From contig NC_013407.1 of the NCBI RefSeq assembly GCF_000024625.1, positions 1,488,001-1,552,000 on the forward strand: a DNA stretch of 64,000 bases, given 5' to 3'. Of the stretch, positions 1 to 64,000 are shown in pieces (position 1 is the first letter of the stretch; each line of letters starts with the position of its first letter). This stretch comes from Methanocaldococcus vulcanius M7 (GTDB lineage: Archaea > AGJL01 > Methanococci > Methanococcales > Methanocaldococcaceae). The position numbers and the translations under genes are program-made. Below the pieces are notes generated by a model. It saw only the letters and a program-made list of their open reading frames with translations, searched no databases and was not told the DNA's origin.

Positions 1-839
1 CTAAACAAGCAATTGCTCTAAGAAAATTTGGTCAAAGTATAGTTGAAGCCGTCGGAGGAAAAGCAATACATCCCGTTACAGGAATTCCAGGAGGACAATC
101 AAAACCACTTACAGAAGAAGAAAGAGATGCCCTATTAAAAGAAGTAGATCAGATGATAGAATATGGAAAAAACGGAGTAGAACTCATAAAACAGATAAAC
201 GAAAAATTCATGGATCAGATAAAAACACTTGGAGTTATAGACACATACTACCTCGGTTTAGTTAAAGATGGAAAACATAACTTCTATGACGATACATTAA
301 GATTCTTATCTCCTGATGGAAAAGAAAAAGTTGAGTTTAAACCGGAAGAATATTTGGACTATATTGGAGAATACGTAGTCCCATACAACTATGTAAAACA
401 CCCTTACTACAAAAAAGTCGGCTATCCTGAAGGAGTTTATAGGGTTGGGCCATTAGCAATGCTAAACGTTTGTGATGAAATGGAGACCCCACTTGCAGAA
501 GAATACAGAAAAGAATTTTTAGAGATCTTTGGATTTCCAGCAAATCAATCATTAGCTTACCACCATGCAAGATTAATAGAACTTTTAAGTGCATGTGAAA
601 GAGCAAAAACACTCTTGGAAGATAACAGTATAACATCCGATGACATCAAAACAGATGTTGAACCAAAAGCAGGAAACGGTGTTGGGGTTGTCTACGCTCC
701 AAGAGGTGTTCTAATCCACAACTACGAAACAGACGACAATGGAATAGTAATTAAAGCAAACATGATAGTTGCAACAACCCACAACGTCCCAACTATGGAA
801 AAAGCAATACAACAAGCAGCACAAGAGATATTCAAATAA
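1..839 (+). CDS. vhuA: F420-non-reducing [NiFeSe] hydrogenase large subunit VhuA, C-terminal part (5' end outside window)
   Basis: Large subunit of the soluble hydrogenase that passes electrons from H2 to heterodisulfide reductase. The frame is open from base 3, so the gene starts upstream. Visible are a KFGQSIVEAVGGKAIHP stretch typical of Vhu/Vhc/Fru large subunits, a TGIPGG motif, the late APRGVLIHNY motif and a THNVPTMEKAI tail. The protein stops before the usual C-terminal DPCxxCxxH nickel-ligand segment; that segment is supplied by the separate peptide gene at 925-1077. This split is known for Vhu hydrogenases of methanococci and is not a truncation. VhuA versus the paralogue VhcA is decided by the selenocysteine in the following peptide gene. 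Confidence 0.93.
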   Translation, partial: KQAIALRKFGQSIVEAVGGKAIHPVTGIPGGQSKPLTEEERDALLKEVDQMIEYGKNGVELIKQINEKFMDQIKTLGVIDTYYLGLVKDGKHNFYDDTLRFLSPDGKEKVEFKPEEYLDYIGEYVVPYNYVKHPYYKKVGYPEGVYRVGPLAMLNVCDEMETPLAEEYRKEFLEIFGFPANQSLAYHHARLIELLSACERAKTLLEDNSITSDDIKTDVEPKAGNGVGVVYAPRGVLIHNYETDDNGIVIKANMIVATTHNVPTMEKAIQQAAQEIFK

Positions 840-924
840 ACAAACAAAAATACAATAAAAAATAAATAAAAAAATAAAAAAATGAGAAAAAATTAACGAT
901 CATCAAAGTAATTACGGTGATAAA

Positions 925-1077
925 ATGACAGAAAAAAGCACAGTAAAAGTTGATGAAGTAAAATTAAACTTAATAGAAATGGTTTTAAGAGCTTATGATC
1001 CTTGATACTCATGTGCTGCTCACATAATAGTAAAAGATGAAAAAGGAAACAAAATTATTGAGGTTATTAAAGAATAA
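925..1077 (+). CDS. vhuU: Selenopeptide subunit VhuU of the [NiFeSe] hydrogenase (50 aa, UGA = Sec27)
   Basis: Encodes the C-terminal nickel-binding piece of the hydrogenase large subunit as a free peptide. The ATG follows a GGTGAT site. Reading through the in-frame TGA at 1003-1005 gives DPUYSCAAH, the large-subunit motif DPCxxCxxH with selenocysteine at the first ligand position; the frame then continues to TAA at 1075. Known VhuU peptides are processed after the His and assemble with VhuA. The archaeal SECIS hairpin at 1078-1111 starts directly after the stop codon, which supports UGA recoding rather than termination. The reading frame is too short and too interrupted to appear in ordinary ORF calls. 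Confidence 0.95.
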
Positions 1078-1111
1078 GCTCACAACCGAACCCATTTGGG
1101 AGGTTGTGGGC
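1078..1111 (+). promoter_or_regulatory. Archaeal SECIS element of vhuU
   Basis: A 10-bp lower stem (1078-1087 with 1102-1111, one U-G pair) is followed by the asymmetric GAA (1088-1090) versus A (1101) internal loop. Above it lie a CCC/GGG upper stem (1091-1093 with 1098-1100) and an AUUU loop. This is the archaeal SECIS architecture, in the 3' UTR position expected for archaeal selenoprotein mRNAs. Confidence 0.95.
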
Positions 1112-1116
1112 TCTTC

Positions 1117-1163
1117 CCCTCTATGCAGAGGGATTTGCTAAAATCCTTTTTGTGGATTTTAGC
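1117..1163 (+). other. Two tandem hairpins between the vhuU SECIS and the polyferredoxin gene
   Basis: CCCTCT (1117-1122) pairs with AGAGGG (1127-1132) around an ATGC loop. GCTAAAATCC (1137-1146) pairs perfectly with GGATTTTAGC (1154-1163) around a T-rich 7-nt loop. With the SECIS this makes three consecutive stem-loops in about 90 nt, the last ending 11 nt before the AGGAGG site. An RNA processing site or control of downstream expression is possible; no function is demonstrated. Confidence 0.55.
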
Positions 1164-1189
1164 GTATAATTTTTAGGAGGATGAGATTA

Positions 1190-2365
1190 ATGAGCATAGT
1201 GATTCAGAGGGATGTTTGTTTGGTTTGTTATGCTTGTCAGGCGGAGTGTCCTACTGGGGCGATTGATATAGATAGTTTTAGGGTTTGTGATTTGTGTATG
1301 GAGTGTGTTATGGTTTGTCCGACTGGGGCTTTGATGGAAGAAGAGATTGAGGTTAATGGGAAGAAGTTGAAGAGGGTTAATTATTTGGCTCATAAGTGTG
1401 AAAAGTGTGGGGCTTGTGCTAATGCTTGCCCTATTGGTATAAAGAGGGTTGATGATACTTTCCCTTACTCGAAGGGGCATTGTGTTCTTTGTCAGAAGTG
1501 TATTGACGTCTGCCCAATAGAGATCATCTCAATACCTGGAGTGATTGATAAACCGAAGAAGGAAGTTAAAGCTCCAAAAGAACCAATTGTCGTTACTGAT
1601 GATTGTGTGGGTTGTGGAGTTTGTGTTCCTGAGTGTCCTGTAGGAGCTATAACGTTAGAGGATGGTAAGGCGGTTATTGATAAGAGTAAGTGTGTTTATT
1701 GTAGTATTTGCGCTCAAACGTGTCCGTGGAATGCAATTTTCGTGGCTGGAAAGATTCCTAAAAAAAGGAGGAAAGAGGTTAAAAAATTCGAAGTTGATGC
1801 AGAAAAATGCGTTTACTGCTTAAAATGCGTCGAAATCTGCCCAGGAGATATGATCAAAGTTGATGAAAACAACATGATCGTAGTGCCACCAAAATCATGC
1901 CCCGCCTGTAAACTCTGCGTTAACACCTGCCCAGTTAATGCTTTAGATTTAGAGGTTAAACTAAGCTCCCCACACCCAATAACTGACGAGGGTTTAGTCA
2001 TCGTAGAAGAGGACTTTGACGTATTGAAAAAATGTGCCTCCGTCTGTCCAACAGAAGCAATCATCGTTGATGAAGAGAAAAGAGAAGTAAGAATGTGCAT
2101 CGTCTGCGGAGCTTGCACCGTCGCATGCCCAACAGGAGCTCTAAAACTTGGTAAAATAGAACACAACGGAAAAGAATACAACAGAATCGAATTCAGCCCA
2201 TACTTGTGTGATAAATGTGGAAAATGCGTAGAAGTCTGCCCAATGAAAACACTACGACTATCAAGAGGCAAACTACCACTAAAAGGATACTGCGTAATGT
2301 GCCTACTCTGCCTAAGCATAGCAGAAAAAGAAAAAAAAGAGAAAAAAGTTTTAGAGTTAAGATAA
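1190..2365 (+). CDS. vhuB: Polyferredoxin of the Vhu hydrogenase operon (MvhB/VhuB type)
   Basis: Cytoplasmic electron carrier protein of about 391 aa built of repeated bacterial-type 2[4Fe-4S] ferredoxin units. I count ten complete CxxCxxCxxxCP motifs, starting with [12 protein letters not shown], plus two degenerate ones (CASVCP near residue 283 and CVMCLLC near the C-terminus), enough for about a dozen clusters. An in-frame ATG at 1181 touches the AGGAGG site (1175-1180), so the ATG at 1190 with a 9-nt spacer is the better start. It lies between vhuU and fwdB, a place consistent with carrying electrons between hydrogenase and formylmethanofuran dehydrogenase complexes. Codon use shifts from T/G-rich in the first half to A/C-rich in the second, perhaps from repeat homogenisation. 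Confidence 0.92.
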
Positions 2366-2390
2366 AATAAAAATCAGGGGTGAATCCCTT

Positions 2391-3698
2391 ATGGTAAAAG
2401 TTGTTAGAAATGTTGTCTGCCCATTCTGTGGGACTTTGTGTGATGATTTAGAAATATTAGTTGAAGACAACCACATAGTTGGAACAAGACACGCGTGTAG
2501 GATTGGAAACGCTAAATTTATGCACTTTGAAGGAGCAGTTAGATACACAGAACCATTGATGAGGGAAAATAAAAAAGATAATTTTAAAAAAGTTGACTAT
2601 GAGACAGCAATAGAAGAGACAGCACGACTATTAACTGAGTCATCCCTTCCTTTGATATATGGATGGAGTGCTACTGAATGCCACGCTCAGATGTATGGGG
2701 TTGAGTTGGCTGAATTAGTTGGAGCAGTTATAGATAACACTGCGAGTGTTTGACACGGACCTTCAGTTATGGCTTTGCAGGATGTAGGATACCCTGTCTG
2801 TACCTTAGGAGAGGTTAAAAATAGAGCTGATGTTGTTATCTTTTGGGGTTCTAATCCAATGCATGCCCACCCAAGGCATATGAGTAGGTATTCAATATTT
2901 GCGAGAGGATTTTTCAGAGAGAGGGGTAGAGAGGATAGGACTTTGATTGTTGTTGATCCAAGGGAAACAGATACTGCAAAGTTGGCTGATATTCACTTAC
3001 AAGTTGAGCCACATAAGGATTATGAGTTGGTTAGTGCAATGAGGGCTGTATTAAAGGGCTTTGAATTGCAAGTGGATAAAGTTGCTGGCGTTCCAGCTGA
3101 CTTAATATATGAGGCAGTAGAAGTTTGTAAAAATGCTCAGTTTGGAGAGTTGTTCTTCGCTATGGGAGTAACGATGACAAGAGGTAAGCATAGGAATATT
3201 GATAACGCTATTCAGTTGGTTATTGATTTAAACGCATACACAAAATTCGGACTAATGCCAATGAGAGGACACTACAACGTAAATGGATTCAACCAAGTTC
3301 TAACGTGGGTTACTGGTTATCCGTTTGGAGTTGATTTTTCAAGAGGGTATCCAAGATACAACCCCGGAGAGACAACGGCTAATGATCTCTTGCAGAGAGG
3401 AGAAACTGATATGATGTTGAACATCGCTTCAGACCCTGGAGCACACTTCCCACAAAAGGCAGTTAAGCATATGGCAAAGATTCCACTGGTTTGTATTGAT
3501 CCTCATGAAACACCAACAACTCAGTTAGCAAATATAATTATCCCTCCGGCAATTGCTGGGGTTGAAGTTCCGGGAACTGCTTATAGAATGGATGGTGTCC
3601 CAATCCCCTTGAAAAAGGTTATAGATCCTCCAGAAGGTGTTTTACCAGATAGTGAGATATTGAAAATGCTTATCAAGAAAGTTAAAGAAATGTTATAA
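2391..3698 (+). CDS. fwdB: Tungsten formylmethanofuran dehydrogenase subunit B, selenoprotein (Sec121)
   Basis: Catalytic subunit for reduction of CO2 to the formyl level in methanogenesis. The reading frame appears split by TGA at 2751-2753, but both halves are in the same frame and join as [14 protein letters not shown]. The FwdB/FmdB family has a metal-binding Cys or Sec at this place, so the TGA encodes selenocysteine. The N-terminus has the [10 protein letters not shown] [4Fe-4S] motif; further on are [18 protein letters not shown] and [14 protein letters not shown], typical of bis-pterin molybdenum/tungsten enzymes. The total is 435 aa including Sec, usual for the family. GGGGTGA precedes the ATG. 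A SECIS hairpin lies 129 nt after the stop codon. The other fwd subunit genes are not in the window. Confidence 0.95.
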
Positions 3699-3731
3699 AC
3701 ATATTAAAGAATATAGATGTTCGAGATAATA

Positions 3732-3744
3732 AAGTATATATATG
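3732..3744 (+). promoter_or_regulatory. Possible TATA box before a GC-rich structured region
   Basis: AAGTATATATATG lies just after fwdB and about 28-38 nt before the start of the hairpin at 3772, the distance expected for an archaeal TATA box driving a separate small RNA. It could equally be chance AT-rich sequence in the fwdB 3' UTR. Confidence 0.3.
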
Positions 3745-3771
3745 AGAGAAACAGATTAGATTATTGGGGTG

Positions 3772-3823
3772 GGCGTGCAACGCTAACCATCTTTGGGTAT
3801 CCTACATCCTGCGTTGACACGTC
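3772..3823 (+). ncRNA. Strong GC-rich hairpin 5' of the fwdB SECIS, function unknown
   Basis: 3772-3783 pairs with 3811-3823 over 12 bp, with a single bulged A at 3817 and one G-U pair, enclosing a 27-nt loop. In this AT-rich genome such a GC-rich stem outside a gene usually means selected RNA structure. It ends 4-5 nt before the SECIS. It may be part of an extended fwdB 3' UTR or a separate small RNA. It matches neither a C/D-box nor a clear H/ACA layout, and I do not recognise the family. Confidence 0.5.
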
Positions 3824-3827
3824 GTTG

Positions 3828-3861
3828 TGTTGGAGGGGAACCCGTAAGGGACCCTCCAACA
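3828..3861 (+). promoter_or_regulatory. Archaeal SECIS element of fwdB
   Basis: GTTGGAGGG (3829-3837) pairs with CCCTCCAAC (3852-3860), extended by U3828-A3861. Then come the GAA (3838-3840) versus A (3851) internal loop, a CCC/GGG upper stem and a GTAA loop. The core matches the vhuU SECIS, although the lower stem sequence differs completely. This shows independent covariation of the stem. Confidence 0.95.
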
Positions 3862-3978
3862 TCTTATTATTTTGGATATTTTAATCGATTTATTTTTATA
3901 TCCCGATTTTTAAATTTAAAATTCAAAACTCAAAAAATAACCAATACCACGAATACAAGGCATTTAAAGGATATAACT

Positions 3979-4770
3979 CTATGAAGAGAGTTCTTTTTCA
4001 ATTTCCTTTAGGTAATTATCTATTTTTCCGTTTATTTCATCAACTATCTCAATAGCTCTATCTAAGCTTTCTTCATCACATTTATTTAGAAGTTTTTTAA
4101 TATCATCTATTCCTTGATATATTTCTTTTATTAATTTTATGACATCAACAACTTTCACTCCCCCACTTTCCATTAGCTCCTTGATTTTCTCTGACATTGT
4201 ATCTATTTTTTCAGATATGGTATCTACTTCATCAGATAGCTTATCTAATTTTGAAGAGTAGTTCTCAGTGTTTGCTATTATTTTATCTAATTTTTCCATT
4301 AGCTCCATTTTTGATGAGTCATATATTTTTTTAATTTTATCAGATATTTGATCTAATGCCTCATCAGATAGATCTACCTTTTTTAGATTTTCTAATTTAG
4401 TTAAAACCTCTTTTAACATGTTTTCTATTCTTTCATATCCATTATTTTTCACAATTTCCAATATTTTATCTAATTTTTCATTTATCTCTTTTATTTCATC
4501 CCCATTTTTTATTCTTTCTTCGCTATCTGAATTTCTTATATCTTCCTCATTATTGTTTAAATCTAAATCCGTATCGTTTTTATTATCATTTATTTTACTT
4601 TCTTCTGTGTTTTTTTCTTCATTATCGTTATCCTTATTATCAGTTTTGGGAAGATTCGAAGTTTTTAACTTATTGTATAAACTACTTGCAAGTTTTTCAA
4701 GATTTTTAGCTCTATCTATTAGATCATCCTTCTGAATTTGGTTTTCAGTGGTCTCATTACTTTGCTCCAT
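3979..4770 (-). CDS. Coiled-coil protein of unknown function (third gene of a trio)
   Basis: About 263 aa, not recognised. Residues 1-85 are hydrophilic and low in complexity (rich in N, D, E and K) and probably disordered. The rest is nearly continuous helix with heptad spacing, including a repeated SEKIDTMSEKIKEL-like stretch near residues 175-190. There are no signal peptide, membrane segment or catalytic motifs. GGGTGG precedes the ATG at 4770; the GTG a little upstream lies inside that site. It is last in a minus-strand run of three coiled-coil genes facing away from the chemotaxis transducer. A scaffold or adaptor role is only inference. Confidence 0.7.
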   Translation of the reverse strand: MEQSNETTENQIQKDDLIDRAKNLEKLASSLYNKLKTSNLPKTDNKDNDNEEKNTEESKINDNKNDTDLDLNNNEEDIRNSDSEERIKNGDEIKEINEKLDKILEIVKNNGYERIENMLKEVLTKLENLKKVDLSDEALDQISDKIKKIYDSSKMELMEKLDKIIANTENYSSKLDKLSDEVDTISEKIDTMSEKIKELMESGGVKVVDVIKLIKEIYQGIDDIKKLLNKCDEESLDRAIEIVDEINGKIDNYLKEIEKELSS

Positions 4771-4812
4771 AAAAACCACCCGAATTCTAACATTAGTTAA
4801 AAGTATTAAATA

Positions 4813-5337
4813 TTAAAACAGTTTATTAAAATTTATGAAAACTCCAACAAATGACATTAAAATAACTACATATACTAATATCTCAATAATATTTAACTCT
4901 CGTTCAATAAACTCGTGAGATTTGTTGAACGCACTTATTAAGGATGTTAGATAAGTTAATCTTTTTTTAAGGATATTGGTTTTTTTCTCAATATTTTTAT
5001 GTCGTTCTTCAACTTTATTTGAAAATGTTGTGGCGAGTTGCCTTACCTCTAAAAGTTCCACAGATACTTCATTAATCGACTCATTTGAGTTCTCCAATAG
5101 TATTTTTATATGATCTAAATGCTCTAAATATTTTGTTAAAATCTTTTTAAGTTCATATAACTCTATAATAACCATACTTATCTTTTCATTAGAGGCCTCT
5201 AACCCATATTGAATCTCTGCAATATAATTATTCATCTCCGAGATCAGGGCTTCTACTTCATCAATAGCAACTTCTGAGTTTATTTTTGATAAATTTTTTA
5301 AATTAAATATACCCCTCCCCATATCTTGATTTGACAT
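4813..5337 (-). CDS. Tail-anchored coiled-coil protein (second gene of a trio)
   Basis: About 174 aa. Residues 20-145 are long amphipathic helices, with stretches such as LEASNEKISMVIIELYELKKIL. A single hydrophobic segment close to the C-terminus (IIEILVYVVILMSFVGVFINF) is followed by only four residues (NKLF), so the protein is probably tail-anchored with a cytoplasmic coiled coil. The ATG at 5337 is preceded by a GTGGGGG tract with good spacing; an upstream ATG at 5355 lies before that site. Gaps to its neighbours are about 40-50 nt, consistent with one operon. It is the only membrane-linked member of the trio. I do not recognise the family. Confidence 0.7.
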   Translation of the reverse strand: MSNQDMGRGIFNLKNLSKINSEVAIDEVEALISEMNNYIAEIQYGLEASNEKISMVIIELYELKKILTKYLEHLDHIKILLENSNESINEVSVELLEVRQLATTFSNKVEERHKNIEKKTNILKKRLTYLTSLISAFNKSHEFIERELNIIEILVYVVILMSFVGVFINFNKLF

Positions 5338-5388
5338 TTTCAAACCCCCACACATTTTATTATTTTTATTTTTGAATATTTATTTTAT

Positions 5389-5964
5389 TTAATGATTACA
5401 TTCGTTTAGTGTGTTATCTAAATCTAAGAGTAAATCTTTTAAACGTTCTTCCAATGCAAGATTTTTCTTTGAGATCTCTGATAACATTTTTTTGTTAGAT
5501 TCTATTATTGCAGACGCCTTTTCAAATTCTAACATCACTCGATTTGACGCATCAGAATTAACTGTTTTTAATTTTGCTATCGTTTCATCTAATTTTGATA
5601 TTGAAGTAGAATGTTTTTCAATTTCTAAGTTCAAGTTTTTTGTTATTTTTTTAATATTTTCAATAACGTGTGTCAGATTTTCTAAATTTTCAACAAACTT
5701 TTCAAGAATATCAGGATTTAAGCTTCCCCCATTTTTATATCTTTCCAATATTTGATTGTATTTATCTTCAACAATATCCAGTGTTTTTTCTACGTTGTCT
5801 AAGACAGGATTCAATTGACTTATTAAATTAGCCATATCCTCATTTCCTTTTCTAAAATTTATAGCACTGTTTAATAGGTAGTTTATTGACTGATCAAGTT
5901 TTAAAGCAATCTCTAAATCCAAATTTTTACAATCATTTTTATTTTTATCTATGTTATCGTTCAT
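5389..5964 (-). CDS. Soluble coiled-coil protein of unknown function (first gene of a trio)
   Basis: About 191 aa, helical throughout, with heptad-like leucine and isoleucine spacing (NLTHVIENIKKITKNLNLEI) and no membrane segment. The start is the ATG at 5964 after a strong GGGGGAGGTG site; an in-frame GTG three codons earlier is inside the site. It is the promoter-proximal gene of the trio and is divergent from the transducer gene at 6348. The long polar helices resemble tether or spacer proteins more than enzymes. No family is recognised. Confidence 0.7.
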   Translation of the reverse strand: MNDNIDKNKNDCKNLDLEIALKLDQSINYLLNSAINFRKGNEDMANLISQLNPVLDNVEKTLDIVEDKYNQILERYKNGGSLNPDILEKFVENLENLTHVIENIKKITKNLNLEIEKHSTSISKLDETIAKLKTVNSDASNRVMLEFEKASAIIESNKKMLSEISKKNLALEERLKDLLLDLDNTLNECNH

Positions 5965-6347
5965 CGTTAGCACCTCCCCCCTCAGATATTCAATATCGCT
6001 GTCAATTATTTTTATACTAATTTTATTATTAATTATTATTAATTATTTATATATTTACTAATTAATTTTAATAGCTAATTCCTAATCATATCACACAATA
6101 CATAAGTTAAATATCCAAGTTATTTATTGGATTATCGATTTTCGTATTATCTTTTTAAATTTTTGTAAAATTGAACCCAAAAAATAAAAGATATATATCT
6201 CCTCGTTAAATACTATTTCAGTGGGAATGATTCAACTTAACATTATAATAAATATTTTAATTAATCTCTACCAAATCAAATATTATGACAATAAAAACTA
6301 TAAAAATACTACTATATATTTATGTCGCATGCAAGGGGGGAGGGAAT
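5965..6347. promoter_or_regulatory. Divergent promoter region between the coiled-coil trio and the transducer
   Basis: About 380 nt of very AT-rich DNA without a gene. It contains a perfect AGATATATATCT palindrome at 6189-6200 and several TATA-like runs, including CTATATATTTATG about 30 nt before the transducer's ribosome-binding site. Toward the minus strand, TATATAAATAATTAA lies near 6040-6055. Both transcription units probably start here; no operator can be assigned. Confidence 0.4.
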
Positions 6348-7808
6348 ATGAATTTGACTGTAAAAGCAAAGATCTTAATGATAATTTTCACATATGTAAT
6401 TTTAATAATATTATTCTCGATTTTAATTCTACATTCATCTAACTTAATGGAAATACTAATCGCTTTTAATATCTTAGCAATAATAACAGCAGGGATCTTT
6501 ATCTTCTTTATGAAGAAAACAGTATTTGATCAACTTAGTGAACTTGAAAGAGTTACTAAGGAATTTGCCGAAGGAAAAACAAACATAAAGAGAAATCCAA
6601 ACATAAAGTTTAACAAGAATGATGAGATAGGGAAGGTATATTATAACATAAAGTATGTATACTTCAACTTTAAAGAAAAAGTGGATGAAATCCAAAAAAG
6701 CAGAAAAGAATTAAGAAAACTTATAAAAGATATTGAAAAAGTAATGAATGCAATTATAAACGGGGATCTTACTGCAAGGATGGATGAAAGCGGAGAAAGA
6801 AACAGGGTTCAAAAGATCATCAATAGGGCGTTAGATAAGTTATCGATGATGGTATGTGAGTTAACAAACACCGTTGTTAAGTTAGAAGATGAGATCAAAA
6901 GAGCTAACGAAGAAGTCGAGAAATTGAGAGAGACATCGGATCAGATCGCTGATGCAGCACAGCAAGTTGCGGTAGCAGCAACAGATCAATCCAATAAACT
7001 GCAAGATCTAACGCAGGAGTTAGAATATACTGCAAAACTTTCTGAAGAAACTTTAAAGGCCTCTGAAGAGGGAGTTGTTGCAATAAATGAAGTAGAAGAA
7101 AAATCGAATGAAGGAGTGAAAAATGTAGAAAATGCTATTGAAACAATGCAAAGAATATCAAACGTTATTGATGAATTAGGAAAGGCACTCGAAGAATTAG
7201 GAAGAAAAAGCCAAAAAATCAATGAAATTACTGCTTTAATTAAAGATATTGCTGAGCAAACAGGACTTTTGGCTTTAAATGCTTCTATTGAAGCGGCAAG
7301 AGCTGGAGAGGCAGGAAGGGGTTTTGCTGTTGTTGCAAGTGAGATCAAGAGTTTAGCCGAAGAGATCGGAAAATCAGTTGAAGATATAAATAGAACAGTT
7401 GAAGAAATAAGAACTGCCATTGAAAAAACAATTGATTTAGGATTAACTGGAAAAAATGAAGTTGATAGAGGGGTTATTGCAATAGATGAAGTTAATAACG
7501 CATTTCTAAAAATAAAGGAGGCGGTAGATAGAACCAAGGAGGTTATAGATAACATTAAAAATGCTGCAAAAACCTCAGTAGAGAATGTAGAAAAGTCATT
7601 AAGAGATGTTCAAGATATTGCTTCAATCTCTGAAGAGTTTGCTGCAACTGCTGAAGAGTTAACTGCCTCAACAGAAGAACTTAACAGTGCAATTTCAGCA
7701 TTTAGAGATATAATTCTCGACTTGGAAGAAACTGCTAAAATTGCTTCAGAGTTATCAAGAAGGTTCAAAGTTGACAAGATCTGCAAAGTAATAAACAACA
7801 AAACATAA
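6348..7808 (+). CDS. Methyl-accepting chemotaxis protein without an extracytoplasmic sensor domain
   Basis: Transducer of 486 aa. Two transmembrane helices (about residues 9-28 and 35-55) are joined by about six residues, so no ligand-binding ectodomain exists. A HAMP-like region follows (about 55-108), then a linker and a second HAMP-like repeat (about 130-190), then the long signalling hairpin. Its tip carries [20 protein letters not shown] followed by GRGFAVV (about 303-330), the universal CheA/CheW contact region. The ATG at 6348 has a strong GGGGGGAGGG site; an upstream in-frame ATG lacks one. Input must come from membrane, cytoplasm or a partner protein. CheF and CheY genes follow; cheA, cheW, cheB, cheR and cheD are not in the window. 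Confidence 0.93.
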
Positions 7809-7988
7809 TTGGCCTTAAATTGAGTTTCTTAGCGACAGTTAATAGTAAGACCGAAAGTATGATAAATATGCTTTAAACATATATAATAAGCATAGGGCAA
7901 TGGCAATAATTAAAGCCCTTAAACCTATAAAAATTTTAAAATATGTATAAAAAATTTTTCAATATATTTCCATAGGGGGGAGGACATT

Positions 7989-9029
7989 ATGGCAAGAAAA
8001 CCGAAAGAAGTTGCAGTATTTAACGGAAAAGGGATTTTGTTAAACCAATACACTATGAAAAATCCAGTTTTAAAATGGGAAAAATTAGATATTATACTGT
8101 ATGAAGATAAAATAAATTTTATATTTCCAAACAAAAAAGTAGAAGTAGAGCTCCAACATGTTGAAGATGTGGGGGCTGAACTTCCAAGGAGGGCAATAGA
8201 GGTTGCAAAATCGTCGTTGGAGGATATAACCTATCACTCCTCTATAACATTCAGACCTCCAGAGTCAGACAAAACAATGGTTGGATTTGCCCCTGAAACA
8301 TCCATATATGGGAGAAAACCAATAGAAAACTTTCTTAGAAAAGTATTTTATGTTCTTTTAAATAAAAAAGAGATAAAAATCCAATATGGAGCAATAAAAG
8401 GAGGTAGTATTGATCCAAATGTTAAGTGGGAGGATGGGTATTTAATATTCGTTCAGAGAAAAAGTGCCCTTTCAAGTGGGGAGATCTTGGCAGTAGCAGT
8501 TTTAGAAAATGGAAAACCGAAAATATATAACTTATTTTCCAATATAGAATCAATACGATTAAAAACCAAGTTAATAAATGAAAATGAAGAAGCAGAAGTT
8601 TTAGAAATAAAACAAATAAAATCAAACGAGACAATAACATCATACCTATACATTGAAAAAAGAGAGCGACTCTTTGTTTTAAGATACATAGCCACACTTA
8701 CAAAATACAAAAATACAGTAAAAGACCTACTTCCAAAATCAGAAGACGAATTAACCTCAGAATTCGCAGCTGAAAGCTGGTCTGGAGAAAAAATAAAAAG
8801 TGAGGTAGAAAAATTAAGCCCTGAAGAGCAAGAAATACTGATGGCATTGTATACGGGAATATCTCCCTTAGAGTTACCAAATATGTTAAATATGGACGTT
8901 GATGAAGTTGAAAGAATCCTTGATGAGTTAATAGATAAAGGGCTATTAAATTTAGTTAGAATCAGAAAAGAAGTAGAATTGTCAGAAAAAGGTAGAGCAG
9001 TTACTAACTATATTGTAACCAATTTCTAA
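7989..9029 (+). CDS. cheF: Taxis protein CheF (DUF439 family)
   Basis: About 346 aa. Recognised by overall resemblance to the archaea-specific CheF/DUF439 family, which binds phosphorylated CheY and links the Che system to the archaellum motor. The N-terminal part is beta-rich with no membrane segment. The C-terminal 80 residues form a helical winged-helix-like region (SPEEQEILMALYTGISPLEL ... VDEVERILDELIDKGLL ... VELSEKGRAV). GGGGGGAGGA precedes the ATG. Its place between transducer and cheY agrees with the function. Archaellum genes themselves are not in the window. Confidence 0.8.
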   Translation: MARKPKEVAVFNGKGILLNQYTMKNPVLKWEKLDIILYEDKINFIFPNKKVEVELQHVEDVGAELPRRAIEVAKSSLEDITYHSSITFRPPESDKTMVGFAPETSIYGRKPIENFLRKVFYVLLNKKEIKIQYGAIKGGSIDPNVKWEDGYLIFVQRKSALSSGEILAVAVLENGKPKIYNLFSNIESIRLKTKLINENEEAEVLEIKQIKSNETITSYLYIEKRERLFVLRYIATLTKYKNTVKDLLPKSEDELTSEFAAESWSGEKIKSEVEKLSPEEQEILMALYTGISPLELPNMLNMDVDEVERILDELIDKGLLNLVRIRKEVELSEKGRAVTNYIVTNF

Positions 9030-9187
9030 CTCCACTAAATCCTTTAAAAATTTTAATATCCCATCTAAATCTATATTTCGATAATATTTGAATATTTGTT
9101 AACGATAAAAGAAAAAGCAAAAATAATATATATCAAAAAAACCATTAAAAAGTAAAATTAGCGTTAGTAAAATTGAGGTGGTAGGAA

Positions 9188-9562
9188 ATGGCAAATATTG
9201 TAAAAACATTGGTAGTGGATGACTCTGCATTTATGAGAAACATTTTGAAGAAAATATTAACTCCAACTGGAAAGTTCGTTGTAGTGGGAGAGGCATCAAA
9301 TGGAAAAGAGGCGATTGAAAAAGCGAAAGAATTACAACCAGATTTAATAACCATGGACATTGTAATGCCGGAAATGGATGGGATCACTGCAACAAGAGAA
9401 ATAAAAAAGATACTACCAAACGTTAAGATAGTTATGTGCACATCAATAGATCAGGAGAAAAAGGTTATTGAAGCAATAGAGGCAGGAGCTGATGGATATA
9501 TTGTAAAACCATTCCAAGCACCTAAGGTTCTTGAAGAGTTAAACAAACTATTCCCTGACTAA
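9188..9562 (+). CDS. cheY: Chemotaxis response regulator CheY
   Basis: A stand-alone receiver domain of 124 aa. The acidic pocket D11/D12 (VVDDSAFMR), phospho-acceptor D57 (ITMDIVMPEMDG), T85 and K107 (VKPF) are all present, so it should be phosphorylated normally by CheA. There is no output domain. In archaea CheY-P acts through CheF on the archaellum, and cheF is the gene just upstream. GAGGTGGTAGGAA precedes the ATG, and a TATA-like AATAATATATATC at about 9121-9133 suggests its own promoter. Confidence 0.95.
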   Translation: MANIVKTLVVDDSAFMRNILKKILTPTGKFVVVGEASNGKEAIEKAKELQPDLITMDIVMPEMDGITATREIKKILPNVKIVMCTSIDQEKKVIEAIEAGADGYIVKPFQAPKVLEELNKLFPD

Positions 9563-9797
9563 ATAATTTTCTATTTATTTCTATTTATAAAAATGATAAA
9601 TAATGATTGAAATTATAGTCCGATGAAAATTGATATATTAGCTTAGATTTGAAGATTTAAAATGATTGTAGAATATATAAAAAATTATTAAGATAACGTG
9701 GGGGTTTATTAATCAATATTTAGGAATGGCAATATACGAATAGAGACATATAACAAGCAATTATTAGAAATTAAAATCAGATCAATGCGTGAGAACT

Positions 9798-10544
9798 ATG
9801 AAATACGGATGTGTAGAAATATCTCCAAAATCTTGGGAGGTTATTGTAAAAAACATTATTGAAACAACATTGGAGGATAACATGCAATCTGATAAAGTTA
9901 TAGGACATTTTGACTTGGAGGGGTTAAGTAAAATAGAAAACGTGGGGAAATATGCATCTGAAAAGGCAATGAAGTTCATTTCAGATATGACAGGATATTC
10001 TGCAGAGTTAAAGGTCTTTAATATTAGATTAATTACTCCAAAAGAAATAAAAGATGAATATGGGGAGGATAAAAAAGTATTCACAAAAATTGACTTTACT
10101 GGAGATATTAATGGAACGGGTGTTTTAATATTTTCTGAAGATTCAGCAGTAAAGTTGTCAAAGGCCATGCTTTCGGGTATGGGAATGGAATCAGACACCG
10201 ATGAAATGGATGATATGAAGATCTCTGCTATTAATGAAATTTGCAATATATTAATATCTGCATATGTGGATTCATTTGCTAATTTTATGAATACATCATT
10301 AACGATGTCCCCACCTACATTCATTGTAGGATCTGGAAAAGAGCTATTAGAGAAGATCTTTAATGAAAATAAGATAGATGACGACGACATAATAATGGCA
10401 TTCAGATCTACCCTACATATATGTGAAGTAGGAACTGGCTTTGATGTATTAATCGTCCTACCGCACGAATCAGTAAAAATACTATTTGATGCAATAAGCA
10501 AGGGGGAGGTTCAAGACAAACTAAGTGTAAAATATGAAAATTAA
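9798..10544 (+). CDS. CheC-like CheY-P phosphatase (paralogue 1)
   Basis: About 248 aa. The C-terminal half carries the CheC/CheX/FliY phosphatase signature ExxN-x22-P (EICNILISAY ... SPPTF). The corresponding N-terminal helix (SKIENVGKYASEKAMKFI) has lost the ExxN asparagine, so only one of the two sites seen in classical CheC seems active. An N-terminal extension of about 30 residues precedes the domain. The start is uncertain: ATG at 9798 is preceded by a weak GTGAG, and GTG at 9789 is an alternative. Together with the next gene it would lower the CheY-P level. Confidence 0.78.
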   Translation: MKYGCVEISPKSWEVIVKNIIETTLEDNMQSDKVIGHFDLEGLSKIENVGKYASEKAMKFISDMTGYSAELKVFNIRLITPKEIKDEYGEDKKVFTKIDFTGDINGTGVLIFSEDSAVKLSKAMLSGMGMESDTDEMDDMKISAINEICNILISAYVDSFANFMNTSLTMSPPTFIVGSGKELLEKIFNENKIDDDDIIMAFRSTLHICEVGTGFDVLIVLPHESVKILFDAISKGEVQDKLSVKYEN

Positions 10545-10640
10545 TAGTAAATATCCACAATAAAGATATGAGTGTAATAATTCGCTAAAATTTTACAATT
10601 TAACTTTTATCTTAAATGAAAAGTTGTTAATGTGGTAAAT

Positions 10641-11249
10641 ATGAGCTTAATAAAGCCAATAAATAAATTAATTGAACTTGGAAAAGAAGCTGCCGAAAAT
10701 ATGGCAAGATCTTTTATGGAACTAACCGGGGAAAATGTAGAAGTTTATTTTTTAGGTTTAAGGTTTGCTCTTGTTGAATTTATCCCAGAACAGTTCGGAG
10801 ATGAACCATACAAAGCCGTTAGAATTGATTTTAATGGAGTATTAAGTGGAAAAAGTTTAATCTTACTTCCAGAAAAGGACTCTGTAAAATTGGAAAAACT
10901 TATGCTACTTGACATACTTTGGGACAGTATGGTTAGTAAATCAGAACTCCCCGACTATGACGAGATGGAAAGTGCATTAATAGGAGAAGTTGGCAACATC
11001 GTAATCTCTGCTTTCTTAAATGTTTTTGCCAATGAACTAAATGGAGTTATCGATATAACACCCCCAACATTTATAAAAGAACTTGGTTTCACAATTGTGG
11101 AGTCCCTCATTACAGAAATAGCCGAGAAAACAGACGTTGTTATGCTATTTGATACAAAAGTTGAGATCGTTGGAAGATTTCCAATAAAATGTTATTTAAT
11201 AATCGTAATCGACCCTGACTCAATAAAGAAACTTGATCAAATTGTTTAA
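10641..11249 (+). CDS. CheC-like CheY-P phosphatase (paralogue 2)
   Basis: About 202 aa, related to the preceding protein. It has EVGN followed by 22 residues and P (EVGNIVISAF ... TPPTF), a single phosphatase motif in the C-terminal half. The N-terminal helix (GKEAAENMARSFMEL) lacks the motif. The two genes look like a tandem duplication that diverged. The start at ATG 10641 follows a weak GTGGT. It is the last gene of the chemotaxis group; a T-rich stretch follows and could terminate transcription. Confidence 0.75.
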   Translation: MSLIKPINKLIELGKEAAENMARSFMELTGENVEVYFLGLRFALVEFIPEQFGDEPYKAVRIDFNGVLSGKSLILLPEKDSVKLEKLMLLDILWDSMVSKSELPDYDEMESALIGEVGNIVISAFLNVFANELNGVIDITPPTFIKELGFTIVESLITEIAEKTDVVMLFDTKVEIVGRFPIKCYLIIVIDPDSIKKLDQIV

Positions 11250-11460
11250 CATATAATATTTTATTTAATATTTTATTTTATTATCTATTTTATATTCTTT
11301 ATTTTATTTTTTACAATTTGTCAATTAATAAAATATCATATACAAATACACAAATAAGTTAGCATCATCTAACCATTTTTTAATATAACGATTTTAGAAA
11401 AATAAAAAAAGATAAAAACAAAACAACAAAATGTAAGAAAAACAACGAACATATAAATAG
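11250..11460. other. Gene-free AT-rich spacer between cheC2 and tRNA-Val
   Basis: Contains T-rich runs right after cheC2 that could end its transcript (11255-11310) and a short palindrome GTTAG-CATCAT-CTAAC at 11358-11373. Nothing else is visible. Confidence 0.4.
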
Positions 11461-11534
11461 TGGGCCCAGCCGGATTCGAACCGGCGACCTTCGCCTTGTA
11501 AGGGCGACGTCATAGCCAGCTAGACCATGGGCCC
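11461..11534 (-). tRNA. tRNA-Val (anticodon UAC)
   Basis: Cloverleaf of 74 nt on the minus strand. The acceptor stem is GGGCCCA/TGGGCCC, the anticodon stem TCGCC/GGCGA with loop CTTACAA (anticodon UAC, codon GUA), and the T-loop TTCGAAT lies in a GCCGG/CCGGC stem. The discriminator is A, and no CCA is encoded. There is no intron. Confidence 0.97.
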
Positions 11535-11560
11535 TCAGCATCAATAAGAATCTAACTTCT

Positions 11561-11570
11561 CATATATAAA
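11561..11570 (-). promoter_or_regulatory. TATA box of tRNA-Val
   Basis: TTTATATATG on the minus strand, centred about 31 nt before the mature 5' end, consistent with transcription starting a few nucleotides upstream of the tRNA. Confidence 0.6.
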
Positions 11571-11592
11571 TTTTATGGTTATCGGTGAAATT

Positions 11593-12660
11593 ATGAGTAT
11601 AGATTTGATCTATTCAAACCAGTTAAAAAATTTTTTAAAAGATAGGGAGGAAATCATAACAGATAGCAAAAGAAAAGATAAAAGATCTTTTAAAAATTTT
11701 AAAAAAATTGTTGAAGAAATAAAAAACAGAGAAGGAAAAGATAAAATTGTCTGTGATTTTACTGAATACAACCCACTACATAAAGGACATAAGTATGCAT
11801 TAGAAAAAGGTAAAAAATATGGAATTTTTATTAGTGTATTGCCTGCCCCATTAGAGAGAAGTGGAAGAGGAGTTCCTTATTTTTTAAACAGACACATAAG
11901 GGCAGAGATGGCAATAAAAGCAGGAGCAGATATTGTTGTTGAAGGCCCGCCTATGGGAATTATGGGTTCTGGACAGTATATGAGATGTTTAATAAAAATG
12001 TTCTACACCCTGGGAGCTGAAATAATCCCACGGGGTTATATCCCAGAAGAAACGATGGAAAAGATTATTAATTGTATAAATAAAGGTTATCACATACGTA
12101 TTAAGCCATATAAAATTATTTGCATAGAGACAGGAGAGATCTTGGGAGAGAAGTTGAACATAGATAACTATGTGATTGCTTCAATGTCTCAGATGATCTA
12201 CAAACTCAACAGAGAAGGGTTAAAATTTAATCCAAAATTTGTTTTTGTTAAGAGATTGGAAGGGATAAGTGGAACTAAAATTAGAGAAGCAATATTCAAG
12301 GGAAAATTTGAAGAGATCAAAGATATGCTTCCAGAAACTACATTGGAAATTTTAAAAGAACTCTATAAAAGTGGAAAACTAAATGATTTAATATTAAGAA
12401 GATTTGAAGATAGAATCTTAGAAACTGCTAATGAATTCGATCTATACAGATACTTACCGAGCAATGTTGCTGAAATTTTGGAGAGAAAGAGACCTTTCAA
12501 CAGCATAGAGGAGATAAAAAATTCCCTACCATATGGATTCTCAAGGCATTTTAAGGAGCGTCTTTTATCCAAATTAGAAGCACAAATTCCAAATGAGATC
12601 TTATCAAAATATATAAATAACTATCCTGCAAAGATAAAAATACTTGCAGTGAAACTTTAA
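11593..12660 (+). CDS. TmcAL-like nucleotidyltransferase (UPF0348 / COG1323 family)
   Basis: About 355 aa. After an N-terminal extension of about 45 residues comes a HIGH-type nucleotidyltransferase domain with [15 protein letters not shown] (HxGH-like HKGH) and, later, the SGTKIREAI motif. This is the layout of bacterial TmcAL, which makes N4-acetylcytidine at the wobble base of elongator tRNA-Met using acetate and ATP. Archaeal members are uncharacterised as far as I know, so the substrate is open. The start at ATG 11593 follows GGTGA with normal spacing; an earlier in-frame ATG at 11575 lies upstream of that site. It diverges from tRNA-Val. Confidence 0.75.
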
Positions 12661-12852
12661 GAAAGTTTTATCAAAACGACTTGGGCATTAAAGGAACTTT
12701 CAGTCCCTTGATGTCTCTTAATATATGAATAGATAAAATAACAACAATATAGTTGCTTATAAATCTTTATGAAAATCATATAATTTTCATTTAATAGAAA
12801 GTGAAACTTTTCAGATATGAATTTCAATAGAAACTAAATTTTGGGGAGAAGT

Positions 12853-13551
12853 ATGCAAAAACAGAGATTCTGCTTAGACACAAGTGCTTTTACCGAACCG
12901 TCAGTTAGAAAAGCATTGGGGGTTAAAACGATTACCGAACTAACAGACAAGGTTATGGATCTGATAGCAGAAGCAAGAACAAAATTAAATATCTCTTGCC
13001 ATATTCCATATCCAACTGTCTATAATGAACTAATGGGATTTTTAGAAAGCGAGAACTGCCCAAAAGATGTTATGGTTAAAGTTGATACCTGGCTTGTTAA
13101 AAAAACACCAAACAGATATGAAATAAAAATTCCATCAGAGATTTTTTACGAGTATGTTAAAGATCTGAGAGAAAGAATAAACAAGGGAATGAGAATTGGA
13201 GAAGATCATATAATAAAAGCCACAGATATGGTTTATGAATTATCTAAAAAACATCCAGAGATGAATAAAAATGAGATCCTAAATAAAGTTCTTTCAAAAA
13301 CAATAAATACTTTTAGAAATAAATACAGAAGTGCTTTAAGAGTTGGAACCTTAGATAGTGCCCCTGATTTAGATGTTCTTCTTCTGGCAAAGGAGTTGGA
13401 TGCAGCAGTAGTAGCAAGCGATGGAGGAATAGAAAAATGGGCTCAAAGGTTGGGGTTGAGGTTTGTTAACGCCTCTGACTTTCCCTTTATGCTCGAAGAG
13501 TATTTAAAACATAACGACTTACACTTTGGTAATAGAAAAAGAATAAAATAA
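12853..13551 (+). CDS. RNA-free RNase P (HARP family, PIN-like; formerly RNA ligase partner protein)
   Basis: About 232 aa. A PIN-like metallonuclease fold is indicated by the early acidic motif CLDTSAFTEP and the late VVASDGGIEKWAQRLG and NASDF motifs. A helical insert (about residues 85-160) is typical of Homologs of Aquifex RNase P, which remove 5' leaders of pre-tRNAs. Many archaea with HARP also keep the RNA-based RNase P, so its cellular task may be minor. The start is ATG 12853 after GGGGAGAAGT; a TTG at 12841 is upstream of the site. Neighbours include other tRNA-related genes (TmcAL-like, tRNA-Val, ileS). Confidence 0.82.
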   Translation: MQKQRFCLDTSAFTEPSVRKALGVKTITELTDKVMDLIAEARTKLNISCHIPYPTVYNELMGFLESENCPKDVMVKVDTWLVKKTPNRYEIKIPSEIFYEYVKDLRERINKGMRIGEDHIIKATDMVYELSKKHPEMNKNEILNKVLSKTINTFRNKYRSALRVGTLDSAPDLDVLLLAKELDAAVVASDGGIEKWAQRLGLRFVNASDFPFMLEEYLKHNDLHFGNRKRIK

Positions 13552-13591
13552 AAAAACTTAAAAAATAATAAAAACACGTTTAGGGATGGTT

Positions 13592-13957
13592 ATGACGATA
13601 CTTTTGATAAGAGGAGATAGTTATGAAAAATTAAAGAATGCCCTGGCTGATGTCGACAGGCATGCAGAATTAACGATCATTGGAAAACCGAAAATTATTG
13701 TTCCAGAGGCAGCTGACGAGATTTTGAGTCATATCTTGGGAGAAGTAAAAAAGCCATGTAAGACAGCATGCTTAGCAAAAGTCGCTGAAAAAGCACCCAA
13801 GGCAATAGACAAAATTAGAAAGATCCATCCTCCTGCACATATTGTGGTAGTTAGCGAAAGATACGGAGAGGTTTATTATAAACTGTTAGATGATTTTCCA
13901 AAATTACCTGTGTTAAAAGGATACTACAAATCGAAGAAAAAGGAAAAGAAAAAATAA
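13592..13957 (+). CDS. Small conserved methanogen protein (possibly methanogenesis marker 6 / DUF2102 family)
   Basis: About 121 aa, soluble, ending in a lysine-rich tail (KSKKKEKKK). It has an alpha/beta pattern with an internal CKTACLAKVAEKAPKAI stretch and the ending KIHPPAHIVVVSERYGEVYY. It resembles the short proteins conserved across methanogens that are annotated as methanogenesis markers, but I cannot confirm the family. The start is ambiguous between ATG 13586 and ATG 13592; AGGGATGGT spacing favours 13592. Confidence 0.55.
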   Translation: MTILLIRGDSYEKLKNALADVDRHAELTIIGKPKIIVPEAADEILSHILGEVKKPCKTACLAKVAEKAPKAIDKIRKIHPPAHIVVVSERYGEVYYKLLDDFPKLPVLKGYYKSKKKEKKK

Positions 13958-13993
13958 GAGCCAAACGTTTATATTTTTATTTTAATTTTTGAG

Positions 13994-14082
13994 AATATTA
14001 TCTATTGACCTATCCTCATTAATATATTTTCATATGTTTGAAATAATTTTAAATATTAATTTATATTCTAATAGATAATATT
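13994..14082. repeat. 13-bp perfect inverted repeat in an AT-rich spacer
   Basis: AATATTATCTATT at 13994-14006 is matched by AATAGATAATATT at 14070-14082, 63 bp apart, with G-T and A-T extension outward. The spacer (13958-14181) holds no gene. In such AT-rich DNA this may be chance. Confidence 0.4.
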
Positions 14083-14181
14083 TTTAAATATAAATTTTAA
14101 ATTTTAATTTTAATTAAGGTAAATGTTAATTATAACTTTTATTAAATATGGTAATTATTCTTCTAATTGTGGGGTGATTTA

Positions 14182-14745
14182 ATGGATTTAGAAAGCTATC
14201 CTACCTTAGTTGAAATAAAAAACAGAAAAGAAGAAATGATAGAACTGGGGGAACACAAACTTAGAAAATTAAACGATCTTAGGATAAAATTAAACGAATT
14301 GAGATCAAATGATTCTGAAAATTTGGAAGAGATCGCTGAACTTGAAAACGAAGAAAACTGCATAACCTCAGAACTCCTAAAACTTGACCTAAGTATAAAA
14401 ATATTGGAAGTAATCGAATTTATCATAGAAAGCAATATATTTGAGGAGTATTGGAAAGTAATAGAGGAGAAAATAAGTTATGAAGAGTTGTTAAACATTG
14501 TAGTTGAAAATGGATTAAGCGTGAAAAAAACATGCATGGAGTTGTGTAAAATTGCAAATATAGATGATAAAAAAATAATAAAAAAGATTCAGTCCCTCCC
14601 AGATGATTCAGAAGAAAATACAAAAGATGATCCAATACCACAAAATAAATATTTAAACAAGATTGTTTCAAGAATAAGTAAATTAAAAAGCTTTAAAAGC
14701 AATTTAGATGATATAGTTTCAGATATAATTTCCAATATGAGGTGA
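14182..14745 (+). CDS. Helical protein of unknown function upstream of ileS
   Basis: About 187 aa, predicted almost entirely helical. Residues 12-75 look like a coiled-coil hairpin (RKLNDLRIKLNELRS ... EEIAELENEENCITSELL), followed by a compact part with two close cysteines (KKTCMELCKIA) and a basic C-terminus. There are no membrane segments and no family is recognised. GGGGTGAT precedes the ATG at 14182. The stop is 4 nt from the ileS start, and the ileS ribosome-binding site lies in this gene's last codons, so the two are probably co-transcribed and translationally coupled. Confidence 0.7.
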   Translation: MDLESYPTLVEIKNRKEEMIELGEHKLRKLNDLRIKLNELRSNDSENLEEIAELENEENCITSELLKLDLSIKILEVIEFIIESNIFEEYWKVIEEKISYEELLNIVVENGLSVKKTCMELCKIANIDDKKIIKKIQSLPDDSEENTKDDPIPQNKYLNKIVSRISKLKSFKSNLDDIVSDIISNMR

Positions 14746-14749
14746 TTAA

Positions 14750-17700
14750 ATGGAAAAAGTCGAACCAGTAAATTTTAGAGAATTAGACAAAAAGATAAAA
14801 AAGTTCTGGGAAGAAAACAACATATATCAAAAGGTAAAGAAAAAAAATGAAGGAAATAAGGAGTTTTATTTTGTTGATGGCCCTCCATACTGTTCTGGAG
14901 CTATACACTTAGGAACTGCATGGAATAAGATAATTAAAGACACTTATTTAAGATTTAAGAGAATGCAAGGATATAATGTTTTAGATAAGGCAGGATGGGA
15001 TATGCATGGATTGCCAATAGAAGTTAAAGTTGAAAATGAATTCGGAATAAAAAACAAGAAAGAAATTGAAACAAAAATTGGAGTAGATAAATTTATTGAA
15101 AAATGTAAAGAATTCGCTTTAAAACACAAAGAGATTATGGAAAATCAATTTAAAAATTTGGGAGTTTGGTTGGACTGGGAAAATGCATACATGCCAATAA
15201 CCAAGGAGTATATGGAAATCGGCTGGTGGAGTTTAAAAAAAGCACATGAGAATGGGTTATTAACTAAGGACTTGAGGGTTGTTTATTGGTGTCCAAGATG
15301 TGAGACAGCTTTGGCTGAACATGAGGTCAGGGGAGAGTATAAAGAGGTTTACGACCCTTCTGTCTATGTAAAATTCAAATTAGCAGATGAAGAAAACACC
15401 TATGTTGTTATTTGGACAACAACACCATGGACTTTAATTGCAAACTTAGCAGTTACTGTTCATCCTGAGTATGATTATGCCTATATAGAAGTTGAATTTG
15501 ATGATAACAAAAAAGAGGTCTGGATTATTGCTGAAAAGTTAGTTGAAGAAGTTATAAACAAAGCTAAAAAAACTCATAACATCAAAAACTACAAAATAAT
15601 CAAAAAAGTTAAAGGAAAAGAACTTGAGGGGATAAAATATATCCACCCATTGTTAGAGGAGAACGATAAGCAGAAGGATTTTGCTAAATTAGAAAACGCT
15701 CATACAATCATCTTAGGAGAGCATGTAACCTTAGATGGAGGAACTGGGTTAGTTCATACTGCCCCAGGACATGGGGAAGAGGACTTCGAAGTTGGTAAAA
15801 AATACAATTTGCCAATCTATTCTCCAATAGATGATGAAGGAAAATATACAGAAGGAAAATGGAGAGGAGTTTTTGTTAAAGAGGCAGATGTTGAAATAAT
15901 CGAAACATTAAAAGATAAAGGATTGCTGATATATGCTGGAAAGATAAAACACAGCTATCCTCACTGTTGGAGATGTAAAACCCCTCTCTTGTTTAGAGCA
16001 ACAGAACAGTGGTTCTTAGAAATATCAAAGATCAAGGAAAATATCATAGAGCACGCTAAAACAGTTAATTGGATCCCTCACTGGGTTGAGACAAGATATA
16101 TAAATGGGGTTAAGTTTGTCGGGGACTGGAACATAAGTAGGCAAAGATACTGGGGAATTCCTCTCCCTGTTTGGGTGTGTGAGAAGTGCGGAAAATATAT
16201 AGTTGTGGGAAGCGTTAAAGAATTAGAGGAAAAGATGATAAATAAAGATGAAGTTGGAGAGATTAATGATTTACACAAACCAACAGTTGATAAAATAAAG
16301 TTGAGATGCGAATGTGGAGGGGAAATGAAGAGAGTGGGAGATGTTTTAGACGTTTGGTTTGACTCTGGTTTGGCTCCTTATGCATCAATCGGAATAAAAG
16401 AACTTAAAAAAGCTGACTTTATAACTGAAGGAAACGATCAAGTTACCAAGTGGTTTTATTCACAGCATGCTCTTTCCGAAATAGTGTTTGGAGACGTTCC
16501 CTATAAAAAATGTTTGATGCATGGCTTTACCTTAGATGAGAAAGGAGACAAGATGAGTAAAAGTTTGGGAAATATCGTTAATCCGGATGATGTCGTTGAA
16601 AAATATGGGGCTGATTTGTTGAGATTCTATTTATTAAGTGCAAACAAGGTTTGGGAGGATTTAAGGTTTGTTTGGAGTGAGATGGATGATGTTTTAAGTT
16701 TGTTTAATACTTTATGGAACGCCTATATGTTTGCAGTTAATTATATGGTGTTAGATGATTTTAAACCAGATGAAAAATATTTTAAATATTTAAAAGACGA
16801 AGACAAGTGGATTTTAAGTAGGATAAACAGTGTTGCTAAGATAGCAGTTGAAAATCTTGAAGTTCCTTATTTCCACACATACACATGGACATTAAAGGAT
16901 TTCATATTGAATGATCTAAGTAGATGGTATATTCGATTAATAAGAGATAGAACATGGAAAGAAAAAGAGGATGTTGATAAATTAGCAGCATATCAAACAC
17001 TCTACTATGTATTATTAAAGTTAGCCACAATATTAGCTCCAGTATCTCCACACACTGCTGAGGCAATGTATCAAAATCTAAAAACAGAGGATATGGAAGA
17101 GAGTATCTTTATGAATAAGATAGATGTTGATGAAGAGTTCATAGATGAGGAGTTAGAGAGAGATATGGCAATAGTTAGGGATATAGTTGATGCAATATAC
17201 AGAGGAAGGGATAGGATAAAATACACTCTGAGGTATCCAATAAAAGAGATAACTATCGCTGGAAGTGAAGAAGTTAAAAAAGCAGTTGAGAAATATTCTT
17301 ACATAATAAAAGAGCAAGGCAATATTAAAAATATCAGATTTGGAGAAGTTGAAGGTAGTAAATATATAATAAAGCCAAATTACAGAGAGTTAGGTAAAAG
17401 ATACAGAAGCGAAGTTCCAAAAATTGTTAAGTTGTTAAATGAAGTGGATCCGAAGGATCTAATTGAAAAATTGAAAGATGGAAGTGTTGAATTGGGTGGA
17501 TATGAGATAAAGCCGAACTATGTAGATGTAAGATTGGAGATTCCAGATTATATATCAGGAGTTGAGTTTTCAAAGGGAACTGTATTTATAAATACTGAAA
17601 TTGACGATGAGTTGATAAAAGAGGGTTTAATGAGAGAAGTGATTAGAAGAATTCAATCGATGAGAAAAGATATGGATTTAGACATTGAAGAGAAAATCAA

Positions 17701-17869
17701 AATAAAAGTTGAAGGAATAGATATAAATGAATTTAAAAATATCGTTGAAAGGGAAGTTAGAGGGCAATTTGTTGAAGCATTAACTCCTGATTACGAAAAG
17801 GTTTGGGAGATAAAAACACCTACAGGAAAAAAATACATCGTTAAAATTTCAATTGAGAAGAATAAATAA
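14750..17869 (+). CDS. ileS: Isoleucyl-tRNA synthetase
   Basis: Class I synthetase charging tRNA-Ile, 1039 aa, normal length for the archaeal/eukaryal type. The HIGH motif appears as HLGT at residues 53-56 (PPYCSGAIHLGTAWN). The KMSKS motif is at residues 601-605 (DKMSKSLGN). The inserted editing domain is indicated by WTTTPWTL and by GTGLVHTAPGHGEEDF. Zinc-knuckle cysteines are visible (CPRCE, CWRCK, CEKCG). The start follows GAGGTGAT inside the upstream gene. Confidence 0.97.
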   Translation: MEKVEPVNFRELDKKIKKFWEENNIYQKVKKKNEGNKEFYFVDGPPYCSGAIHLGTAWNKIIKDTYLRFKRMQGYNVLDKAGWDMHGLPIEVKVENEFGIKNKKEIETKIGVDKFIEKCKEFALKHKEIMENQFKNLGVWLDWENAYMPITKEYMEIGWWSLKKAHENGLLTKDLRVVYWCPRCETALAEHEVRGEYKEVYDPSVYVKFKLADEENTYVVIWTTTPWTLIANLAVTVHPEYDYAYIEVEFDDNKKEVWIIAEKLVEEVINKAKKTHNIKNYKIIKKVKGKELEGIKYIHPLLEENDKQKDFAKLENAHTIILGEHVTLDGGTGLVHTAPGHGEEDFEVGKKYNLPIYSPIDDEGKYTEGKWRGVFVKEADVEIIETLKDKGLLIYAGKIKHSYPHCWRCKTPLLFRATEQWFLEISKIKENIIEHAKTVNWIPHWVETRYINGVKFVGDWNISRQRYWGIPLPVWVCEKCGKYIVVGSVKELEEKMINKDEVGEINDLHKPTVDKIKLRCECGGEMKRVGDVLDVWFDSGLAPYASIGIKELKKADFITEGNDQVTKWFYSQHALSEIVFGDVPYKKCLMHGFTLDEKGDKMSKSLGNIVNPDDVVEKYGADLLRFYLLSANKVWEDLRFVWSEMDDVLSLFNTLWNAYMFAVNYMVLDDFKPDEKYFKYLKDEDKWILSRINSVAKIAVENLEVPYFHTYTWTLKDFILNDLSRWYIRLIRDRTWKEKEDVDKLAAYQTLYYVLLKLATILAPVSPHTAEAMYQNLKTEDMEESIFMNKIDVDEEFIDEELERDMAIVRDIVDAIYRGRDRIKYTLRYPIKEITIAGSEEVKKAVEKYSYIIKEQGNIKNIRFGEVEGSKYIIKPNYRELGKRYRSEVPKIVKLLNEVDPKDLIEKLKDGSVELGGYEIKPNYVDVRLEIPDYISGVEFSKGTVFINTEIDDELIKEGLMREVIRRIQSMRKDMDLDIEEKIKIKVEGIDINEFKNIVEREVRGQFVEALTPDYEKVWEIKTPTGKKYIVKISIEKNK

Positions 17870-18088
17870 GAATAATCAAATAATTAAGTAAAATGACATT
17901 AACCTGCCTATATCTTCTCAATTTTTATCTGCCTTTTATTTTAGTCAGTTAACAATCGTAATTATACTTATTATTAGTTGTTGCTAAATAAATCAGATGA
18001 AAAATTTTAACAGTTTTTTAATTTAGAACTTCAATTTCGTTAACCTTTTTTTAATAAAAACAAAAAGTTTATTAAAAGTTGATATTTG

Positions 18089-19711
18089 TTAGTTTTCTTC
18101 TATAAGGGGTTTATATCCCACAGTTGTTGGATACTTCCAATAATCAGATTTATTTGTAAAGAGACCTATAATTGAATATGTTCCGTTGTATACTTTATCA
18201 TAAGCCCCAACACCATAATAAATAACTCCATTGAAAGTTTTTGGTTTTTCTTCAGTATAAGTAATTGGTTGAATGTTTTCTGCTCCAACTGTTGCAGTAA
18301 TGTTATTTACATCCTTTAAAAATATCCAGTCAACTGTAATGTTTGTATTAGATGTTTTATTTTCTGGAGGTAGGGCGTTTATAGATATTGGATAAGTCCC
18401 ATCGAAACTGCCTGTTTCTCTTTTACTATATTCTAAATTCAATGTTGAATCATATATGTTGTATTCAATATATGGGTGGTTTGAAATGTTATTTAAAATT
18501 AGATCATAAATATAAGTTTTATTAATATAATCGAATGTATTGTCTATACCATAGGAGTCGTCTCCCATCACTATCTCAAAATCACCATCTCCATAGTATG
18601 CCCATCCATATCCTCCAGTATCATCTAATTTGTTAAACAGCCCTGCAGATTCCGAGTTATTCTCTGGAGTGTAGCTGAAATTTGCTCTAAACATTAATTC
18701 ATAGCCCTCTCCATAAGTGTCTTTTGAAAATACACTCGAACCTGCTCCTGCCACTACTGTCAACTTACTATTATTTATTAAGATCTCTCCAGATTCATTC
18801 CATTTATCTGGATCAAAGTAATCAAAATTATCAAATAGGATAAAGGTATTTTCTGGATCTTCTCTATCTACGGGGGTTGTTGAGTTATATAGAAGATAGA
18901 TATAATCTTCACTAACATTAAGCAATTCTTTGTTATTTACCTTAACCCATATTATAGAGACGTGATTATTTCCTTCTCTCCACGTTTGAACCCAGTAAGG
19001 TAATACAACATTCCATCTCCCTGTAGAGGAATTTCGTCCGATTATTCTTATTTCTGTTGGAGAATTTTCATTATACATCCTATTGTAATTAAAATTACTA
19101 TCATTTAATATTATGCAAAATGTATGGTTTTTGTCATCATTTGGAAAATTATTTAATATTATTTTTCTTCCATATTCCCATTTATAGTAAAATTTATTTA
19201 AATAAACATAAGGATCTGGAATTCTCGAGAGCTTTACTTCTTTATCTATTTGGATATTTTTTAACCCAACGATCTCTCCGTTATTTAATCTTTCTGTATA
19301 CCTCAATTCGATATTTCCAATAACTCTTATTTTTAAGGGATCGTCGGTAGGTTCTATATCAAAGGATCCAACATCAAATGTAATGTTCGAAGAGTTTCCA
19401 ACTATACATTTTAAAGATTTATTGGTTTCATTTTTAATAAAGGAGGTTATATAATTTACTGCAACTTTTGCATTTGGGAAAAACTTTCTACTTTTCATTA
19501 TTTTATAACTCGCATTAACAAAAGCATCTTCTACTATTTTATTAATATTCCTGTCTATTGTGTTCTTCACGTTTTTTTCATATATACTAACTTCTTTTAT
19601 CTTTATTTCATCCTCTACCGCTTTGGTTTGATAATTTATTGTAGAGTAAAACACTGCTGAGACAACAAACATTAACATAACCAAAATTATTGCATTTTGA
19701 GAGAAATACAT
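18089..19711 (-). CDS. Surface protein with N-terminal membrane anchor and DUF2341-like domain (pilin locus)
   Basis: About 540 aa. One hydrophobic segment near the N-terminus (NAIILVMLMFVVSAVFYST, about residues 6-24) is followed by an extracytoplasmic domain with many N-x-S/T sequons. The middle and C-terminal parts resemble the DUF2341/concanavalin-like module of archaeal surface proteins (YDSTTP-like YNSTTPVDREDPENTFILFD, FDYFDPDKW, ITVDWIFLKD). A related module is in the protein at 20334-22199. The canonical Q at pilin position +1 is missing, so it may be a signal-anchored partner rather than a pilin. GAGGAGAAACT precedes the ATG. It is last in the minus-strand run. Confidence 0.75.
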   Translation of the reverse strand: MYFSQNAIILVMLMFVVSAVFYSTINYQTKAVEDEIKIKEVSIYEKNVKNTIDRNINKIVEDAFVNASYKIMKSRKFFPNAKVAVNYITSFIKNETNKSLKCIVGNSSNITFDVGSFDIEPTDDPLKIRVIGNIELRYTERLNNGEIVGLKNIQIDKEVKLSRIPDPYVYLNKFYYKWEYGRKIILNNFPNDDKNHTFCIILNDSNFNYNRMYNENSPTEIRIIGRNSSTGRWNVVLPYWVQTWREGNNHVSIIWVKVNNKELLNVSEDYIYLLYNSTTPVDREDPENTFILFDNFDYFDPDKWNESGEILINNSKLTVVAGAGSSVFSKDTYGEGYELMFRANFSYTPENNSESAGLFNKLDDTGGYGWAYYGDGDFEIVMGDDSYGIDNTFDYINKTYIYDLILNNISNHPYIEYNIYDSTLNLEYSKRETGSFDGTYPISINALPPENKTSNTNITVDWIFLKDVNNITATVGAENIQPITYTEEKPKTFNGVIYYGVGAYDKVYNGTYSIIGLFTNKSDYWKYPTTVGYKPLIEEN

Positions 19712-19803
19712 AGTTTCTCCTCTAATTTTTATTTTTAATTCAGTTTATATTATATTTCATTCATATTTTAGTATACTTAATCTTTTATTATTAATTAATC
19801 AAC

Positions 19804-20337
19804 CTATGACGAAGGAAGGTATAACTTCACCTTAGATGAGGTAATATTTCTTGAAAGATAAACAGGCATGTGAATCTTGTAATTTATATAAGTTGGACAA
19901 TTGTAAGCATCAGTATAGTCGAGAAATCGATCTTTGGATATGTTTATTGAGTTTTCATCCCCATAAATCACATACCATCCTTCACTCCTATTTAGTGTTA
20001 GTATGGCCAAAACATAAAGATTTGAGGAGATATTCCCACCTGATTTATTTATCAGAAGATTATTGTCAATATATAAAAGATAATGATGAAAAGGAAGCTT
20101 ACTCTCAATTAATTTCTTTGCTTCATCTTTTTTTCCAAAATAGTAGAGAAGAACCGCATCCTGTAATGTTCCATCATTTGAAAGTTCTTCCATTGCTGAG
20201 ATTCCCTTATCAAAGATATAATCCTCTTTTACAATATTTACATAATTATTATTATGTTCAGTAATTGAAACAGTCCAATAAGCCATTCCTACGAGTAATA
20301 TTGCCGTTCCTATTGCTAAATCTATACTATTAATCAT
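19804..20337 (-). CDS. Short pilin-like membrane-anchored protein
   Basis: About 177 aa. The N-terminus [21 protein letters not shown] is a very short polar head followed by a hydrophobic helix, like class III/type IV pilin-type proteins although lacking the Q+1. A polar extracytoplasmic domain of about 150 residues follows, with few sequons. Its ATG overlaps the stop of the upstream gene by 4 nt (ATGA), indicating translational coupling. I recognise it only as a minor pilin candidate by context. Confidence 0.65.
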
Positions 20338-22199
20338 GATTTCACCATTATGGTAATATTCCTTGGAGACAATGTCAAATAATAATAAAATGCATCGTTT
20401 TCCATATTTATTTCAAAATTCACAGGTAGTGGGGAGCTTAATATTCTAATCACGTTAACTCCTGTTTTCAAGTTAGGGGTTATATCTATGGAACGAAACA
20501 CGGAGTTTAATGGCTTCTCATAAATATATCCATTAACAGTAAATATAACATCAGAAGCCATTAATTTAACCTTTGGTTCTGGAAAAGCATAAGGTCTAAC
20601 AAATACCCAATCAATGCTTATATTTCCATTCTTCTCATCATCATTCGTTGGAATATAACCGTATGTTGTTGAGTCGTCAAACCTTCTTGCGTAAAATGCA
20701 ATCGGCAACTCTCCTGTATATATATTTGAGTATATTATTTTATGAATTTCTTCTCCATCGTGATCTATTATAAAGTTAACTGATGTTTTTCCATTCCTCT
20801 CTATCTCATAAGTGTTCCATGTGTTATACAAGCTTAAATCCTGCAATACTATATAACTATCATGATCTTCATCAGATACTGAGGACTCTGCCCTTAAATA
20901 TTCTCCCCCCCAGTGATAATTTGTTATAACCTCTCTGTTATAGTCAGTGCCATCTGGATTTAATTCGTAAAATCCAGCCCACTCATCATATTTTTTATGA
21001 AAGTTAGCGTGAAATCTTATGGCGGTGTGATCATTAAATATTTGGTAAGTTATGATATGAGCATCATCCTTCCCATTATTGTATTGGTTGTAGTCCAAAC
21101 TTAAATATACAAATGGCATTCCATTTGCATAAGTGTCATCTAAAAACAATGGGTTATTAAAGTTGTATTTCCATTTAGTAGTGTCTATCTTTTTTTCAGA
21201 AAAGTCATCAAAGAACATAAATGTTTTTTCACCATTTGCTGTGGTTTTAGCATTTGGATTTCCATAGAGCATATATATTATCTTATGCTCATTCGGGGCT
21301 AAATTTACTTTAACCCATGCAACGGTATGGTGTGTATTTATTGTGTTTGGCTCTATCCAATAGTTCAACTCATTTCCGTTTTCATCAATAAATCTCACAT
21401 CTCCACAATCCACTCTCATCTGATTATTTGCAATATACTCCTCTGAATCAAACACCACTTTAACATCATAGTTATCTAAACTCTGATTTAGTTGATTAAT
21501 TATAACAATAGGGGAAGCGAACTTCCAATCTGCCCACTGTGCAAAATTATTGTTTTGGGAAGTCATAACTCTTGCAGAAGCGGATGTTATTTCGCTGTTT
21601 ACTTTAAAGTAAATGTGATCACCCTCACATCCATAAAGATTAAAATTACTTCCAAAACCCATACCTGTAATTTTTGGAATATATGCGTTTTCTGTAAAGT
21701 AAAGGATATTATCTCCTGATATTGAAAGAGAAGATGTTGTTGGAGGATTATTATACACGTTAGAGTAAATTGTGAATGTTTTAGTTCCAAATGTAAAGTT
21801 AAGTTCTTGAAGACCTGCGTTTTTTAAGTCGTTTGAATAGTCGCTTAATTCATCATCATATATATTTGGATTTATAATAAATTGAACACTACCGTTGAAT
21901 TTGGAGAAGTTATTTAGAGGATCAAATGTTTTTTCTTGAATATTTAGATCATTTAAAAAATCTCTATAATATGAATCTACATAATACTTTCCAGGAAAGG
22001 AACTACTCTTTATAAAAAAATCCTTTAATAAGATTGCTTTATGGTACTGCTCCGCATTTTTTTTCTCCTCGACTCCTGTAAGCAAATTATAACTATAAAC
22101 TGCATAGCCAATATAAAAAATACTTAAAAATATAAATGCGATGATTATTGCTTCATAAGTAAAAACATAACCTCTCTTAGATGTTAGCTTTTTTATCAT
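20334..22199 (-). CDS. Large DUF2341-domain surface protein with pilin-type N-terminus
   Basis: About 621 aa from ATG 22199, which has AAAGGTG at good spacing; the longer frame start at 22229 has none. The N-terminus [20 protein letters not shown] has the shape of a class III prepilin signal (basic head, Gly, E in the hydrophobic helix) with Y in place of Q at +1. The middle has a DUF2341-like module ([46 protein letters not shown]) and a concanavalin-like continuation ([18 protein letters not shown]). It overlaps the archaeosortase gene by 23 nt, so expression is coupled. Adhesion or sugar binding is a family-level guess. Confidence 0.78.
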
Positions 22200-22677
22200 A
22201 CATTGCACCTTTTGAATTTTTAATAACATTTAATTTTATTAATATTTTTATCCACATCAAATTTAAAATTAACGCCACAGGAAAGATGATGAAACTTACT
22301 GCATCATGTATTAATTTGTAATTAAGCATGTATGAATATTTTGCGATTACTGCCATCCTGATTATGTTTGACATATTTATAATAAAGAGTCCAAACAGGG
22401 CATATATTACTTTATATTTAATAGGAACATCCGGTGTTCCAAAGATGTATCCCAAAAATAACGCCATTTCCAGAGAACATGTGCACGGTGCACTAACACT
22501 TATTACTGTGCTTTTTATTACTATCGTGTTGGCATAATAATAAGAATCAGTCAAATAAGCTAAAATTAAAGCTAAAATGAGGGATAAATGATCTTCAATC
22601 CCCTTTAAAACAGCATAAAATATTAAAAAATATATTAAAAATCTCAGTAGGTAAACAGTGTTTTTATTTTTATCCAT
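22177..22677 (-). CDS. Archaeosortase/exosortase family transpeptidase
   Basis: Integral membrane protein of 166 aa with about five transmembrane helices. The triad of the family is visible: Cys67 in [15 protein letters not shown], Arg107 in [10 protein letters not shown] and His124 in [10 protein letters not shown]. Archaeosortases cut C-terminal tripartite sorting signals and are thought to join the protein to a membrane anchor. Two genes upstream is a protein with a matching tail (VPIPNY, hydrophobic helix, RGLK), so the pair resembles the archaeosortase E/PIP-CTERM type; the subtype name is from memory. It overlaps the pilin gene by 8 nt and the DUF2341 gene by 23 nt. Confidence 0.85.
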
Positions 22678-22888
22678 TTAACGCCCTCTTTGCTTTGTAG
22701 ATATTATCCAGTGCTTTATTTTTTGCAGTGATCGTGGCATTTTTAGATGTAATCTCTGCAGTGTTAGATCCATTTACAACTGATTTCAAATAATAAAATC
22801 CAACTGCTGAAGCTACCACAACCACAACTGCAAGTAGCAATGCCAATTCCAACGATACCTGAGCCCTATTTGAAAGTATTTTCCTCAT
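22670..22888 (-). CDS. Class III (type IV pilin-like) prepilin, short
   Basis: 72 aa. The N-terminus [22 protein letters not shown] matches the archaeal class III signal: basic head, cleavage before Q+1, S+3, E+5, hydrophobic helix. EppA-type peptidase should process it. The mature pilin would be about 64 residues, with a Lys-rich C-terminal helix ([13 protein letters not shown]), so it is a good major-pilin candidate. The ATG overlaps the stop of the PKD gene by 4 nt and is preceded by GGGGGTTGAA. Confidence 0.88.
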
Positions 22889-25800
22889 TTCAACCCCCTT
22901 AAAATATAGAAGATACAGAATACTGTCGAAACAATAACAAGTATGTTAATGTAGTTTGGTATTGGAACACTATGCCATCTTACATTTCCAACGTTTACTA
23001 TCTTGCTTCGTGAATCGGAGAGTCCATTGTTATCTACAACAGTTAATATTACAGGATACGCACCTTCTTCTTTATACTTGTGTATGATAATAGGACTACT
23101 TGTAGTGTTTGTTGTTCCATCTCCAAAATCCCACGTGTAATTTACGATCTTTCCATCTGGATCGTGAGACAGCGATGCGTTAAACTCTACAACAGTTCCA
23201 TTTACCTTATAAGTAAAGTCAGCAATTGGAGGATATTTAGGATTTGGATAAATAACCACAATCTTTGAAACGCTGTCTGTTAAGTTATTATCACTCTTAA
23301 CAGTTAAAGTTACAAGATATGCACCTTCTTCTTTATACGTATGTATTGGATTTTGCTCTGTTGAATTTGTTCCATCTCCAAAATCCCAATACCAAGACAC
23401 GATCTTTCCAGGGTTCACTACCGAAAGATCGGTGAAATAAACTGTATTGTTGTTTTCAGTATAGTTAAAATCAGCAATAATTCCTGTAAGAGTTATATAT
23501 TTAGAGATGGAAGAACTTAAATTATATGGATCAAAGACCGTTAGTTTTACCAAATAATTTCCTGGTTTGGTGTATTTATGACTTACAGTCGGGTTTGTTG
23601 TAATCAGTTCTGATCCATCTCCAAAATTCCAAACATACTTAGAAATATTCCCTTCAGGATCATACGATAATGAAACGAACTCTACATTTTCATTTATCTT
23701 CGGTGTTGTTGGGTAGTAAGTAAAGTTCGCAACAGGTGGCCTATCTATCACACTAAAATTAACTACAACGGATCCAACTCCCCCCAATCCATCCCAAACC
23801 GTTAAATTTGCAGTATAATTTCCAACATCAAATTGATGATATACTACTTTCAACTCATTTGACGTATAGTTCCATACCTCATTTCCTTTAGAATCATAGA
23901 CAGTTAAGTTAAATCCGTAGATTTTTGCCATTGGAGAGTTAGGAGGGATTGTATAATATCCTCCATAAACATAATCTGGGATATTCCTATTTGCATCCGG
24001 GTCATAACTGTTTAATGGATTAAAGAATACTGTATCTTTATAACTTGCAGGATTTGGATAAATATAAAGATTTGCTACTGGATTTTTATTATCTACAACG
24101 GTTATTACAGTTGAACGATATGTTATAAAATCATCTCCTAAAATTTTGGAATCGGTTCTTGATTCATCATAAACAGTTAGACTGACCCTGTACCTTCCTT
24201 CGTTAGCGTAGCTATGTGTTAAATTGAACGAATCTATTGGATATTTTGAAATAGATGTACCATCGCCATAATTAATGTAATACTTATAACAGTAATACTT
24301 GACATAATAATACCATGGCCACAATATCCATACCTTCTCGGATTTATAATAATAAATGTCATCATATAGATTACATTTATTTTTTAAACTATCTGGAACA
24401 TCAACCGATATATAAATAGGTTGATGGGTTTTAACTGTTGTTGGATATACATAAAATCCTGGACTCCCTGAATAGGAGGGTCCAACACCGATAATTGGTG
24501 AAACTCCAATAATTACATTTCCATTTTTATCTATTATAAATACATAAGCGTTATAGTAACCTTCCTTTGAATATGCGTGTGTTGGATTATTTTCAAATGA
24601 ATAGCTACCATCTCCAAAACTCCACATTACAAATATTGGAGTTCCATTATAGTCATAAGAAAATGACACACTCTCTCCTACATCGGGATCTAAATTACTT
24701 ACATGGACAGGAATTTCTATATGAGTCCCATCTCTAATTTTTAAATTATAAGTAGGGTTTGGATTGTCCGAATAGTATGAAATATTTACGACATGATTTA
24801 TTTTATCATAATAAACATTAAATGTTGTTTTATCATGAGTTGATGATGGCAAAAAGTTATATTTTGTATTTCCTACATCTCCAACTATCAAAAAATCGTA
24901 ATTTATAATGTAATTTATTTCTCCACCAATATTAACCCATCCTGACCAAACTACTGGAAACATAAATGGAAATTTATATACATGTGTGGCTGAATCCGAA
25001 TATGTAGAGACGAATGAAGTGTCTCCAAAGTCAAATCTAATCTCACCTGCAGGACTTCCAGAAGTTTCTGTAAATGTTATTGTGTCATTCACTTTGTATG
25101 CTAATATGTCAGGATTTTCGTTATTTACATATCCTGAACTATTCTCAACATTTAAGTGGTCATAGACAACGTATAAATACCCTCCTCTCGGTCTTTTAAC
25201 CTCTATTCCTTCACTTAAATAACCAACCATCACATCTCCAGAATCATCAACAACTAAGACCCTCGGAGAGTAGAATCCGTAAGTAGTGTAAGTGTGTTCT
25301 GGAGATCTTTCAAAAGAAAAGGTTCCGTCTCCAAAACTCCACATACAAAATATTATATTTTTATTAGTTGAAAAATTAAATCTAACTGTATCTCCTTCTA
25401 CAATTTCATCTTTGCTAACATTTACAGTTATTGGTGTAGTATCTACCCTCAAACCGTAAAAATTAACGTTGATTGGTGTTGCAGAGTAGTATTTTATTAT
25501 GACAGTATTACTGCTACTGTTATATGAAACATCCCAGTTTGTTTTTGAATTCGAAGAACTACCATTAAATATATACGTAGTTCCAGAAACATTTCCTACA
25601 ATAATCCAGTTATAAGTTAATGACTTTGGATAGAACGTATTATTTAGATAACCACACCATGCTACTGGATAAGGGAAAGGGAAATCATAGGTGTGAGTTA
25701 TTGAGACGGGGGCGTTATAATCTGTTTCAGTTAGGTCTCCAAAATCCCATTTTATATGCCCATTGGTTAAGATTTCATTTGAAAGTGTATCAAACCCTAA

Positions 25801-25935
25801 CGCAGTAAATTTAAATGTAAAATTCCCTTCTTGTGTTATATTCATCGTGTTTGGGTGGATGTAATAGATCTCACCACTGATCTTACACATAAATCCTATT
25901 AAAATAAGGAAGAACAATGTCCTAATAAGTTTCAT
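22885..25935 (-). CDS. Secreted PKD-repeat protein with PIP-type C-terminal sorting signal
   Basis: 1016 aa. A signal peptide ([19 protein letters not shown]) is followed by about eight or nine PKD-like beta domains, recognised by repeated W/F-x-FGDG or YGDG and HTY/HKY motifs ([56 protein letters not shown]). The C-terminus is VPIPNY (PIP at 991-993), a hydrophobic helix and RGLK, a tripartite sorting tail. This suggests removal of the tail and anchoring at the cell surface by the archaeosortase encoded in the same operon. GGTGAGGATTT precedes the ATG. Likely a long stalk-like adhesin or S-layer-associated protein. Confidence 0.9.
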
Positions 25936-26029
25936 AAATCCTCACCATTTCGAGTATTAGTATTGCAGATTAATATGTATAAATTGCTTTTAATTATTTG
26001 TATTTGTTATTAATTACTTGATTTATTAT

Positions 26030-26476
26030 TTATTTTATATTTACCAGTGTGTTTTTCGATAATGTAATGTTATTTTTACCAACATTTGCAATCAACTGAA
26101 CTTTATTACCTACATCAACACTTGTGTTTACAACATCCCTTCCTTCTATTCTAACTCCATCCTTCTCTGGGTAGAAGATCACATACGTCTCTCGGGAAAC
26201 ATTTATCAATTTAGTGGAAGCCCTTATAGTATAAGATATGTCTCCAACGGGCTTTAAAGTTAGCAAGAGAGTTTCATTCTCTGAATAGGATAGCATTGCA
26301 TAGTTTTCAAAAGTATCTACAACAGCGTAGAGTTTATTTGCAATTATTGCATTGGTTGAGTCGTTTGTAAATGTTAACTCACTTTCATATAGGAATAAAG
26401 AAACAATCATCAAGAACATGAAAGCCAGTATAAAATCAACAGAGATCTGTCCTTTTTTTCTTTTGATGAGATACAT
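26030..26476 (-). CDS. Class III pilin-like protein with Asp at +5
   Basis: About 148 aa from ATG 26476, preceded by CGGTG at normal spacing. The head YLIKRKKG|QISVDFILAFMFLMIVS fits a class III prepilin signal except that Asp replaces the usual Glu at +5. The mature part is about 138 residues, beta-rich, with several NxS/T sequons. It is probably a minor pilin and stands first in the minus-strand run, about 95 nt before the PKD gene. Confidence 0.8.
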   Translation of the reverse strand: MYLIKRKKGQISVDFILAFMFLMIVSLFLYESELTFTNDSTNAIIANKLYAVVDTFENYAMLSYSENETLLLTLKPVGDISYTIRASTKLINVSRETYVIFYPEKDGVRIEGRDVVNTSVDVGNKVQLIANVGKNNITLSKNTLVNIK

Positions 26477-26675
26477 TTCTGCACACCGTTGATTAGTTAT
26501 TTCCTCATTTAGCAATTTAATTATCTCTATAAACTTTTATCTCTCATTTTATATATATTTTTATATATTTATATTCTATACATCAATGCACTTAATATAA
26601 ATATAGTGTAATATACAATTTTACTTAATTTTAATTCTTAGTTAAAAATTATTGGAGATTTTTATATTCTAACCT

Positions 26676-26742
26676 TTAAGACATATGTGCTATTTCTTTG
26701 TGATTTGTGGATAGTATATAATTTATGAGTGTTAAGACATAT
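26676..26742. repeat. Pair of TTAAGACATAT direct repeats in the divergent pilin promoter region
   Basis: TTAAGACATAT occurs at 26676-26686 and 26732-26742 in the 330-nt spacer (26477-26805) between divergent pilin-like genes. The spacer otherwise holds TATA-like sequences, including GCATATATATTGG just before the gene at 26806. The repeats could be regulator sites, but two copies are thin evidence. Confidence 0.35.
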
Positions 26743-26805
26743 AATTATTTTGTATAGTTTAAAAATCTTTAAACCATAAAATCGTGCATATATATTGGTG
26801 GAAAT

Positions 26806-27657
26806 ATGAAAAAAGCCCAGTTGTCTTTGGAATTAATATTACTGATCTTTGGAATAATCATTTCGGGAATAGTAATTTCCTATTATTTAATAGATGTTTC
26901 CAATAAACAGCAAGATCTTGGAGATACCACACAACATACAAAACAAATAACTTACAATTTATTCGGATCAATAAATGGAACTAACAAAACCACATCTCCG
27001 CCCTCCTCAATAACAAACAGTAGCAGTGAAAATACAAATGAATCATCAACATCCAACGAAACCGAAGGTTATGCAAAAATAATTTTTGTTGGCAAAGAAC
27101 AGCCATCAGCAAAATATATCACCTATGACGGAATTGGATATACTCCAAATCTAAACGTAATAATTAGTGGAAGAAGAACTGTTGTAATAAGACCAAAAGG
27201 AAGTCCTAATGAGGAATATATACTCTACCCAATAAATGGAACGCTCACTTATTCAAACATTGAATTTTGGGCTCAGGGAAATCATATATTGAATATTTAT
27301 AACGTAAAGGAGGTTCCAAGCGATCTATATATTGACTTTATTATAAAAGGAGCTCCTATTCCTCAAATTATACTATTAAAAGATGTAAAAATTGCTGGAG
27401 GAGTTAGTGTAGATTTTGAGATATATGGTGGAGGAAATAAGACAGATGCAGAGGTTGATATAGTTAACACAACAATAAATAGTTTAGATTTAAACAATAT
27501 AAGAAGAACTTCTGGAACTATATACGTAAACATTGAGGGGAGTAATATATCAAACCTGAATGAAGATTACAGGGGAAGAAATACCATATATTTAACTATT
27601 TCGAATAGTTGGATTGACGGAAAATATATTTCACACTATACTAAAAAGATTGAATAA
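26806..27657 (+). CDS. Class III pilin-like protein with repetitive beta C-terminal part
   Basis: 283 aa. [21 protein letters not shown] is a canonical class III prepilin signal. A Ser/Thr/Asn-rich linker (about residues 65-95) follows. The rest is beta-strand-rich (VDFIIKGAPIPQIILLKDV ... ISNLNEDYRGRNTIYLTISN) and resembles the C-terminal part of the next gene. The length, far above that of a simple pilin, suggests a tip or minor pilin. GGTGGAAAT precedes the ATG. Confidence 0.8.
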   Translation: MKKAQLSLELILLIFGIIISGIVISYYLIDVSNKQQDLGDTTQHTKQITYNLFGSINGTNKTTSPPSSITNSSSENTNESSTSNETEGYAKIIFVGKEQPSAKYITYDGIGYTPNLNVIISGRRTVVIRPKGSPNEEYILYPINGTLTYSNIEFWAQGNHILNIYNVKEVPSDLYIDFIIKGAPIPQIILLKDVKIAGGVSVDFEIYGGGNKTDAEVDIVNTTINSLDLNNIRRTSGTIYVNIEGSNISNLNEDYRGRNTIYLTISNSWIDGKYISHYTKKIE

Positions 27658-27762
27658 TTCCACTTTTTATAAATTATCTCGGATTTCGTGGAAAAAGGTA
27701 TATATATTGGTTAGGATATATATAACAATATGGGTAATGTTTAACAAAGGGGGTGATAGGTT

Positions 27763-29373
27763 ATGCCCATCCTTAAAAAAAGAGGTCAACTTTCTTTAGA
27801 GTTCGTATTACTACTTTTTGGAGTTATTGTAGCAGGAACTTTCGTAGCTGTAAATTTAGCTGATCAAAATCCGGCTTATCTTGGAGATAGCGCATCAAAG
27901 ATTAAAAAAGAATCATTAGGTTTATTTATCGGAAAAGGTGTGAATTTTAGCTCAACAACTACTGTAAACAGTTCGGGATACAATGAAAATAACAGTTCAA
28001 ACCTAACAACAAACGAAACTGAAAACATAACAACTGAAATAAATAATAGCATAACTAACAATACAGTATCTAATGATACAAGTAAGAATATAAGCACAGA
28101 TAATAATACAAATGAAAACCTAACAACAAACGAAACCATTAAAAAACCAAACTTATTCATAGAAAACTTATCTGTGGTAGAGAACGGTAGCGTGATCGCC
28201 TGCCACTGCTTCAGAGAACGAGTTCAAAATAAGGGAGAAGATACAAACTTACGAAACCAATTCCAACACAGATGCGGAAAATGTAAAAATGGAACAAATG
28301 TGGATATAGTGGCAGTTATTGGAAATAACGGAACAGCAAACTGTAATTCATTCCAAGTGATAATGTATGATAATGACATTCAAATATATAACAACACTTT
28401 CCAAAACCTTAATGTTAATGAGACCCTAACAATAACTGTTCCATATGAAATATCAACATCAAAAGGTTGCAAACATCAAAATAAAGGAGAAAGTCAGCAA
28501 AACCGATATGGAGGATGCTGTTGCGAGAGAGTATTTAACCACACAATTACTGTAAAGGTTATTGCAACCAACGACTCAAATCCAAATGATAACTCAGCAA
28601 GCGTTGTAATATCAATAGAGAAAGAAAAGGGATGTAATAATTGTAATGGTAAGAATAATAATAACAATAATACAATTTTCCAGCCAGCAGATGTAGAAGG
28701 TTTATTTATTAAAGTTATGGGAAATGGGGATTTAGAATTCTATAAAGAACCACTCTCAAATGCTACAACTATTGGACCAAATATCGATATATCTGTTAAA
28801 GGAAACCATGATTATAGATACAACCTAAATGGAGTAATTAACAATGGAAAAATAAAGGTTAATGGAAATGGAAATCTAATAATTGGGGATATTAAAAGCA
28901 TAAATAACCTATATTTAAGATTAAATGGAGATTCAGATATTAATTTTAACGATGTCCCTGAAATAAAGCATATTTACTTTATAACAAACAAAGGTTTTAA
29001 TTCTCTAACTCCTAATTTGGGGAGAATAACTGGAAATGTTAATGTAAATTTAGATAATAAAAATATTGATACTATAAAAGTAGATGTTATAAATGGTGGT
29101 GGAGAGCTTAAACTAAATTATGCAAAAATAAATGATATAACAATTAATAAAATTATTGGTACATTGATGATAGACAACTCAAATATTTCTAACTTGAATA
29201 TTCAATTGAATAAGGGGGATGTTATAATCTACAACTCTACAATAACTAATATAAACTTAGTAAATAATGGAGATTTAATTCTGTATAATTCAAAAATACT
29301 CGGTGGAAATATTATAAACAATGGAGACATATATAAGGTAGATTCATATATTGGAGCAAATATTAACGGATAA
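27763..29373 (+). CDS. Large class III pilin-like protein with CARDB-like domain and cysteine-rich inserts
   Basis: 536 aa. KKRG|QLSLEFVLLLFGVIVAGT is a class III prepilin signal. Residues 60-125 are an Asn/Thr/Ser/Glu-rich linker. A CARDB-like beta domain (about 130-285) is interrupted by two Cys-rich inserts, at about 145-178 (CHC ... CGKC) and 235-256 (GCKH ... GCCCERV), and followed by GCNNC near 290. Both inserts contain QNKGE. The C-terminal 230 residues are a repetitive beta region (INNGKIKVNGNGNLIIGDI, LVNNGDLILYNSKI). Cysteine knuckles suggest metal binding or disulfides, unusual in an archaeal pilin. GGGGGTGAT precedes the ATG. Confidence 0.8.
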   Translation: MPILKKRGQLSLEFVLLLFGVIVAGTFVAVNLADQNPAYLGDSASKIKKESLGLFIGKGVNFSSTTTVNSSGYNENNSSNLTTNETENITTEINNSITNNTVSNDTSKNISTDNNTNENLTTNETIKKPNLFIENLSVVENGSVIACHCFRERVQNKGEDTNLRNQFQHRCGKCKNGTNVDIVAVIGNNGTANCNSFQVIMYDNDIQIYNNTFQNLNVNETLTITVPYEISTSKGCKHQNKGESQQNRYGGCCCERVFNHTITVKVIATNDSNPNDNSASVVISIEKEKGCNNCNGKNNNNNNTIFQPADVEGLFIKVMGNGDLEFYKEPLSNATTIGPNIDISVKGNHDYRYNLNGVINNGKIKVNGNGNLIIGDIKSINNLYLRLNGDSDINFNDVPEIKHIYFITNKGFNSLTPNLGRITGNVNVNLDNKNIDTIKVDVINGGGELKLNYAKINDITINKIIGTLMIDNSNISNLNIQLNKGDVIIYNSTITNINLVNNGDLILYNSKILGGNIINNGDIYKVDSYIGANING

Positions 29374-29584
29374 CTACAAAGATTGGAGCTAATAACCTCT
29401 CTATTTTTATTTTTTATTAAGAGGTAATATTAATTTATGCAAATTAATTATTAGAAAGATATATATAATTTCTCTTTTCATATATACCTATTATTTGATA
29501 ATATTAGATTATTTTTTATCGTTATTTTTTTATTAAGGGTTAAAAATATTCAAAATTTTTTGTGCAGATTAAAGGTGATCCATT

Positions 29585-30676
29585 ATGCGTGTTGGAATAA
29601 TTGGAGCAGGTTTGTCAGGATCGATATTCTATAACCTAATGTCAAGTAATGGCTTCAATATCGATATATATGATCCATCATTAGCACGGGGGTGTAAAAG
29701 TGTAAATTTTATATTTTCAGATAAAAAGGACTTTTTAATTGTGAAAAAAGTGTTAAAAATAGCCAATCTGGACATTAAGGACTACATAGTTAATGAAATA
29801 AAAAAAGTCAATGTTGATGGCGACGACTACTCAATATCAAAGAAGGTGTTCGTGCTCAATAAATTAAAATTGATCGAAGATTTAACACCAAGAACTACAA
29901 TCATAAATAGGGAATTCAACCCAGTTTTAAAGAGATTCATGACGAAGGTTATTGATAGTGGAGCTGTTGTTAAAGAATTCACTACTGATGCCGAAACAAA
30001 ATTTTATGATCTAATAGTTGATGCATCTGGATGTGCAAAAGTTCTTCAAATGTCTAATGAATCCCAGAAACACAAAAATGACATAAGAACTTGCCAGTTT
30101 TTAATATCTTGCAATGATAAAGACGGAGTGGATAAATTTTTTATCGATGAAATAAAAATTCAGAAAGGAAAACCCATGATTGGATATACTTGGGTAAATC
30201 CAATCGGAGATAATCTATATCACGTTGGATGTGCATACTATAAAAACGATTATGAACTTTGGAATTATTTAGCAAAGTATTCAAAAAATTTTTTTGGTGG
30301 AAAATGTAATCGAGTATGCAGCTGCACATCCAAAATAAATGGCAATCTAATATCTGAAAGCTTCATTGGAGGAGTTTATGAAAAAAGATGCTTAGTAGGG
30401 ATAGGAGAAAGTATTGGTTTAACATCTCCAGTGGGACAGGGGAATGTCTACGCAGTATACTCTGCCTATATACTTTCAAAACTATTAAAAAAATATGATG
30501 TCGATGAAGCAATTATTAAATACAAAAATCATATCATAAAAAACTTTTCCGAATTAGATACCTATAAAAAGTCCGTAAAAAATTTTAACATATTAGGAAT
30601 ATCCAAATTTCTAAAAACTCTGTATAATGTGCCAACAACAAAATTTATGAAAATACTTATAAAATCGAAATTCTGA
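29585..30676 (+). CDS. FAD-dependent oxidoreductase of the geranylgeranyl reductase-like family
   Basis: 363 aa. The N-terminal Rossmann motif GIIGAGLSGSIFYN and the late VGIGESIGLTSPVGQGNVYAVYSA motif (FAD-binding GD-box region) place it in the GGR-like flavoprotein group. Members reduce isoprenoid chains of archaeal lipids or act on other hydrophobic substrates. A cysteine cluster CNRVCSCTSK near residue 245 is notable and could bind a metal or form a disulfide. Which isoprenoid it uses cannot be told from sequence. GGTGAT precedes the ATG; the next gene is 42 nt on. Confidence 0.75.
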   Translation: MRVGIIGAGLSGSIFYNLMSSNGFNIDIYDPSLARGCKSVNFIFSDKKDFLIVKKVLKIANLDIKDYIVNEIKKVNVDGDDYSISKKVFVLNKLKLIEDLTPRTTIINREFNPVLKRFMTKVIDSGAVVKEFTTDAETKFYDLIVDASGCAKVLQMSNESQKHKNDIRTCQFLISCNDKDGVDKFFIDEIKIQKGKPMIGYTWVNPIGDNLYHVGCAYYKNDYELWNYLAKYSKNFFGGKCNRVCSCTSKINGNLISESFIGGVYEKRCLVGIGESIGLTSPVGQGNVYAVYSAYILSKLLKKYDVDEAIIKYKNHIIKNFSELDTYKKSVKNFNILGISKFLKTLYNVPTTKFMKILIKSKF

Positions 30677-30718
30677 ATAAAATAAATTTAAAATAAAATT
30701 AAATAGGGAGGGATAACT

Positions 30719-31195
30719 TTGTCATTAAAATTGCTGAAAGAGGAAGAAGGATTATCTCCAATGCTCAGAGAATTTAGAAGTATAGTTGATAAAGAGAGCA
30801 TAAATAGTGTTGTATTTATTGGATCTGTTGGGGTTTGTCAACCCTTTGCTGAATTGTTTTATTATGCTATAAGAGATAAAGACGGATATTTTATTCCAAA
30901 CGGGGATTTATCAAAAGTTAAAAAACTTATAGTTGACGATAGCGGAGTATCAATGAAAAAAATCGAAGAGATTCAAAACACTGATGCGGTTGTGTTGTTT
31001 GGGGGTTTAGCGATGCCGAGATATGGTGTTGATGTTGAAAAAATCAAAAACGTGCTTAATCTATTATCTCCGAAGTGTGTTATTGGTATTTGTTTTATGA
31101 GCATATTCCAAAAGTCAAAATGGGATAAAAAAATAAACTTTAATTACCTTATAGATGGACATATAAAAGTCAAAGTATATGCAAAAGAGAAATAA
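30719..31195 (+). CDS. DUF2124-like conserved archaeal protein
   Basis: 158 aa, soluble alpha/beta. It starts with TTG after AGGGAGGGAT. Motifs are VVFIGSVGVCQPFAELFYYAIRD and AVVLFGGLAMPRYGV, as I recall for the DUF2124 family, which is of unknown function and mostly found in methanogens. It is immediately followed by ribC, whose ribosome-binding site begins next to this stop, so the two are probably co-expressed; a link to flavin or cofactor metabolism is only contextual. Confidence 0.65.
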   Translation: MSLKLLKEEEGLSPMLREFRSIVDKESINSVVFIGSVGVCQPFAELFYYAIRDKDGYFIPNGDLSKVKKLIVDDSGVSMKKIEEIQNTDAVVLFGGLAMPRYGVDVEKIKNVLNLLSPKCVIGICFMSIFQKSKWDKKINFNYLIDGHIKVKVYAKEK

Positions 31196-31678
<483 letters not shown>

Positions 31679-31686
31679 AAAATTGC

Positions 31687-33552
31687 TTAAAGTTTCCAGT
31701 CAATATTTAAGAGATCTGAATATCTTTCAAGAACTCTTTTTACATATTCATCTACACATTCCCTATTTTCAAACTTTTTAGTCCAATATTCGTTATTAAA
31801 TTCTTTTGCAAGAGCGATTATCAAATCTCTAACTCTTTCACTTTCTATTCTTGCAGGATATCCAATTTTTTTGTTATAATTGCAGATCTCTCCATATAAC
31901 TTCACGGTTTCCTCAACAATATCTTCAATTCCTAAAAGTTCTCTAACTAAATCCTTTAAAACTGGCTTTAACCACTTTCTATGGAATCTACAAATTCCAA
32001 GATTTTCTACCGTGAGTTCTAATTTTATACTATCAACAACTAAATCCGCTAATTTTTCAGGATCGTTAAATTCTGGCTTGTAGTAGGTTAAATATCTTCC
32101 CTGAATTACAAATGGCATAAAAAATCCGGGAGTCCAGTAAAGGTTTGGAGCAATTTCTCCCCAGTCCCCAAATGGAACATAAACTGCCACATCATTAAAT
32201 TTCTTTCCAATCTTGGTAGTTCTATTTTTAAATTTCTCGTTTAATATTTTTGAAGCTTTTCTCTTTCCAAGTGAGAGTATTTTATACAGTTCGTTTGAGT
32301 TTTCTGCCAATTTGTGCATAAATGCTATTGCCTGATCGGCGTTATGCTTCGCTATTTCTTTTATTTCCCCATTCTCCCCTTCTATAATTCTTTTATGATC
32401 AAAAATTGGTTTTTGAATTCCAAGTTCTTCTTCATTCAGCAGTTGTAAATCCAACAGTTCAAAGATCCATGCAGTTAGATTTCCGATCTCGATCGCATCA
32501 AATCCGAGTGCATCTGCTGTTTTAACAACCCGATCTGCTTCATAAAGGTCAAAAATACCCAGTAAAGTTCCATTTGCCGAATATGGCTCATAATCCATTT
32601 TATTTTTATTTCTATATTTTTTACATAAAACAGGACATGGCTCTCCACAGTTTGCCCATTTTTTTGGTTCTATTGCTTCTTTGTTAAAGGTTTCAAGGTA
32701 AAATTTTAATATTTTTTCCAAAATTTTCTTTCTATCCTCTACACTTATGTATGGCATCCTCCAATTGAATATTGGAACTTTTTCTTTATATAAAATCCAA
32801 TTATTCCCAAAAGTCCCTCCTGTTCCTGTTTTTTCATCATATCTGTATTTACTTGTATGCTCTAAAATAACTTTACTCATTGGTTTTTTATAATAGTTTT
32901 CCACGATTTCTTTTGCTTTGTCTTTATCTTCTTTGCTCTCATTCTGATCTCCAAAAAATACGATTCCCATTATGTTATGTGCCCTATAAAGAACTGATCC
33001 TCCCCCTCCTCTCGCAGCCCAATCCTCCGATCCTTCTACAAACTTTCCTCCTCTAACGGTCTGTGAAAACAATCCTCCCATATTCGTTCTTTTTGACGCC
33101 TCTCCAACAACTACGCTTCTTAGGTTTTTATCTTTAAAAAGGTTTAATATGTATTCACTAACATCATATACAGTTTTAAGTTCCTCCTTCACTTCTATAA
33201 AATCAATTCTCAAATTTTTTTCATTTTCTATAACCATTATTGATGGCTTTTCACATCTTCCAATGATCGCTACATTATTCAACCCAGTGCTTTTAAATTG
33301 ATAGCCAGCTCCTCCCATGGATGAGAAGTAAAATCCATCCCAAAGTGGAGATCTAAATGAGAATATCAATCTATGTCCCCCAACAACTGGAAGAACTCCA
33401 CGTCCAAAACAAAAAACGTTTTTTTCATCGTAAGGATCGTATTTCCACGTTTCAAATTTATTGTGCCAGTAAAGTCCCCAACTTATGGGCAAAAAAGTTT
33501 TTTCTATAATTTCGAATTTTTTCGTTGTTGCATTTATTAAAACATTTTTCAT
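31687..33552 (-). CDS. Tungsten-dependent aldehyde:ferredoxin oxidoreductase family enzyme
   Basis: 621 aa, full length for the AOR family. These enzymes oxidise aldehydes to acids with bis-tungstopterin and one [4Fe-4S] cluster. N-terminal motifs GRGVLPVVGGHRLIFSFRSP and SMGGAGYQFKSTGLNNVAI match the pterin-binding domain. The cluster ligands are C302-x3-C306-x3-C310 (CGEPCPVLC) and a late Cys in NLGICRFHRK. DALGFDAIEIGNLTAWIFEL corresponds to the second pterin region. It is divergent from the tungstate-binding protein gene wtpA, which fits a tungsten function. The physiological aldehyde is unknown. Confidence 0.92.
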   Translation of the reverse strand: MKNVLINATTKKFEIIEKTFLPISWGLYWHNKFETWKYDPYDEKNVFCFGRGVLPVVGGHRLIFSFRSPLWDGFYFSSMGGAGYQFKSTGLNNVAIIGRCEKPSIMVIENEKNLRIDFIEVKEELKTVYDVSEYILNLFKDKNLRSVVVGEASKRTNMGGLFSQTVRGGKFVEGSEDWAARGGGGSVLYRAHNIMGIVFFGDQNESKEDKDKAKEIVENYYKKPMSKVILEHTSKYRYDEKTGTGGTFGNNWILYKEKVPIFNWRMPYISVEDRKKILEKILKFYLETFNKEAIEPKKWANCGEPCPVLCKKYRNKNKMDYEPYSANGTLLGIFDLYEADRVVKTADALGFDAIEIGNLTAWIFELLDLQLLNEEELGIQKPIFDHKRIIEGENGEIKEIAKHNADQAIAFMHKLAENSNELYKILSLGKRKASKILNEKFKNRTTKIGKKFNDVAVYVPFGDWGEIAPNLYWTPGFFMPFVIQGRYLTYYKPEFNDPEKLADLVVDSIKLELTVENLGICRFHRKWLKPVLKDLVRELLGIEDIVEETVKLYGEICNYNKKIGYPARIESERVRDLIIALAKEFNNEYWTKKFENRECVDEYVKRVLERYSDLLNIDWKL

Positions 33553-33689
33553 GGTTTCACAACCTTTTATTTTTTAACTATTTTTTATATCGGTTTATTT
33601 TTTCATTTTTATTGCCCTAATTTTTATTTTTGGAGTTTTAATATTTTATAAGTTTTGTTAACCAATAACAGTAAACATAATATTTAAAT

Positions 33690-33711
33690 ATGAAATCATA
33701 ACACATTTCAT
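33690..33711. promoter_or_regulatory. Inverted repeat at the predicted start site of wtpA (operator candidate)
   Basis: ATGAAAT (33690-33696) and ATTTCAT (33705-33711) form a 7-bp inverted repeat with an 8-bp spacer. It follows a TATA-like TATTTAAATAT (33681-33691), so it sits where transcription of wtpA should begin. A repressor controlled by tungstate would be expected to bind in such a place; no regulator is identified. Confidence 0.4.
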
Positions 33712-33715
33712 CTGA

Positions 33716-34759
<1,044 letters not shown>

Positions 34760-34797
34760 ATTGTTCAAATTTGTTATTCTTATCCATTTAAGAATTA

Positions 34798-35607
34798 TTA
34801 AATCATATTTTCCAAAAATTCTACATCTTTTATTAGTTCATCTATTTTCTCTTCTTTTGTAATTTCTTTTTTTCCCAATCTTCTATCGTCAATTTCCAAA
34901 TTAAACATTCCTCTATATCCACTATCTATAAGAGTTCTTACGTGTTTGGAAAAATCAATTTCCGATTTTCTCAGTGGAAAGTGATCCTTTTTATTAACAA
35001 CCCCAGAGATGTGAGTGTGTTTTATATATTCGAGAGTTCTTTCAAAAAACTCATCTATGTAGTGTTTAGCATGTGCAAAATCCAGGGTCATACTCAGTAA
35101 TGGCTCATATTTTTTTAAGATCCATTCCACTTCTTTCGGATTCCAACCGATTCTATTAATCCTCTCTGGCATGTTTTCAAGACAAATTGTAATATTTTTA
35201 TTTGTTGCAGTTTCTAATATTTTATCCAGATATTTAAAAAATGCTTCAAATTCCTCATCTGTTGGTGCTCTGCTTGTTGGTCTTCTTCCAGGGTGTATAG
35301 TTATTAACTCACATCTATAAAATTTTGCTAATTCAATACTCCAAAGTGTTTCTTTTAAAATCGCTTCTCTAATGTAGGGGTTTATAGATGAAGGATTTAA
35401 CTCGATATGAGGATTATGTAAAGCAACATCAAACTTCAAAAATTCTTTTTTTAAATCAGCAATATAGTCAAGATCGAATCTATTATCCCAAAAATCCGGA
35501 TTTTCAGGAAAAAATTCAATACATTTAAGCCCAATATCTCGAAGTATGTCAAAAATCTCAATCATCGGGTAATCCCAAAAAAATAAGGTTGAAACACCAA
35601 TTCTCAT
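34798..35607 (-). CDS. Xylose isomerase-like TIM-barrel protein (sugar epimerase / endonuclease IV superfamily)
   Basis: 269 aa. Metal-binding motifs of the superfamily are visible: VALHNPHIEL, ELITIHPGRRP, ICLENMPERI, SMTLDFAHAKHYI and HTHISGVV. These give the His/Glu/Asp set used for divalent metals. The substrate is unknown; relatives include sugar isomerases and epimerases as well as AP endonucleases, and the sequence does not decide among them. GGTGGGAGT precedes the ATG. It is convergent with wtpA. Confidence 0.78.
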   Translation of the reverse strand: MRIGVSTLFFWDYPMIEIFDILRDIGLKCIEFFPENPDFWDNRFDLDYIADLKKEFLKFDVALHNPHIELNPSSINPYIREAILKETLWSIELAKFYRCELITIHPGRRPTSRAPTDEEFEAFFKYLDKILETATNKNITICLENMPERINRIGWNPKEVEWILKKYEPLLSMTLDFAHAKHYIDEFFERTLEYIKHTHISGVVNKKDHFPLRKSEIDFSKHVRTLIDSGYRGMFNLEIDDRRLGKKEITKEEKIDELIKDVEFLENMI

Positions 35608-35728
35608 ACTCCCACCATCAAATTTTTATACTTAATAACTCATTTTAAACTTCTACATATTTTAACCTTCCCAAACATTTTTAAAAACAAAAACAGATTA
35701 AAAATTAACAATATCTGGTGATTGAAAT

Positions 35729-36331
35729 ATGAGATTTGAAATTATCGAAAAAGAATATATGGATTTGATAATCGTTAAGGATTTTTTAAAATATACTGGG
35801 AAAGAAATAGAGCCATTATGGGCATTTAAAAACTTCAATGTCCAAAAAGATAATATAGTTGCTTTTAGAGGGAAAATTGAAGTAGATCAGGAGCATATGA
35901 AAGACCTAAAGGATGTTAAAAGGGAACAACATATAAAAACTCCAATAAGATCTGATGATTCCATAAATTTTATAGTTGAACATTTCGATATGATCGATCT
36001 AAAAACTACTTACTTACGGCAACGACTCCTGATCTGTATTGCCAAAGAGATCATAGAGAGGGAGTGTAATAAAAAATTAAAAAGAGATGGAGATGATCTA
36101 TACTACAACAACAAAAAACTCTCCGTTTCTATCGCATGTAAAGGGATTACCTCTTCAAAGATCCACTTAGGAATAAACGTTAAATCAAAAGGAGTTGAAC
36201 ATGTAGAGATCATCGGTCTTGAAGATTTAGGAGTTGAGAATATAAAAGAGGTTATGATAAAAATTGCCCTCTCATATATTGACGAGATCAATAAAATTGA
36301 AAAAGATATTAGAAAAACGCTTCCAATTTAA
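35729..36331 (+). CDS. DUF366 family protein
   Basis: 200 aa, cytoplasmic. It matches the DUF366 pattern as I recall it: DFLKYTGKEIEPLWAFKNF, NIVAFRGKIEV, INFIVEHFD, TYLRQRLLI, GDDLYYNNKKLSVSIA and KIHLGINVKSKGVEHVEI. The function is unknown; the conserved GDDL-xx-KLSVSIA segment looks like a ligand site. GGTGAT precedes the ATG. It is divergent from the TIM-barrel gene and convergent with comD. Confidence 0.78.
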   Translation: MRFEIIEKEYMDLIIVKDFLKYTGKEIEPLWAFKNFNVQKDNIVAFRGKIEVDQEHMKDLKDVKREQHIKTPIRSDDSINFIVEHFDMIDLKTTYLRQRLLICIAKEIIERECNKKLKRDGDDLYYNNKKLSVSIACKGITSSKIHLGINVKSKGVEHVEIIGLEDLGVENIKEVMIKIALSYIDEINKIEKDIRKTLPI

Positions 36332-36366
36332 AAGTTAGGTTTATAAATTTTTATATAAAATTCAAT

Positions 36367-36879
36367 TTATTTTTCTTGATCGAATTCCCAGTATAAGGCA
36401 TCAAAAAGCAGTGCAACAGGATAAGAAATTCTTTCCATATAATCTGATGCATAAGTTATGAGTTTATAACCCTCCTCTGGAGTTTTTGGTTTGTATGTTG
36501 GGATTTCACATACATCTAATAGTTTCTCTATCCACCTACCCATAGGTATCTGGGCAGGGATTTTTTCTTTAAGATCTCCTCTATGGCTTATTATCAATAA
36601 AGTTGGAATTTGAAACGTCTTATATAATGAGGCAATAGCATTTATTGAATTTCCAATCCCTGAGTTCTGCATCAATATGGCCGTTTTTTTTCCAGCCAAG
36701 TGAGCTCCTGCACATATTCCAAATGCTTCCTCTTCTCTCGTAGCTTTTATGTGAGTAAATGTTGAATTATCATTCTCTATCAAATTTAATAGATTTTTTA
36801 GATTCGCACATGGGACAGAACAGATAAATTCTATTCCAGAGTCCTTTAATGCATTATATATTGCTAAACTACCCTTCAT
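36367..36879 (-). CDS. comD: Sulfopyruvate decarboxylase alpha subunit
   Basis: 170 aa, the size of the separate ComD subunit. It corresponds to the N-terminal thiamin-diphosphate pyrimidine-binding half of ThDP enzymes: FICSVPCANLKNLL, ATREEEAFGICAGAHLAGKKT (catalytic Glu in REEEA) and AILMQNSGIGNSINAI. With ComE it decarboxylates sulfopyruvate to sulfoacetaldehyde in coenzyme M biosynthesis. comE is not adjacent. The gene is divergent from comA, the first step of the same pathway. Confidence 0.9.
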   Translation of the reverse strand: MKGSLAIYNALKDSGIEFICSVPCANLKNLLNLIENDNSTFTHIKATREEEAFGICAGAHLAGKKTAILMQNSGIGNSINAIASLYKTFQIPTLLIISHRGDLKEKIPAQIPMGRWIEKLLDVCEIPTYKPKTPEEGYKLITYASDYMERISYPVALLFDALYWEFDQEK

Positions 36880-37074
36880 AACCTTTCACCCAAAACACCT
36901 TTTCTTTCTACTTGCCTTATATATCTATTTTTCCATTTTTCTTTTTTGAAATAGATCGTAATTAATATATACAACAATATCACACATATTTTTATAATTT
37001 TACAAAATGTTTATACTATAAGACATTAAAATGCAGTTTTTTTCTTATAAGAAATACAAATGGAGGTGTGAAAA

Positions 37075-37854
37075 TTGAAAGCATTTGAATTTTTAAGAGA
37101 AAACAACCATGATGGATTAACAGTTGTGTTAGATAAAGGCCTACCTCCAAAATTTGTGGAGGATTATTTAAAGGTCTGTGGCGATTATATTGATTTTGTT
37201 AAATTTGGCTGGGGAACATCAGCAGTTATAGATAGGGATGTAGTTAAAGAAAAAATTAATTATTACAAAGATTGGGATATAAAAGTTTATCCTGGAGGAA
37301 CACTATTTGAATATGCCTATGCGAAAGATAAATTTGAGGAGTTTTTAAACGAATGCCACAATTTGAAATTTGATGCAGTGGAAATTTCTGATGGTTCTTC
37401 AGATATTCCATTGGAAGACAGAAAAAAAGCAATAGAAAAAGCGAAAGATTTTGGATTTACTGTCTTAACAGAAGTTGGTAAAAAAATGCCTGAAAAAGAT
37501 AAAAAATTAACAATATGCGATAGAATAAACTTAATAAATTTTGATTTAAATTCTGGAGCAGATTACGTGATAATTGAAGGAAGAGAAAGTGGAAAAGGTA
37601 TTGGGTTATATGATGGAGAAGGAAAAGTTAAAGAAAGTGAATTAGAAGAATTAGCGAGGAGAGTTAATGTTAAAAAAGTTATATTTGAGGCCCCACAAAA
37701 AAGTCAGCAAGTATTTTTTATTTTAAAATTTGGAAACTCAGTTAACTTAGCAAATATCGCTTTTGATGATGTTATTAGTTTAGAAACGTTAAGAAGAGGA
37801 CTCAGAGGAGACACTTTCAACAAAATTAGTCCAATATCAAATAATACACAATAA
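37075..37854 (+). CDS. comA: Phosphosulfolactate synthase
   Basis: 259 aa TIM-barrel enzyme that adds sulfite to phosphoenolpyruvate, committing it to coenzyme M synthesis. Family motifs are DKGLPPKFVEDYL, FVKFGWGTSAVI, KVYPGGTLFEYA, DAVEISDGS, VLTEVGKK and YVIIEGRESGKGIGLYD. The start is TTG 37075 after GGAGGTG. The roughly 195-nt spacer to divergent comD probably holds both promoters (a TATA-like TTAATATATAC is at about 36962-36972). Confidence 0.95.
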   Translation: MKAFEFLRENNHDGLTVVLDKGLPPKFVEDYLKVCGDYIDFVKFGWGTSAVIDRDVVKEKINYYKDWDIKVYPGGTLFEYAYAKDKFEEFLNECHNLKFDAVEISDGSSDIPLEDRKKAIEKAKDFGFTVLTEVGKKMPEKDKKLTICDRINLINFDLNSGADYVIIEGRESGKGIGLYDGEGKVKESELEELARRVNVKKVIFEAPQKSQQVFFILKFGNSVNLANIAFDDVISLETLRRGLRGDTFNKISPISNNTQ

Positions 37855-37952
37855 TTAAAAATTAAATAAAATAATAATAAGTAATAATACAACGAAAACT
37901 AAAAAAATTATAAAAATAAGGATAACTAAACTAAATAATCAAAATAAAAAGT

Positions 37953-38010
37953 GGCGTCAGTTCGCCCATCAATCATCACAGATCAGCAGCTACTCCGTTC
38001 ATCATCCGCC
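37953..38010 (-). ncRNA. C/D-box guide RNA, D guide predicted to target the 23S A-loop
   Basis: On the minus strand: terminal stem GGCG/CGCC; box C AUGAUGA (38005-37999); 12-nt guide; box D' CUGA (37986-37983); box C' GUGAUGA (37979-37973); 12-nt guide; box D CUGA (37960-37957). This is the exact archaeal double-guide layout. The D guide (37972-37961) is complementary to UUCGCCCAUUAA with one G-U pair, the sequence I recall for the archaeal 23S A-loop and its 3' flank. The fifth base from box D predicts 2'-O-methylation at C2558 (E. coli numbers). The D' target is not recognised. Confidence 0.9.
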
Positions 38011-38030
38011 AAAAATATTATAGGACAACA

Positions 38031-38040
38031 TAATATATAT
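38031..38040 (-). promoter_or_regulatory. TATA box of the C/D-box RNA at 37953-38010
   Basis: ATATATATTA on the minus strand, centred about 25 nt upstream of the RNA's 5' end, which is the normal archaeal TATA distance. Confidence 0.65.
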
Positions 38041-38301
38041 GCTTTTTTAAAATATAAAAAATAACACCATACCTAACAACGCTGATAATCCCCTATCAAA
38101 AATAGCAATATTGACAAAAAAATTATCCTGGATTCTTGTTTTTATCAATTTTTAAAACATTCATATTTTTATCTAATATGTCTTTAATTTAAGTATAAAT
38201 TTGATATAATTTAATTTTTATAATTTTAGTTTTAGTTAAAGTGTTTCTAAATTAATTTCATTTACAGATTAATTGTTAATATTAATACCCAAGGTGAAAA
38301 A
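38041..38301. other. Gene-free spacer upstream of the COG2108 radical SAM gene
   Basis: About 260 nt of AT-rich sequence. Apart from TATA-like runs (AATATGTC, TTGATATAATTTAATTTTTATAA) and the GGTGA site at its end I see nothing structured or coding. Confidence 0.4.
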
Positions 38302-39435
38302 ATGAATATCGAAGAAATAGAGAAATATCTTGAAGAGAACTTCGATAATCTTCCAGAAGGATGCAAACAGTGTGTTAAGGGAGAAAAATTGGTCTTATTT
38401 ATTACAGGAATCTGCAATAACAACTGCTATTACTGCCCCCTATCTAAAAAAAGGAAGAATAAAGATGTTATATATGCGAACGAGAGATTGATAACCACAG
38501 TAGAAGAAGCAATAGAGGAAGCAAAACTGTGCAGTAGTAGAGGGGTTGGAATAACAGGCGGAAACCCGCTACTAAAAATAAATAGGACAGTAAAATTCTT
38601 AAAAGCATTAAAAAAAGAGTTTGATGATTTTCATGCTCATCTATACACAACGCCAGAAACAATAAACAAAGAAAACCTAAAACTATTAAAAGAGGCAGAT
38701 TTGGATGAAATAAGATTACACCCTACAAAAATATTTAATGAGGGCTATGATGAACAATATGTAAAAGAGTTATGCGATAAACTAAACCTATGCAGAAAAT
38801 ACATCCCACACGTAGGAGTTGAGATTCCTGCAATCCCCAAAATGGAGAATGAAATTTTAAAGTTAGCTGAAGCGATAGATGGAGTAGCTGAGTTTATGAA
38901 CATAAATGAGCTTGAATTTTCAGAAGAAAACTACAATGAATTAGAGAAAAGGGGCTTTCTACCGAAAGACGATATAAGTAATGCAATTGCTGAAAGTGAA
39001 GAAACGGCTTTAAAGGTTATAAAGGAATTTAAAGGAGATTTATTTATTAATTACTGTCCCTCTATACTAAAAGATGCTATACAGATGAGAAATCGGCTGA
39101 TAAATAGGGCTAAAAATGTGTCTAAACCCTACGAAGTTATAACCGAAGATGGCTTACTGTTGAGAGGAATAATGATCTTTGAAAATGAAGATGAATTAAA
39201 GAACATGGCCGAGATTTTAGATGAAAATGGGATTGAATTTGATATTTTTGATAATCAGATATTTTTAAACCCTTTCATATTAGAGGATATTATAGAAGAG
39301 ATGAAAAAACAGAAATTTCCAATAACCTTTTCCGCCTACATTTCAGAACTATACCCCACATCAGATCATTTGGAAGTAGAAAGGATCCCGCTAATAACTA
39401 AAAAGATGAAATTTAGAAGGAGAAGAAGAAAATAA
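38302..39435 (+). CDS. Radical SAM protein (COG2108, PFL-activase-like)
   Basis: 377 aa. The radical SAM cluster motif CxxxCxxC is CNNNCYYC near residue 37, followed by GVGITGGNPLL (SAM-binding GGE-like motif). Two cysteines precede it (GCKQC). The C-terminal part carries a CPSILKD segment and ends in a highly basic tail (KKMKFRRRRRK). It belongs to the archaeal group related to pyruvate formate-lyase activases; the substrate is unknown. GGTGAAAAA precedes the ATG. cbiD follows after 18 nt, so the two probably form an operon. Confidence 0.82.
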   Translation: MNIEEIEKYLEENFDNLPEGCKQCVKGEKLVLFITGICNNNCYYCPLSKKRKNKDVIYANERLITTVEEAIEEAKLCSSRGVGITGGNPLLKINRTVKFLKALKKEFDDFHAHLYTTPETINKENLKLLKEADLDEIRLHPTKIFNEGYDEQYVKELCDKLNLCRKYIPHVGVEIPAIPKMENEILKLAEAIDGVAEFMNINELEFSEENYNELEKRGFLPKDDISNAIAESEETALKVIKEFKGDLFINYCPSILKDAIQMRNRLINRAKNVSKPYEVITEDGLLLRGIMIFENEDELKNMAEILDENGIEFDIFDNQIFLNPFILEDIIEEMKKQKFPITFSAYISELYPTSDHLEVERIPLITKKMKFRRRRRK

Positions 39436-39453
39436 ACATAAAATTGGGAGATT

Positions 39454-40545
39454 ATGATATATGATTTTAGAAAAAAGTCAAAATTTGGATATACAACCGG
39501 CTCCTGTGCTGCTGCCGGAGCTTACTCCGCTCTCTACTATTTAAAATTTGGAGAAAAATTAAGTTATGTTGAAATAGAAAATTTGAAAGGAGATAAATTA
39601 ATCATTCCAATAGAGAAAATTGAAAAAATAGGAAATAAAGCCAGAGCAGTTGTTATCAAAGATGCTGGAGAGGATATCGATATAACCAACGGAATCGAAA
39701 TATTTGTTGATGTTAAACTAAAAAAATTAGATACCTCAGAAAAAAAAGTTATAATAAAGGGAGGAAAAGGTGTTGGAATCGTTACAAAGGATGGCTTACA
39801 AGTGAAAAAAGGAGAACCAGCAATAAATCCAAAACCTAAGGAAATGATAAAGAACAATCTTTTAAAATTATTGGAAGATGGAGAAATTGCAGAAGTCGTT
39901 ATTTCAATTCCAAAAGGAGAAGAGTTGGCTAAAAAAACCCTAAATCCAAAACTTGGTATTGTTGGGGGGTTATCTATATTGGGAACCACTGGAATCGTCA
40001 GACCAATGTCAAATGAAGCATATATGAACTCCTTAGTCCCACAAATAGATGTTGCATTAGCCAACGGTTATAAAAAGTTGATCTTCGTTCCTGGGAATAT
40101 TGGAACAAAATATGCCAAAAAACTTTTAAATGCTGAAGATGATGAGATCATTGAGGTTTCAAACTTCTGGGGATTTATGCTCGATAAAGCAAAAGAAAAA
40201 GGAGTTAAAGAAATTTTGGTCTTTGGACATGCTGGAAAAATAATTAAATTGGCTGGGGGGATATATAACACTCACTCAAAGATCGCTGATTGTAGAAATG
40301 AGATATTAACTGCTTACTCTGCCTTATTTATAGATGATAAAGATATAATAAAAAAAATCCTATATTCAAATACAACAGAAGAAGTTATCAAAATTTTAAA
40401 AGAGAAGGGGGTTTTAGAAGAGGTTTTTAACTGCATAGCCAAGAGGGTAGTTGAACGTCTAAGTGAGAGATGGCAGGGGATAAAATTTGAGTGCATAATC
40501 ATAGATATGAAAGGAAACATCTTAGGAAAATACTTAATAATATAA
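39454..40545 (+). CDS. cbiD: Cobalt-precorrin-5B C1-methyltransferase
   Basis: 363 aa. CbiD methylates C1 in the anaerobic cobalamin pathway, needed for the corrinoid of the methyltransferase Mtr. The signature YTTGSCAAAGAYSALYYL is at the N-terminus; DAGEDIDITNGIEI, GGLSILGTTGIVRPMSNEAY, VPGNIGTKYA and FGHAGKIIKLAGGIYNTHS follow as in family members. GGGAGATT precedes the ATG. Confidence 0.95.
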   Translation: MIYDFRKKSKFGYTTGSCAAAGAYSALYYLKFGEKLSYVEIENLKGDKLIIPIEKIEKIGNKARAVVIKDAGEDIDITNGIEIFVDVKLKKLDTSEKKVIIKGGKGVGIVTKDGLQVKKGEPAINPKPKEMIKNNLLKLLEDGEIAEVVISIPKGEELAKKTLNPKLGIVGGLSILGTTGIVRPMSNEAYMNSLVPQIDVALANGYKKLIFVPGNIGTKYAKKLLNAEDDEIIEVSNFWGFMLDKAKEKGVKEILVFGHAGKIIKLAGGIYNTHSKIADCRNEILTAYSALFIDDKDIIKKILYSNTTEEVIKILKEKGVLEEVFNCIAKRVVERLSERWQGIKFECIIIDMKGNILGKYLII

Positions 40546-40696
40546 ATAAATCTTAATAACAAAAGAAACAACCAAGTATGCAAAAATTCAAGTTTATATG
40601 TTTATGTAGATCTAACAAACTTAAAAAACTTAAATATTAAATACAACAAGATTATAAATTATAAATATGGTAAAACTAAAACAATTAAGGTGAACT

Positions 40697-41164
40697 ATGG
40701 AAAGCGGTAAATTATTCGAATACAAGACACGCAAAGCTGTGGGATTAATTATAGCGATCTTAACATTTCTTTATGGATTTTTTACCATCATCTATCTTAA
40801 AGCAGTATTTAACCTAAATGAAGAATATTTTTTAGCAATAATATTTTGTTATTTCATAGTTGCAACCATATTCTCCTACCACATCTTAAAACCCAAAAAT
40901 TTAGAAGTTTATAATGACGGATTAAAAATAGGAAAAGATTTTTATAAATGGAATGAGGTAGTTGAGTTCTTTCCAACCCTGAATTCAATTCAGATCGTTG
41001 TTAAAAACAAGAAGGAAGAGACATTTAACTGGGAAACTCCTGGATTATTTAAATACAGACCACAAGTTGAATACCTTATTAAAAAAGACCTCAAACTCCT
41101 GGAATTTTTAAGGGAGAAAATAGGAGATAAAGAAAGAAAAAATAATAAAATTAGTATAAAATAA
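40697..41164 (+). CDS. Two-helix membrane protein of unknown function
   Basis: 155 aa. Two transmembrane helices (about residues 15-36 and 44-63) are followed by a cytoplasmic beta-rich part (LEVYNDGLKIGKDFYKWNEVVEF ... IQIVVKNKKEETFNW) resembling the small PH-like domains of archaeal and bacterial membrane proteins. The C-terminus is basic. GGTGAACT precedes the ATG. No pathway is suggested by its neighbours. Confidence 0.6.
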   Translation: MESGKLFEYKTRKAVGLIIAILTFLYGFFTIIYLKAVFNLNEEYFLAIIFCYFIVATIFSYHILKPKNLEVYNDGLKIGKDFYKWNEVVEFFPTLNSIQIVVKNKKEETFNWETPGLFKYRPQVEYLIKKDLKLLEFLREKIGDKERKNNKISIK

Positions 41165-41313
41165 AATAAAAAATATATAAAATAAAAAAAAGGAATTGAA
41201 ATTGAAGTTATAATTTTTTTAATTTTTTTGATATTATAATCTTACGTGATAATTTTATATAGGATTTTAAAAACTAAGTGAAGTGATTAATAGAAAGGGA
41301 ATGAGTGATAAGA

Positions 41314-41889
41314 ATGAAAAAACTAACCATTATACTGGCAGTTATTTTAACTGTATCACTGTGCGGATGCGAACATCCTTCAAACACAAAAAACATAACC
41401 TCACAAATAGAAAAAACAAACAATTCCCTGCTTTTGACACACAACAAAACCAATTTGACCAAAACAAAAGATCACATAAATAATAGCAACATTAGCAAGA
41501 TAACTTACGACTTTTCAAAAAAAATAGAACTCAATAGTATGTTCCTAAATTTATCATACGATAATGAAATAACGTTAGATAACAAAATAATAAAGAAATA
41601 TAAAAATATCACGTTTGTGGTGAGCTCCACTCCTATCGATATGTCCTCAGCATATTTATACAACGATGTTGAAAAGTGCCAAGAAAATGATCTATTTGGG
41701 CCCTATACATATTACAAGTTTACACCTAAAAATTCAAATATGTCTATTAGCTATTGTTATTATAGAAAGATCGGAAACTACTACATACTAATTCAAACAA
41801 ACAATTTAAATTCTAATGTTAACCACCTGTGGGAGGACTGGACAAAACATATCCTCTCCCTATTTGAAGAATACAATAATACACATTAA
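41314..41889 (+). CDS. Small lipoprotein of unknown function
   Basis: 191 aa. A lipoprotein signal MKKLTIILAVILTVSLCGC (Cys19 as +1) is followed by an Asn/Thr/Lys-rich linker and a domain of about 130 residues with NxS/T sequons and a late WEDWTKHILSLFEEY helix. The start is ATG 41314 with GAGTGAT upstream; the longer frame from GTG 41305 overlaps that site. No family is recognised. Confidence 0.65.
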   Translation: MKKLTIILAVILTVSLCGCEHPSNTKNITSQIEKTNNSLLLTHNKTNLTKTKDHINNSNISKITYDFSKKIELNSMFLNLSYDNEITLDNKIIKKYKNITFVVSSTPIDMSSAYLYNDVEKCQENDLFGPYTYYKFTPKNSNMSISYCYYRKIGNYYILIQTNNLNSNVNHLWEDWTKHILSLFEEYNNTH

Positions 41890-41974
41890 AAAATTTTAGG
41901 ACTTAGATTTAAAGTTGTTGCATCAAAAAATCAATATAAGATAAAAATAAAATAAAAAAATATATAAAAATAAA

Positions 41975-42042
41975 ATCCCCTCAGAGCTCATACGGCTCAT
42001 CACAATAAAAAGGATCAGCAGATCAAATTCATCATCAGGGAT
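41975..42042 (-). ncRNA. C/D-box guide RNA antisense to the leader of the following gene
   Basis: Minus strand. The terminal stem is 42042-42037 with 41980-41975 (AUCCCU/GGGGAU, last pair U-G). Box C AUGAUGA is at 42035-42029, guide AUUUGAUCUG, box D' CUGA at 42018-42015, box C' GUGAUGA at 42003-41997, guide GCCGUAUGAGCU, and box D CUGA at 41984-41981. All four boxes are present with normal spacing. Targets are not recognised. Its 5' end covers, on the opposite strand, the AGGGATC site of the gene starting at 42047, so the RNAs would overlap. Confidence 0.88.
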
Positions 42043-42046
42043 CTTT

Positions 42047-43591
42047 ATGATAGAAAAGGCATTAATAATCGACGGATACACAGATGAACCTGCAGGGCTT
42101 GGAGTTCCACCATATCTCGGAACCTATCCAAGATATGCATATGGGATATTATCCCTCCATAAAGTTAGGACAAACTACATAACAATAGATGAATTTAGAA
42201 AGATAAGAGGAAAGATCGATCTAAATAAATATGATGCAGTGATTTGTATATGTGGATTTCATACACCCGGAAAGTATTTAAATGCTGAGCCCGCAACATT
42301 AAGAGAATTTGCCTCAATACTATATAAATATGACGGAATAAAAATATTGGGAGGGCCTGCTGCAACAAAATACGGATCTTCACAGATTGGAGGGAGGATA
42401 GAAGATGAAACCAAATATAAAAAATTTTTTGATGTGGTTATAGAGGGAGATATTGATGCAGTTTTAAACGATCTTTTGACTGAAAAAAGTATTGAAAAAA
42501 TAGATACTAAAAGATATAGAAGTAGTTATGAAGAGTTAAAAGATATAGCAATTAGAGGAGCAAAGTTAGTAAAACAACATCCAAAATATCCGAACATAAT
42601 TGTAGAAGTAGAAACATATAGAGGATGTTCAAGAGTTTTAAGTGGGGGATGTAGTTTTTGCACCGAACCAAGAAGATTCGGCTCTCCAAAATTTAGAAAT
42701 GAAGAAGATATTGTAAAAGAAATCCATGCCTTGTGGAATGAAGGAATTAAATATTTTAGAATAGGAAGGCAACCATGTATCTTTTCATATAAAGCAGTGG
42801 ATTCTGAAAAAGAAGAAGTTCCTACCCCAAATGTTAAAGCAATTGAAAAACTGTTTAAAGGAATTAGAAACGTGTCAGATCCAAAGGTCTTGCATGTAGA
42901 TAACGCTAATCCCGCAGTTATTGCAAGACATGAGGAAGAAAGCAAAGAGGTTGCTAAGATATTGGTCAAATACTGCACATCCGGCAATGTTGCTGCCTTT
43001 GGGGTAGAGAGTTTTGATGAAAAAGTTATTAAAGTCAACAACCTATTAACTACACCAGAGGATGTTTTAAAAGCAGTGGAAATCATCAACAAAATTGGAG
43101 GACATAGAGGAGAAAGTGGACTTCCATATTTACTACCAGGAATAAATCTTTTATTTGGATTAAAAGGAGAAAGAAAAGAGACATTTCAAATAAACTTTGA
43201 ATATCTTAAAAAAATTTACGATATGGGCTTTATGTTAAGAAGAATCAATATAAGACAAGTGGTTCCTTTTTTTGGAACTGAAATTACTATAAAGGATATA
43301 AAAAAAGCTGAAAAAAGAAAAAAACTATTTTTATGGTTCAAAGAGAAAGTCAGAGAGGAGATAGATAATAGAATGTTAAAAAGAGTAGCTCCAAAAGGAG
43401 TAATTTTAAGGGATGTGTTAGTTGAAGTTAAAGAAAAAGATGGGTTATATTTTGGAAGACAGTTTGGAAGTTATCCCTTATTGATTGGAATTCTTGAAAA
43501 AAATTTGGAAGTTGGAACGTTTGTAGATGTAAAAGTTGTTGACTATGGAAGGAGATCAATAACAGGAGTTGTAGTTAAAAACAATAAATAA
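42047..43591 (+). CDS. Radical SAM protein with TRAM domain (COG1031)
   Basis: 514 aa. The N-terminal part looks like a cobalamin-binding-type Rossmann domain (ALIIDGYTDEP, ICICGFHTPG, KILGGPAATKYG). The cluster motif has unusual spacing, C-x7-C-x2-C (CSRVLSGGCSFC). FGVESFDEKVIKVNNL and RINIRQVVPFFGTE follow as in MiaB/Elp3-type radical SAM barrels. The C-terminal 60 residues form a TRAM RNA-binding domain (GTFVDVKVVDYGRRSITGVVV). This suggests an RNA-modifying enzyme, but the product is unknown. The ATG has only a weak AGGGATC site, which lies opposite the C/D-box RNA. Confidence 0.82.
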   Translation: MIEKALIIDGYTDEPAGLGVPPYLGTYPRYAYGILSLHKVRTNYITIDEFRKIRGKIDLNKYDAVICICGFHTPGKYLNAEPATLREFASILYKYDGIKILGGPAATKYGSSQIGGRIEDETKYKKFFDVVIEGDIDAVLNDLLTEKSIEKIDTKRYRSSYEELKDIAIRGAKLVKQHPKYPNIIVEVETYRGCSRVLSGGCSFCTEPRRFGSPKFRNEEDIVKEIHALWNEGIKYFRIGRQPCIFSYKAVDSEKEEVPTPNVKAIEKLFKGIRNVSDPKVLHVDNANPAVIARHEEESKEVAKILVKYCTSGNVAAFGVESFDEKVIKVNNLLTTPEDVLKAVEIINKIGGHRGESGLPYLLPGINLLFGLKGERKETFQINFEYLKKIYDMGFMLRRINIRQVVPFFGTEITIKDIKKAEKRKKLFLWFKEKVREEIDNRMLKRVAPKGVILRDVLVEVKEKDGLYFGRQFGSYPLLIGILEKNLEVGTFVDVKVVDYGRRSITGVVVKNNK

Positions 43592-43628
43592 AAAAGAATA
43601 TATCCTTTTTTCAAATTTAAAGTTAAGA

Positions 43629-43696
43629 TGTTCCCCCCATATCCTACCCTCTCTCATCCTTGGCTCCGCCACGTCGAGAGCGTGGGCCGTGGGGGG
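43629..43696 (-). ncRNA. H/ACA-like guide RNA candidate downstream of the EF-2 gene
   Basis: Minus-strand hairpin of 68 nt, GC-rich in AT-rich surroundings. The lower stem CCCCCCA (43696-43690) pairs with UGGGGGG (43639-43633) and is followed by A and ACA (43631-43629), the H/ACA box position. Above an internal loop, CUCUC pairs with GAGAG and is flanked by GA and GA in kink-turn geometry (tandem G-A pairs, 3-nt bulge). A UGGC-GGA-GCCA tip follows. The internal loop could be a pseudouridylation pocket; the distance to ACA is slightly long. The alternative is a convergent-gene terminator hairpin. Confidence 0.5.
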
Positions 43697-43761
43697 ATAA
43701 AAATAGTTTGAATTTTTAAATAATAAATAATAAATAAGGATAGCATAAAAGTTTAAGGAAT

Positions 43762-45942
43762 TTATTCTAATTTAAGTCCTTTTCTTTCTCTAATTTGTTT
43801 AATTAATTGTTCTTGCATATCTCTTGGAACTTTTTCATAACCAGCAAACTCAATACTCCAGAGACATCTACCCTGTGTAGCCCCTCTAATAGCTCCAGCA
43901 AATCCAAACATCTCTGAAACTGGACATTTCGCTTTTATAATTGCCATATCTCCTTCCTGTTCCATATCTAATATTTGTCCTCTTCTGTTGCTGATCTCTC
44001 TCATCGCTGCTCCCATGAAGTCCTGTGGAGTGTTGATATAGACGAATTGCATTGGCTCTAATAACACAGGTTTTGCCTGCATCATTGCATCTCTAACCCC
44101 AAACCTTGCAGCTGGGATCATTTGTGCTGGACCCCTGTGAATTGCATCCTCGTGTAAGACAGCATCCATCAACTTAACTTTAACTCCTTGACACTTCTCT
44201 GCTGCCAAAGGCCCGTTTTTCATTGCCTCCTTAAATCCTTGTATAATTAATTCTTTAACTTCATCTAAATGGACAATACCTCTTGTCATATTAACTAAAA
44301 CGTTTCCTTCATAGATACACATTACTCTCTTTGCCTCTTCTGGATCCATTCCTGCCTTAATTAATTCTTGGACAATCTTGTCATCTAATTTTCTCTTTGT
44401 ATCAACATCTGGGATTTTACCCTCTTTATATGCTTTTAAGACCCCTTCTTCTAATGGTTCAACTACAAAGTAGAGTTTGTTGTGCTTGTTTGGTGACTTA
44501 CTCTCAACTACTGGGGACTGTCCTGTTACTGTCTCTCTATAAACAACTATTGGTTGTCCCACTTCAACTGGAATTCCTGCATCTCTCTCAATCTTTAACT
44601 TTGTTATGATCTCAATGTGCAACTCTCCCATTCCACTTAATAAGTGTTCTCCTGTCTCTTCGTTAATCTCAACTTTGACTGTTGGATCTTCTCTTGCTAC
44701 CTGTCTTAAAATTTCAATTAATTTAGGTAGATCCTTGGTGTTCTTTGCCTCGATAGCAACTGTAATAACTGGCTCACTGATGTGAGTTATTGCTTCAAAT
44801 GGCTCGATTATCTTGTCTGGAGAACAGATTGTTTCTCCTGCTGATGCCTCCTTCAAACCAACTAACGCACAGATGTTTCCTGCTGAAATACTCTCTACTG
44901 GAATTCTCTCTGGACCCATAAAGACAGAGACCTGCTGAATCTTTGCCTTTTGCTGGTTAGTAACCATATAGACCTCGTCTCCTTGCTTAATTCTACCACT
45001 GAATAATCTACACACAGAAACAGCTCCAGCGTGTTTATCTACAATAATTTTGGTTATAACTCCAGCTAAAGGCCCGTTTGGATCACAGTTAAGCATTGCC
45101 TTCCCAGCTTCTGATTCCAAGTCCCCCTTCCATAGGTGTGGAATTCTGTATTTTTGTGCTTCTGGTGGGCTTGGCAAGTGTTTAATAACCATATCTAAAA
45201 CAACTTCATGTAATGGAGCTCTATCAGCCAACTCATCCTGTCTATCTTCTTCACAGTATTGAATAATATCTTTGAATGTAATTCCACTTTTCTTCATGAA
45301 TGGGACTGAAATTGCCCAGTTGTTGTAAGCGGAACCAAATGCAACACTTCCATCTTCTACTTTAACTAACCATTCATCCTTAAACTCTTCGGGAGCCATC
45401 TTTCTAATTAAGTTGTTTATATCATTGATTATTTTAACAAATCTATTCATTAACTCCTCTGGTGTTAATTTTAACTCGTTGATTAATCTATCTACCTTGT
45501 TGATGAAAAGAACTGGTTTAACTCTCTCCTTTAATGCTTGTCTTAAAACGGTCTCTGTTTGAGGCATAACTCCTTCAACTGCACATACGACAACTATTGC
45601 CCCATCAATAGCTCTCATTGCTCTTGTAACGTCTCCTCCAAAGTCAACGTGTCCCGGAGTGTCAATTAAGTTAATTAAATACTCTTCTCCTTCATAGTTG
45701 TGAACCATTGAGACGTTTGCAGCAAAAATTGTAATTCCTCTTTGTGCCTCTTCTTCATCAAAGTCAAGAGCCAACTGCTCTCCTGCTAATTCTTTTGAAA
45801 TCATCCCTGCTCCAGCTAACAGGTTGTCTGATAATGTTGTTTTTCCATGATCAATGTGAGCACAAATTCCTATATTTCTTATTTTGTCATATTTCTCCAT
45901 CAACTCTTTAATTTTCGAGATCATTTTTGCCCTTTTTCCCAT
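43762..45942 (-). CDS. fusA: Elongation factor 2
   Basis: 726 aa translocase GTPase. G1 is AHIDHGKTT (residues 28-36), G3 DTPGHVDF and G4 NKVD. The C-terminal domain carries the diphthamide loop [20 protein letters not shown], with the modifiable His in the usual place. AGGTGAATACAT precedes the ATG. It is downstream of rps7 in the conserved archaeal order, with a 170-nt gap that could hold its own promoter. Confidence 0.98.
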
Positions 45943-46112
45943 ATGTATTCACCTTTATTTGATGTTATTAATATTTTTTATAAATTTTTTATTTTAATAT
46001 TTTAGTTGATTTTAGTTAATAATTTAGGCAATATCGGTTTGTGTGGTGTATTAAAAAGTATTTCATGTAATGATTATGCAATAAAATAATTTTGGAAAAG
46101 TATATAAAAATT

Positions 46113-46688
46113 TTATCTTGCTGACTGAGCAACTCTCTCTGTTTCTTCTTTCTTTCTAACTGCATAACTCTTCTGCATATCCCCTCTTGAAGCAGCGATT
46201 ATCTCTTCAGCTAATGCCTCTTCAATTGGTTTCTTGCTTTTGTGAGCAGACATGTAAGCCCCAATAGCAATATTTCTTAAAGCGATGTCAATTCTTCTTA
46301 ATGATGATGAATCAACGGATTGTAAATAAACGATTCCTCCATAGGAAATTCTTGTAGTATCTTCTCTTGGCCCAGCGTTTTCAATCGCATCCACTAAAAC
46401 CTGTATTGGATTTTGTTTTGTTCTCTTTTCTATAATTTCAAATGCCTCTTCAACGATTTTTAATGCCTTTAATTTTTTACCTGTGTTTTCTTCTCTTCTC
46501 ATAACTTTATTTACTAATCTTTCAACAATGTTCATTTTTGCTTTTTCAAACTGTCTTTTTGTGTACCTTCCTGCTGTGTGCGGAACATAGATTGGTGTTA
46601 AGTTTATGTAGTTTCTTAAACCTGGGTCTTTAACAACAACATCCTTTGTGCTCCATCTTCCAAATATCTTAATTTCATCGAGTTCCAA
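46113..46688 (-). CDS. rps7: Ribosomal protein S7 (uS7)
   Basis: 191 aa small-subunit protein that nucleates assembly of the 16S 3' domain. Family motifs are [43 protein letters not shown] and [13 protein letters not shown], with the C-terminal [13 protein letters not shown]. The start appears to be TTG 46688, with GAGGTGGT upstream. It follows rps12 by 69 nt. Confidence 0.97.
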
Positions 46689-46757
46689 ATTACCACCTCA
46701 TCTTTAACTCTTTCAAAATTTTTGGTAAATTTAAATATAAATTTAGATATAGGGAAT

Positions 46758-47204
46758 TTATCTTTTGATTTTCTCCTGTCTTCCTCTGACTAATTCTCTT
46801 AATGAGTTTCTACCAACCATTATAACCTTATACTTAACTCCTGGAATGTCCCCCTTAGCTCTTGGCCCTTTAGGCCCTCCAATACCCTCAATAATAACTT
46901 CATCGTGCTCGTCAATGAAGTTTATAGCGTGGTTTCCTGGACAGAAGGCAGTAACAACTCTACCGTTTTTAATTAACTGAACTCTGACACACTTTCTAAT
47001 AGCTGAGTTTGGCTGTTTTGCCTCTAAACCAACTTTTTCAATAACAATTCCTCTTGCCATTGGTGCCCCTTCTAATGGGTCATACTTCTGCTTTAATTTT
47101 AAGACCCTTCTAACATAGTTGTAATCATGCCATCTACACCATTTTCTTTTCAATCTTAACTTTCTTCCAGCAAATTCTCCTCTTGGTGATTTACTTCCAC
47201 TCAT
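46758..47204 (-). CDS. rps12: Ribosomal protein S12 (uS12)
   Basis: 148 aa decoding-centre protein, archaeal length. It contains the conserved [19 protein letters not shown] loop, [11 protein letters not shown] and [24 protein letters not shown] precedes the ATG. Its position between nusA and rps7 is the conserved archaeal arrangement. Confidence 0.98.
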
Positions 47205-47380
47205 AAACCTTCACCTTCCTTATTTTTCTTATTATTCCTTATTATTTAATCGTTTAATGTTTTTATATCTATTTTTAATTGTGAGGTTTATTTACGTCCA
47301 TTTATTTGTATTTGGTTATTGGAATTTTGTATTCAATTATTATCTTATATTATTTTTATTGTTTTATCTTTTTTTATTAT

Positions 47381-47905
47381 TTATTGTCCATCTACTTGCT
47401 TGGTCTCGTTTTCTTGTGTTTCCTCTTTTTGTTCTTTAAAAGATCTTCTTGGTCTTCTTTTTTTAGGTTTTGGTTTCTCAACTATTACTTTTATTTTTGT
47501 AATTTTTGTATGTCTTTTTAAAATTTCTAATGCTCTTTCTAAGTTTTTTCCTTTTTCTCCAAAAATTGCTTTTCTTGATCTTGGACTGACTTTTATAAAA
47601 GCAACAACATCTTTTCCAACTCTCTTAACCCAAACATCTTCTAAGTGTATGGGGGCAAAGATATTCCTTATAAATTTTCTCCAATCATCTGAGTATTCAA
47701 TGATGTCAACCTTTTTTCCAAACTTCTCCTCAGCTGTTTTAACATTTTCTCCCCCTTTCCCAATTGCCGCTCCTACATCTCCCTCCTTTACAATAAAAGC
47801 AACCCTTTCATCGTTTAATACACAGTCAAGTATCGGAACGTTAGCAATTTTTTCAAAAAATCCAATCTTCATAATTTCTTCTGTTGTTAATCTTACCTTA
47901 GCCAT
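47381..47905 (-). CDS. nusA: NusA-like KH-domain transcription factor
   Basis: 174 aa. It consists of two KH modules only: AAIGKGGENVKTAEEKFGKK (first GxxG) and KAIFGEKGKNLERALEIL (second). A basic tail rich in K, R and E follows. It lacks the N-terminal polymerase-binding and S1 domains of bacterial NusA, as is usual in archaea. Its ATG overlaps the rpl30e stop by one base (TAATG), so translation is coupled. Probably an RNA-binding factor of elongation or rRNA transcription. Confidence 0.93.
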   Translation of the reverse strand: MAKVRLTTEEIMKIGFFEKIANVPILDCVLNDERVAFIVKEGDVGAAIGKGGENVKTAEEKFGKKVDIIEYSDDWRKFIRNIFAPIHLEDVWVKRVGKDVVAFIKVSPRSRKAIFGEKGKNLERALEILKRHTKITKIKVIVEKPKPKKRRPRRSFKEQKEETQENETKQVDGQ

Positions 47906-48219
47906 TATTCACCACCTTCCTTCTTCTCTACCAGCTCCATGATGTTTGAGAGCCCTTCATCTAAAACCAAAAGAGCAGCAACTGGGAAAGGTTTTCCACA
48001 AACCGCCCCTAATTCTAACGATGTTATTTTGTGTTGATAAACAGGAATGTTTGATAACTTAGCGTAGTATTTAACATCTTCCTCTATTTCACTCGGAATA
48101 TTGCTGGCTAAAACCACTAATTTTCCTTCTCCGTGTTTAACAAATTTTACTGTTCTTTTAGAACCTAATACAACTTTACCAGTGTCTACCGCAGTTCTGA
48201 TTGCTTTATTTACATCCAT
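47905..48219 (-). CDS. rpl30e: Ribosomal protein L30e (eL30)
   Basis: 104 aa kink-turn-binding protein. Motifs are LGSKRTVKFVKHGEGKLVVLASNIPSE-type N-terminal sequence in family order, YYAKLSNIPVYQHKI, SLELGAVCGKPFPVAALLVLD. GGAGGGAGAAAT precedes the ATG. It is separated from rpoA2 by an unusual 346-nt gap holding a C/D-box RNA, a strong TATA box and a structured leader (see these entries), so it likely has its own promoter. Yeast L30 represses its own mRNA through a kink-turn; autoregulation here is possible but not shown. Confidence 0.93.
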   Translation of the reverse strand: MDVNKAIRTAVDTGKVVLGSKRTVKFVKHGEGKLVVLASNIPSEIEEDVKYYAKLSNIPVYQHKITSLELGAVCGKPFPVAALLVLDEGLSNIMELVEKKEGGE

Positions 48220-48225
48220 ATTTCT

Positions 48226-48309
48226 CCCTCCTTCTCATTTTTTACTCCGGAGGGCTTTAAGGACTTTCGCATTTTTCGTGAAGCGAAAGCCCAAAAATAC
48301 CCCTACCGG
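48226..48309 (-). promoter_or_regulatory. Structured rpl30e mRNA leader with alternative pairing of the ribosome-binding site
   Basis: On the minus strand, P1 pairs CCGG-U-AGGG (48309-48301) with CCCUCCGG (48254-48247), eight pairs with one bulged U. P2 pairs GGGCUUUCGC (48292-48283) with GCGAAAGUCC (48270-48261), ten pairs. The CCCUCC inside P1 (48254-48249) is exactly complementary to the GGAGGG ribosome-binding site (48231-48226). GGGCUUU of P2 can also pair with AAAGCCC just before CCCUCC. Two exclusive folds thus either free or hide the site. The ligand or protein is unknown. Confidence 0.55.
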
Positions 48310-48344
48310 TAATTACATTATTTGGTTTTCGATAATAGTTATTC

Positions 48345-48358
48345 GATATTTATATACT
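48345..48358 (-). promoter_or_regulatory. TATA box upstream of the rpl30e leader
   Basis: AAGTATATAAATAT on the minus strand, a near-ideal archaeal TATA element. It predicts initiation near 48325 and a leader of about 105 nt that contains the structured element. Confidence 0.65.
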
Positions 48359-48444
48359 TTTTGGACAGTTGAGTTAAAATTGATTTAAAAATACCAAACC
48401 CTTTTTATGCTCTAAAACGTTTTAGTTTTAAATTTTAAAAGATT

Positions 48445-48498
48445 CGGTCAGAGGGTAATTTCTCATCATAACTCAGCACATCGATGTCTCATCATCCC
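48445..48498 (-). ncRNA. C/D-box guide RNA between rpoA2 and rpl30e, D' guide matches the peptidyl-transferase loop
   Basis: Minus strand. Box C AUGAUGA (48495-48489), guide GACAUCGAUGUG, box D' CUGA (48476-48473), box C' AUGAUGA (48469-48463), guide GAAAUUACCCU, box D CUGA (48451-48448). The terminal stem is short (GG/CC). The D' guide pairs with the 23S peptidyl-transferase loop C2496-C2507 (E. coli numbers) with one mismatch against the E. coli sequence as I recall it, predicting methylation at U2500. The D target is not recognised. It could be processed from the rpo transcript or use a TATA-like TTTTAAAT near 48516-48523. Confidence 0.88.
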
Positions 48499-48565
48499 TT
48501 AAAAATAGTGAGGGGATTTAAAAGATACTCTCCCTAAACTCTTATCATCTTTTAATATAAAAACT

Positions 48566-50965
48566 TTACTCTTCCTCTTTATTTTTGCCTTCTTCATAGT
48601 CCCTGTCTATCATTAAATCAACACATCCTGTTCCTAAGTATATCGGTTTCCCAACAATAACGTTTTCTATAACTCCTTTTAACTTATCCACATCCCCCCT
48701 TTCAGCTGAGGCATAGAGATGTTTAACCGTCTCCTCGAATGCCGCTCTTGCTAAGACAGAACCTTTCTCTCCAGCAACTCCATGTCTTCCTATTGGTTTA
48801 ACCTCTCCATCAGCAGTCATAATATCTGCAACTAACATTAAGTGCCTTACATCTACCTCTAAACCCTGCTGCTCTAATGTGTTTCTCATCTCATTAATTA
48901 TAGCATTTCTCGCTGCCTCTATACCCAATACTTCCTGAATTTCAATAATATTGTTTGTTGTGGTTCTTGTTGTATCTACTCCTTCAATTTTAAAGACCTC
49001 TCTCAAATTAGATCCCTGTGAATATAGAACATACTCTTCTTTGCCATCTCTTTCCTCTTTTTTAACCAAGACCCTCTCAATTCCTGGTATCCCTTTTAAT
49101 TGTATGTTTTTGATCTTTGGGATTCTTTTTCTAAGTGCCTTTATTGAAGGTGTTTTTATTTTCAAGTATAAGGTGGATCCTTCAACGTCAATCTTAACTT
49201 TTAGCTTTTTCTTAATGGCTTCTACAACATTTTCAATAGTTAAGCCCCTATCGGCTAATCTCTCTTCATCTAACTCAACTTTTATTGATTGAGTCCAAAG
49301 ATCTATACTTATACTCTCAGCAATATTTCCTAAGGTTAAGCTTTCAATTTCTTTCGCTATTTGTTCAGCTTTTTCTCTGTTATTGTATTCTTCTTTTAGA
49401 TGTATAGTCATAATTGGTGTCGATGGCTCTTTTCTTGCATCCACAATCTCGATCATCCTTGGTAAACCCAAGGTAACGTTAATCTCCGCAACCCCTGCAT
49501 AGTGGAAGGTTCTCATTGTGTTGTGCGTTAAGATTCCTTCAAATGTGGTAAATGTTTCTAAACCCTCAACACTTATATCATAAACATATTTTTTATCATA
49601 ATCTATCTCTTCAATCTTAACAATCTCATCCCAAACAACATCACTCTCAACTGCCTTCTTTAATAACCAATACTCCTTTAAAGCCAAAATATTTATTCCT
49701 CTCTTAACTGCCAATTCCTCTATTCTTCTAAGGTGTCTTTGTAATATGCTTCTTCTAATTTCCTGCTTTCTTTCAAATTTCTTTAAAATTATTTCTGGAT
49801 AATTAACTTTTTCTCCTAACTTAGTTAGTGCATTTCCAATGGAAGGGATCATATCAATTGAATCATGAATATACCTTTTATTATCTAATTTATTTATCAA
49901 CTGGCTTAATTCATTATTTTTCTCTTCATCTGAAAATCCAATTTCTTCATAAAACTTTTTTATATAAGGTTTTGGTATTTCAACGATAAACTCTTCTTTT
50001 TTACTGTTGGATTTTTTATGTCTTTTTATAGTGTATATGGCAAATCTCGCTAACAATAATGAGATTCCATTAGCAACCTCTTTTGAATCTGAAGAAATCA
50101 TTATTTTTCCTAATTTAGTGTCTACAATTGCATTTTCATCAAAATATCCTTTAAGAAACCCTCTAACAAAGTCCCTGTTGCCTCCAAGTGCAAAGTCGGG
50201 TATCTTTTTAGATTGTGAAGCGAAGTAAGACATAATTGCACTATTATCCAACTTGTTCTTGGCTAAACAAACACCTATGTGGTATCCAAGATTATAATCT
50301 AAGATTATTGTTGAATTATTCTTAATATCTGATTCGTATAGATCTATTGCTTCAACACAGTTTGCTGGAACATGTTTTACGACCGGAAGTTTATCTCCAA
50401 CTTTCAACTCACTACCCTTAACTGGTATTATCTTGTTGTCTTTTCTTATAACAAATGAATGATAAGGTGTTGCAGTTATCTCCCTACCTGATTTTGTTTT
50501 TATTTTAATTAATTTTCCATTAGGTTTATGTCTTATACAACTGATTATCCTCTTCCAATGAACTTTTTCATCTTGATCTAAACTTAGGGCATATATCTCA
50601 ATCGGCAAATCACAAACCTCACTTTCTCCAATCTTTTCAACTCCAAACTTCTCAATCATGTCATCAACTAATTTCCCAATTTCAATCGCTCTAATATAAT
50701 CCCCTTCTTTGATTATAATTTTCTCTTCATACGGTAAAGACATCTGTGTTCCCGGTTCTCCAATGGATTGGGCAGCAACGATTCCCACTGCTTCATATGG
50801 CTCAACTAACGCATTTTCATAGGCCTTAACTACCTCATATATGATTTCCTCTACCATTTCATCCGTTATTTCCCTATCTTTTGAAAGTTTTTCAAACAAT
50901 TCATCTTTTAAGGATTTTGGCAGATTTAAACTGTCTATTTTCTTTCTGAGTGCTTCGATGTCCAT
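48566..50965 (-). CDS. rpoA2: RNA polymerase subunit A'' with intein
   Basis: 799 aa precursor; about 392 aa after removal of a 407-residue intein (residues 76-482). Extein segments AVGIVAAQSIGEPGTQM and TMRTFHYAGVAEINVTLGLPR form the bridge-helix/trigger-loop side of the active site, and the intein interrupts exactly between them. The C-terminal GEVKPIGRHGVAGEKGSVLARAAFE is conserved in A''. The start is ATG 50965 with AGGTGAGGCGC; a GTG inside that site is not the start. It is downstream of rpoA1 with a 163-nt gap. Confidence 0.96.
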   Translation of the reverse strand: MDIEALRKKIDSLNLPKSLKDELFEKLSKDREITDEMVEEIIYEVVKAYENALVEPYEAVGIVAAQSIGEPGTQMSLPYEEKIIIKEGDYIRAIEIGKLVDDMIEKFGVEKIGESEVCDLPIEIYALSLDQDEKVHWKRIISCIRHKPNGKLIKIKTKSGREITATPYHSFVIRKDNKIIPVKGSELKVGDKLPVVKHVPANCVEAIDLYESDIKNNSTIILDYNLGYHIGVCLAKNKLDNSAIMSYFASQSKKIPDFALGGNRDFVRGFLKGYFDENAIVDTKLGKIMISSDSKEVANGISLLLARFAIYTIKRHKKSNSKKEEFIVEIPKPYIKKFYEEIGFSDEEKNNELSQLINKLDNKRYIHDSIDMIPSIGNALTKLGEKVNYPEIILKKFERKQEIRRSILQRHLRRIEELAVKRGINILALKEYWLLKKAVESDVVWDEIVKIEEIDYDKKYVYDISVEGLETFTTFEGILTHNTMRTFHYAGVAEINVTLGLPRMIEIVDARKEPSTPIMTIHLKEEYNNREKAEQIAKEIESLTLGNIAESISIDLWTQSIKVELDEERLADRGLTIENVVEAIKKKLKVKIDVEGSTLYLKIKTPSIKALRKRIPKIKNIQLKGIPGIERVLVKKEERDGKEEYVLYSQGSNLREVFKIEGVDTTRTTTNNIIEIQEVLGIEAARNAIINEMRNTLEQQGLEVDVRHLMLVADIMTADGEVKPIGRHGVAGEKGSVLARAAFEETVKHLYASAERGDVDKLKGVIENVIVGKPIYLGTGCVDLMIDRDYEEGKNKEEE
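49520..50740 (-). mobile_element. Intein in RNA polymerase A''
   Basis: 407 codons, from Ser1 (SLPYEEKIII) to a C-terminal HN, followed by Thr as +1 extein residue. The block B motif is TPYHSFV and block F VYDISVEGLETFTTFEGIL. The LAGLIDADG region is decayed: the first dodecapeptide is LGYHIGVCLAKN without its acidic residue, the second FLKGYFDENA keeps Asp. Splicing residues are intact; homing activity is probably lost. An intein at this site in A'' is known from M. jannaschii. Confidence 0.95.
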
Positions 50966-51128
50966 GCGCCTCACCTGTTTTTCAAGTTCGATATGTTATG
51001 TTATTCTCCTTCTTTCTGTCAGTCCATCAATCATCTTAATTAAAAAAAGTTTTAAAGAGTTTAATTCAAAATCTCAATCCAAATAAATATCCATGAATGT
51101 TTAAATCAAGTATTTACCAGTTTATTGG

Positions 51129-54100
51129 CTATTTATTGTATCTCATTTTAACCTTGTCAATTATCCTGCTTATGTTAACTGCCTTTCCTCTATCTGCAAG
51201 TGTTGGATCTACACCATCTTCTCCATATTTAAATTGAATCATGATTCCTCTTGAGTCCCTAACCGTCTCATCAAACTCTGTTTTTAAGTCCTGTAAGGCA
51301 TTAATTAGTCGTCTCTGCATATATCCTGACTGAGCAGTTCTAACCGCCTGATCGACTAAACCTTCTCTTCCCCCCATAGCATGGAAGAAAAACTCTGTTG
51401 GGCTTAATCCTTTTTTATAACTACTTCTAACAAATCCGTGAGATCTTGCTCCTAAGTCCCCTTTTTCAAAGTGAGGTAGGACTCTTCCTCTGTATCCTCT
51501 AAATATCCTTCTTCCTCTAACTGACTGCTGACCTAAACATGCAGCCATCTGTGTTAAGTTTAAAATATTACCTCTCGCCCCAGTAAGTGCCATAATAACT
51601 GCATGGTTGTCCATCCCTAAGTGTTTTTCAGCTATTTTTCCTGCCTTATCTCTTGCCTCTCTTAAAACATTGTTTATGTGTGCCTCTCTTGATTCCTCCA
51701 AGTCAAGACCCGGAAGTAATTCAAGTTCCCCTCTTTTGTATTTTTCAATTATCTCATTAACTTTCTCTTCCGCCTCATCTAAAACTTTTTCAATCTCTTT
51801 TAATGCTTCCTCTGGCAGATCCTCATCATCAATGCCTGTTGTAAATCCTCTCAACATTATTGCTCTTATTGCCATCTTTGTAGATGAATCAAGGAATTTT
51901 CTTCCAGCTTCTGGGCCAAACTCTTTAACGATTGTATGCAATATCAAACCTGCTTCTGATCCATAACCGTTTTTATCGATAACTCCTTTAATTAACTCTC
52001 CATCTTTTATTACAACATAGGCATCATATTCGCAGTTTTCTTTTTTACAGACATCACATTTTTTACAGATCTTTGCCTTATACCTCAAATTCAATCCTTT
52101 TGGTAGTGCTTTGCTGAATATTTTCTTGCCAGAGTATAGTGGGATACCATTCTCCACCTTATCCGGCTCCCATAACTCATCCTTTATTCCTCCACTTCTT
52201 AAAATGAGGGTTGCTTCATCCTTTGTAAAGTAGTTTGAGGTTAAGAGATAAGCTCCTGAGATGAAGTCGTGTATAGCTCCAATTATTGGCCCTCCAAATC
52301 TTGGAGAGAGAATGTGTTTTTCCACAAGCATTAATGCCTCTGCCTCTGCTCTTGCCTCTTCTGACTGTGGAACGTGTAAGTTCATCTCGTCTCCGTCGAA
52401 GTCAGCGTTGTAGGGCGGGCAATTTCCTGTTAAAAAGCCGTTTGCAATGAAATTGTGTGTCTCTGAAGTTGTAGTTATGTCATAGACATAATCTACTTTT
52501 GTTTCTTCAATACTTACAATTTTTTCTTTTACAAATCCATTCTTAAGGCATTTCTCTTTTATAAACTCATCAAAAGTAATAAATTTGGTGTTATTTTCTA
52601 ACTTCTTAATGTTTCTGTCTTTTAGATATTTCTCTTTTGTAAGGAGGTATTCATAGGCATATCTTGCTAATGTTTCTTTTTTGTTAGCGTAGGTATAGCC
52701 AATTCTTCCAAAGAATTCTTTATGGTTGTATATTGAAGCGACATAAACTTTTGTTTTATATCCATCTTTTCTTAGGTTGCCTTCTTCAACCCTAACCTTT
52801 AATTCAATACCAAATTCTTTTAACATCTCTTTAATGTCTTTAATGAATCTATCTTCATCAAATATCTCTTCAATCTTAGCTATTTTAAACGTTAGCTCTT
52901 TAAACGAAGTTCCATGATTTCTAATTTTTGGGGTTGTTAATTCAGAACCGAAGTAGGCCGATAAAAACTCTTTCTTTATATACTTTGGAGCAGTTTTAAT
53001 CCAATTTGGAATGCCATACATCTTTTTAGTTTTATCTCCATCTACACAACCAAGTGCTTTTAATAGTATGCATAACGATTTTTTCCTAACTTCAAAGCTA
53101 TAACATTTACCTTTAATTATTCTTTTTCTGCCGTTGTAATCTGTTATTTCAGTTTCTCCTTCATGTAATTTTATCTCCTCTCCATCATAACCCAATTCTT
53201 TTAAGTCCTCTTTTATTGTTTTTAAATCCTCAATATCTCCTCTAAATACAACTCTTGAATTTTTATTGTTTATTATTAAAGAACCATCTCCCATTACATG
53301 TCCAACAATCCTTGCTAAGATTGATGCCTTTTGGTCGTTGTATGTCAAAGGAATTAACTTCCTATCTTTTAGCTCATTAATAACTTTGTTTTTGTAAGTT
53401 CCTCCAATGTCATCAATTACCTTCTTGATTTTTTCTTCATTAACTATTACTCTATTATCGTCTTCAAACATTGGGAAGTCATTTGGATAGATTATAAGTT
53501 CATCATCAACTTTTAAATCCCCACATCTCTTTTTGCCATTTGTTGTATAGAATGGATGGTCTTCTGTTGCTATAATTTCTCTTCCAAGTTCTGTTTTTAT
53601 TTTGTAAATCTTCTTTCCATACTCATCTGCTTTTAATTTCCAATAGTTGCTTAATGCTGTTAATTTTGGATTTAAATTATCTGAAGTTAAAACTTTGACA
53701 TCTTTCCATTTATCTTCTAAGTCCTTAATTTTAATTAATTTTCCATCTAACAACACAGTAGTGTCTCCATCAACACATACACAGAGATTGTGCCTAAATG
53801 TCCTGTATGGAAGAACTCTAACTCTATGGGCCATGATAGACATTCTGTGTAGAGATGGTTGTCTGTTGTATAGGACAATATCTCCATCCATCAAATGCCT
53901 TTCAACTATATCTCCTTCTTTTATATTTTCAGCCCAGAATTCTTTATTTCCTTCTGTTACTTTGACTTTATACTCTTGTTCTGTTCCATCCCTACCGATC
54001 ATTTTTCTTATAACATAATTAACTCCTGGATGTTTCTCTGATCCATTTCTAAGGAGTTTTCTAATTCTCTCAATGTTGTATTTTGTTACTTTCTCTGGAA

Positions 54101-55154
54101 CAGTTAATTCTTTTGCAATTATTTCCGGAACTCCCACTTCGTTAACACTGAGACATGGATCTGGGGATATAACAGTTCTTGATGAAAAGTTAACTCTTTT
54201 ACCAGCTAAGTTGTATCTAAATCTTCCTTCTTTACCTTTCAATCTCTGAGCTAAGGTTTTTAATGGCCTTCCGCTTCTGTGTTTGGCTGGTGGTATTCCG
54301 GGAGCTTCGTTGTCAAAGTACGTGTTAATGTGATACTGCAAAAGATTCCACAAGTCCTCAATAATCAAATTCGGAGCTCCTCCTTCGATATTTTCTTCTA
54401 ATCTATTGTTTATCCTAATAATATCTACTAACTTGTGTGTTAAATCATCTTCGCTCCTCTCTCCTGTGTCTAAGGTTATAGATGGTCTTACAGTTACAGG
54501 AGGAACTGGTAGAACTGTGAGAACCATCCACTCTGGTCTTGCAACCTCTGGATTTATTCCAAGTAGAATACAGTCCTCATCGGGGATTTTTTCTAATATT
54601 TCCCTTACATCTGAAGGGGTTAGTGTTTTTTCTTCATTTCCATCTATTTTATAGTATGTTGTTGGCTTTTCAAATTTTATATCATATTTCATCTCTCCAC
54701 AGTGAGGGCAGACGGTTATTTTTGATGCCTCTTTATAAACCTCCTCACAGACCTCCCACTTATTTCCACCATCTCTCTCTAATTTTTCCATTTTTTCTAA
54801 GATCTCTTTTCTTTTGGTCTCGCTTATTGCCACTCTACCACAGTGTGGACAAACTGCCTTTAATATTTTATAAATTGTTTTAGCAAATCCTATATGTATT
54901 ACTGGCTTAGCTAACTCAATATGCCCAAAATGTCCCGGACATTCTCCAATTCTTCCTCCACATGTTTTACAAACCAAACCAGGGTCTATAACTCCCAATC
55001 GTGGATCCATAAGCCCTCCGTCTATTGGATATCCGTCCTCATCGTAGGTATCTGGTGTAACGATCTTTGCAACAGACATTTGTCTAATGTAATCTGGAGA
55101 TAATAGCCCGAACATCATCTCTCCGATCTCTTTAGGAATTTCATATTTCTCCAT
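51129..55154 (-). CDS. rpoA1: RNA polymerase subunit A' with intein
   Basis: 1341 aa precursor; about 889 aa after removal of a 452-residue intein (residues 460-911). Zinc-binding CKTCGGRIGECPGHFGHIEL and CPHCG are at the N-terminus. The catalytic metal motif NADFDGDEMNLHVPQ follows the intein directly (NLCV / CPPYNADFDGD). The funnel and trigger regions continue to TARSGYMQRRLINALQDLK. The start is ATG 55154 with GGTGAT upstream. The intein sits at the most conserved point of the enzyme, so splicing is required for a working polymerase. Confidence 0.97.
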   Translation of the reverse strand: MEKYEIPKEIGEMMFGLLSPDYIRQMSVAKIVTPDTYDEDGYPIDGGLMDPRLGVIDPGLVCKTCGGRIGECPGHFGHIELAKPVIHIGFAKTIYKILKAVCPHCGRVAISETKRKEILEKMEKLERDGGNKWEVCEEVYKEASKITVCPHCGEMKYDIKFEKPTTYYKIDGNEEKTLTPSDVREILEKIPDEDCILLGINPEVARPEWMVLTVLPVPPVTVRPSITLDTGERSEDDLTHKLVDIIRINNRLEENIEGGAPNLIIEDLWNLLQYHINTYFDNEAPGIPPAKHRSGRPLKTLAQRLKGKEGRFRYNLAGKRVNFSSRTVISPDPCLSVNEVGVPEIIAKELTVPEKVTKYNIERIRKLLRNGSEKHPGVNYVIRKMIGRDGTEQEYKVKVTEGNKEFWAENIKEGDIVERHLMDGDIVLYNRQPSLHRMSIMAHRVRVLPYRTFRHNLCVCVDGDTTVLLDGKLIKIKDLEDKWKDVKVLTSDNLNPKLTALSNYWKLKADEYGKKIYKIKTELGREIIATEDHPFYTTNGKKRCGDLKVDDELIIYPNDFPMFEDDNRVIVNEEKIKKVIDDIGGTYKNKVINELKDRKLIPLTYNDQKASILARIVGHVMGDGSLIINNKNSRVVFRGDIEDLKTIKEDLKELGYDGEEIKLHEGETEITDYNGRKRIIKGKCYSFEVRKKSLCILLKALGCVDGDKTKKMYGIPNWIKTAPKYIKKEFLSAYFGSELTTPKIRNHGTSFKELTFKIAKIEEIFDEDRFIKDIKEMLKEFGIELKVRVEEGNLRKDGYKTKVYVASIYNHKEFFGRIGYTYANKKETLARYAYEYLLTKEKYLKDRNIKKLENNTKFITFDEFIKEKCLKNGFVKEKIVSIEETKVDYVYDITTTSETHNFIANGFLTGNCPPYNADFDGDEMNLHVPQSEEARAEAEALMLVEKHILSPRFGGPIIGAIHDFISGAYLLTSNYFTKDEATLILRSGGIKDELWEPDKVENGIPLYSGKKIFSKALPKGLNLRYKAKICKKCDVCKKENCEYDAYVVIKDGELIKGVIDKNGYGSEAGLILHTIVKEFGPEAGRKFLDSSTKMAIRAIMLRGFTTGIDDEDLPEEALKEIEKVLDEAEEKVNEIIEKYKRGELELLPGLDLEESREAHINNVLREARDKAGKIAEKHLGMDNHAVIMALTGARGNILNLTQMAACLGQQSVRGRRIFRGYRGRVLPHFEKGDLGARSHGFVRSSYKKGLSPTEFFFHAMGGREGLVDQAVRTAQSGYMQRRLINALQDLKTEFDETVRDSRGIMIQFKYGEDGVDPTLADRGKAVNISRIIDKVKMRYNK
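52422..53777 (-). mobile_element. Intein in RNA polymerase A' with penultimate glycine
   Basis: 452 codons, from Cys1 (CVDGDTTVLLDG) to GFLTGN, with Cys as +1 extein residue. Block B is TEDHPFY and block F VYDITTTSETHNFIANGF. The usual penultimate His is Gly, a variant I recall for the M. jannaschii A' intein, so splicing must proceed without it. The first LAGLIDADG motif ARIVGHVMGDGSL is good; the second (FLSAYFGSEL) lacks the acidic residue. The insertion is immediately before the catalytic NADFDGD segment. Confidence 0.95.
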
Positions 55155-55309
55155 AATCATCACCAGGCCTTAATTTTCACTTATAAATTTATTTATTAAC
55201 TTATTGGTTTATGATTAATTTATGATTTGTATGATTTAACCTGTGAGAATTTGAAATTCAAATAAAAGTTATAAGGTAGAAATAAAGATCATTACTTGCT
55301 TATTGCTTG

Positions 55310-57232
55310 TTATTGTTTATTTTCTTCTTTAATCTCACTCTTTTTTTCTTTTTCTTTTTCTAATTTATTAATAAAGTCCTCAAAATCCTCTAATTCTACT
55401 TTATCCTTAACTTTCATTCGAGGAAGTATGCACATACTTTTTAATTCATCCAATAGCAACTTAAATGCATAAGGTATCCTGACAAATGGAATTTTTTTGG
55501 AATTATATAGATTTTCAATCTCACCACAGATTGGACAATATTTTAACCCTCTTCTATAATCTAAGATAGCAAAGTCCCCACATTTAGAACATATACAAAT
55601 ATCATATGGATCTGATTCGTCCATAAGTCGCTCTTTTAATAGCATGGCTGCTCCATGTCCTATCAGAACATCTCTCTCCATCTCTCCAAATCTTAAACCC
55701 CCTTCTCTCGCTCTTCCTTCTGTTGGTTGCCTTGTTAGCACTTGAACTGGCCCCCTACTTCTTGCATGTATCTTTCCAGCAACTAAGTGATGTAGTTTCT
55801 GATAGTAAGCCACACCAATGTAGATCTCAACTTCAAACTTCTTTCCAGTTTTTCCGTCATACATTACTTCTTTACCATGAGATTCAAATCCTAATGCCTC
55901 TAAGGCCTTTCTTAGATCCCACTCCGTTTCTCCTGTAAATATCGTTCCATCAATTCTTCTTCCTTCTAATGATCCAACTTTTCCTCCGAGCATTTCCAAT
56001 AACTGCCCGACAGTCATTCTTGATGGAATTGCGTGTGGGTTTATAATAATGTCAGGAACAATTCCACTTTCTGTAAATGGGAGATCTTCCTGTGGAACTG
56101 TAAGTCCAATAACCCCCTTCTGCCCATGTCTTGAAGCGAACTTATCTCCTAACTCTGGAACTCTGAGATCTCTAACTTTAACCTTAACTAACCTATTTCC
56201 CTCTTTTGTTTCAGTTAGAATTACTTTATCCACATACCCTTCTTCTCCATGTCTAACAACAATCGATGAGTCCCTTCTTTGTGGTTTTACCTGTATTGTT
56301 ATTTCGTGCTCTTCCAAGAATCGTGGAGGAGAGGTTTTACCTACAATCACATCTCCTCCTTTTACATGTGATTCAACTGCAACAATTCCATCTTCTTCTA
56401 AATGCCTATAACACTCCTCAGATCTGTATCCTCTAACCCCTTTATCTGGAACTTCAAATCTATCCATCTGTCCTCCAGGGTATCTTCTCTCACATGTATC
56501 ATAGGTTCTAAAAAACGTACTTCTACCTAAACCTCTGTCAATTGCTGATTTATTAAAGATTATTGCATCTTCCATGTTGTATCCTTCATAACTCATAATG
56601 GCCACAACGAAGTTTTGTCCTGCTGGCCTTTTATCAAAACCTAAGATTTCTTGATGCTTAGTTCTAACAATTGGAACTTGTGGGTAGTGGAGATAATGTC
56701 CTCTTGTGTCTAATCTCCACTTTATATTGCTCATTGGTATTCCTAATGATTGTTTACCCATTGCCGCAGCCATCGTAATTCTTGGAGCAGAGTTATGCTC
56801 TGGATAAGGAGCAACCCCTGCACCGATACCTAATATTGTTAGTGGATCTATCTCTAAGTGTGTATGTTTTTCTGTCAATTCCTCTTCTGAAAGTGCAATA
56901 TATGCGTTTTCTTCTTCTTCTGCATCCAAATACTCTATAACTCCTTCTTTAACTAAGTCAGAGAAAGTTATTTCTCCTTTTTTTAATTTTTCAATATGCT
57001 CTTGTGTTAGTTTTGGCTTTCCATTCTCTACTACAATTAACGGTCTAACTATCCTCCCAGCATCCGTGTTTATGTGTATATCGTTGCTTTCTTCGTTATA
57101 TGCAACAGTTGTATTTTGTGGAAGTTCTCCTTGCCTTCTTCTTTCTCTCAAATAATTTACGAGTTCTTCTGGTTTTTCAGTAGTTCCAACTAATTTACCA
57201 TTAACATAGATGTTAGCTTCCCTTGATACCAA
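55310..57232 (-). CDS. rpoB1: RNA polymerase subunit B' (C-terminal half of split B)
   Basis: About 640 aa. It contains the catalytic-side motifs [50 protein letters not shown] and a zinc site [10 protein letters not shown] ... CPICG. The start is placed at TTG 57232, five bases after AGGTGA; the GTG of that site (57241) is in frame but lies inside it. The C-terminal tail is lysine- and glutamate-rich. B is encoded as B'' plus B', as in methanogens generally. Confidence 0.96.
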
Positions 57233-57399
57233 GTTTTTCACCTAAAAATGTTATTTCTGGCAAATTTTTGAGATAATCATATAAGACCATACAAATAAGG
57301 ATTTCTAAAAAATTATATTTTTAAAATCAAGAGGTCTCAATTTACTCTAACTTTAATTTTTAATTTTAATTTTTGATTCTCATTTTATTTGGAAAATTT

Positions 57400-58887
57400 T
57401 TACGAAATCTTCGCTCCAAAGGATTTTAGGAGGTCTATAATTTTGCTGTCATCTTCTTCTCTTGTAACTTTACACATTATCGCAAAGTTTTTGACAAGAC
57501 CACAGTTTGGACCTTCTGGCGTCTCTGAAGGACATATTTTACCCCAATGGGTTCCGTGCAGTTCTCTTGCTTCGAAGTGTGGCTGGGATCGTGAGAGTGG
57601 AGATACGATTCTTCTTAGTTGAGAGTTTGTTGCTAAATAACTTGTTCTATCTAAAAGTTGACTAACTCCTGTCTTCCCTCCAACCCATGTTCCTGTTGCC
57701 ATAGCATGTTTTATTCTTTCAGTTAGTATGTCGCTTCTAACTGCCGCTTGAATTGATGGGGTCTTGTTTCTTAGTGTTTGTCTCTCTAACTGATATTTTA
57801 TATCTTTAACAAGTTGGCTGAATGCATATCTAAAGAGATCTTCCATTAAGTCCCCAGCTAACTTGGCTCTTTTATAGGCATAGTGATCTTTGTCATCTTC
57901 TTTTCTGTATCCAAAATATAGTTCTAACGCGTTTCTTGCCATTATCCCTAAGAATTTTATTTTCTTTGGGAAGTCCTCTTTGTTAACTCCTAAGTGAGGA
58001 AGCAAATAATTACACAATATCGTTTCTGCCCTTTTTATTCTGTAATCTTTTGCTTGTCCTGGAGCAACTCTTTTACCAATAAATTCTAATGCATCTTCTG
58101 GTGTGTTTATATTATGCTCTTCTCTTATCTCTTGAATATTTAAAACAATTTCCATAAAAAATCTTTCATCATCGATTGCATCCATTATATCTTTATCTGT
58201 TTCAGCTCCGAGTGCTTTCATTAATACAATAAATGGGAGTTGTCCTGGCATTCCTGGAAATGTAGCATATAACAAACCATCTGGATGTCTTTCAACAGTG
58301 CATAAAGCCCTAAATCCATGCCTTGTCGAAAAAACCTTCGCAACATCAACTATCTTCCCGCTTCTTTCTGCTTTTTCACATAAAATTCTGTTTGGAATTA
58401 GATCTTCCTGTGTTATTAAAACCTTCTCAGTTCCGTTTATAATGAAGTATCCAAGTGGATCCTCAGGATCTTCTCCCATATCTATAAGTTCTTCCCTCGA
58501 TTTTCCATATAAGTGGCAGATCTTAGAGCCGAGCATTACTGGAAGCTCTCCGATATATACTTCAACAACATCTCCTTCTCTTTCTTCTTCTCCTTCTCCG
58601 ATTATTGGAATCATCTCTAAATATAAAGGGACGGAATAGGTTAAATCCCTTATTCTTGCTTCCATTGGGGTTATTTTCCTTGAAGATCCATCTGCCTCTT
58701 TTATAACTGGCTTACCTATCTTTATTTTTCCTAATTTTACTTTATACCCACCAGAGATCTCTGTTTCGATATAACCAACTTCATCTATGATACTCTGTAA
58801 TCTATTTTCTACAAAATCGTTGTATGATTCGATCTGATGGTCTATTAATCCGTGCTCTTTAAAATAAGCATCTATCATTTCTCTCAT
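57400..58887 (-). CDS. rpoB2: RNA polymerase subunit B'' (N-terminal half of split B)
   Basis: 495 aa. Motifs PMEARIRDLTYSVPLYLEM, GYFIINGTEKVLITQEDLIPN, TGTWVGGKTGVSQLLDRTSY and LHGTHWGKICPSETPEGPNCGL are those of the lobe, protrusion and fork region of the second-largest subunit. The start is ATG 58887, with AAAGGTGGCAATC upstream. The stop lies about 170 nt before the rpoB1 start. Confidence 0.97.
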   Translation of the reverse strand: MREMIDAYFKEHGLIDHQIESYNDFVENRLQSIIDEVGYIETEISGGYKVKLGKIKIGKPVIKEADGSSRKITPMEARIRDLTYSVPLYLEMIPIIGEGEEEREGDVVEVYIGELPVMLGSKICHLYGKSREELIDMGEDPEDPLGYFIINGTEKVLITQEDLIPNRILCEKAERSGKIVDVAKVFSTRHGFRALCTVERHPDGLLYATFPGMPGQLPFIVLMKALGAETDKDIMDAIDDERFFMEIVLNIQEIREEHNINTPEDALEFIGKRVAPGQAKDYRIKRAETILCNYLLPHLGVNKEDFPKKIKFLGIMARNALELYFGYRKEDDKDHYAYKRAKLAGDLMEDLFRYAFSQLVKDIKYQLERQTLRNKTPSIQAAVRSDILTERIKHAMATGTWVGGKTGVSQLLDRTSYLATNSQLRRIVSPLSRSQPHFEARELHGTHWGKICPSETPEGPNCGLVKNFAIMCKVTREEDDSKIIDLLKSFGAKIS

Positions 58888-59084
58888 GATTGCCACCTTT
58901 AAAATATAACAATTTAAACATCAAATGCATTGTGATATTACTTCGAATTTTGAATTTTAATTTAGAATATTAACTTAGGTTATTAAATCTTAATTATTCA
59001 TTATTCCGACTATACTAACTAAATAACCAACTAAATAATCTAAACTTCACAGAGAAACATTTAAGAGTTAGTCGAATTAATATC

Positions 59085-59321
59085 TTAAACGATCCTTTTA
59101 ATAACGAGCCGATAAGCAATGCTAAGGCCAGCAGTTGGACTGTTTCTTGTTATCTTGATGACATCACCTTCCTTAGCCCCAATTTCCTGTATTACAGGAT
59201 CGTCTTCGTATATTTTAGGTAATTGCTGGATTTTTATATTATACTTCTTTAAAATCTCATCTACTTCTTCCTTTGGGACGATCTCGTGCTTTGGAACCAA
59301 GATGTGGTTTGTTACCTTCAA
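59085..59321 (-). CDS. rpoH: RNA polymerase subunit H
   Basis: 78 aa, the C-terminal-like module of eukaryotic Rpb5. KVTNHILVPKHEIVPKEEVDEIL, QLPKIYEDDPVIQEIGAKEGDVI and the SPTAGLSIAYRLVI end are typical. The start is TTG 59321 after GGAGGAATAATC; longer in-frame starts would add residues absent from the family. It is first in the conserved rpo-ribosomal cluster, and the spacer upstream (59322-59589) has several TATA-like runs. Confidence 0.96.
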   Translation of the reverse strand: MKVTNHILVPKHEIVPKEEVDEILKKYNIKIQQLPKIYEDDPVIQEIGAKEGDVIKITRNSPTAGLSIAYRLVIKRIV

Positions 59322-59589
59322 GATTATTCCTCCATCCACGTTGTTAAGAATAAACAATATATTGAAGATGATGAAAATTTAAAATCAGAAAAAAGACAAA
59401 CTTATATGATAAATGTGATGCATCCTTAAAAATATTTTGTTCTCATATTTATTTTTTACTTTTATATGTTATTCAATATATTTGCATATGTAAGTGTTTT
59501 TATTACATGAGGGCTTGATTAAGATTATAATAATATATTAATCTTTATATATTTTTATACTTTGTTGAAAGGTATTTATAATTCTATTT

Positions 59590-60759
59590 TTATAATTTTC
59601 TTATTTTTAAATAAGCCAAAGATCCTACAATCAGTGAAAATAATGCTGAAAACCTATACATATTTGCAATTCCCAAAATATCTGCCAAAAATCCAAAAGA
59701 AACAGCCCCTATAAACATGCCAATATTCATACTCGTTGTAAATAAACCCATTGCTTCTCCTTTCCTCTGAACAGGAATATCTCGAACCGCTAAAGATAAA
59801 GTAGATGTGGAGGATGCCGAACTACCAATAGCCACGATCGTCAAAGAGATCAGCATACTTAAAAATGTCGTAGATTTCGAAAGAGAAAACATTCCAAGAG
59901 AGATTATCATGACTCCAAATATAATCATAACACTACCAAATTTGTCAAATAGTTTTCCAACTTTTCTTTGAAATATTGCCATTAAAATGTTTGTAGATGC
60001 AATCATAAACCCAACCTGTCCTAATGAAATTCCATAATTAATCGCATAGAGAGACAGGTATGCATAAATTCCTGCATTTATCATAACGTTAGAAACATTT
60101 ACAATAAATGAATAAAAAAATTTTTTATCTTTTAAAAACTCAAATGAAAATAGTTTTTGGATATTTAAATCATTCAAGTTCCCTTTTTTCCCAAATTTTA
60201 TGTCTTCCAATTTAAAATAACTTATAATCGCTGCTAAAATTCCTAAAATACCGCAAAAATAAAATGGAGTTTTTATTCCATAAATATCAGCAAGAGCCCC
60301 TCCAATAAAAGGACCTATTCCAAAACCCAAAGTTATTGCTGAATTAAATATCCCCATGTACTCTCCTAATCTTGTCTTTGGAGCTATTGATGCAATGTAA
60401 GATCCTGCCACGGGAGTTACAAATGCCGAAAAAACGCCTGTAAATATCCTAACTATCAAAAATCCCAAAACAGTTTCTACAAAACTATACATCAAAGTAA
60501 ATATTCCATAAAAAAGTGTTCCCATAACAATAAATATTTTCTTTCCATAAATGTCGGATAAAACACCTATCGGAATTTGAGCGAGTGTTCTTGCAAATGC
60601 AAAAGAACCAAATATCAAACCAATCTCTAAATTGGTAGCTCCCAATGTTTTAGCATAGACCGCAAGTATTGGAGCAATAAATCCAACCCCAAGCATCGTC
60701 GTAAAGGTAGTGATCCAAATTATTAATATATTTCTCTCCAATTTAACCCCTTCTATCAT
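59590..60759 (-). CDS. Major facilitator superfamily transporter
   Basis: 389 aa with 12 predicted transmembrane helices in two halves. The loop 2-3 motif GVLSDIYGKKIFIVMG (GxLxDxxGRR type) and the corresponding second-half VGKLFDKFGSVMII are visible. It resembles drug/proton antiporters, but the substrate is unknown. GGTGATTTT precedes the ATG. It is divergent from the HisA-like gene. Confidence 0.88.
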   Translation of the reverse strand: MIEGVKLERNILIIWITTFTTMLGVGFIAPILAVYAKTLGATNLEIGLIFGSFAFARTLAQIPIGVLSDIYGKKIFIVMGTLFYGIFTLMYSFVETVLGFLIVRIFTGVFSAFVTPVAGSYIASIAPKTRLGEYMGIFNSAITLGFGIGPFIGGALADIYGIKTPFYFCGILGILAAIISYFKLEDIKFGKKGNLNDLNIQKLFSFEFLKDKKFFYSFIVNVSNVMINAGIYAYLSLYAINYGISLGQVGFMIASTNILMAIFQRKVGKLFDKFGSVMIIFGVMIISLGMFSLSKSTTFLSMLISLTIVAIGSSASSTSTLSLAVRDIPVQRKGEAMGLFTTSMNIGMFIGAVSFGFLADILGIANMYRFSALFSLIVGSLAYLKIRKL

Positions 60760-60869
60760 AAAATCACCAAACCTACAAATGCTTAAAAGATATTTACAAA
60801 AAGCATTTAAAAACTTTCTCCCAAACTTAATTTTTAGTATTTAATTCAATCATTAAAATTGGTGAAATC

Positions 60870-61574
60870 ATGGAAAAAAAGAGAATGCATATAATTCCGG
60901 TTATAGATATAAAGGGAAATATAGCGGTGCATGGAAAGAGTGGAATGAGAAGCAAATATCAACCATTAAAATCAGTTATATGTGAAACATCGGATCCTAT
61001 ATGTTTAGCAAAATCATACAAAGAAAAGGGAAGTGAGATGGTATATATAGCTGATCTGGATGCGATATGTGGAGAAGGAGATAACTTCAATTTAATAAAA
61101 AATATCGATTTTATAAATAAAATTGTTGATGCTGGAATAAAAACAAGAGAGGATTTAGAGAGAGTTAGAGAATATTTAAATAAAAACGATAAGGCAATAA
61201 TCGCAACAGAAACGTTGATAGATAAAGAATTAATATCTGAGAAGAATATAATTGTAAGTTTAGATTTTAAGGATGGAAAACTTTTAAACTATACTGTGGA
61301 AGAAGTGCTTGGCCTTGTTAGAAAAGATACTCCTTTAATAATATTAGATATATCGTCAGTAGGAACTGGAAGAGGAATTAATATGAAGTTGATAAATATG
61401 ATATTGAAATTAAATAAAGGAAAAAATCCCATATACGTTGGAGGGGGAATAAGAGATATAACAGACATTGAAAAATGCTACAATTTAGGAATAGATGGGG
61501 TTTTAGTAGGAACTGCAATCCATCGCGGAGTTATCGATCTTGAAGAGGTTATAAAAAAGTTTGAGAAATTTTAA
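60870..61574 (+). CDS. HisA/HisF-family TIM-barrel protein (HisA paralogue)
   Basis: 234 aa. HIIPVIDIKGNIAVHGKSG, MVYIADLDAICGEG and YVGGGIRDITDIEKCYNLGIDGVLVGTA-like phosphate-binding ends match the HisA/HisF half-barrel repeat. The HisA-type DLDA sequence is kept, but the sequence differs from true HisA (VHG in place of VRL), so it is probably an archaeal paralogue with another sugar-phosphate substrate. GGTGAAATC precedes the ATG. Confidence 0.75.
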   Translation: MEKKRMHIIPVIDIKGNIAVHGKSGMRSKYQPLKSVICETSDPICLAKSYKEKGSEMVYIADLDAICGEGDNFNLIKNIDFINKIVDAGIKTREDLERVREYLNKNDKAIIATETLIDKELISEKNIIVSLDFKDGKLLNYTVEEVLGLVRKDTPLIILDISSVGTGRGINMKLINMILKLNKGKNPIYVGGGIRDITDIEKCYNLGIDGVLVGTAIHRGVIDLEEVIKKFEKF

Positions 61575-61646
61575 TAATTTAATAAGATAGTTTATAAATT
61601 ATATTAAATAAATTATAACTAAATAATGTTTTAGTTGATGTTTTAG

Positions 61647-63938
61647 TTATATTGTCTTAACTTTTGGTTTCATGTTTTTAATAATCTCTATAAATCTTCC
61701 TATCACTTTATCTCTCAACCCTTCAACGAATTTTAAGCTACCTGCACACTCATGCCCTCCTCCATCCAAAGATGCCTCTGGAATTTCTTCCATTAATTGC
61801 TCAACGATCAAATTCAGATTAAAGTCATATATCTCATTAACAGCGTCTGTTGCTCTAACCACTCCAAAGTCAGGGCCGTAGGAGAGGGTTATAATTGGCT
61901 TATCTTCCCCATACTTTTGAACAATATAATCGTGGGCAAAGCCCGTTGTTTTTCCTGGGGCTGGGAACGTGAACTTGTGGGCATATTTCTCAACATCCAA
62001 AGTGTTTAATATAATCCCATTCTCTAAAAACTCCGTCTTTAAAGCTGGAATAACAGCTCTCATCTGTCTTTCAACCATTTTCATTGCTTGTTCATATAGT
62101 ATATCTATCAAGTTTTCATGCCTTCCAAATTCGTTGATATTTGTTGCCAATATATCATCAACTATACCCTTACCATCCATAAATCTCAAATAAAACGCTT
62201 CAAAATCCATACATAATGCTATTTTCTCTAAATAATCTCTATCGTATGATCTTCCCTTACCATACTTCTTACTAAGTTCATTTAATCTTTCAATAGATAT
62301 TTTAACATACTGATCTGCTTCATCTCCTTTTGCGTGATCTCCAACAACAGCAATTCCAGGAATGTGTTTTATAAACTCCTCAACTTCTGGATTGATCATT
62401 CTCGCTATTTCAGTTCCTAAAACACCAGCGGTTAAGTTGCTATCTCCTCCAACCAAATAAGGGTTTACGTGGGCATCTACATAATCGTCAACTTCAACCT
62501 TTCCATCTACAACTTCTCCAGGGAAGTGATGATCTATAACAATAACCTCTATACCGTAAGCTTTTGCTTTTGATATAGCAGGAACATCCTCATCGGTACT
62601 TCCATTATCAATTAAAACAATTAAAGGCAGTTTTTGTCCAAATTTTAACGCATCCTCTATGGAAAATACTAAATCTTTCGTTACATCTTCTAATTCATAG
62701 AATGGAGCTTTTGATGGTCTCCTTTTAAAGAAGTGCCATATTGCATCTACATCTATCGCAAACTTATCAATTATTGGCAATATTGCTTTTTCTAATGCAA
62801 TTCCTCCACAATAACCATCAGTATCTGCATGATGCCTAATTATTATTGGTCTTCCATCTAAAACTGCTTTTCTAATTCTCTTAGCAACATCTATCATTTT
62901 AGGTCTTAACTTCTCTAAAACCTCACTTTTAACCAAAAATGGAATATCTTTTGCTGGCTCTGCTCTCCTATCGATCTCTTCTTCTATCTTTTTTCTGATT
63001 TCCTCTGCCTCCTCTCCTTCCAATTTTTGAAGCTTTATCCTCTCAATCTGCAATCTTCCGTCCCTTATTGTAACTCTTCCAATAACATCAACAATATCTC
63101 CTACCTTAACTTCGGGATGTGCTCTCAAACCTGCTATCTCCAAAGCAGCTACCCAAGCAAAGTCGGTTCCGTCTGTTATTGTAAATACCGTAGGCCCCGG
63201 TGTCTGAACTATTTGAACAACCTCTCCTCTTAAATGCACCACTTGATCTCTCATTTCGATTAAATTTTGTGATATATCTTTTATTGTAGTTAAAGGAACC
63301 TCTTTTTCAAATTCTACCAAATCATATGTAGATAATGGAATATATTTAAAGTCAATTTCTCTTTTTTCTGGTCTAACATCCATTGCTTGAACTATGATTT
63401 CATCACCAACATTCAAATTTTCAAGTCGTAAACTTATCATATCTCTTGGCCTTAAAAGCCCTCTAACTTGATCGTTTAGGTTGATAAAAGCACCATATTT
63501 TTCAATTCTTGTAACAGTTCCTTTATAAAACTTCCCTGGCTCAACATCATAGATTGTGGCTAATTCATCAAACACATACACATTTCTAAGTCCTTTTTTC
63601 CTTTCTTCCTCTTCTTTCAAACACTTATCACATAATGTCCTATCTTTAAAGTCAGGGTATTTTCCAATTATCGCTCCGCATTTATCACATTTGACAACCT
63701 TTCCACTTCCACCACAAAAATCGCATTTCTCATATATTGGTATTTTCCCTGTTCCTTTACATTTTGGACATGGAATTTCACCATAATCAAGATCATAATT
63801 AGCTCTTTTAGAAACTCTTTTCATATGTTGCTTTGGTGAAAACTCATCTATAAATCCAGTCCCTTCACAAACAGGGCAGGTTTTATATCTAACAACTTTC
63901 TTTCCAGTTCCTTCACAAATTGGACACTTCACTATCAT
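61647..63938 (-). CDS. DHH-family RecJ-like protein with DnaJ-type zinc fingers, S1 and OB domains (COG1107)
   Basis: About 764 aa. The N-terminal 130 residues hold four CxxCxGxG DnaJ-type zinc motifs (CPICEGTG, CPVCEGTG, CPKCKGTG, CDFCGGSG) and further CxxC pairs. An S1 domain follows (GTVTRIEKYGAFINLNDQVRG, about 140-205), then an OB-like region (LRGEVVQIVQ ... VGDIVDVIGRVTIRDG). The DHH phosphoesterase domain has HHADTDGYCGG and VIVIDHHFPG, with DGGGHECAGSLKF in DHHA1. The start is ATG 63938 after GGGGGAGAAT. A nuclease or phosphodiesterase acting on RNA or single-stranded DNA is likely. Confidence 0.85.
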   Translation of the reverse strand: MIVKCPICEGTGKKVVRYKTCPVCEGTGFIDEFSPKQHMKRVSKRANYDLDYGEIPCPKCKGTGKIPIYEKCDFCGGSGKVVKCDKCGAIIGKYPDFKDRTLCDKCLKEEEERKKGLRNVYVFDELATIYDVEPGKFYKGTVTRIEKYGAFINLNDQVRGLLRPRDMISLRLENLNVGDEIIVQAMDVRPEKREIDFKYIPLSTYDLVEFEKEVPLTTIKDISQNLIEMRDQVVHLRGEVVQIVQTPGPTVFTITDGTDFAWVAALEIAGLRAHPEVKVGDIVDVIGRVTIRDGRLQIERIKLQKLEGEEAEEIRKKIEEEIDRRAEPAKDIPFLVKSEVLEKLRPKMIDVAKRIRKAVLDGRPIIIRHHADTDGYCGGIALEKAILPIIDKFAIDVDAIWHFFKRRPSKAPFYELEDVTKDLVFSIEDALKFGQKLPLIVLIDNGSTDEDVPAISKAKAYGIEVIVIDHHFPGEVVDGKVEVDDYVDAHVNPYLVGGDSNLTAGVLGTEIARMINPEVEEFIKHIPGIAVVGDHAKGDEADQYVKISIERLNELSKKYGKGRSYDRDYLEKIALCMDFEAFYLRFMDGKGIVDDILATNINEFGRHENLIDILYEQAMKMVERQMRAVIPALKTEFLENGIILNTLDVEKYAHKFTFPAPGKTTGFAHDYIVQKYGEDKPIITLSYGPDFGVVRATDAVNEIYDFNLNLIVEQLMEEIPEASLDGGGHECAGSLKFVEGLRDKVIGRFIEIIKNMKPKVKTI

Positions 63939-64000
63939 ATTCTCCCCCAAAATAATTGTAAAAAAAGTTCTTTAAATTATTTACTATTTATTTTAAAAAT

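Follow-up and report, generated by a model that had tools for sequence, protein, structure and literature searches.

A gene of a three-gene operon in a Methanocaldococcus-type genome, designated here P1, is shown by co-occurrence and synteny to be a conserved che-linked gene of Methanococcales, and it appears to encode an undescribed, order-wide archaeal chemotaxis component. The operon is located in a window of 64,000 nucleotides (G000:C1:1488001-1552000) of a 1.76 Mb genome present in three contigs (G000), and it would join two different things, namely the chemotaxis accessory P1 and a pair of coiled-coil proteins, P3 and P2, whose distribution follows other rules than that of P1.

Layout of the locus and properties of the encoded proteins

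P3, P2 and P1 are consecutive open reading frames on the minus strand (window 3979-5964), separated by gaps of 51 bp and 42 bp and transcribed in this order, with the soluble P3 first, the tail-anchored P2 second and P1 with its acidic stretch last. P1, P2 and P3 are evidently real genes, because homologues are present in other genomes. The features of the locus are as follows:

3979..4770, minus strand: P1, 263 aa; acidic and Asn-rich disordered stretch at about residues 39-81, between a short N-terminal helix and a conserved C-terminal coiled coil
4813..5337, minus strand: P2, 174 aa; coiled coil carrying a C-terminal membrane anchor (residues 150-168, approximately); second family copy
5389..5964, minus strand: P3, leading gene of the operon; encodes a soluble coiled coil of 191 aa and has a good Shine-Dalgarno sequence (GGAGGTG)
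5965..6347, no strand: intergenic region from which P3 and the MCP gene diverge; arrangement conserved in G012, G006 and G002
6348..7808, plus strand: sensor-less MCP with a pair of N-terminal TM helices; its ORF is open from 6285
7989..9029, plus strand: CheF (PF04283), adaptor to the archaellum
9188..9562, plus strand: CheY (response regulator)
9789..10544, plus strand: CheX/CheC-like protein
10632..11249, plus strand: CheC

The divergently transcribed MCP of 486 aa has its best start at 6348, preceded by GGGGGGAGGG, and contains two hydrophobic segments inside residues 1-55, followed by a weak HAMP match and then a strong MCPsignal match, while an extracellular domain is absent. The divergence of P3 from the MCP gene is repeated in three relatives, G012, G006 and G002, with gaps of 155, 142 and 82 bp. 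The operon divergent from a sensor-less transducer, as noted in the preliminary description, is indeed found at this locus. Models of sigma-70 promoters are not applicable to archaea. No Rfam family was found in window 3650-6400. Downstream of the operon, between a formylmethanofuran dehydrogenase-like gene and P1, lies a G+C-rich stem-loop (window 3755-3885), whose folding beats 200 of 200 shuffles (z -3.55) and which has neither an Rfam match nor a second copy within the window; it is possibly a small RNA or a convergent terminator structure.

Heptad character was assessed as periodicity of hydrophobic residues against shuffles, and all three proteins exceed the latter, with z values of 9.7 for P1 (residues 89-263), 5.6 for P2 (residues 1-150) and 9.5 for P3, as compared to -0.5 to 0.7 for the controls CheY, CheC and CheF. 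The earlier account of three consecutive genes composed mostly of heptad helices thus holds with exact coordinates, and so does their division into a soluble, a tail-anchored and a disordered acidic protein. P2 has a single hydrophobic segment, at its C-terminus (KD of 2.77 at residue 150), with 6 residues remaining beyond it, and this segment is kept in 14/14 members of its family; no hydrophobic TM segment was found in P1 or P3. Residues 1-90 of P1 show no periodicity and are 27% acidic and 19% Asn, with residues 39-81 predicted to be unstructured. Within the P1 family, the N-terminal helix and the C-terminal helical region are conserved and the acidic disordered linker is variable. Structure models were weak, with a pLDDT of 59.9 for P1 (four sequences) and 70.0 for P2 (single sequence), and fold searches returned no match at E<=0.001.

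Searches of Pfam, NCBIfam, PHROGs and PDB with P1, P2 and P3 gave coiled-coil-like matches only. Reversed sequences served as the background control for such weak similarities, and reversed P1, P2 and P3 produced similar match lists against Pfam, none over cut-off. The only Pfam match over cut-off is that of P1 to EIF_2_alpha (PF07541, 23.0 vs 22.8 bits), which covers the coiled-coil part only, is found in 5/19 P1 family members and is most likely due to chance; reversed P1 matches other families, below their cut-offs. P1 scored 15.4 bits against FlaC (PF05377, cut-off 27.8), and the MCPsignal cut-off of 34.6 (PF00015) was not reached by P2 (9.8 bits) or P3 (12.9 bits). Iterative searches drift into MCPs, but homology among P1, P2, P3 and MCPs was rejected, since reversed sequences score equally, at about 20 bits. 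True members of the P1, P2 and P3 families score clearly over this background; the weakest P1 members, at 22-25 bits with a single query sequence, were confirmed by gene position and family profile. On the outcome of these searches none of the three proteins is in a known family, in agreement with the preliminary description, and the weak database matches correspond to the reversed-sequence background. No paper naming the P1, P2 or P3 genes was found in the literature, the locus tags used being guesses.

P1 as a conserved che-linked gene of Methanococcales

The comparison set comprised 36 Methanococcales genomes, 21 with and 15 without che genes, with che status assigned from MCP, full-length CheF, CheW/CheA (within Methanocaldococcus) and che clusters read directly. 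A census with a 19-sequence profile, in which a chance match in a flavoprotein-like ORF of G015 was ignored, revealed P1 in 19/21 che-positive and 0/15 che-negative genomes (Fisher p 2e-8, ancestry ignored). The two che-positive genomes lacking P1 are G004, a draft, and G011, which is complete. Outside Methanococcales, only scattered matches are found, in 11 further archaea, and their scores of 19-24 bits are at noise level. One narrow pattern, scanned against a public genome collection, returned three P1 loci.

This co-occurrence is accompanied by a conserved gene order. P1 lies inside the che cluster in all 14 che-positive Methanococcaceae. Within the reach of the fetched contigs, the genes there follow each other as Rpp21-like, P1, DapB, TrmY-like, CheW, CheB, CheA, CheD and a short MCP, the names being assigned by reading the sequence and not by a scan. 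The locus of Methanocaldococcus G002 runs P3, P1, CheW, CheB, CheA and CheD, with P1 immediately preceding cheW. DapB and TrmY are absent from this locus, and therefore the association of P1 with che genes is independent of those housekeeping genes. P1 is found apart from the che cluster in G006 and G003. In G000 itself the che genes are split, as compared to the single cluster of most Methanococcaceae: CheW, CheB, CheA and CheD, together with another MCP, are encoded at L193 3997-11298 (G000:C1, about 247-254 kb), about 0.5 Mb on the circular map from the CheF/CheY/CheC block of the window.

A precedent is provided by CheF (DUF439, PF04283), the adaptor between CheY and ArlCDE, since both it and P1 are archaeal che genes found via co-occurrence and synteny with the che cluster (PMC2666748). 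However, the two are unrelated in sequence, CheF being a globular family spread across Euryarchaeota, whereas P1 has both a coiled-coil part and a disordered one and is found here in Methanococcales only. As P1-carrying Methanococcus species are genetically tractable, the role of P1 is directly testable.

Distribution and linkage of P2 and P3

The preliminary description offered the working idea that the tail-anchored protein and its soluble partners form an array-associated or spacer complex, an idea at odds with orthologues in che-less genomes. For P1, which tracks che genes, no such orthologue was found and the chemotaxis assignment stands; P2 and P3, however, are kept side by side in G001 and G008, both without MCP, CheA and CheW, and P2 is also kept in the che-less G009 and G013. 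Co-occurrence of the trio with the transducer, raised there as a question, holds in part: P3 and the core MCP gene diverge from each other in G000, G012, G006 and G002, but the full trio operon is found only in G000 and G012.

P3 is present in 8 Methanocaldococcus genomes, with no convincing score elsewhere. It adjoins a P2 gene in five genomes (G000, G012, G003, G001 and G008), a linkage repeated at three kinds of locus; in G011 it is solitary between unrelated genes, and it is absent from the archaellated G009 and G013. P2 was identified in 11 Methanocaldococcus genomes; it usually occupies a conserved locus other than that of the window operon, beside Sua5-like and/or DUF2117-like genes. 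With archaellum status scored by FlaD/E gene matches, P2 is present in 10/10 FlaD/E-positive Methanocaldococcus genomes, including the four che-less ones named above, and absent in 3/4 without FlaD/E matches (G005, G007 and G010; Fisher p 0.011, ancestry ignored), a correlation that rests on few independent cases, the archaellum-less genomes including two drafts and representing perhaps one lineage. The 99% complete G010 lacks both P2 and FlaD/E, while G004 (86% complete) has P2 and no FlaD/E match. P2 and P3 were not found in archaellated Methanococcaceae, and therefore neither is a universal motility part. Neither P2 nor P3 gave a well-resolved tree; the P2 of the window, a second copy, groups with the che-locus P2 of G012 with a support of 86/96 and long branches, which is moderate.

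In G004, one P2 copy on contig 67 (L183 5600-7000) is interrupted by a TnpB-like coding sequence, with a second TnpB-like ORF nearby on the opposite strand and an intact P2 copy on another contig; the interrupted copy may be a population variant that arose by insertion of a mobile element. A short CheF-like protein of about 255 aa, without the C-terminal part, is encoded in G000 (L186 7546-8304) and also at L184, L185, L187 and L188. It is kept in Methanocaldococcus with and without chemotaxis, and the fact that several che-less archaellated genomes have retained it points to some role other than CheY relay. M. jannaschii is likewise reported to lack che genes and to keep a truncated CheF/DUF439 (PMC2666748).

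Possible roles of the operon

The reading favoured here, if tentatively, is that P2 and P3 may constitute a membrane-tethered helical scaffold near archaella, with P1 coupling the CheA/CheW side to it. P1 would be a Methanococcales-specific chemotaxis accessory that probably acts on the CheW/CheA side, because one genome has it directly linked to cheW-cheB-cheA-cheD and 14 others have it in the same cluster. P3 and P2 are presumably a coiled-coil pair, because they are repeatedly adjacent, and the membrane anchor of this pair would be the predicted C-terminal helix of P2. Since P2 and P3 are kept in archaellated genomes with or without che genes, their basic job would lie with the archaellum-bearing membrane or pole and not with signalling alone. 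The conserved tail anchor of P2, the P3-P2 linkage and the persistence with archaella together suggest a scaffold at the archaellated membrane, where P2 and P3 could build a helical scaffold or spacer. In the same way, the N-terminal helix, disordered acidic linker and C-terminal helical region of P1 suggest a tether, in which the short helix on its flexible linker would hold the chemosensory complex to the P2/P3 scaffold. In G000 and G012 a duplicated P2 is grouped with P3 and P1, facing the core receptor gene, and a single operon in this position would coordinate the supply of scaffold and array.

Of the other explanations, it is possible, if on the whole unlikely, that P2 and P3 are general coiled coils of the envelope or of cell organisation (at the membrane surface or polar) with no dedicated motility role, so that P1 alone would belong to chemotaxis and the operon would be incidental. 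The usual neighbours of P2 are indeed housekeeping genes, P3 of G011 stands alone and the archaellum correlation of P2 is based on few genomes; however, the joint lack of P2 and FlaD/E in the nearly complete G010 and the four genomes in which P3 and the core MCP gene diverge speak against this. The same divergence is what speaks for the idea of the preliminary description that the tail-anchored P2 and its partners form the sensory input unit of the sensor-less transducer. This is nevertheless rather improbable, since P2 and P3 are retained in G001 and G008 in the absence of any MCP, CheA or CheW, P2 lies near the core MCP only in G000 and G012, and the short core MCP of Methanococcaceae occurs without P2 or P3.

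A more specific form of the favoured scaffold, in which P2 and P3 would be structural parts of a membrane or polar-cap archaellum anchor and P1 would dock chemosensory arrays to this anchor, is regarded as distinctly doubtful. The polar cap is a proteinaceous structure occurring with archaella in cryo-tomography, its associated complexes being reported as unidentified (PMC5517150), and the same holds for archaellum-anchoring proteins at the membrane or polar cap (PMC5517150, PMC8978795). The literature on the polar cap and ArlX motivates such a reading of P2 and P3 without proving it. Any component of the polar cap should be present in genomes that are archaellated but che-less; however, the polar cap has been described in Pyrococcus, Thermococcus and Halobacterium, whereas P2 and P3 are found only in Methanocaldococcus. 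P2 and P3 are candidates for membrane or polar-cap anchoring of Methanocaldococcus archaella.

ArlC (FlaC) and ArlX (FlaX) resemble the present proteins as helical coiled coils linked to archaella, and ArlX, like the predicted P2, is membrane-anchored. P2 could on this ground be a membrane-anchored relative or functional stand-in of ArlC that tethers the ring of ArlCDE to the membrane, the role proposed for crenarchaeotal ArlX. ArlCDE lack the TM domain that ArlX possesses (PMC8978795), P2 tracks archaella, the few off-family matches of the P2 profile in whole genomes include FlaC of G009, G013 and G023 (28.7, 28.5 and 20.7 bits), and FlaC scores under this profile are 4-32 bits forward vs 5-15 reversed. 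Yet this relationship is improbable to a high degree: the similarity is weak and comes without the FlaC signature (YEVVSNQINPFIG..KITATS), which is not common to P2, the reversed alignment of P2 itself reaches a nearly equal profile score, genuine FlaC is present as a separate gene in P2-bearing genomes, and P2 is absent from archaellated Methanococcaceae. P1 as FlaC was ruled out by a negative profile comparison, and that of P3 was negative as well.

Most improbable of all is a derivation of P2 and P3 from chemoreceptor cytoplasmic domains, as remnants or otherwise. The MCP cytoplasmic domain (PF00015) shares long heptad helices with P1, P2 and P3, weak MCPsignal matches are found in 10/14 P2 members (best 4e-5) and iterative searches slide into MCPs. 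However, forward MCP sequences score no higher than reversed ones, at about 20 bits, reversed P1 and P3 match MCPsignal too, and the receptor tip motif is missing, and hence the similarity of P2 and P3 to this domain equals the reversed-sequence background.

Elsewhere in the window, a series of secreted or pilin-like proteins is encoded at 18089-29373, along with a large PKD-like repeat surface protein (22885-25935). A small membrane protein with several passes, at 22177-22677, looks archaeosortase-like as read from sequence only.
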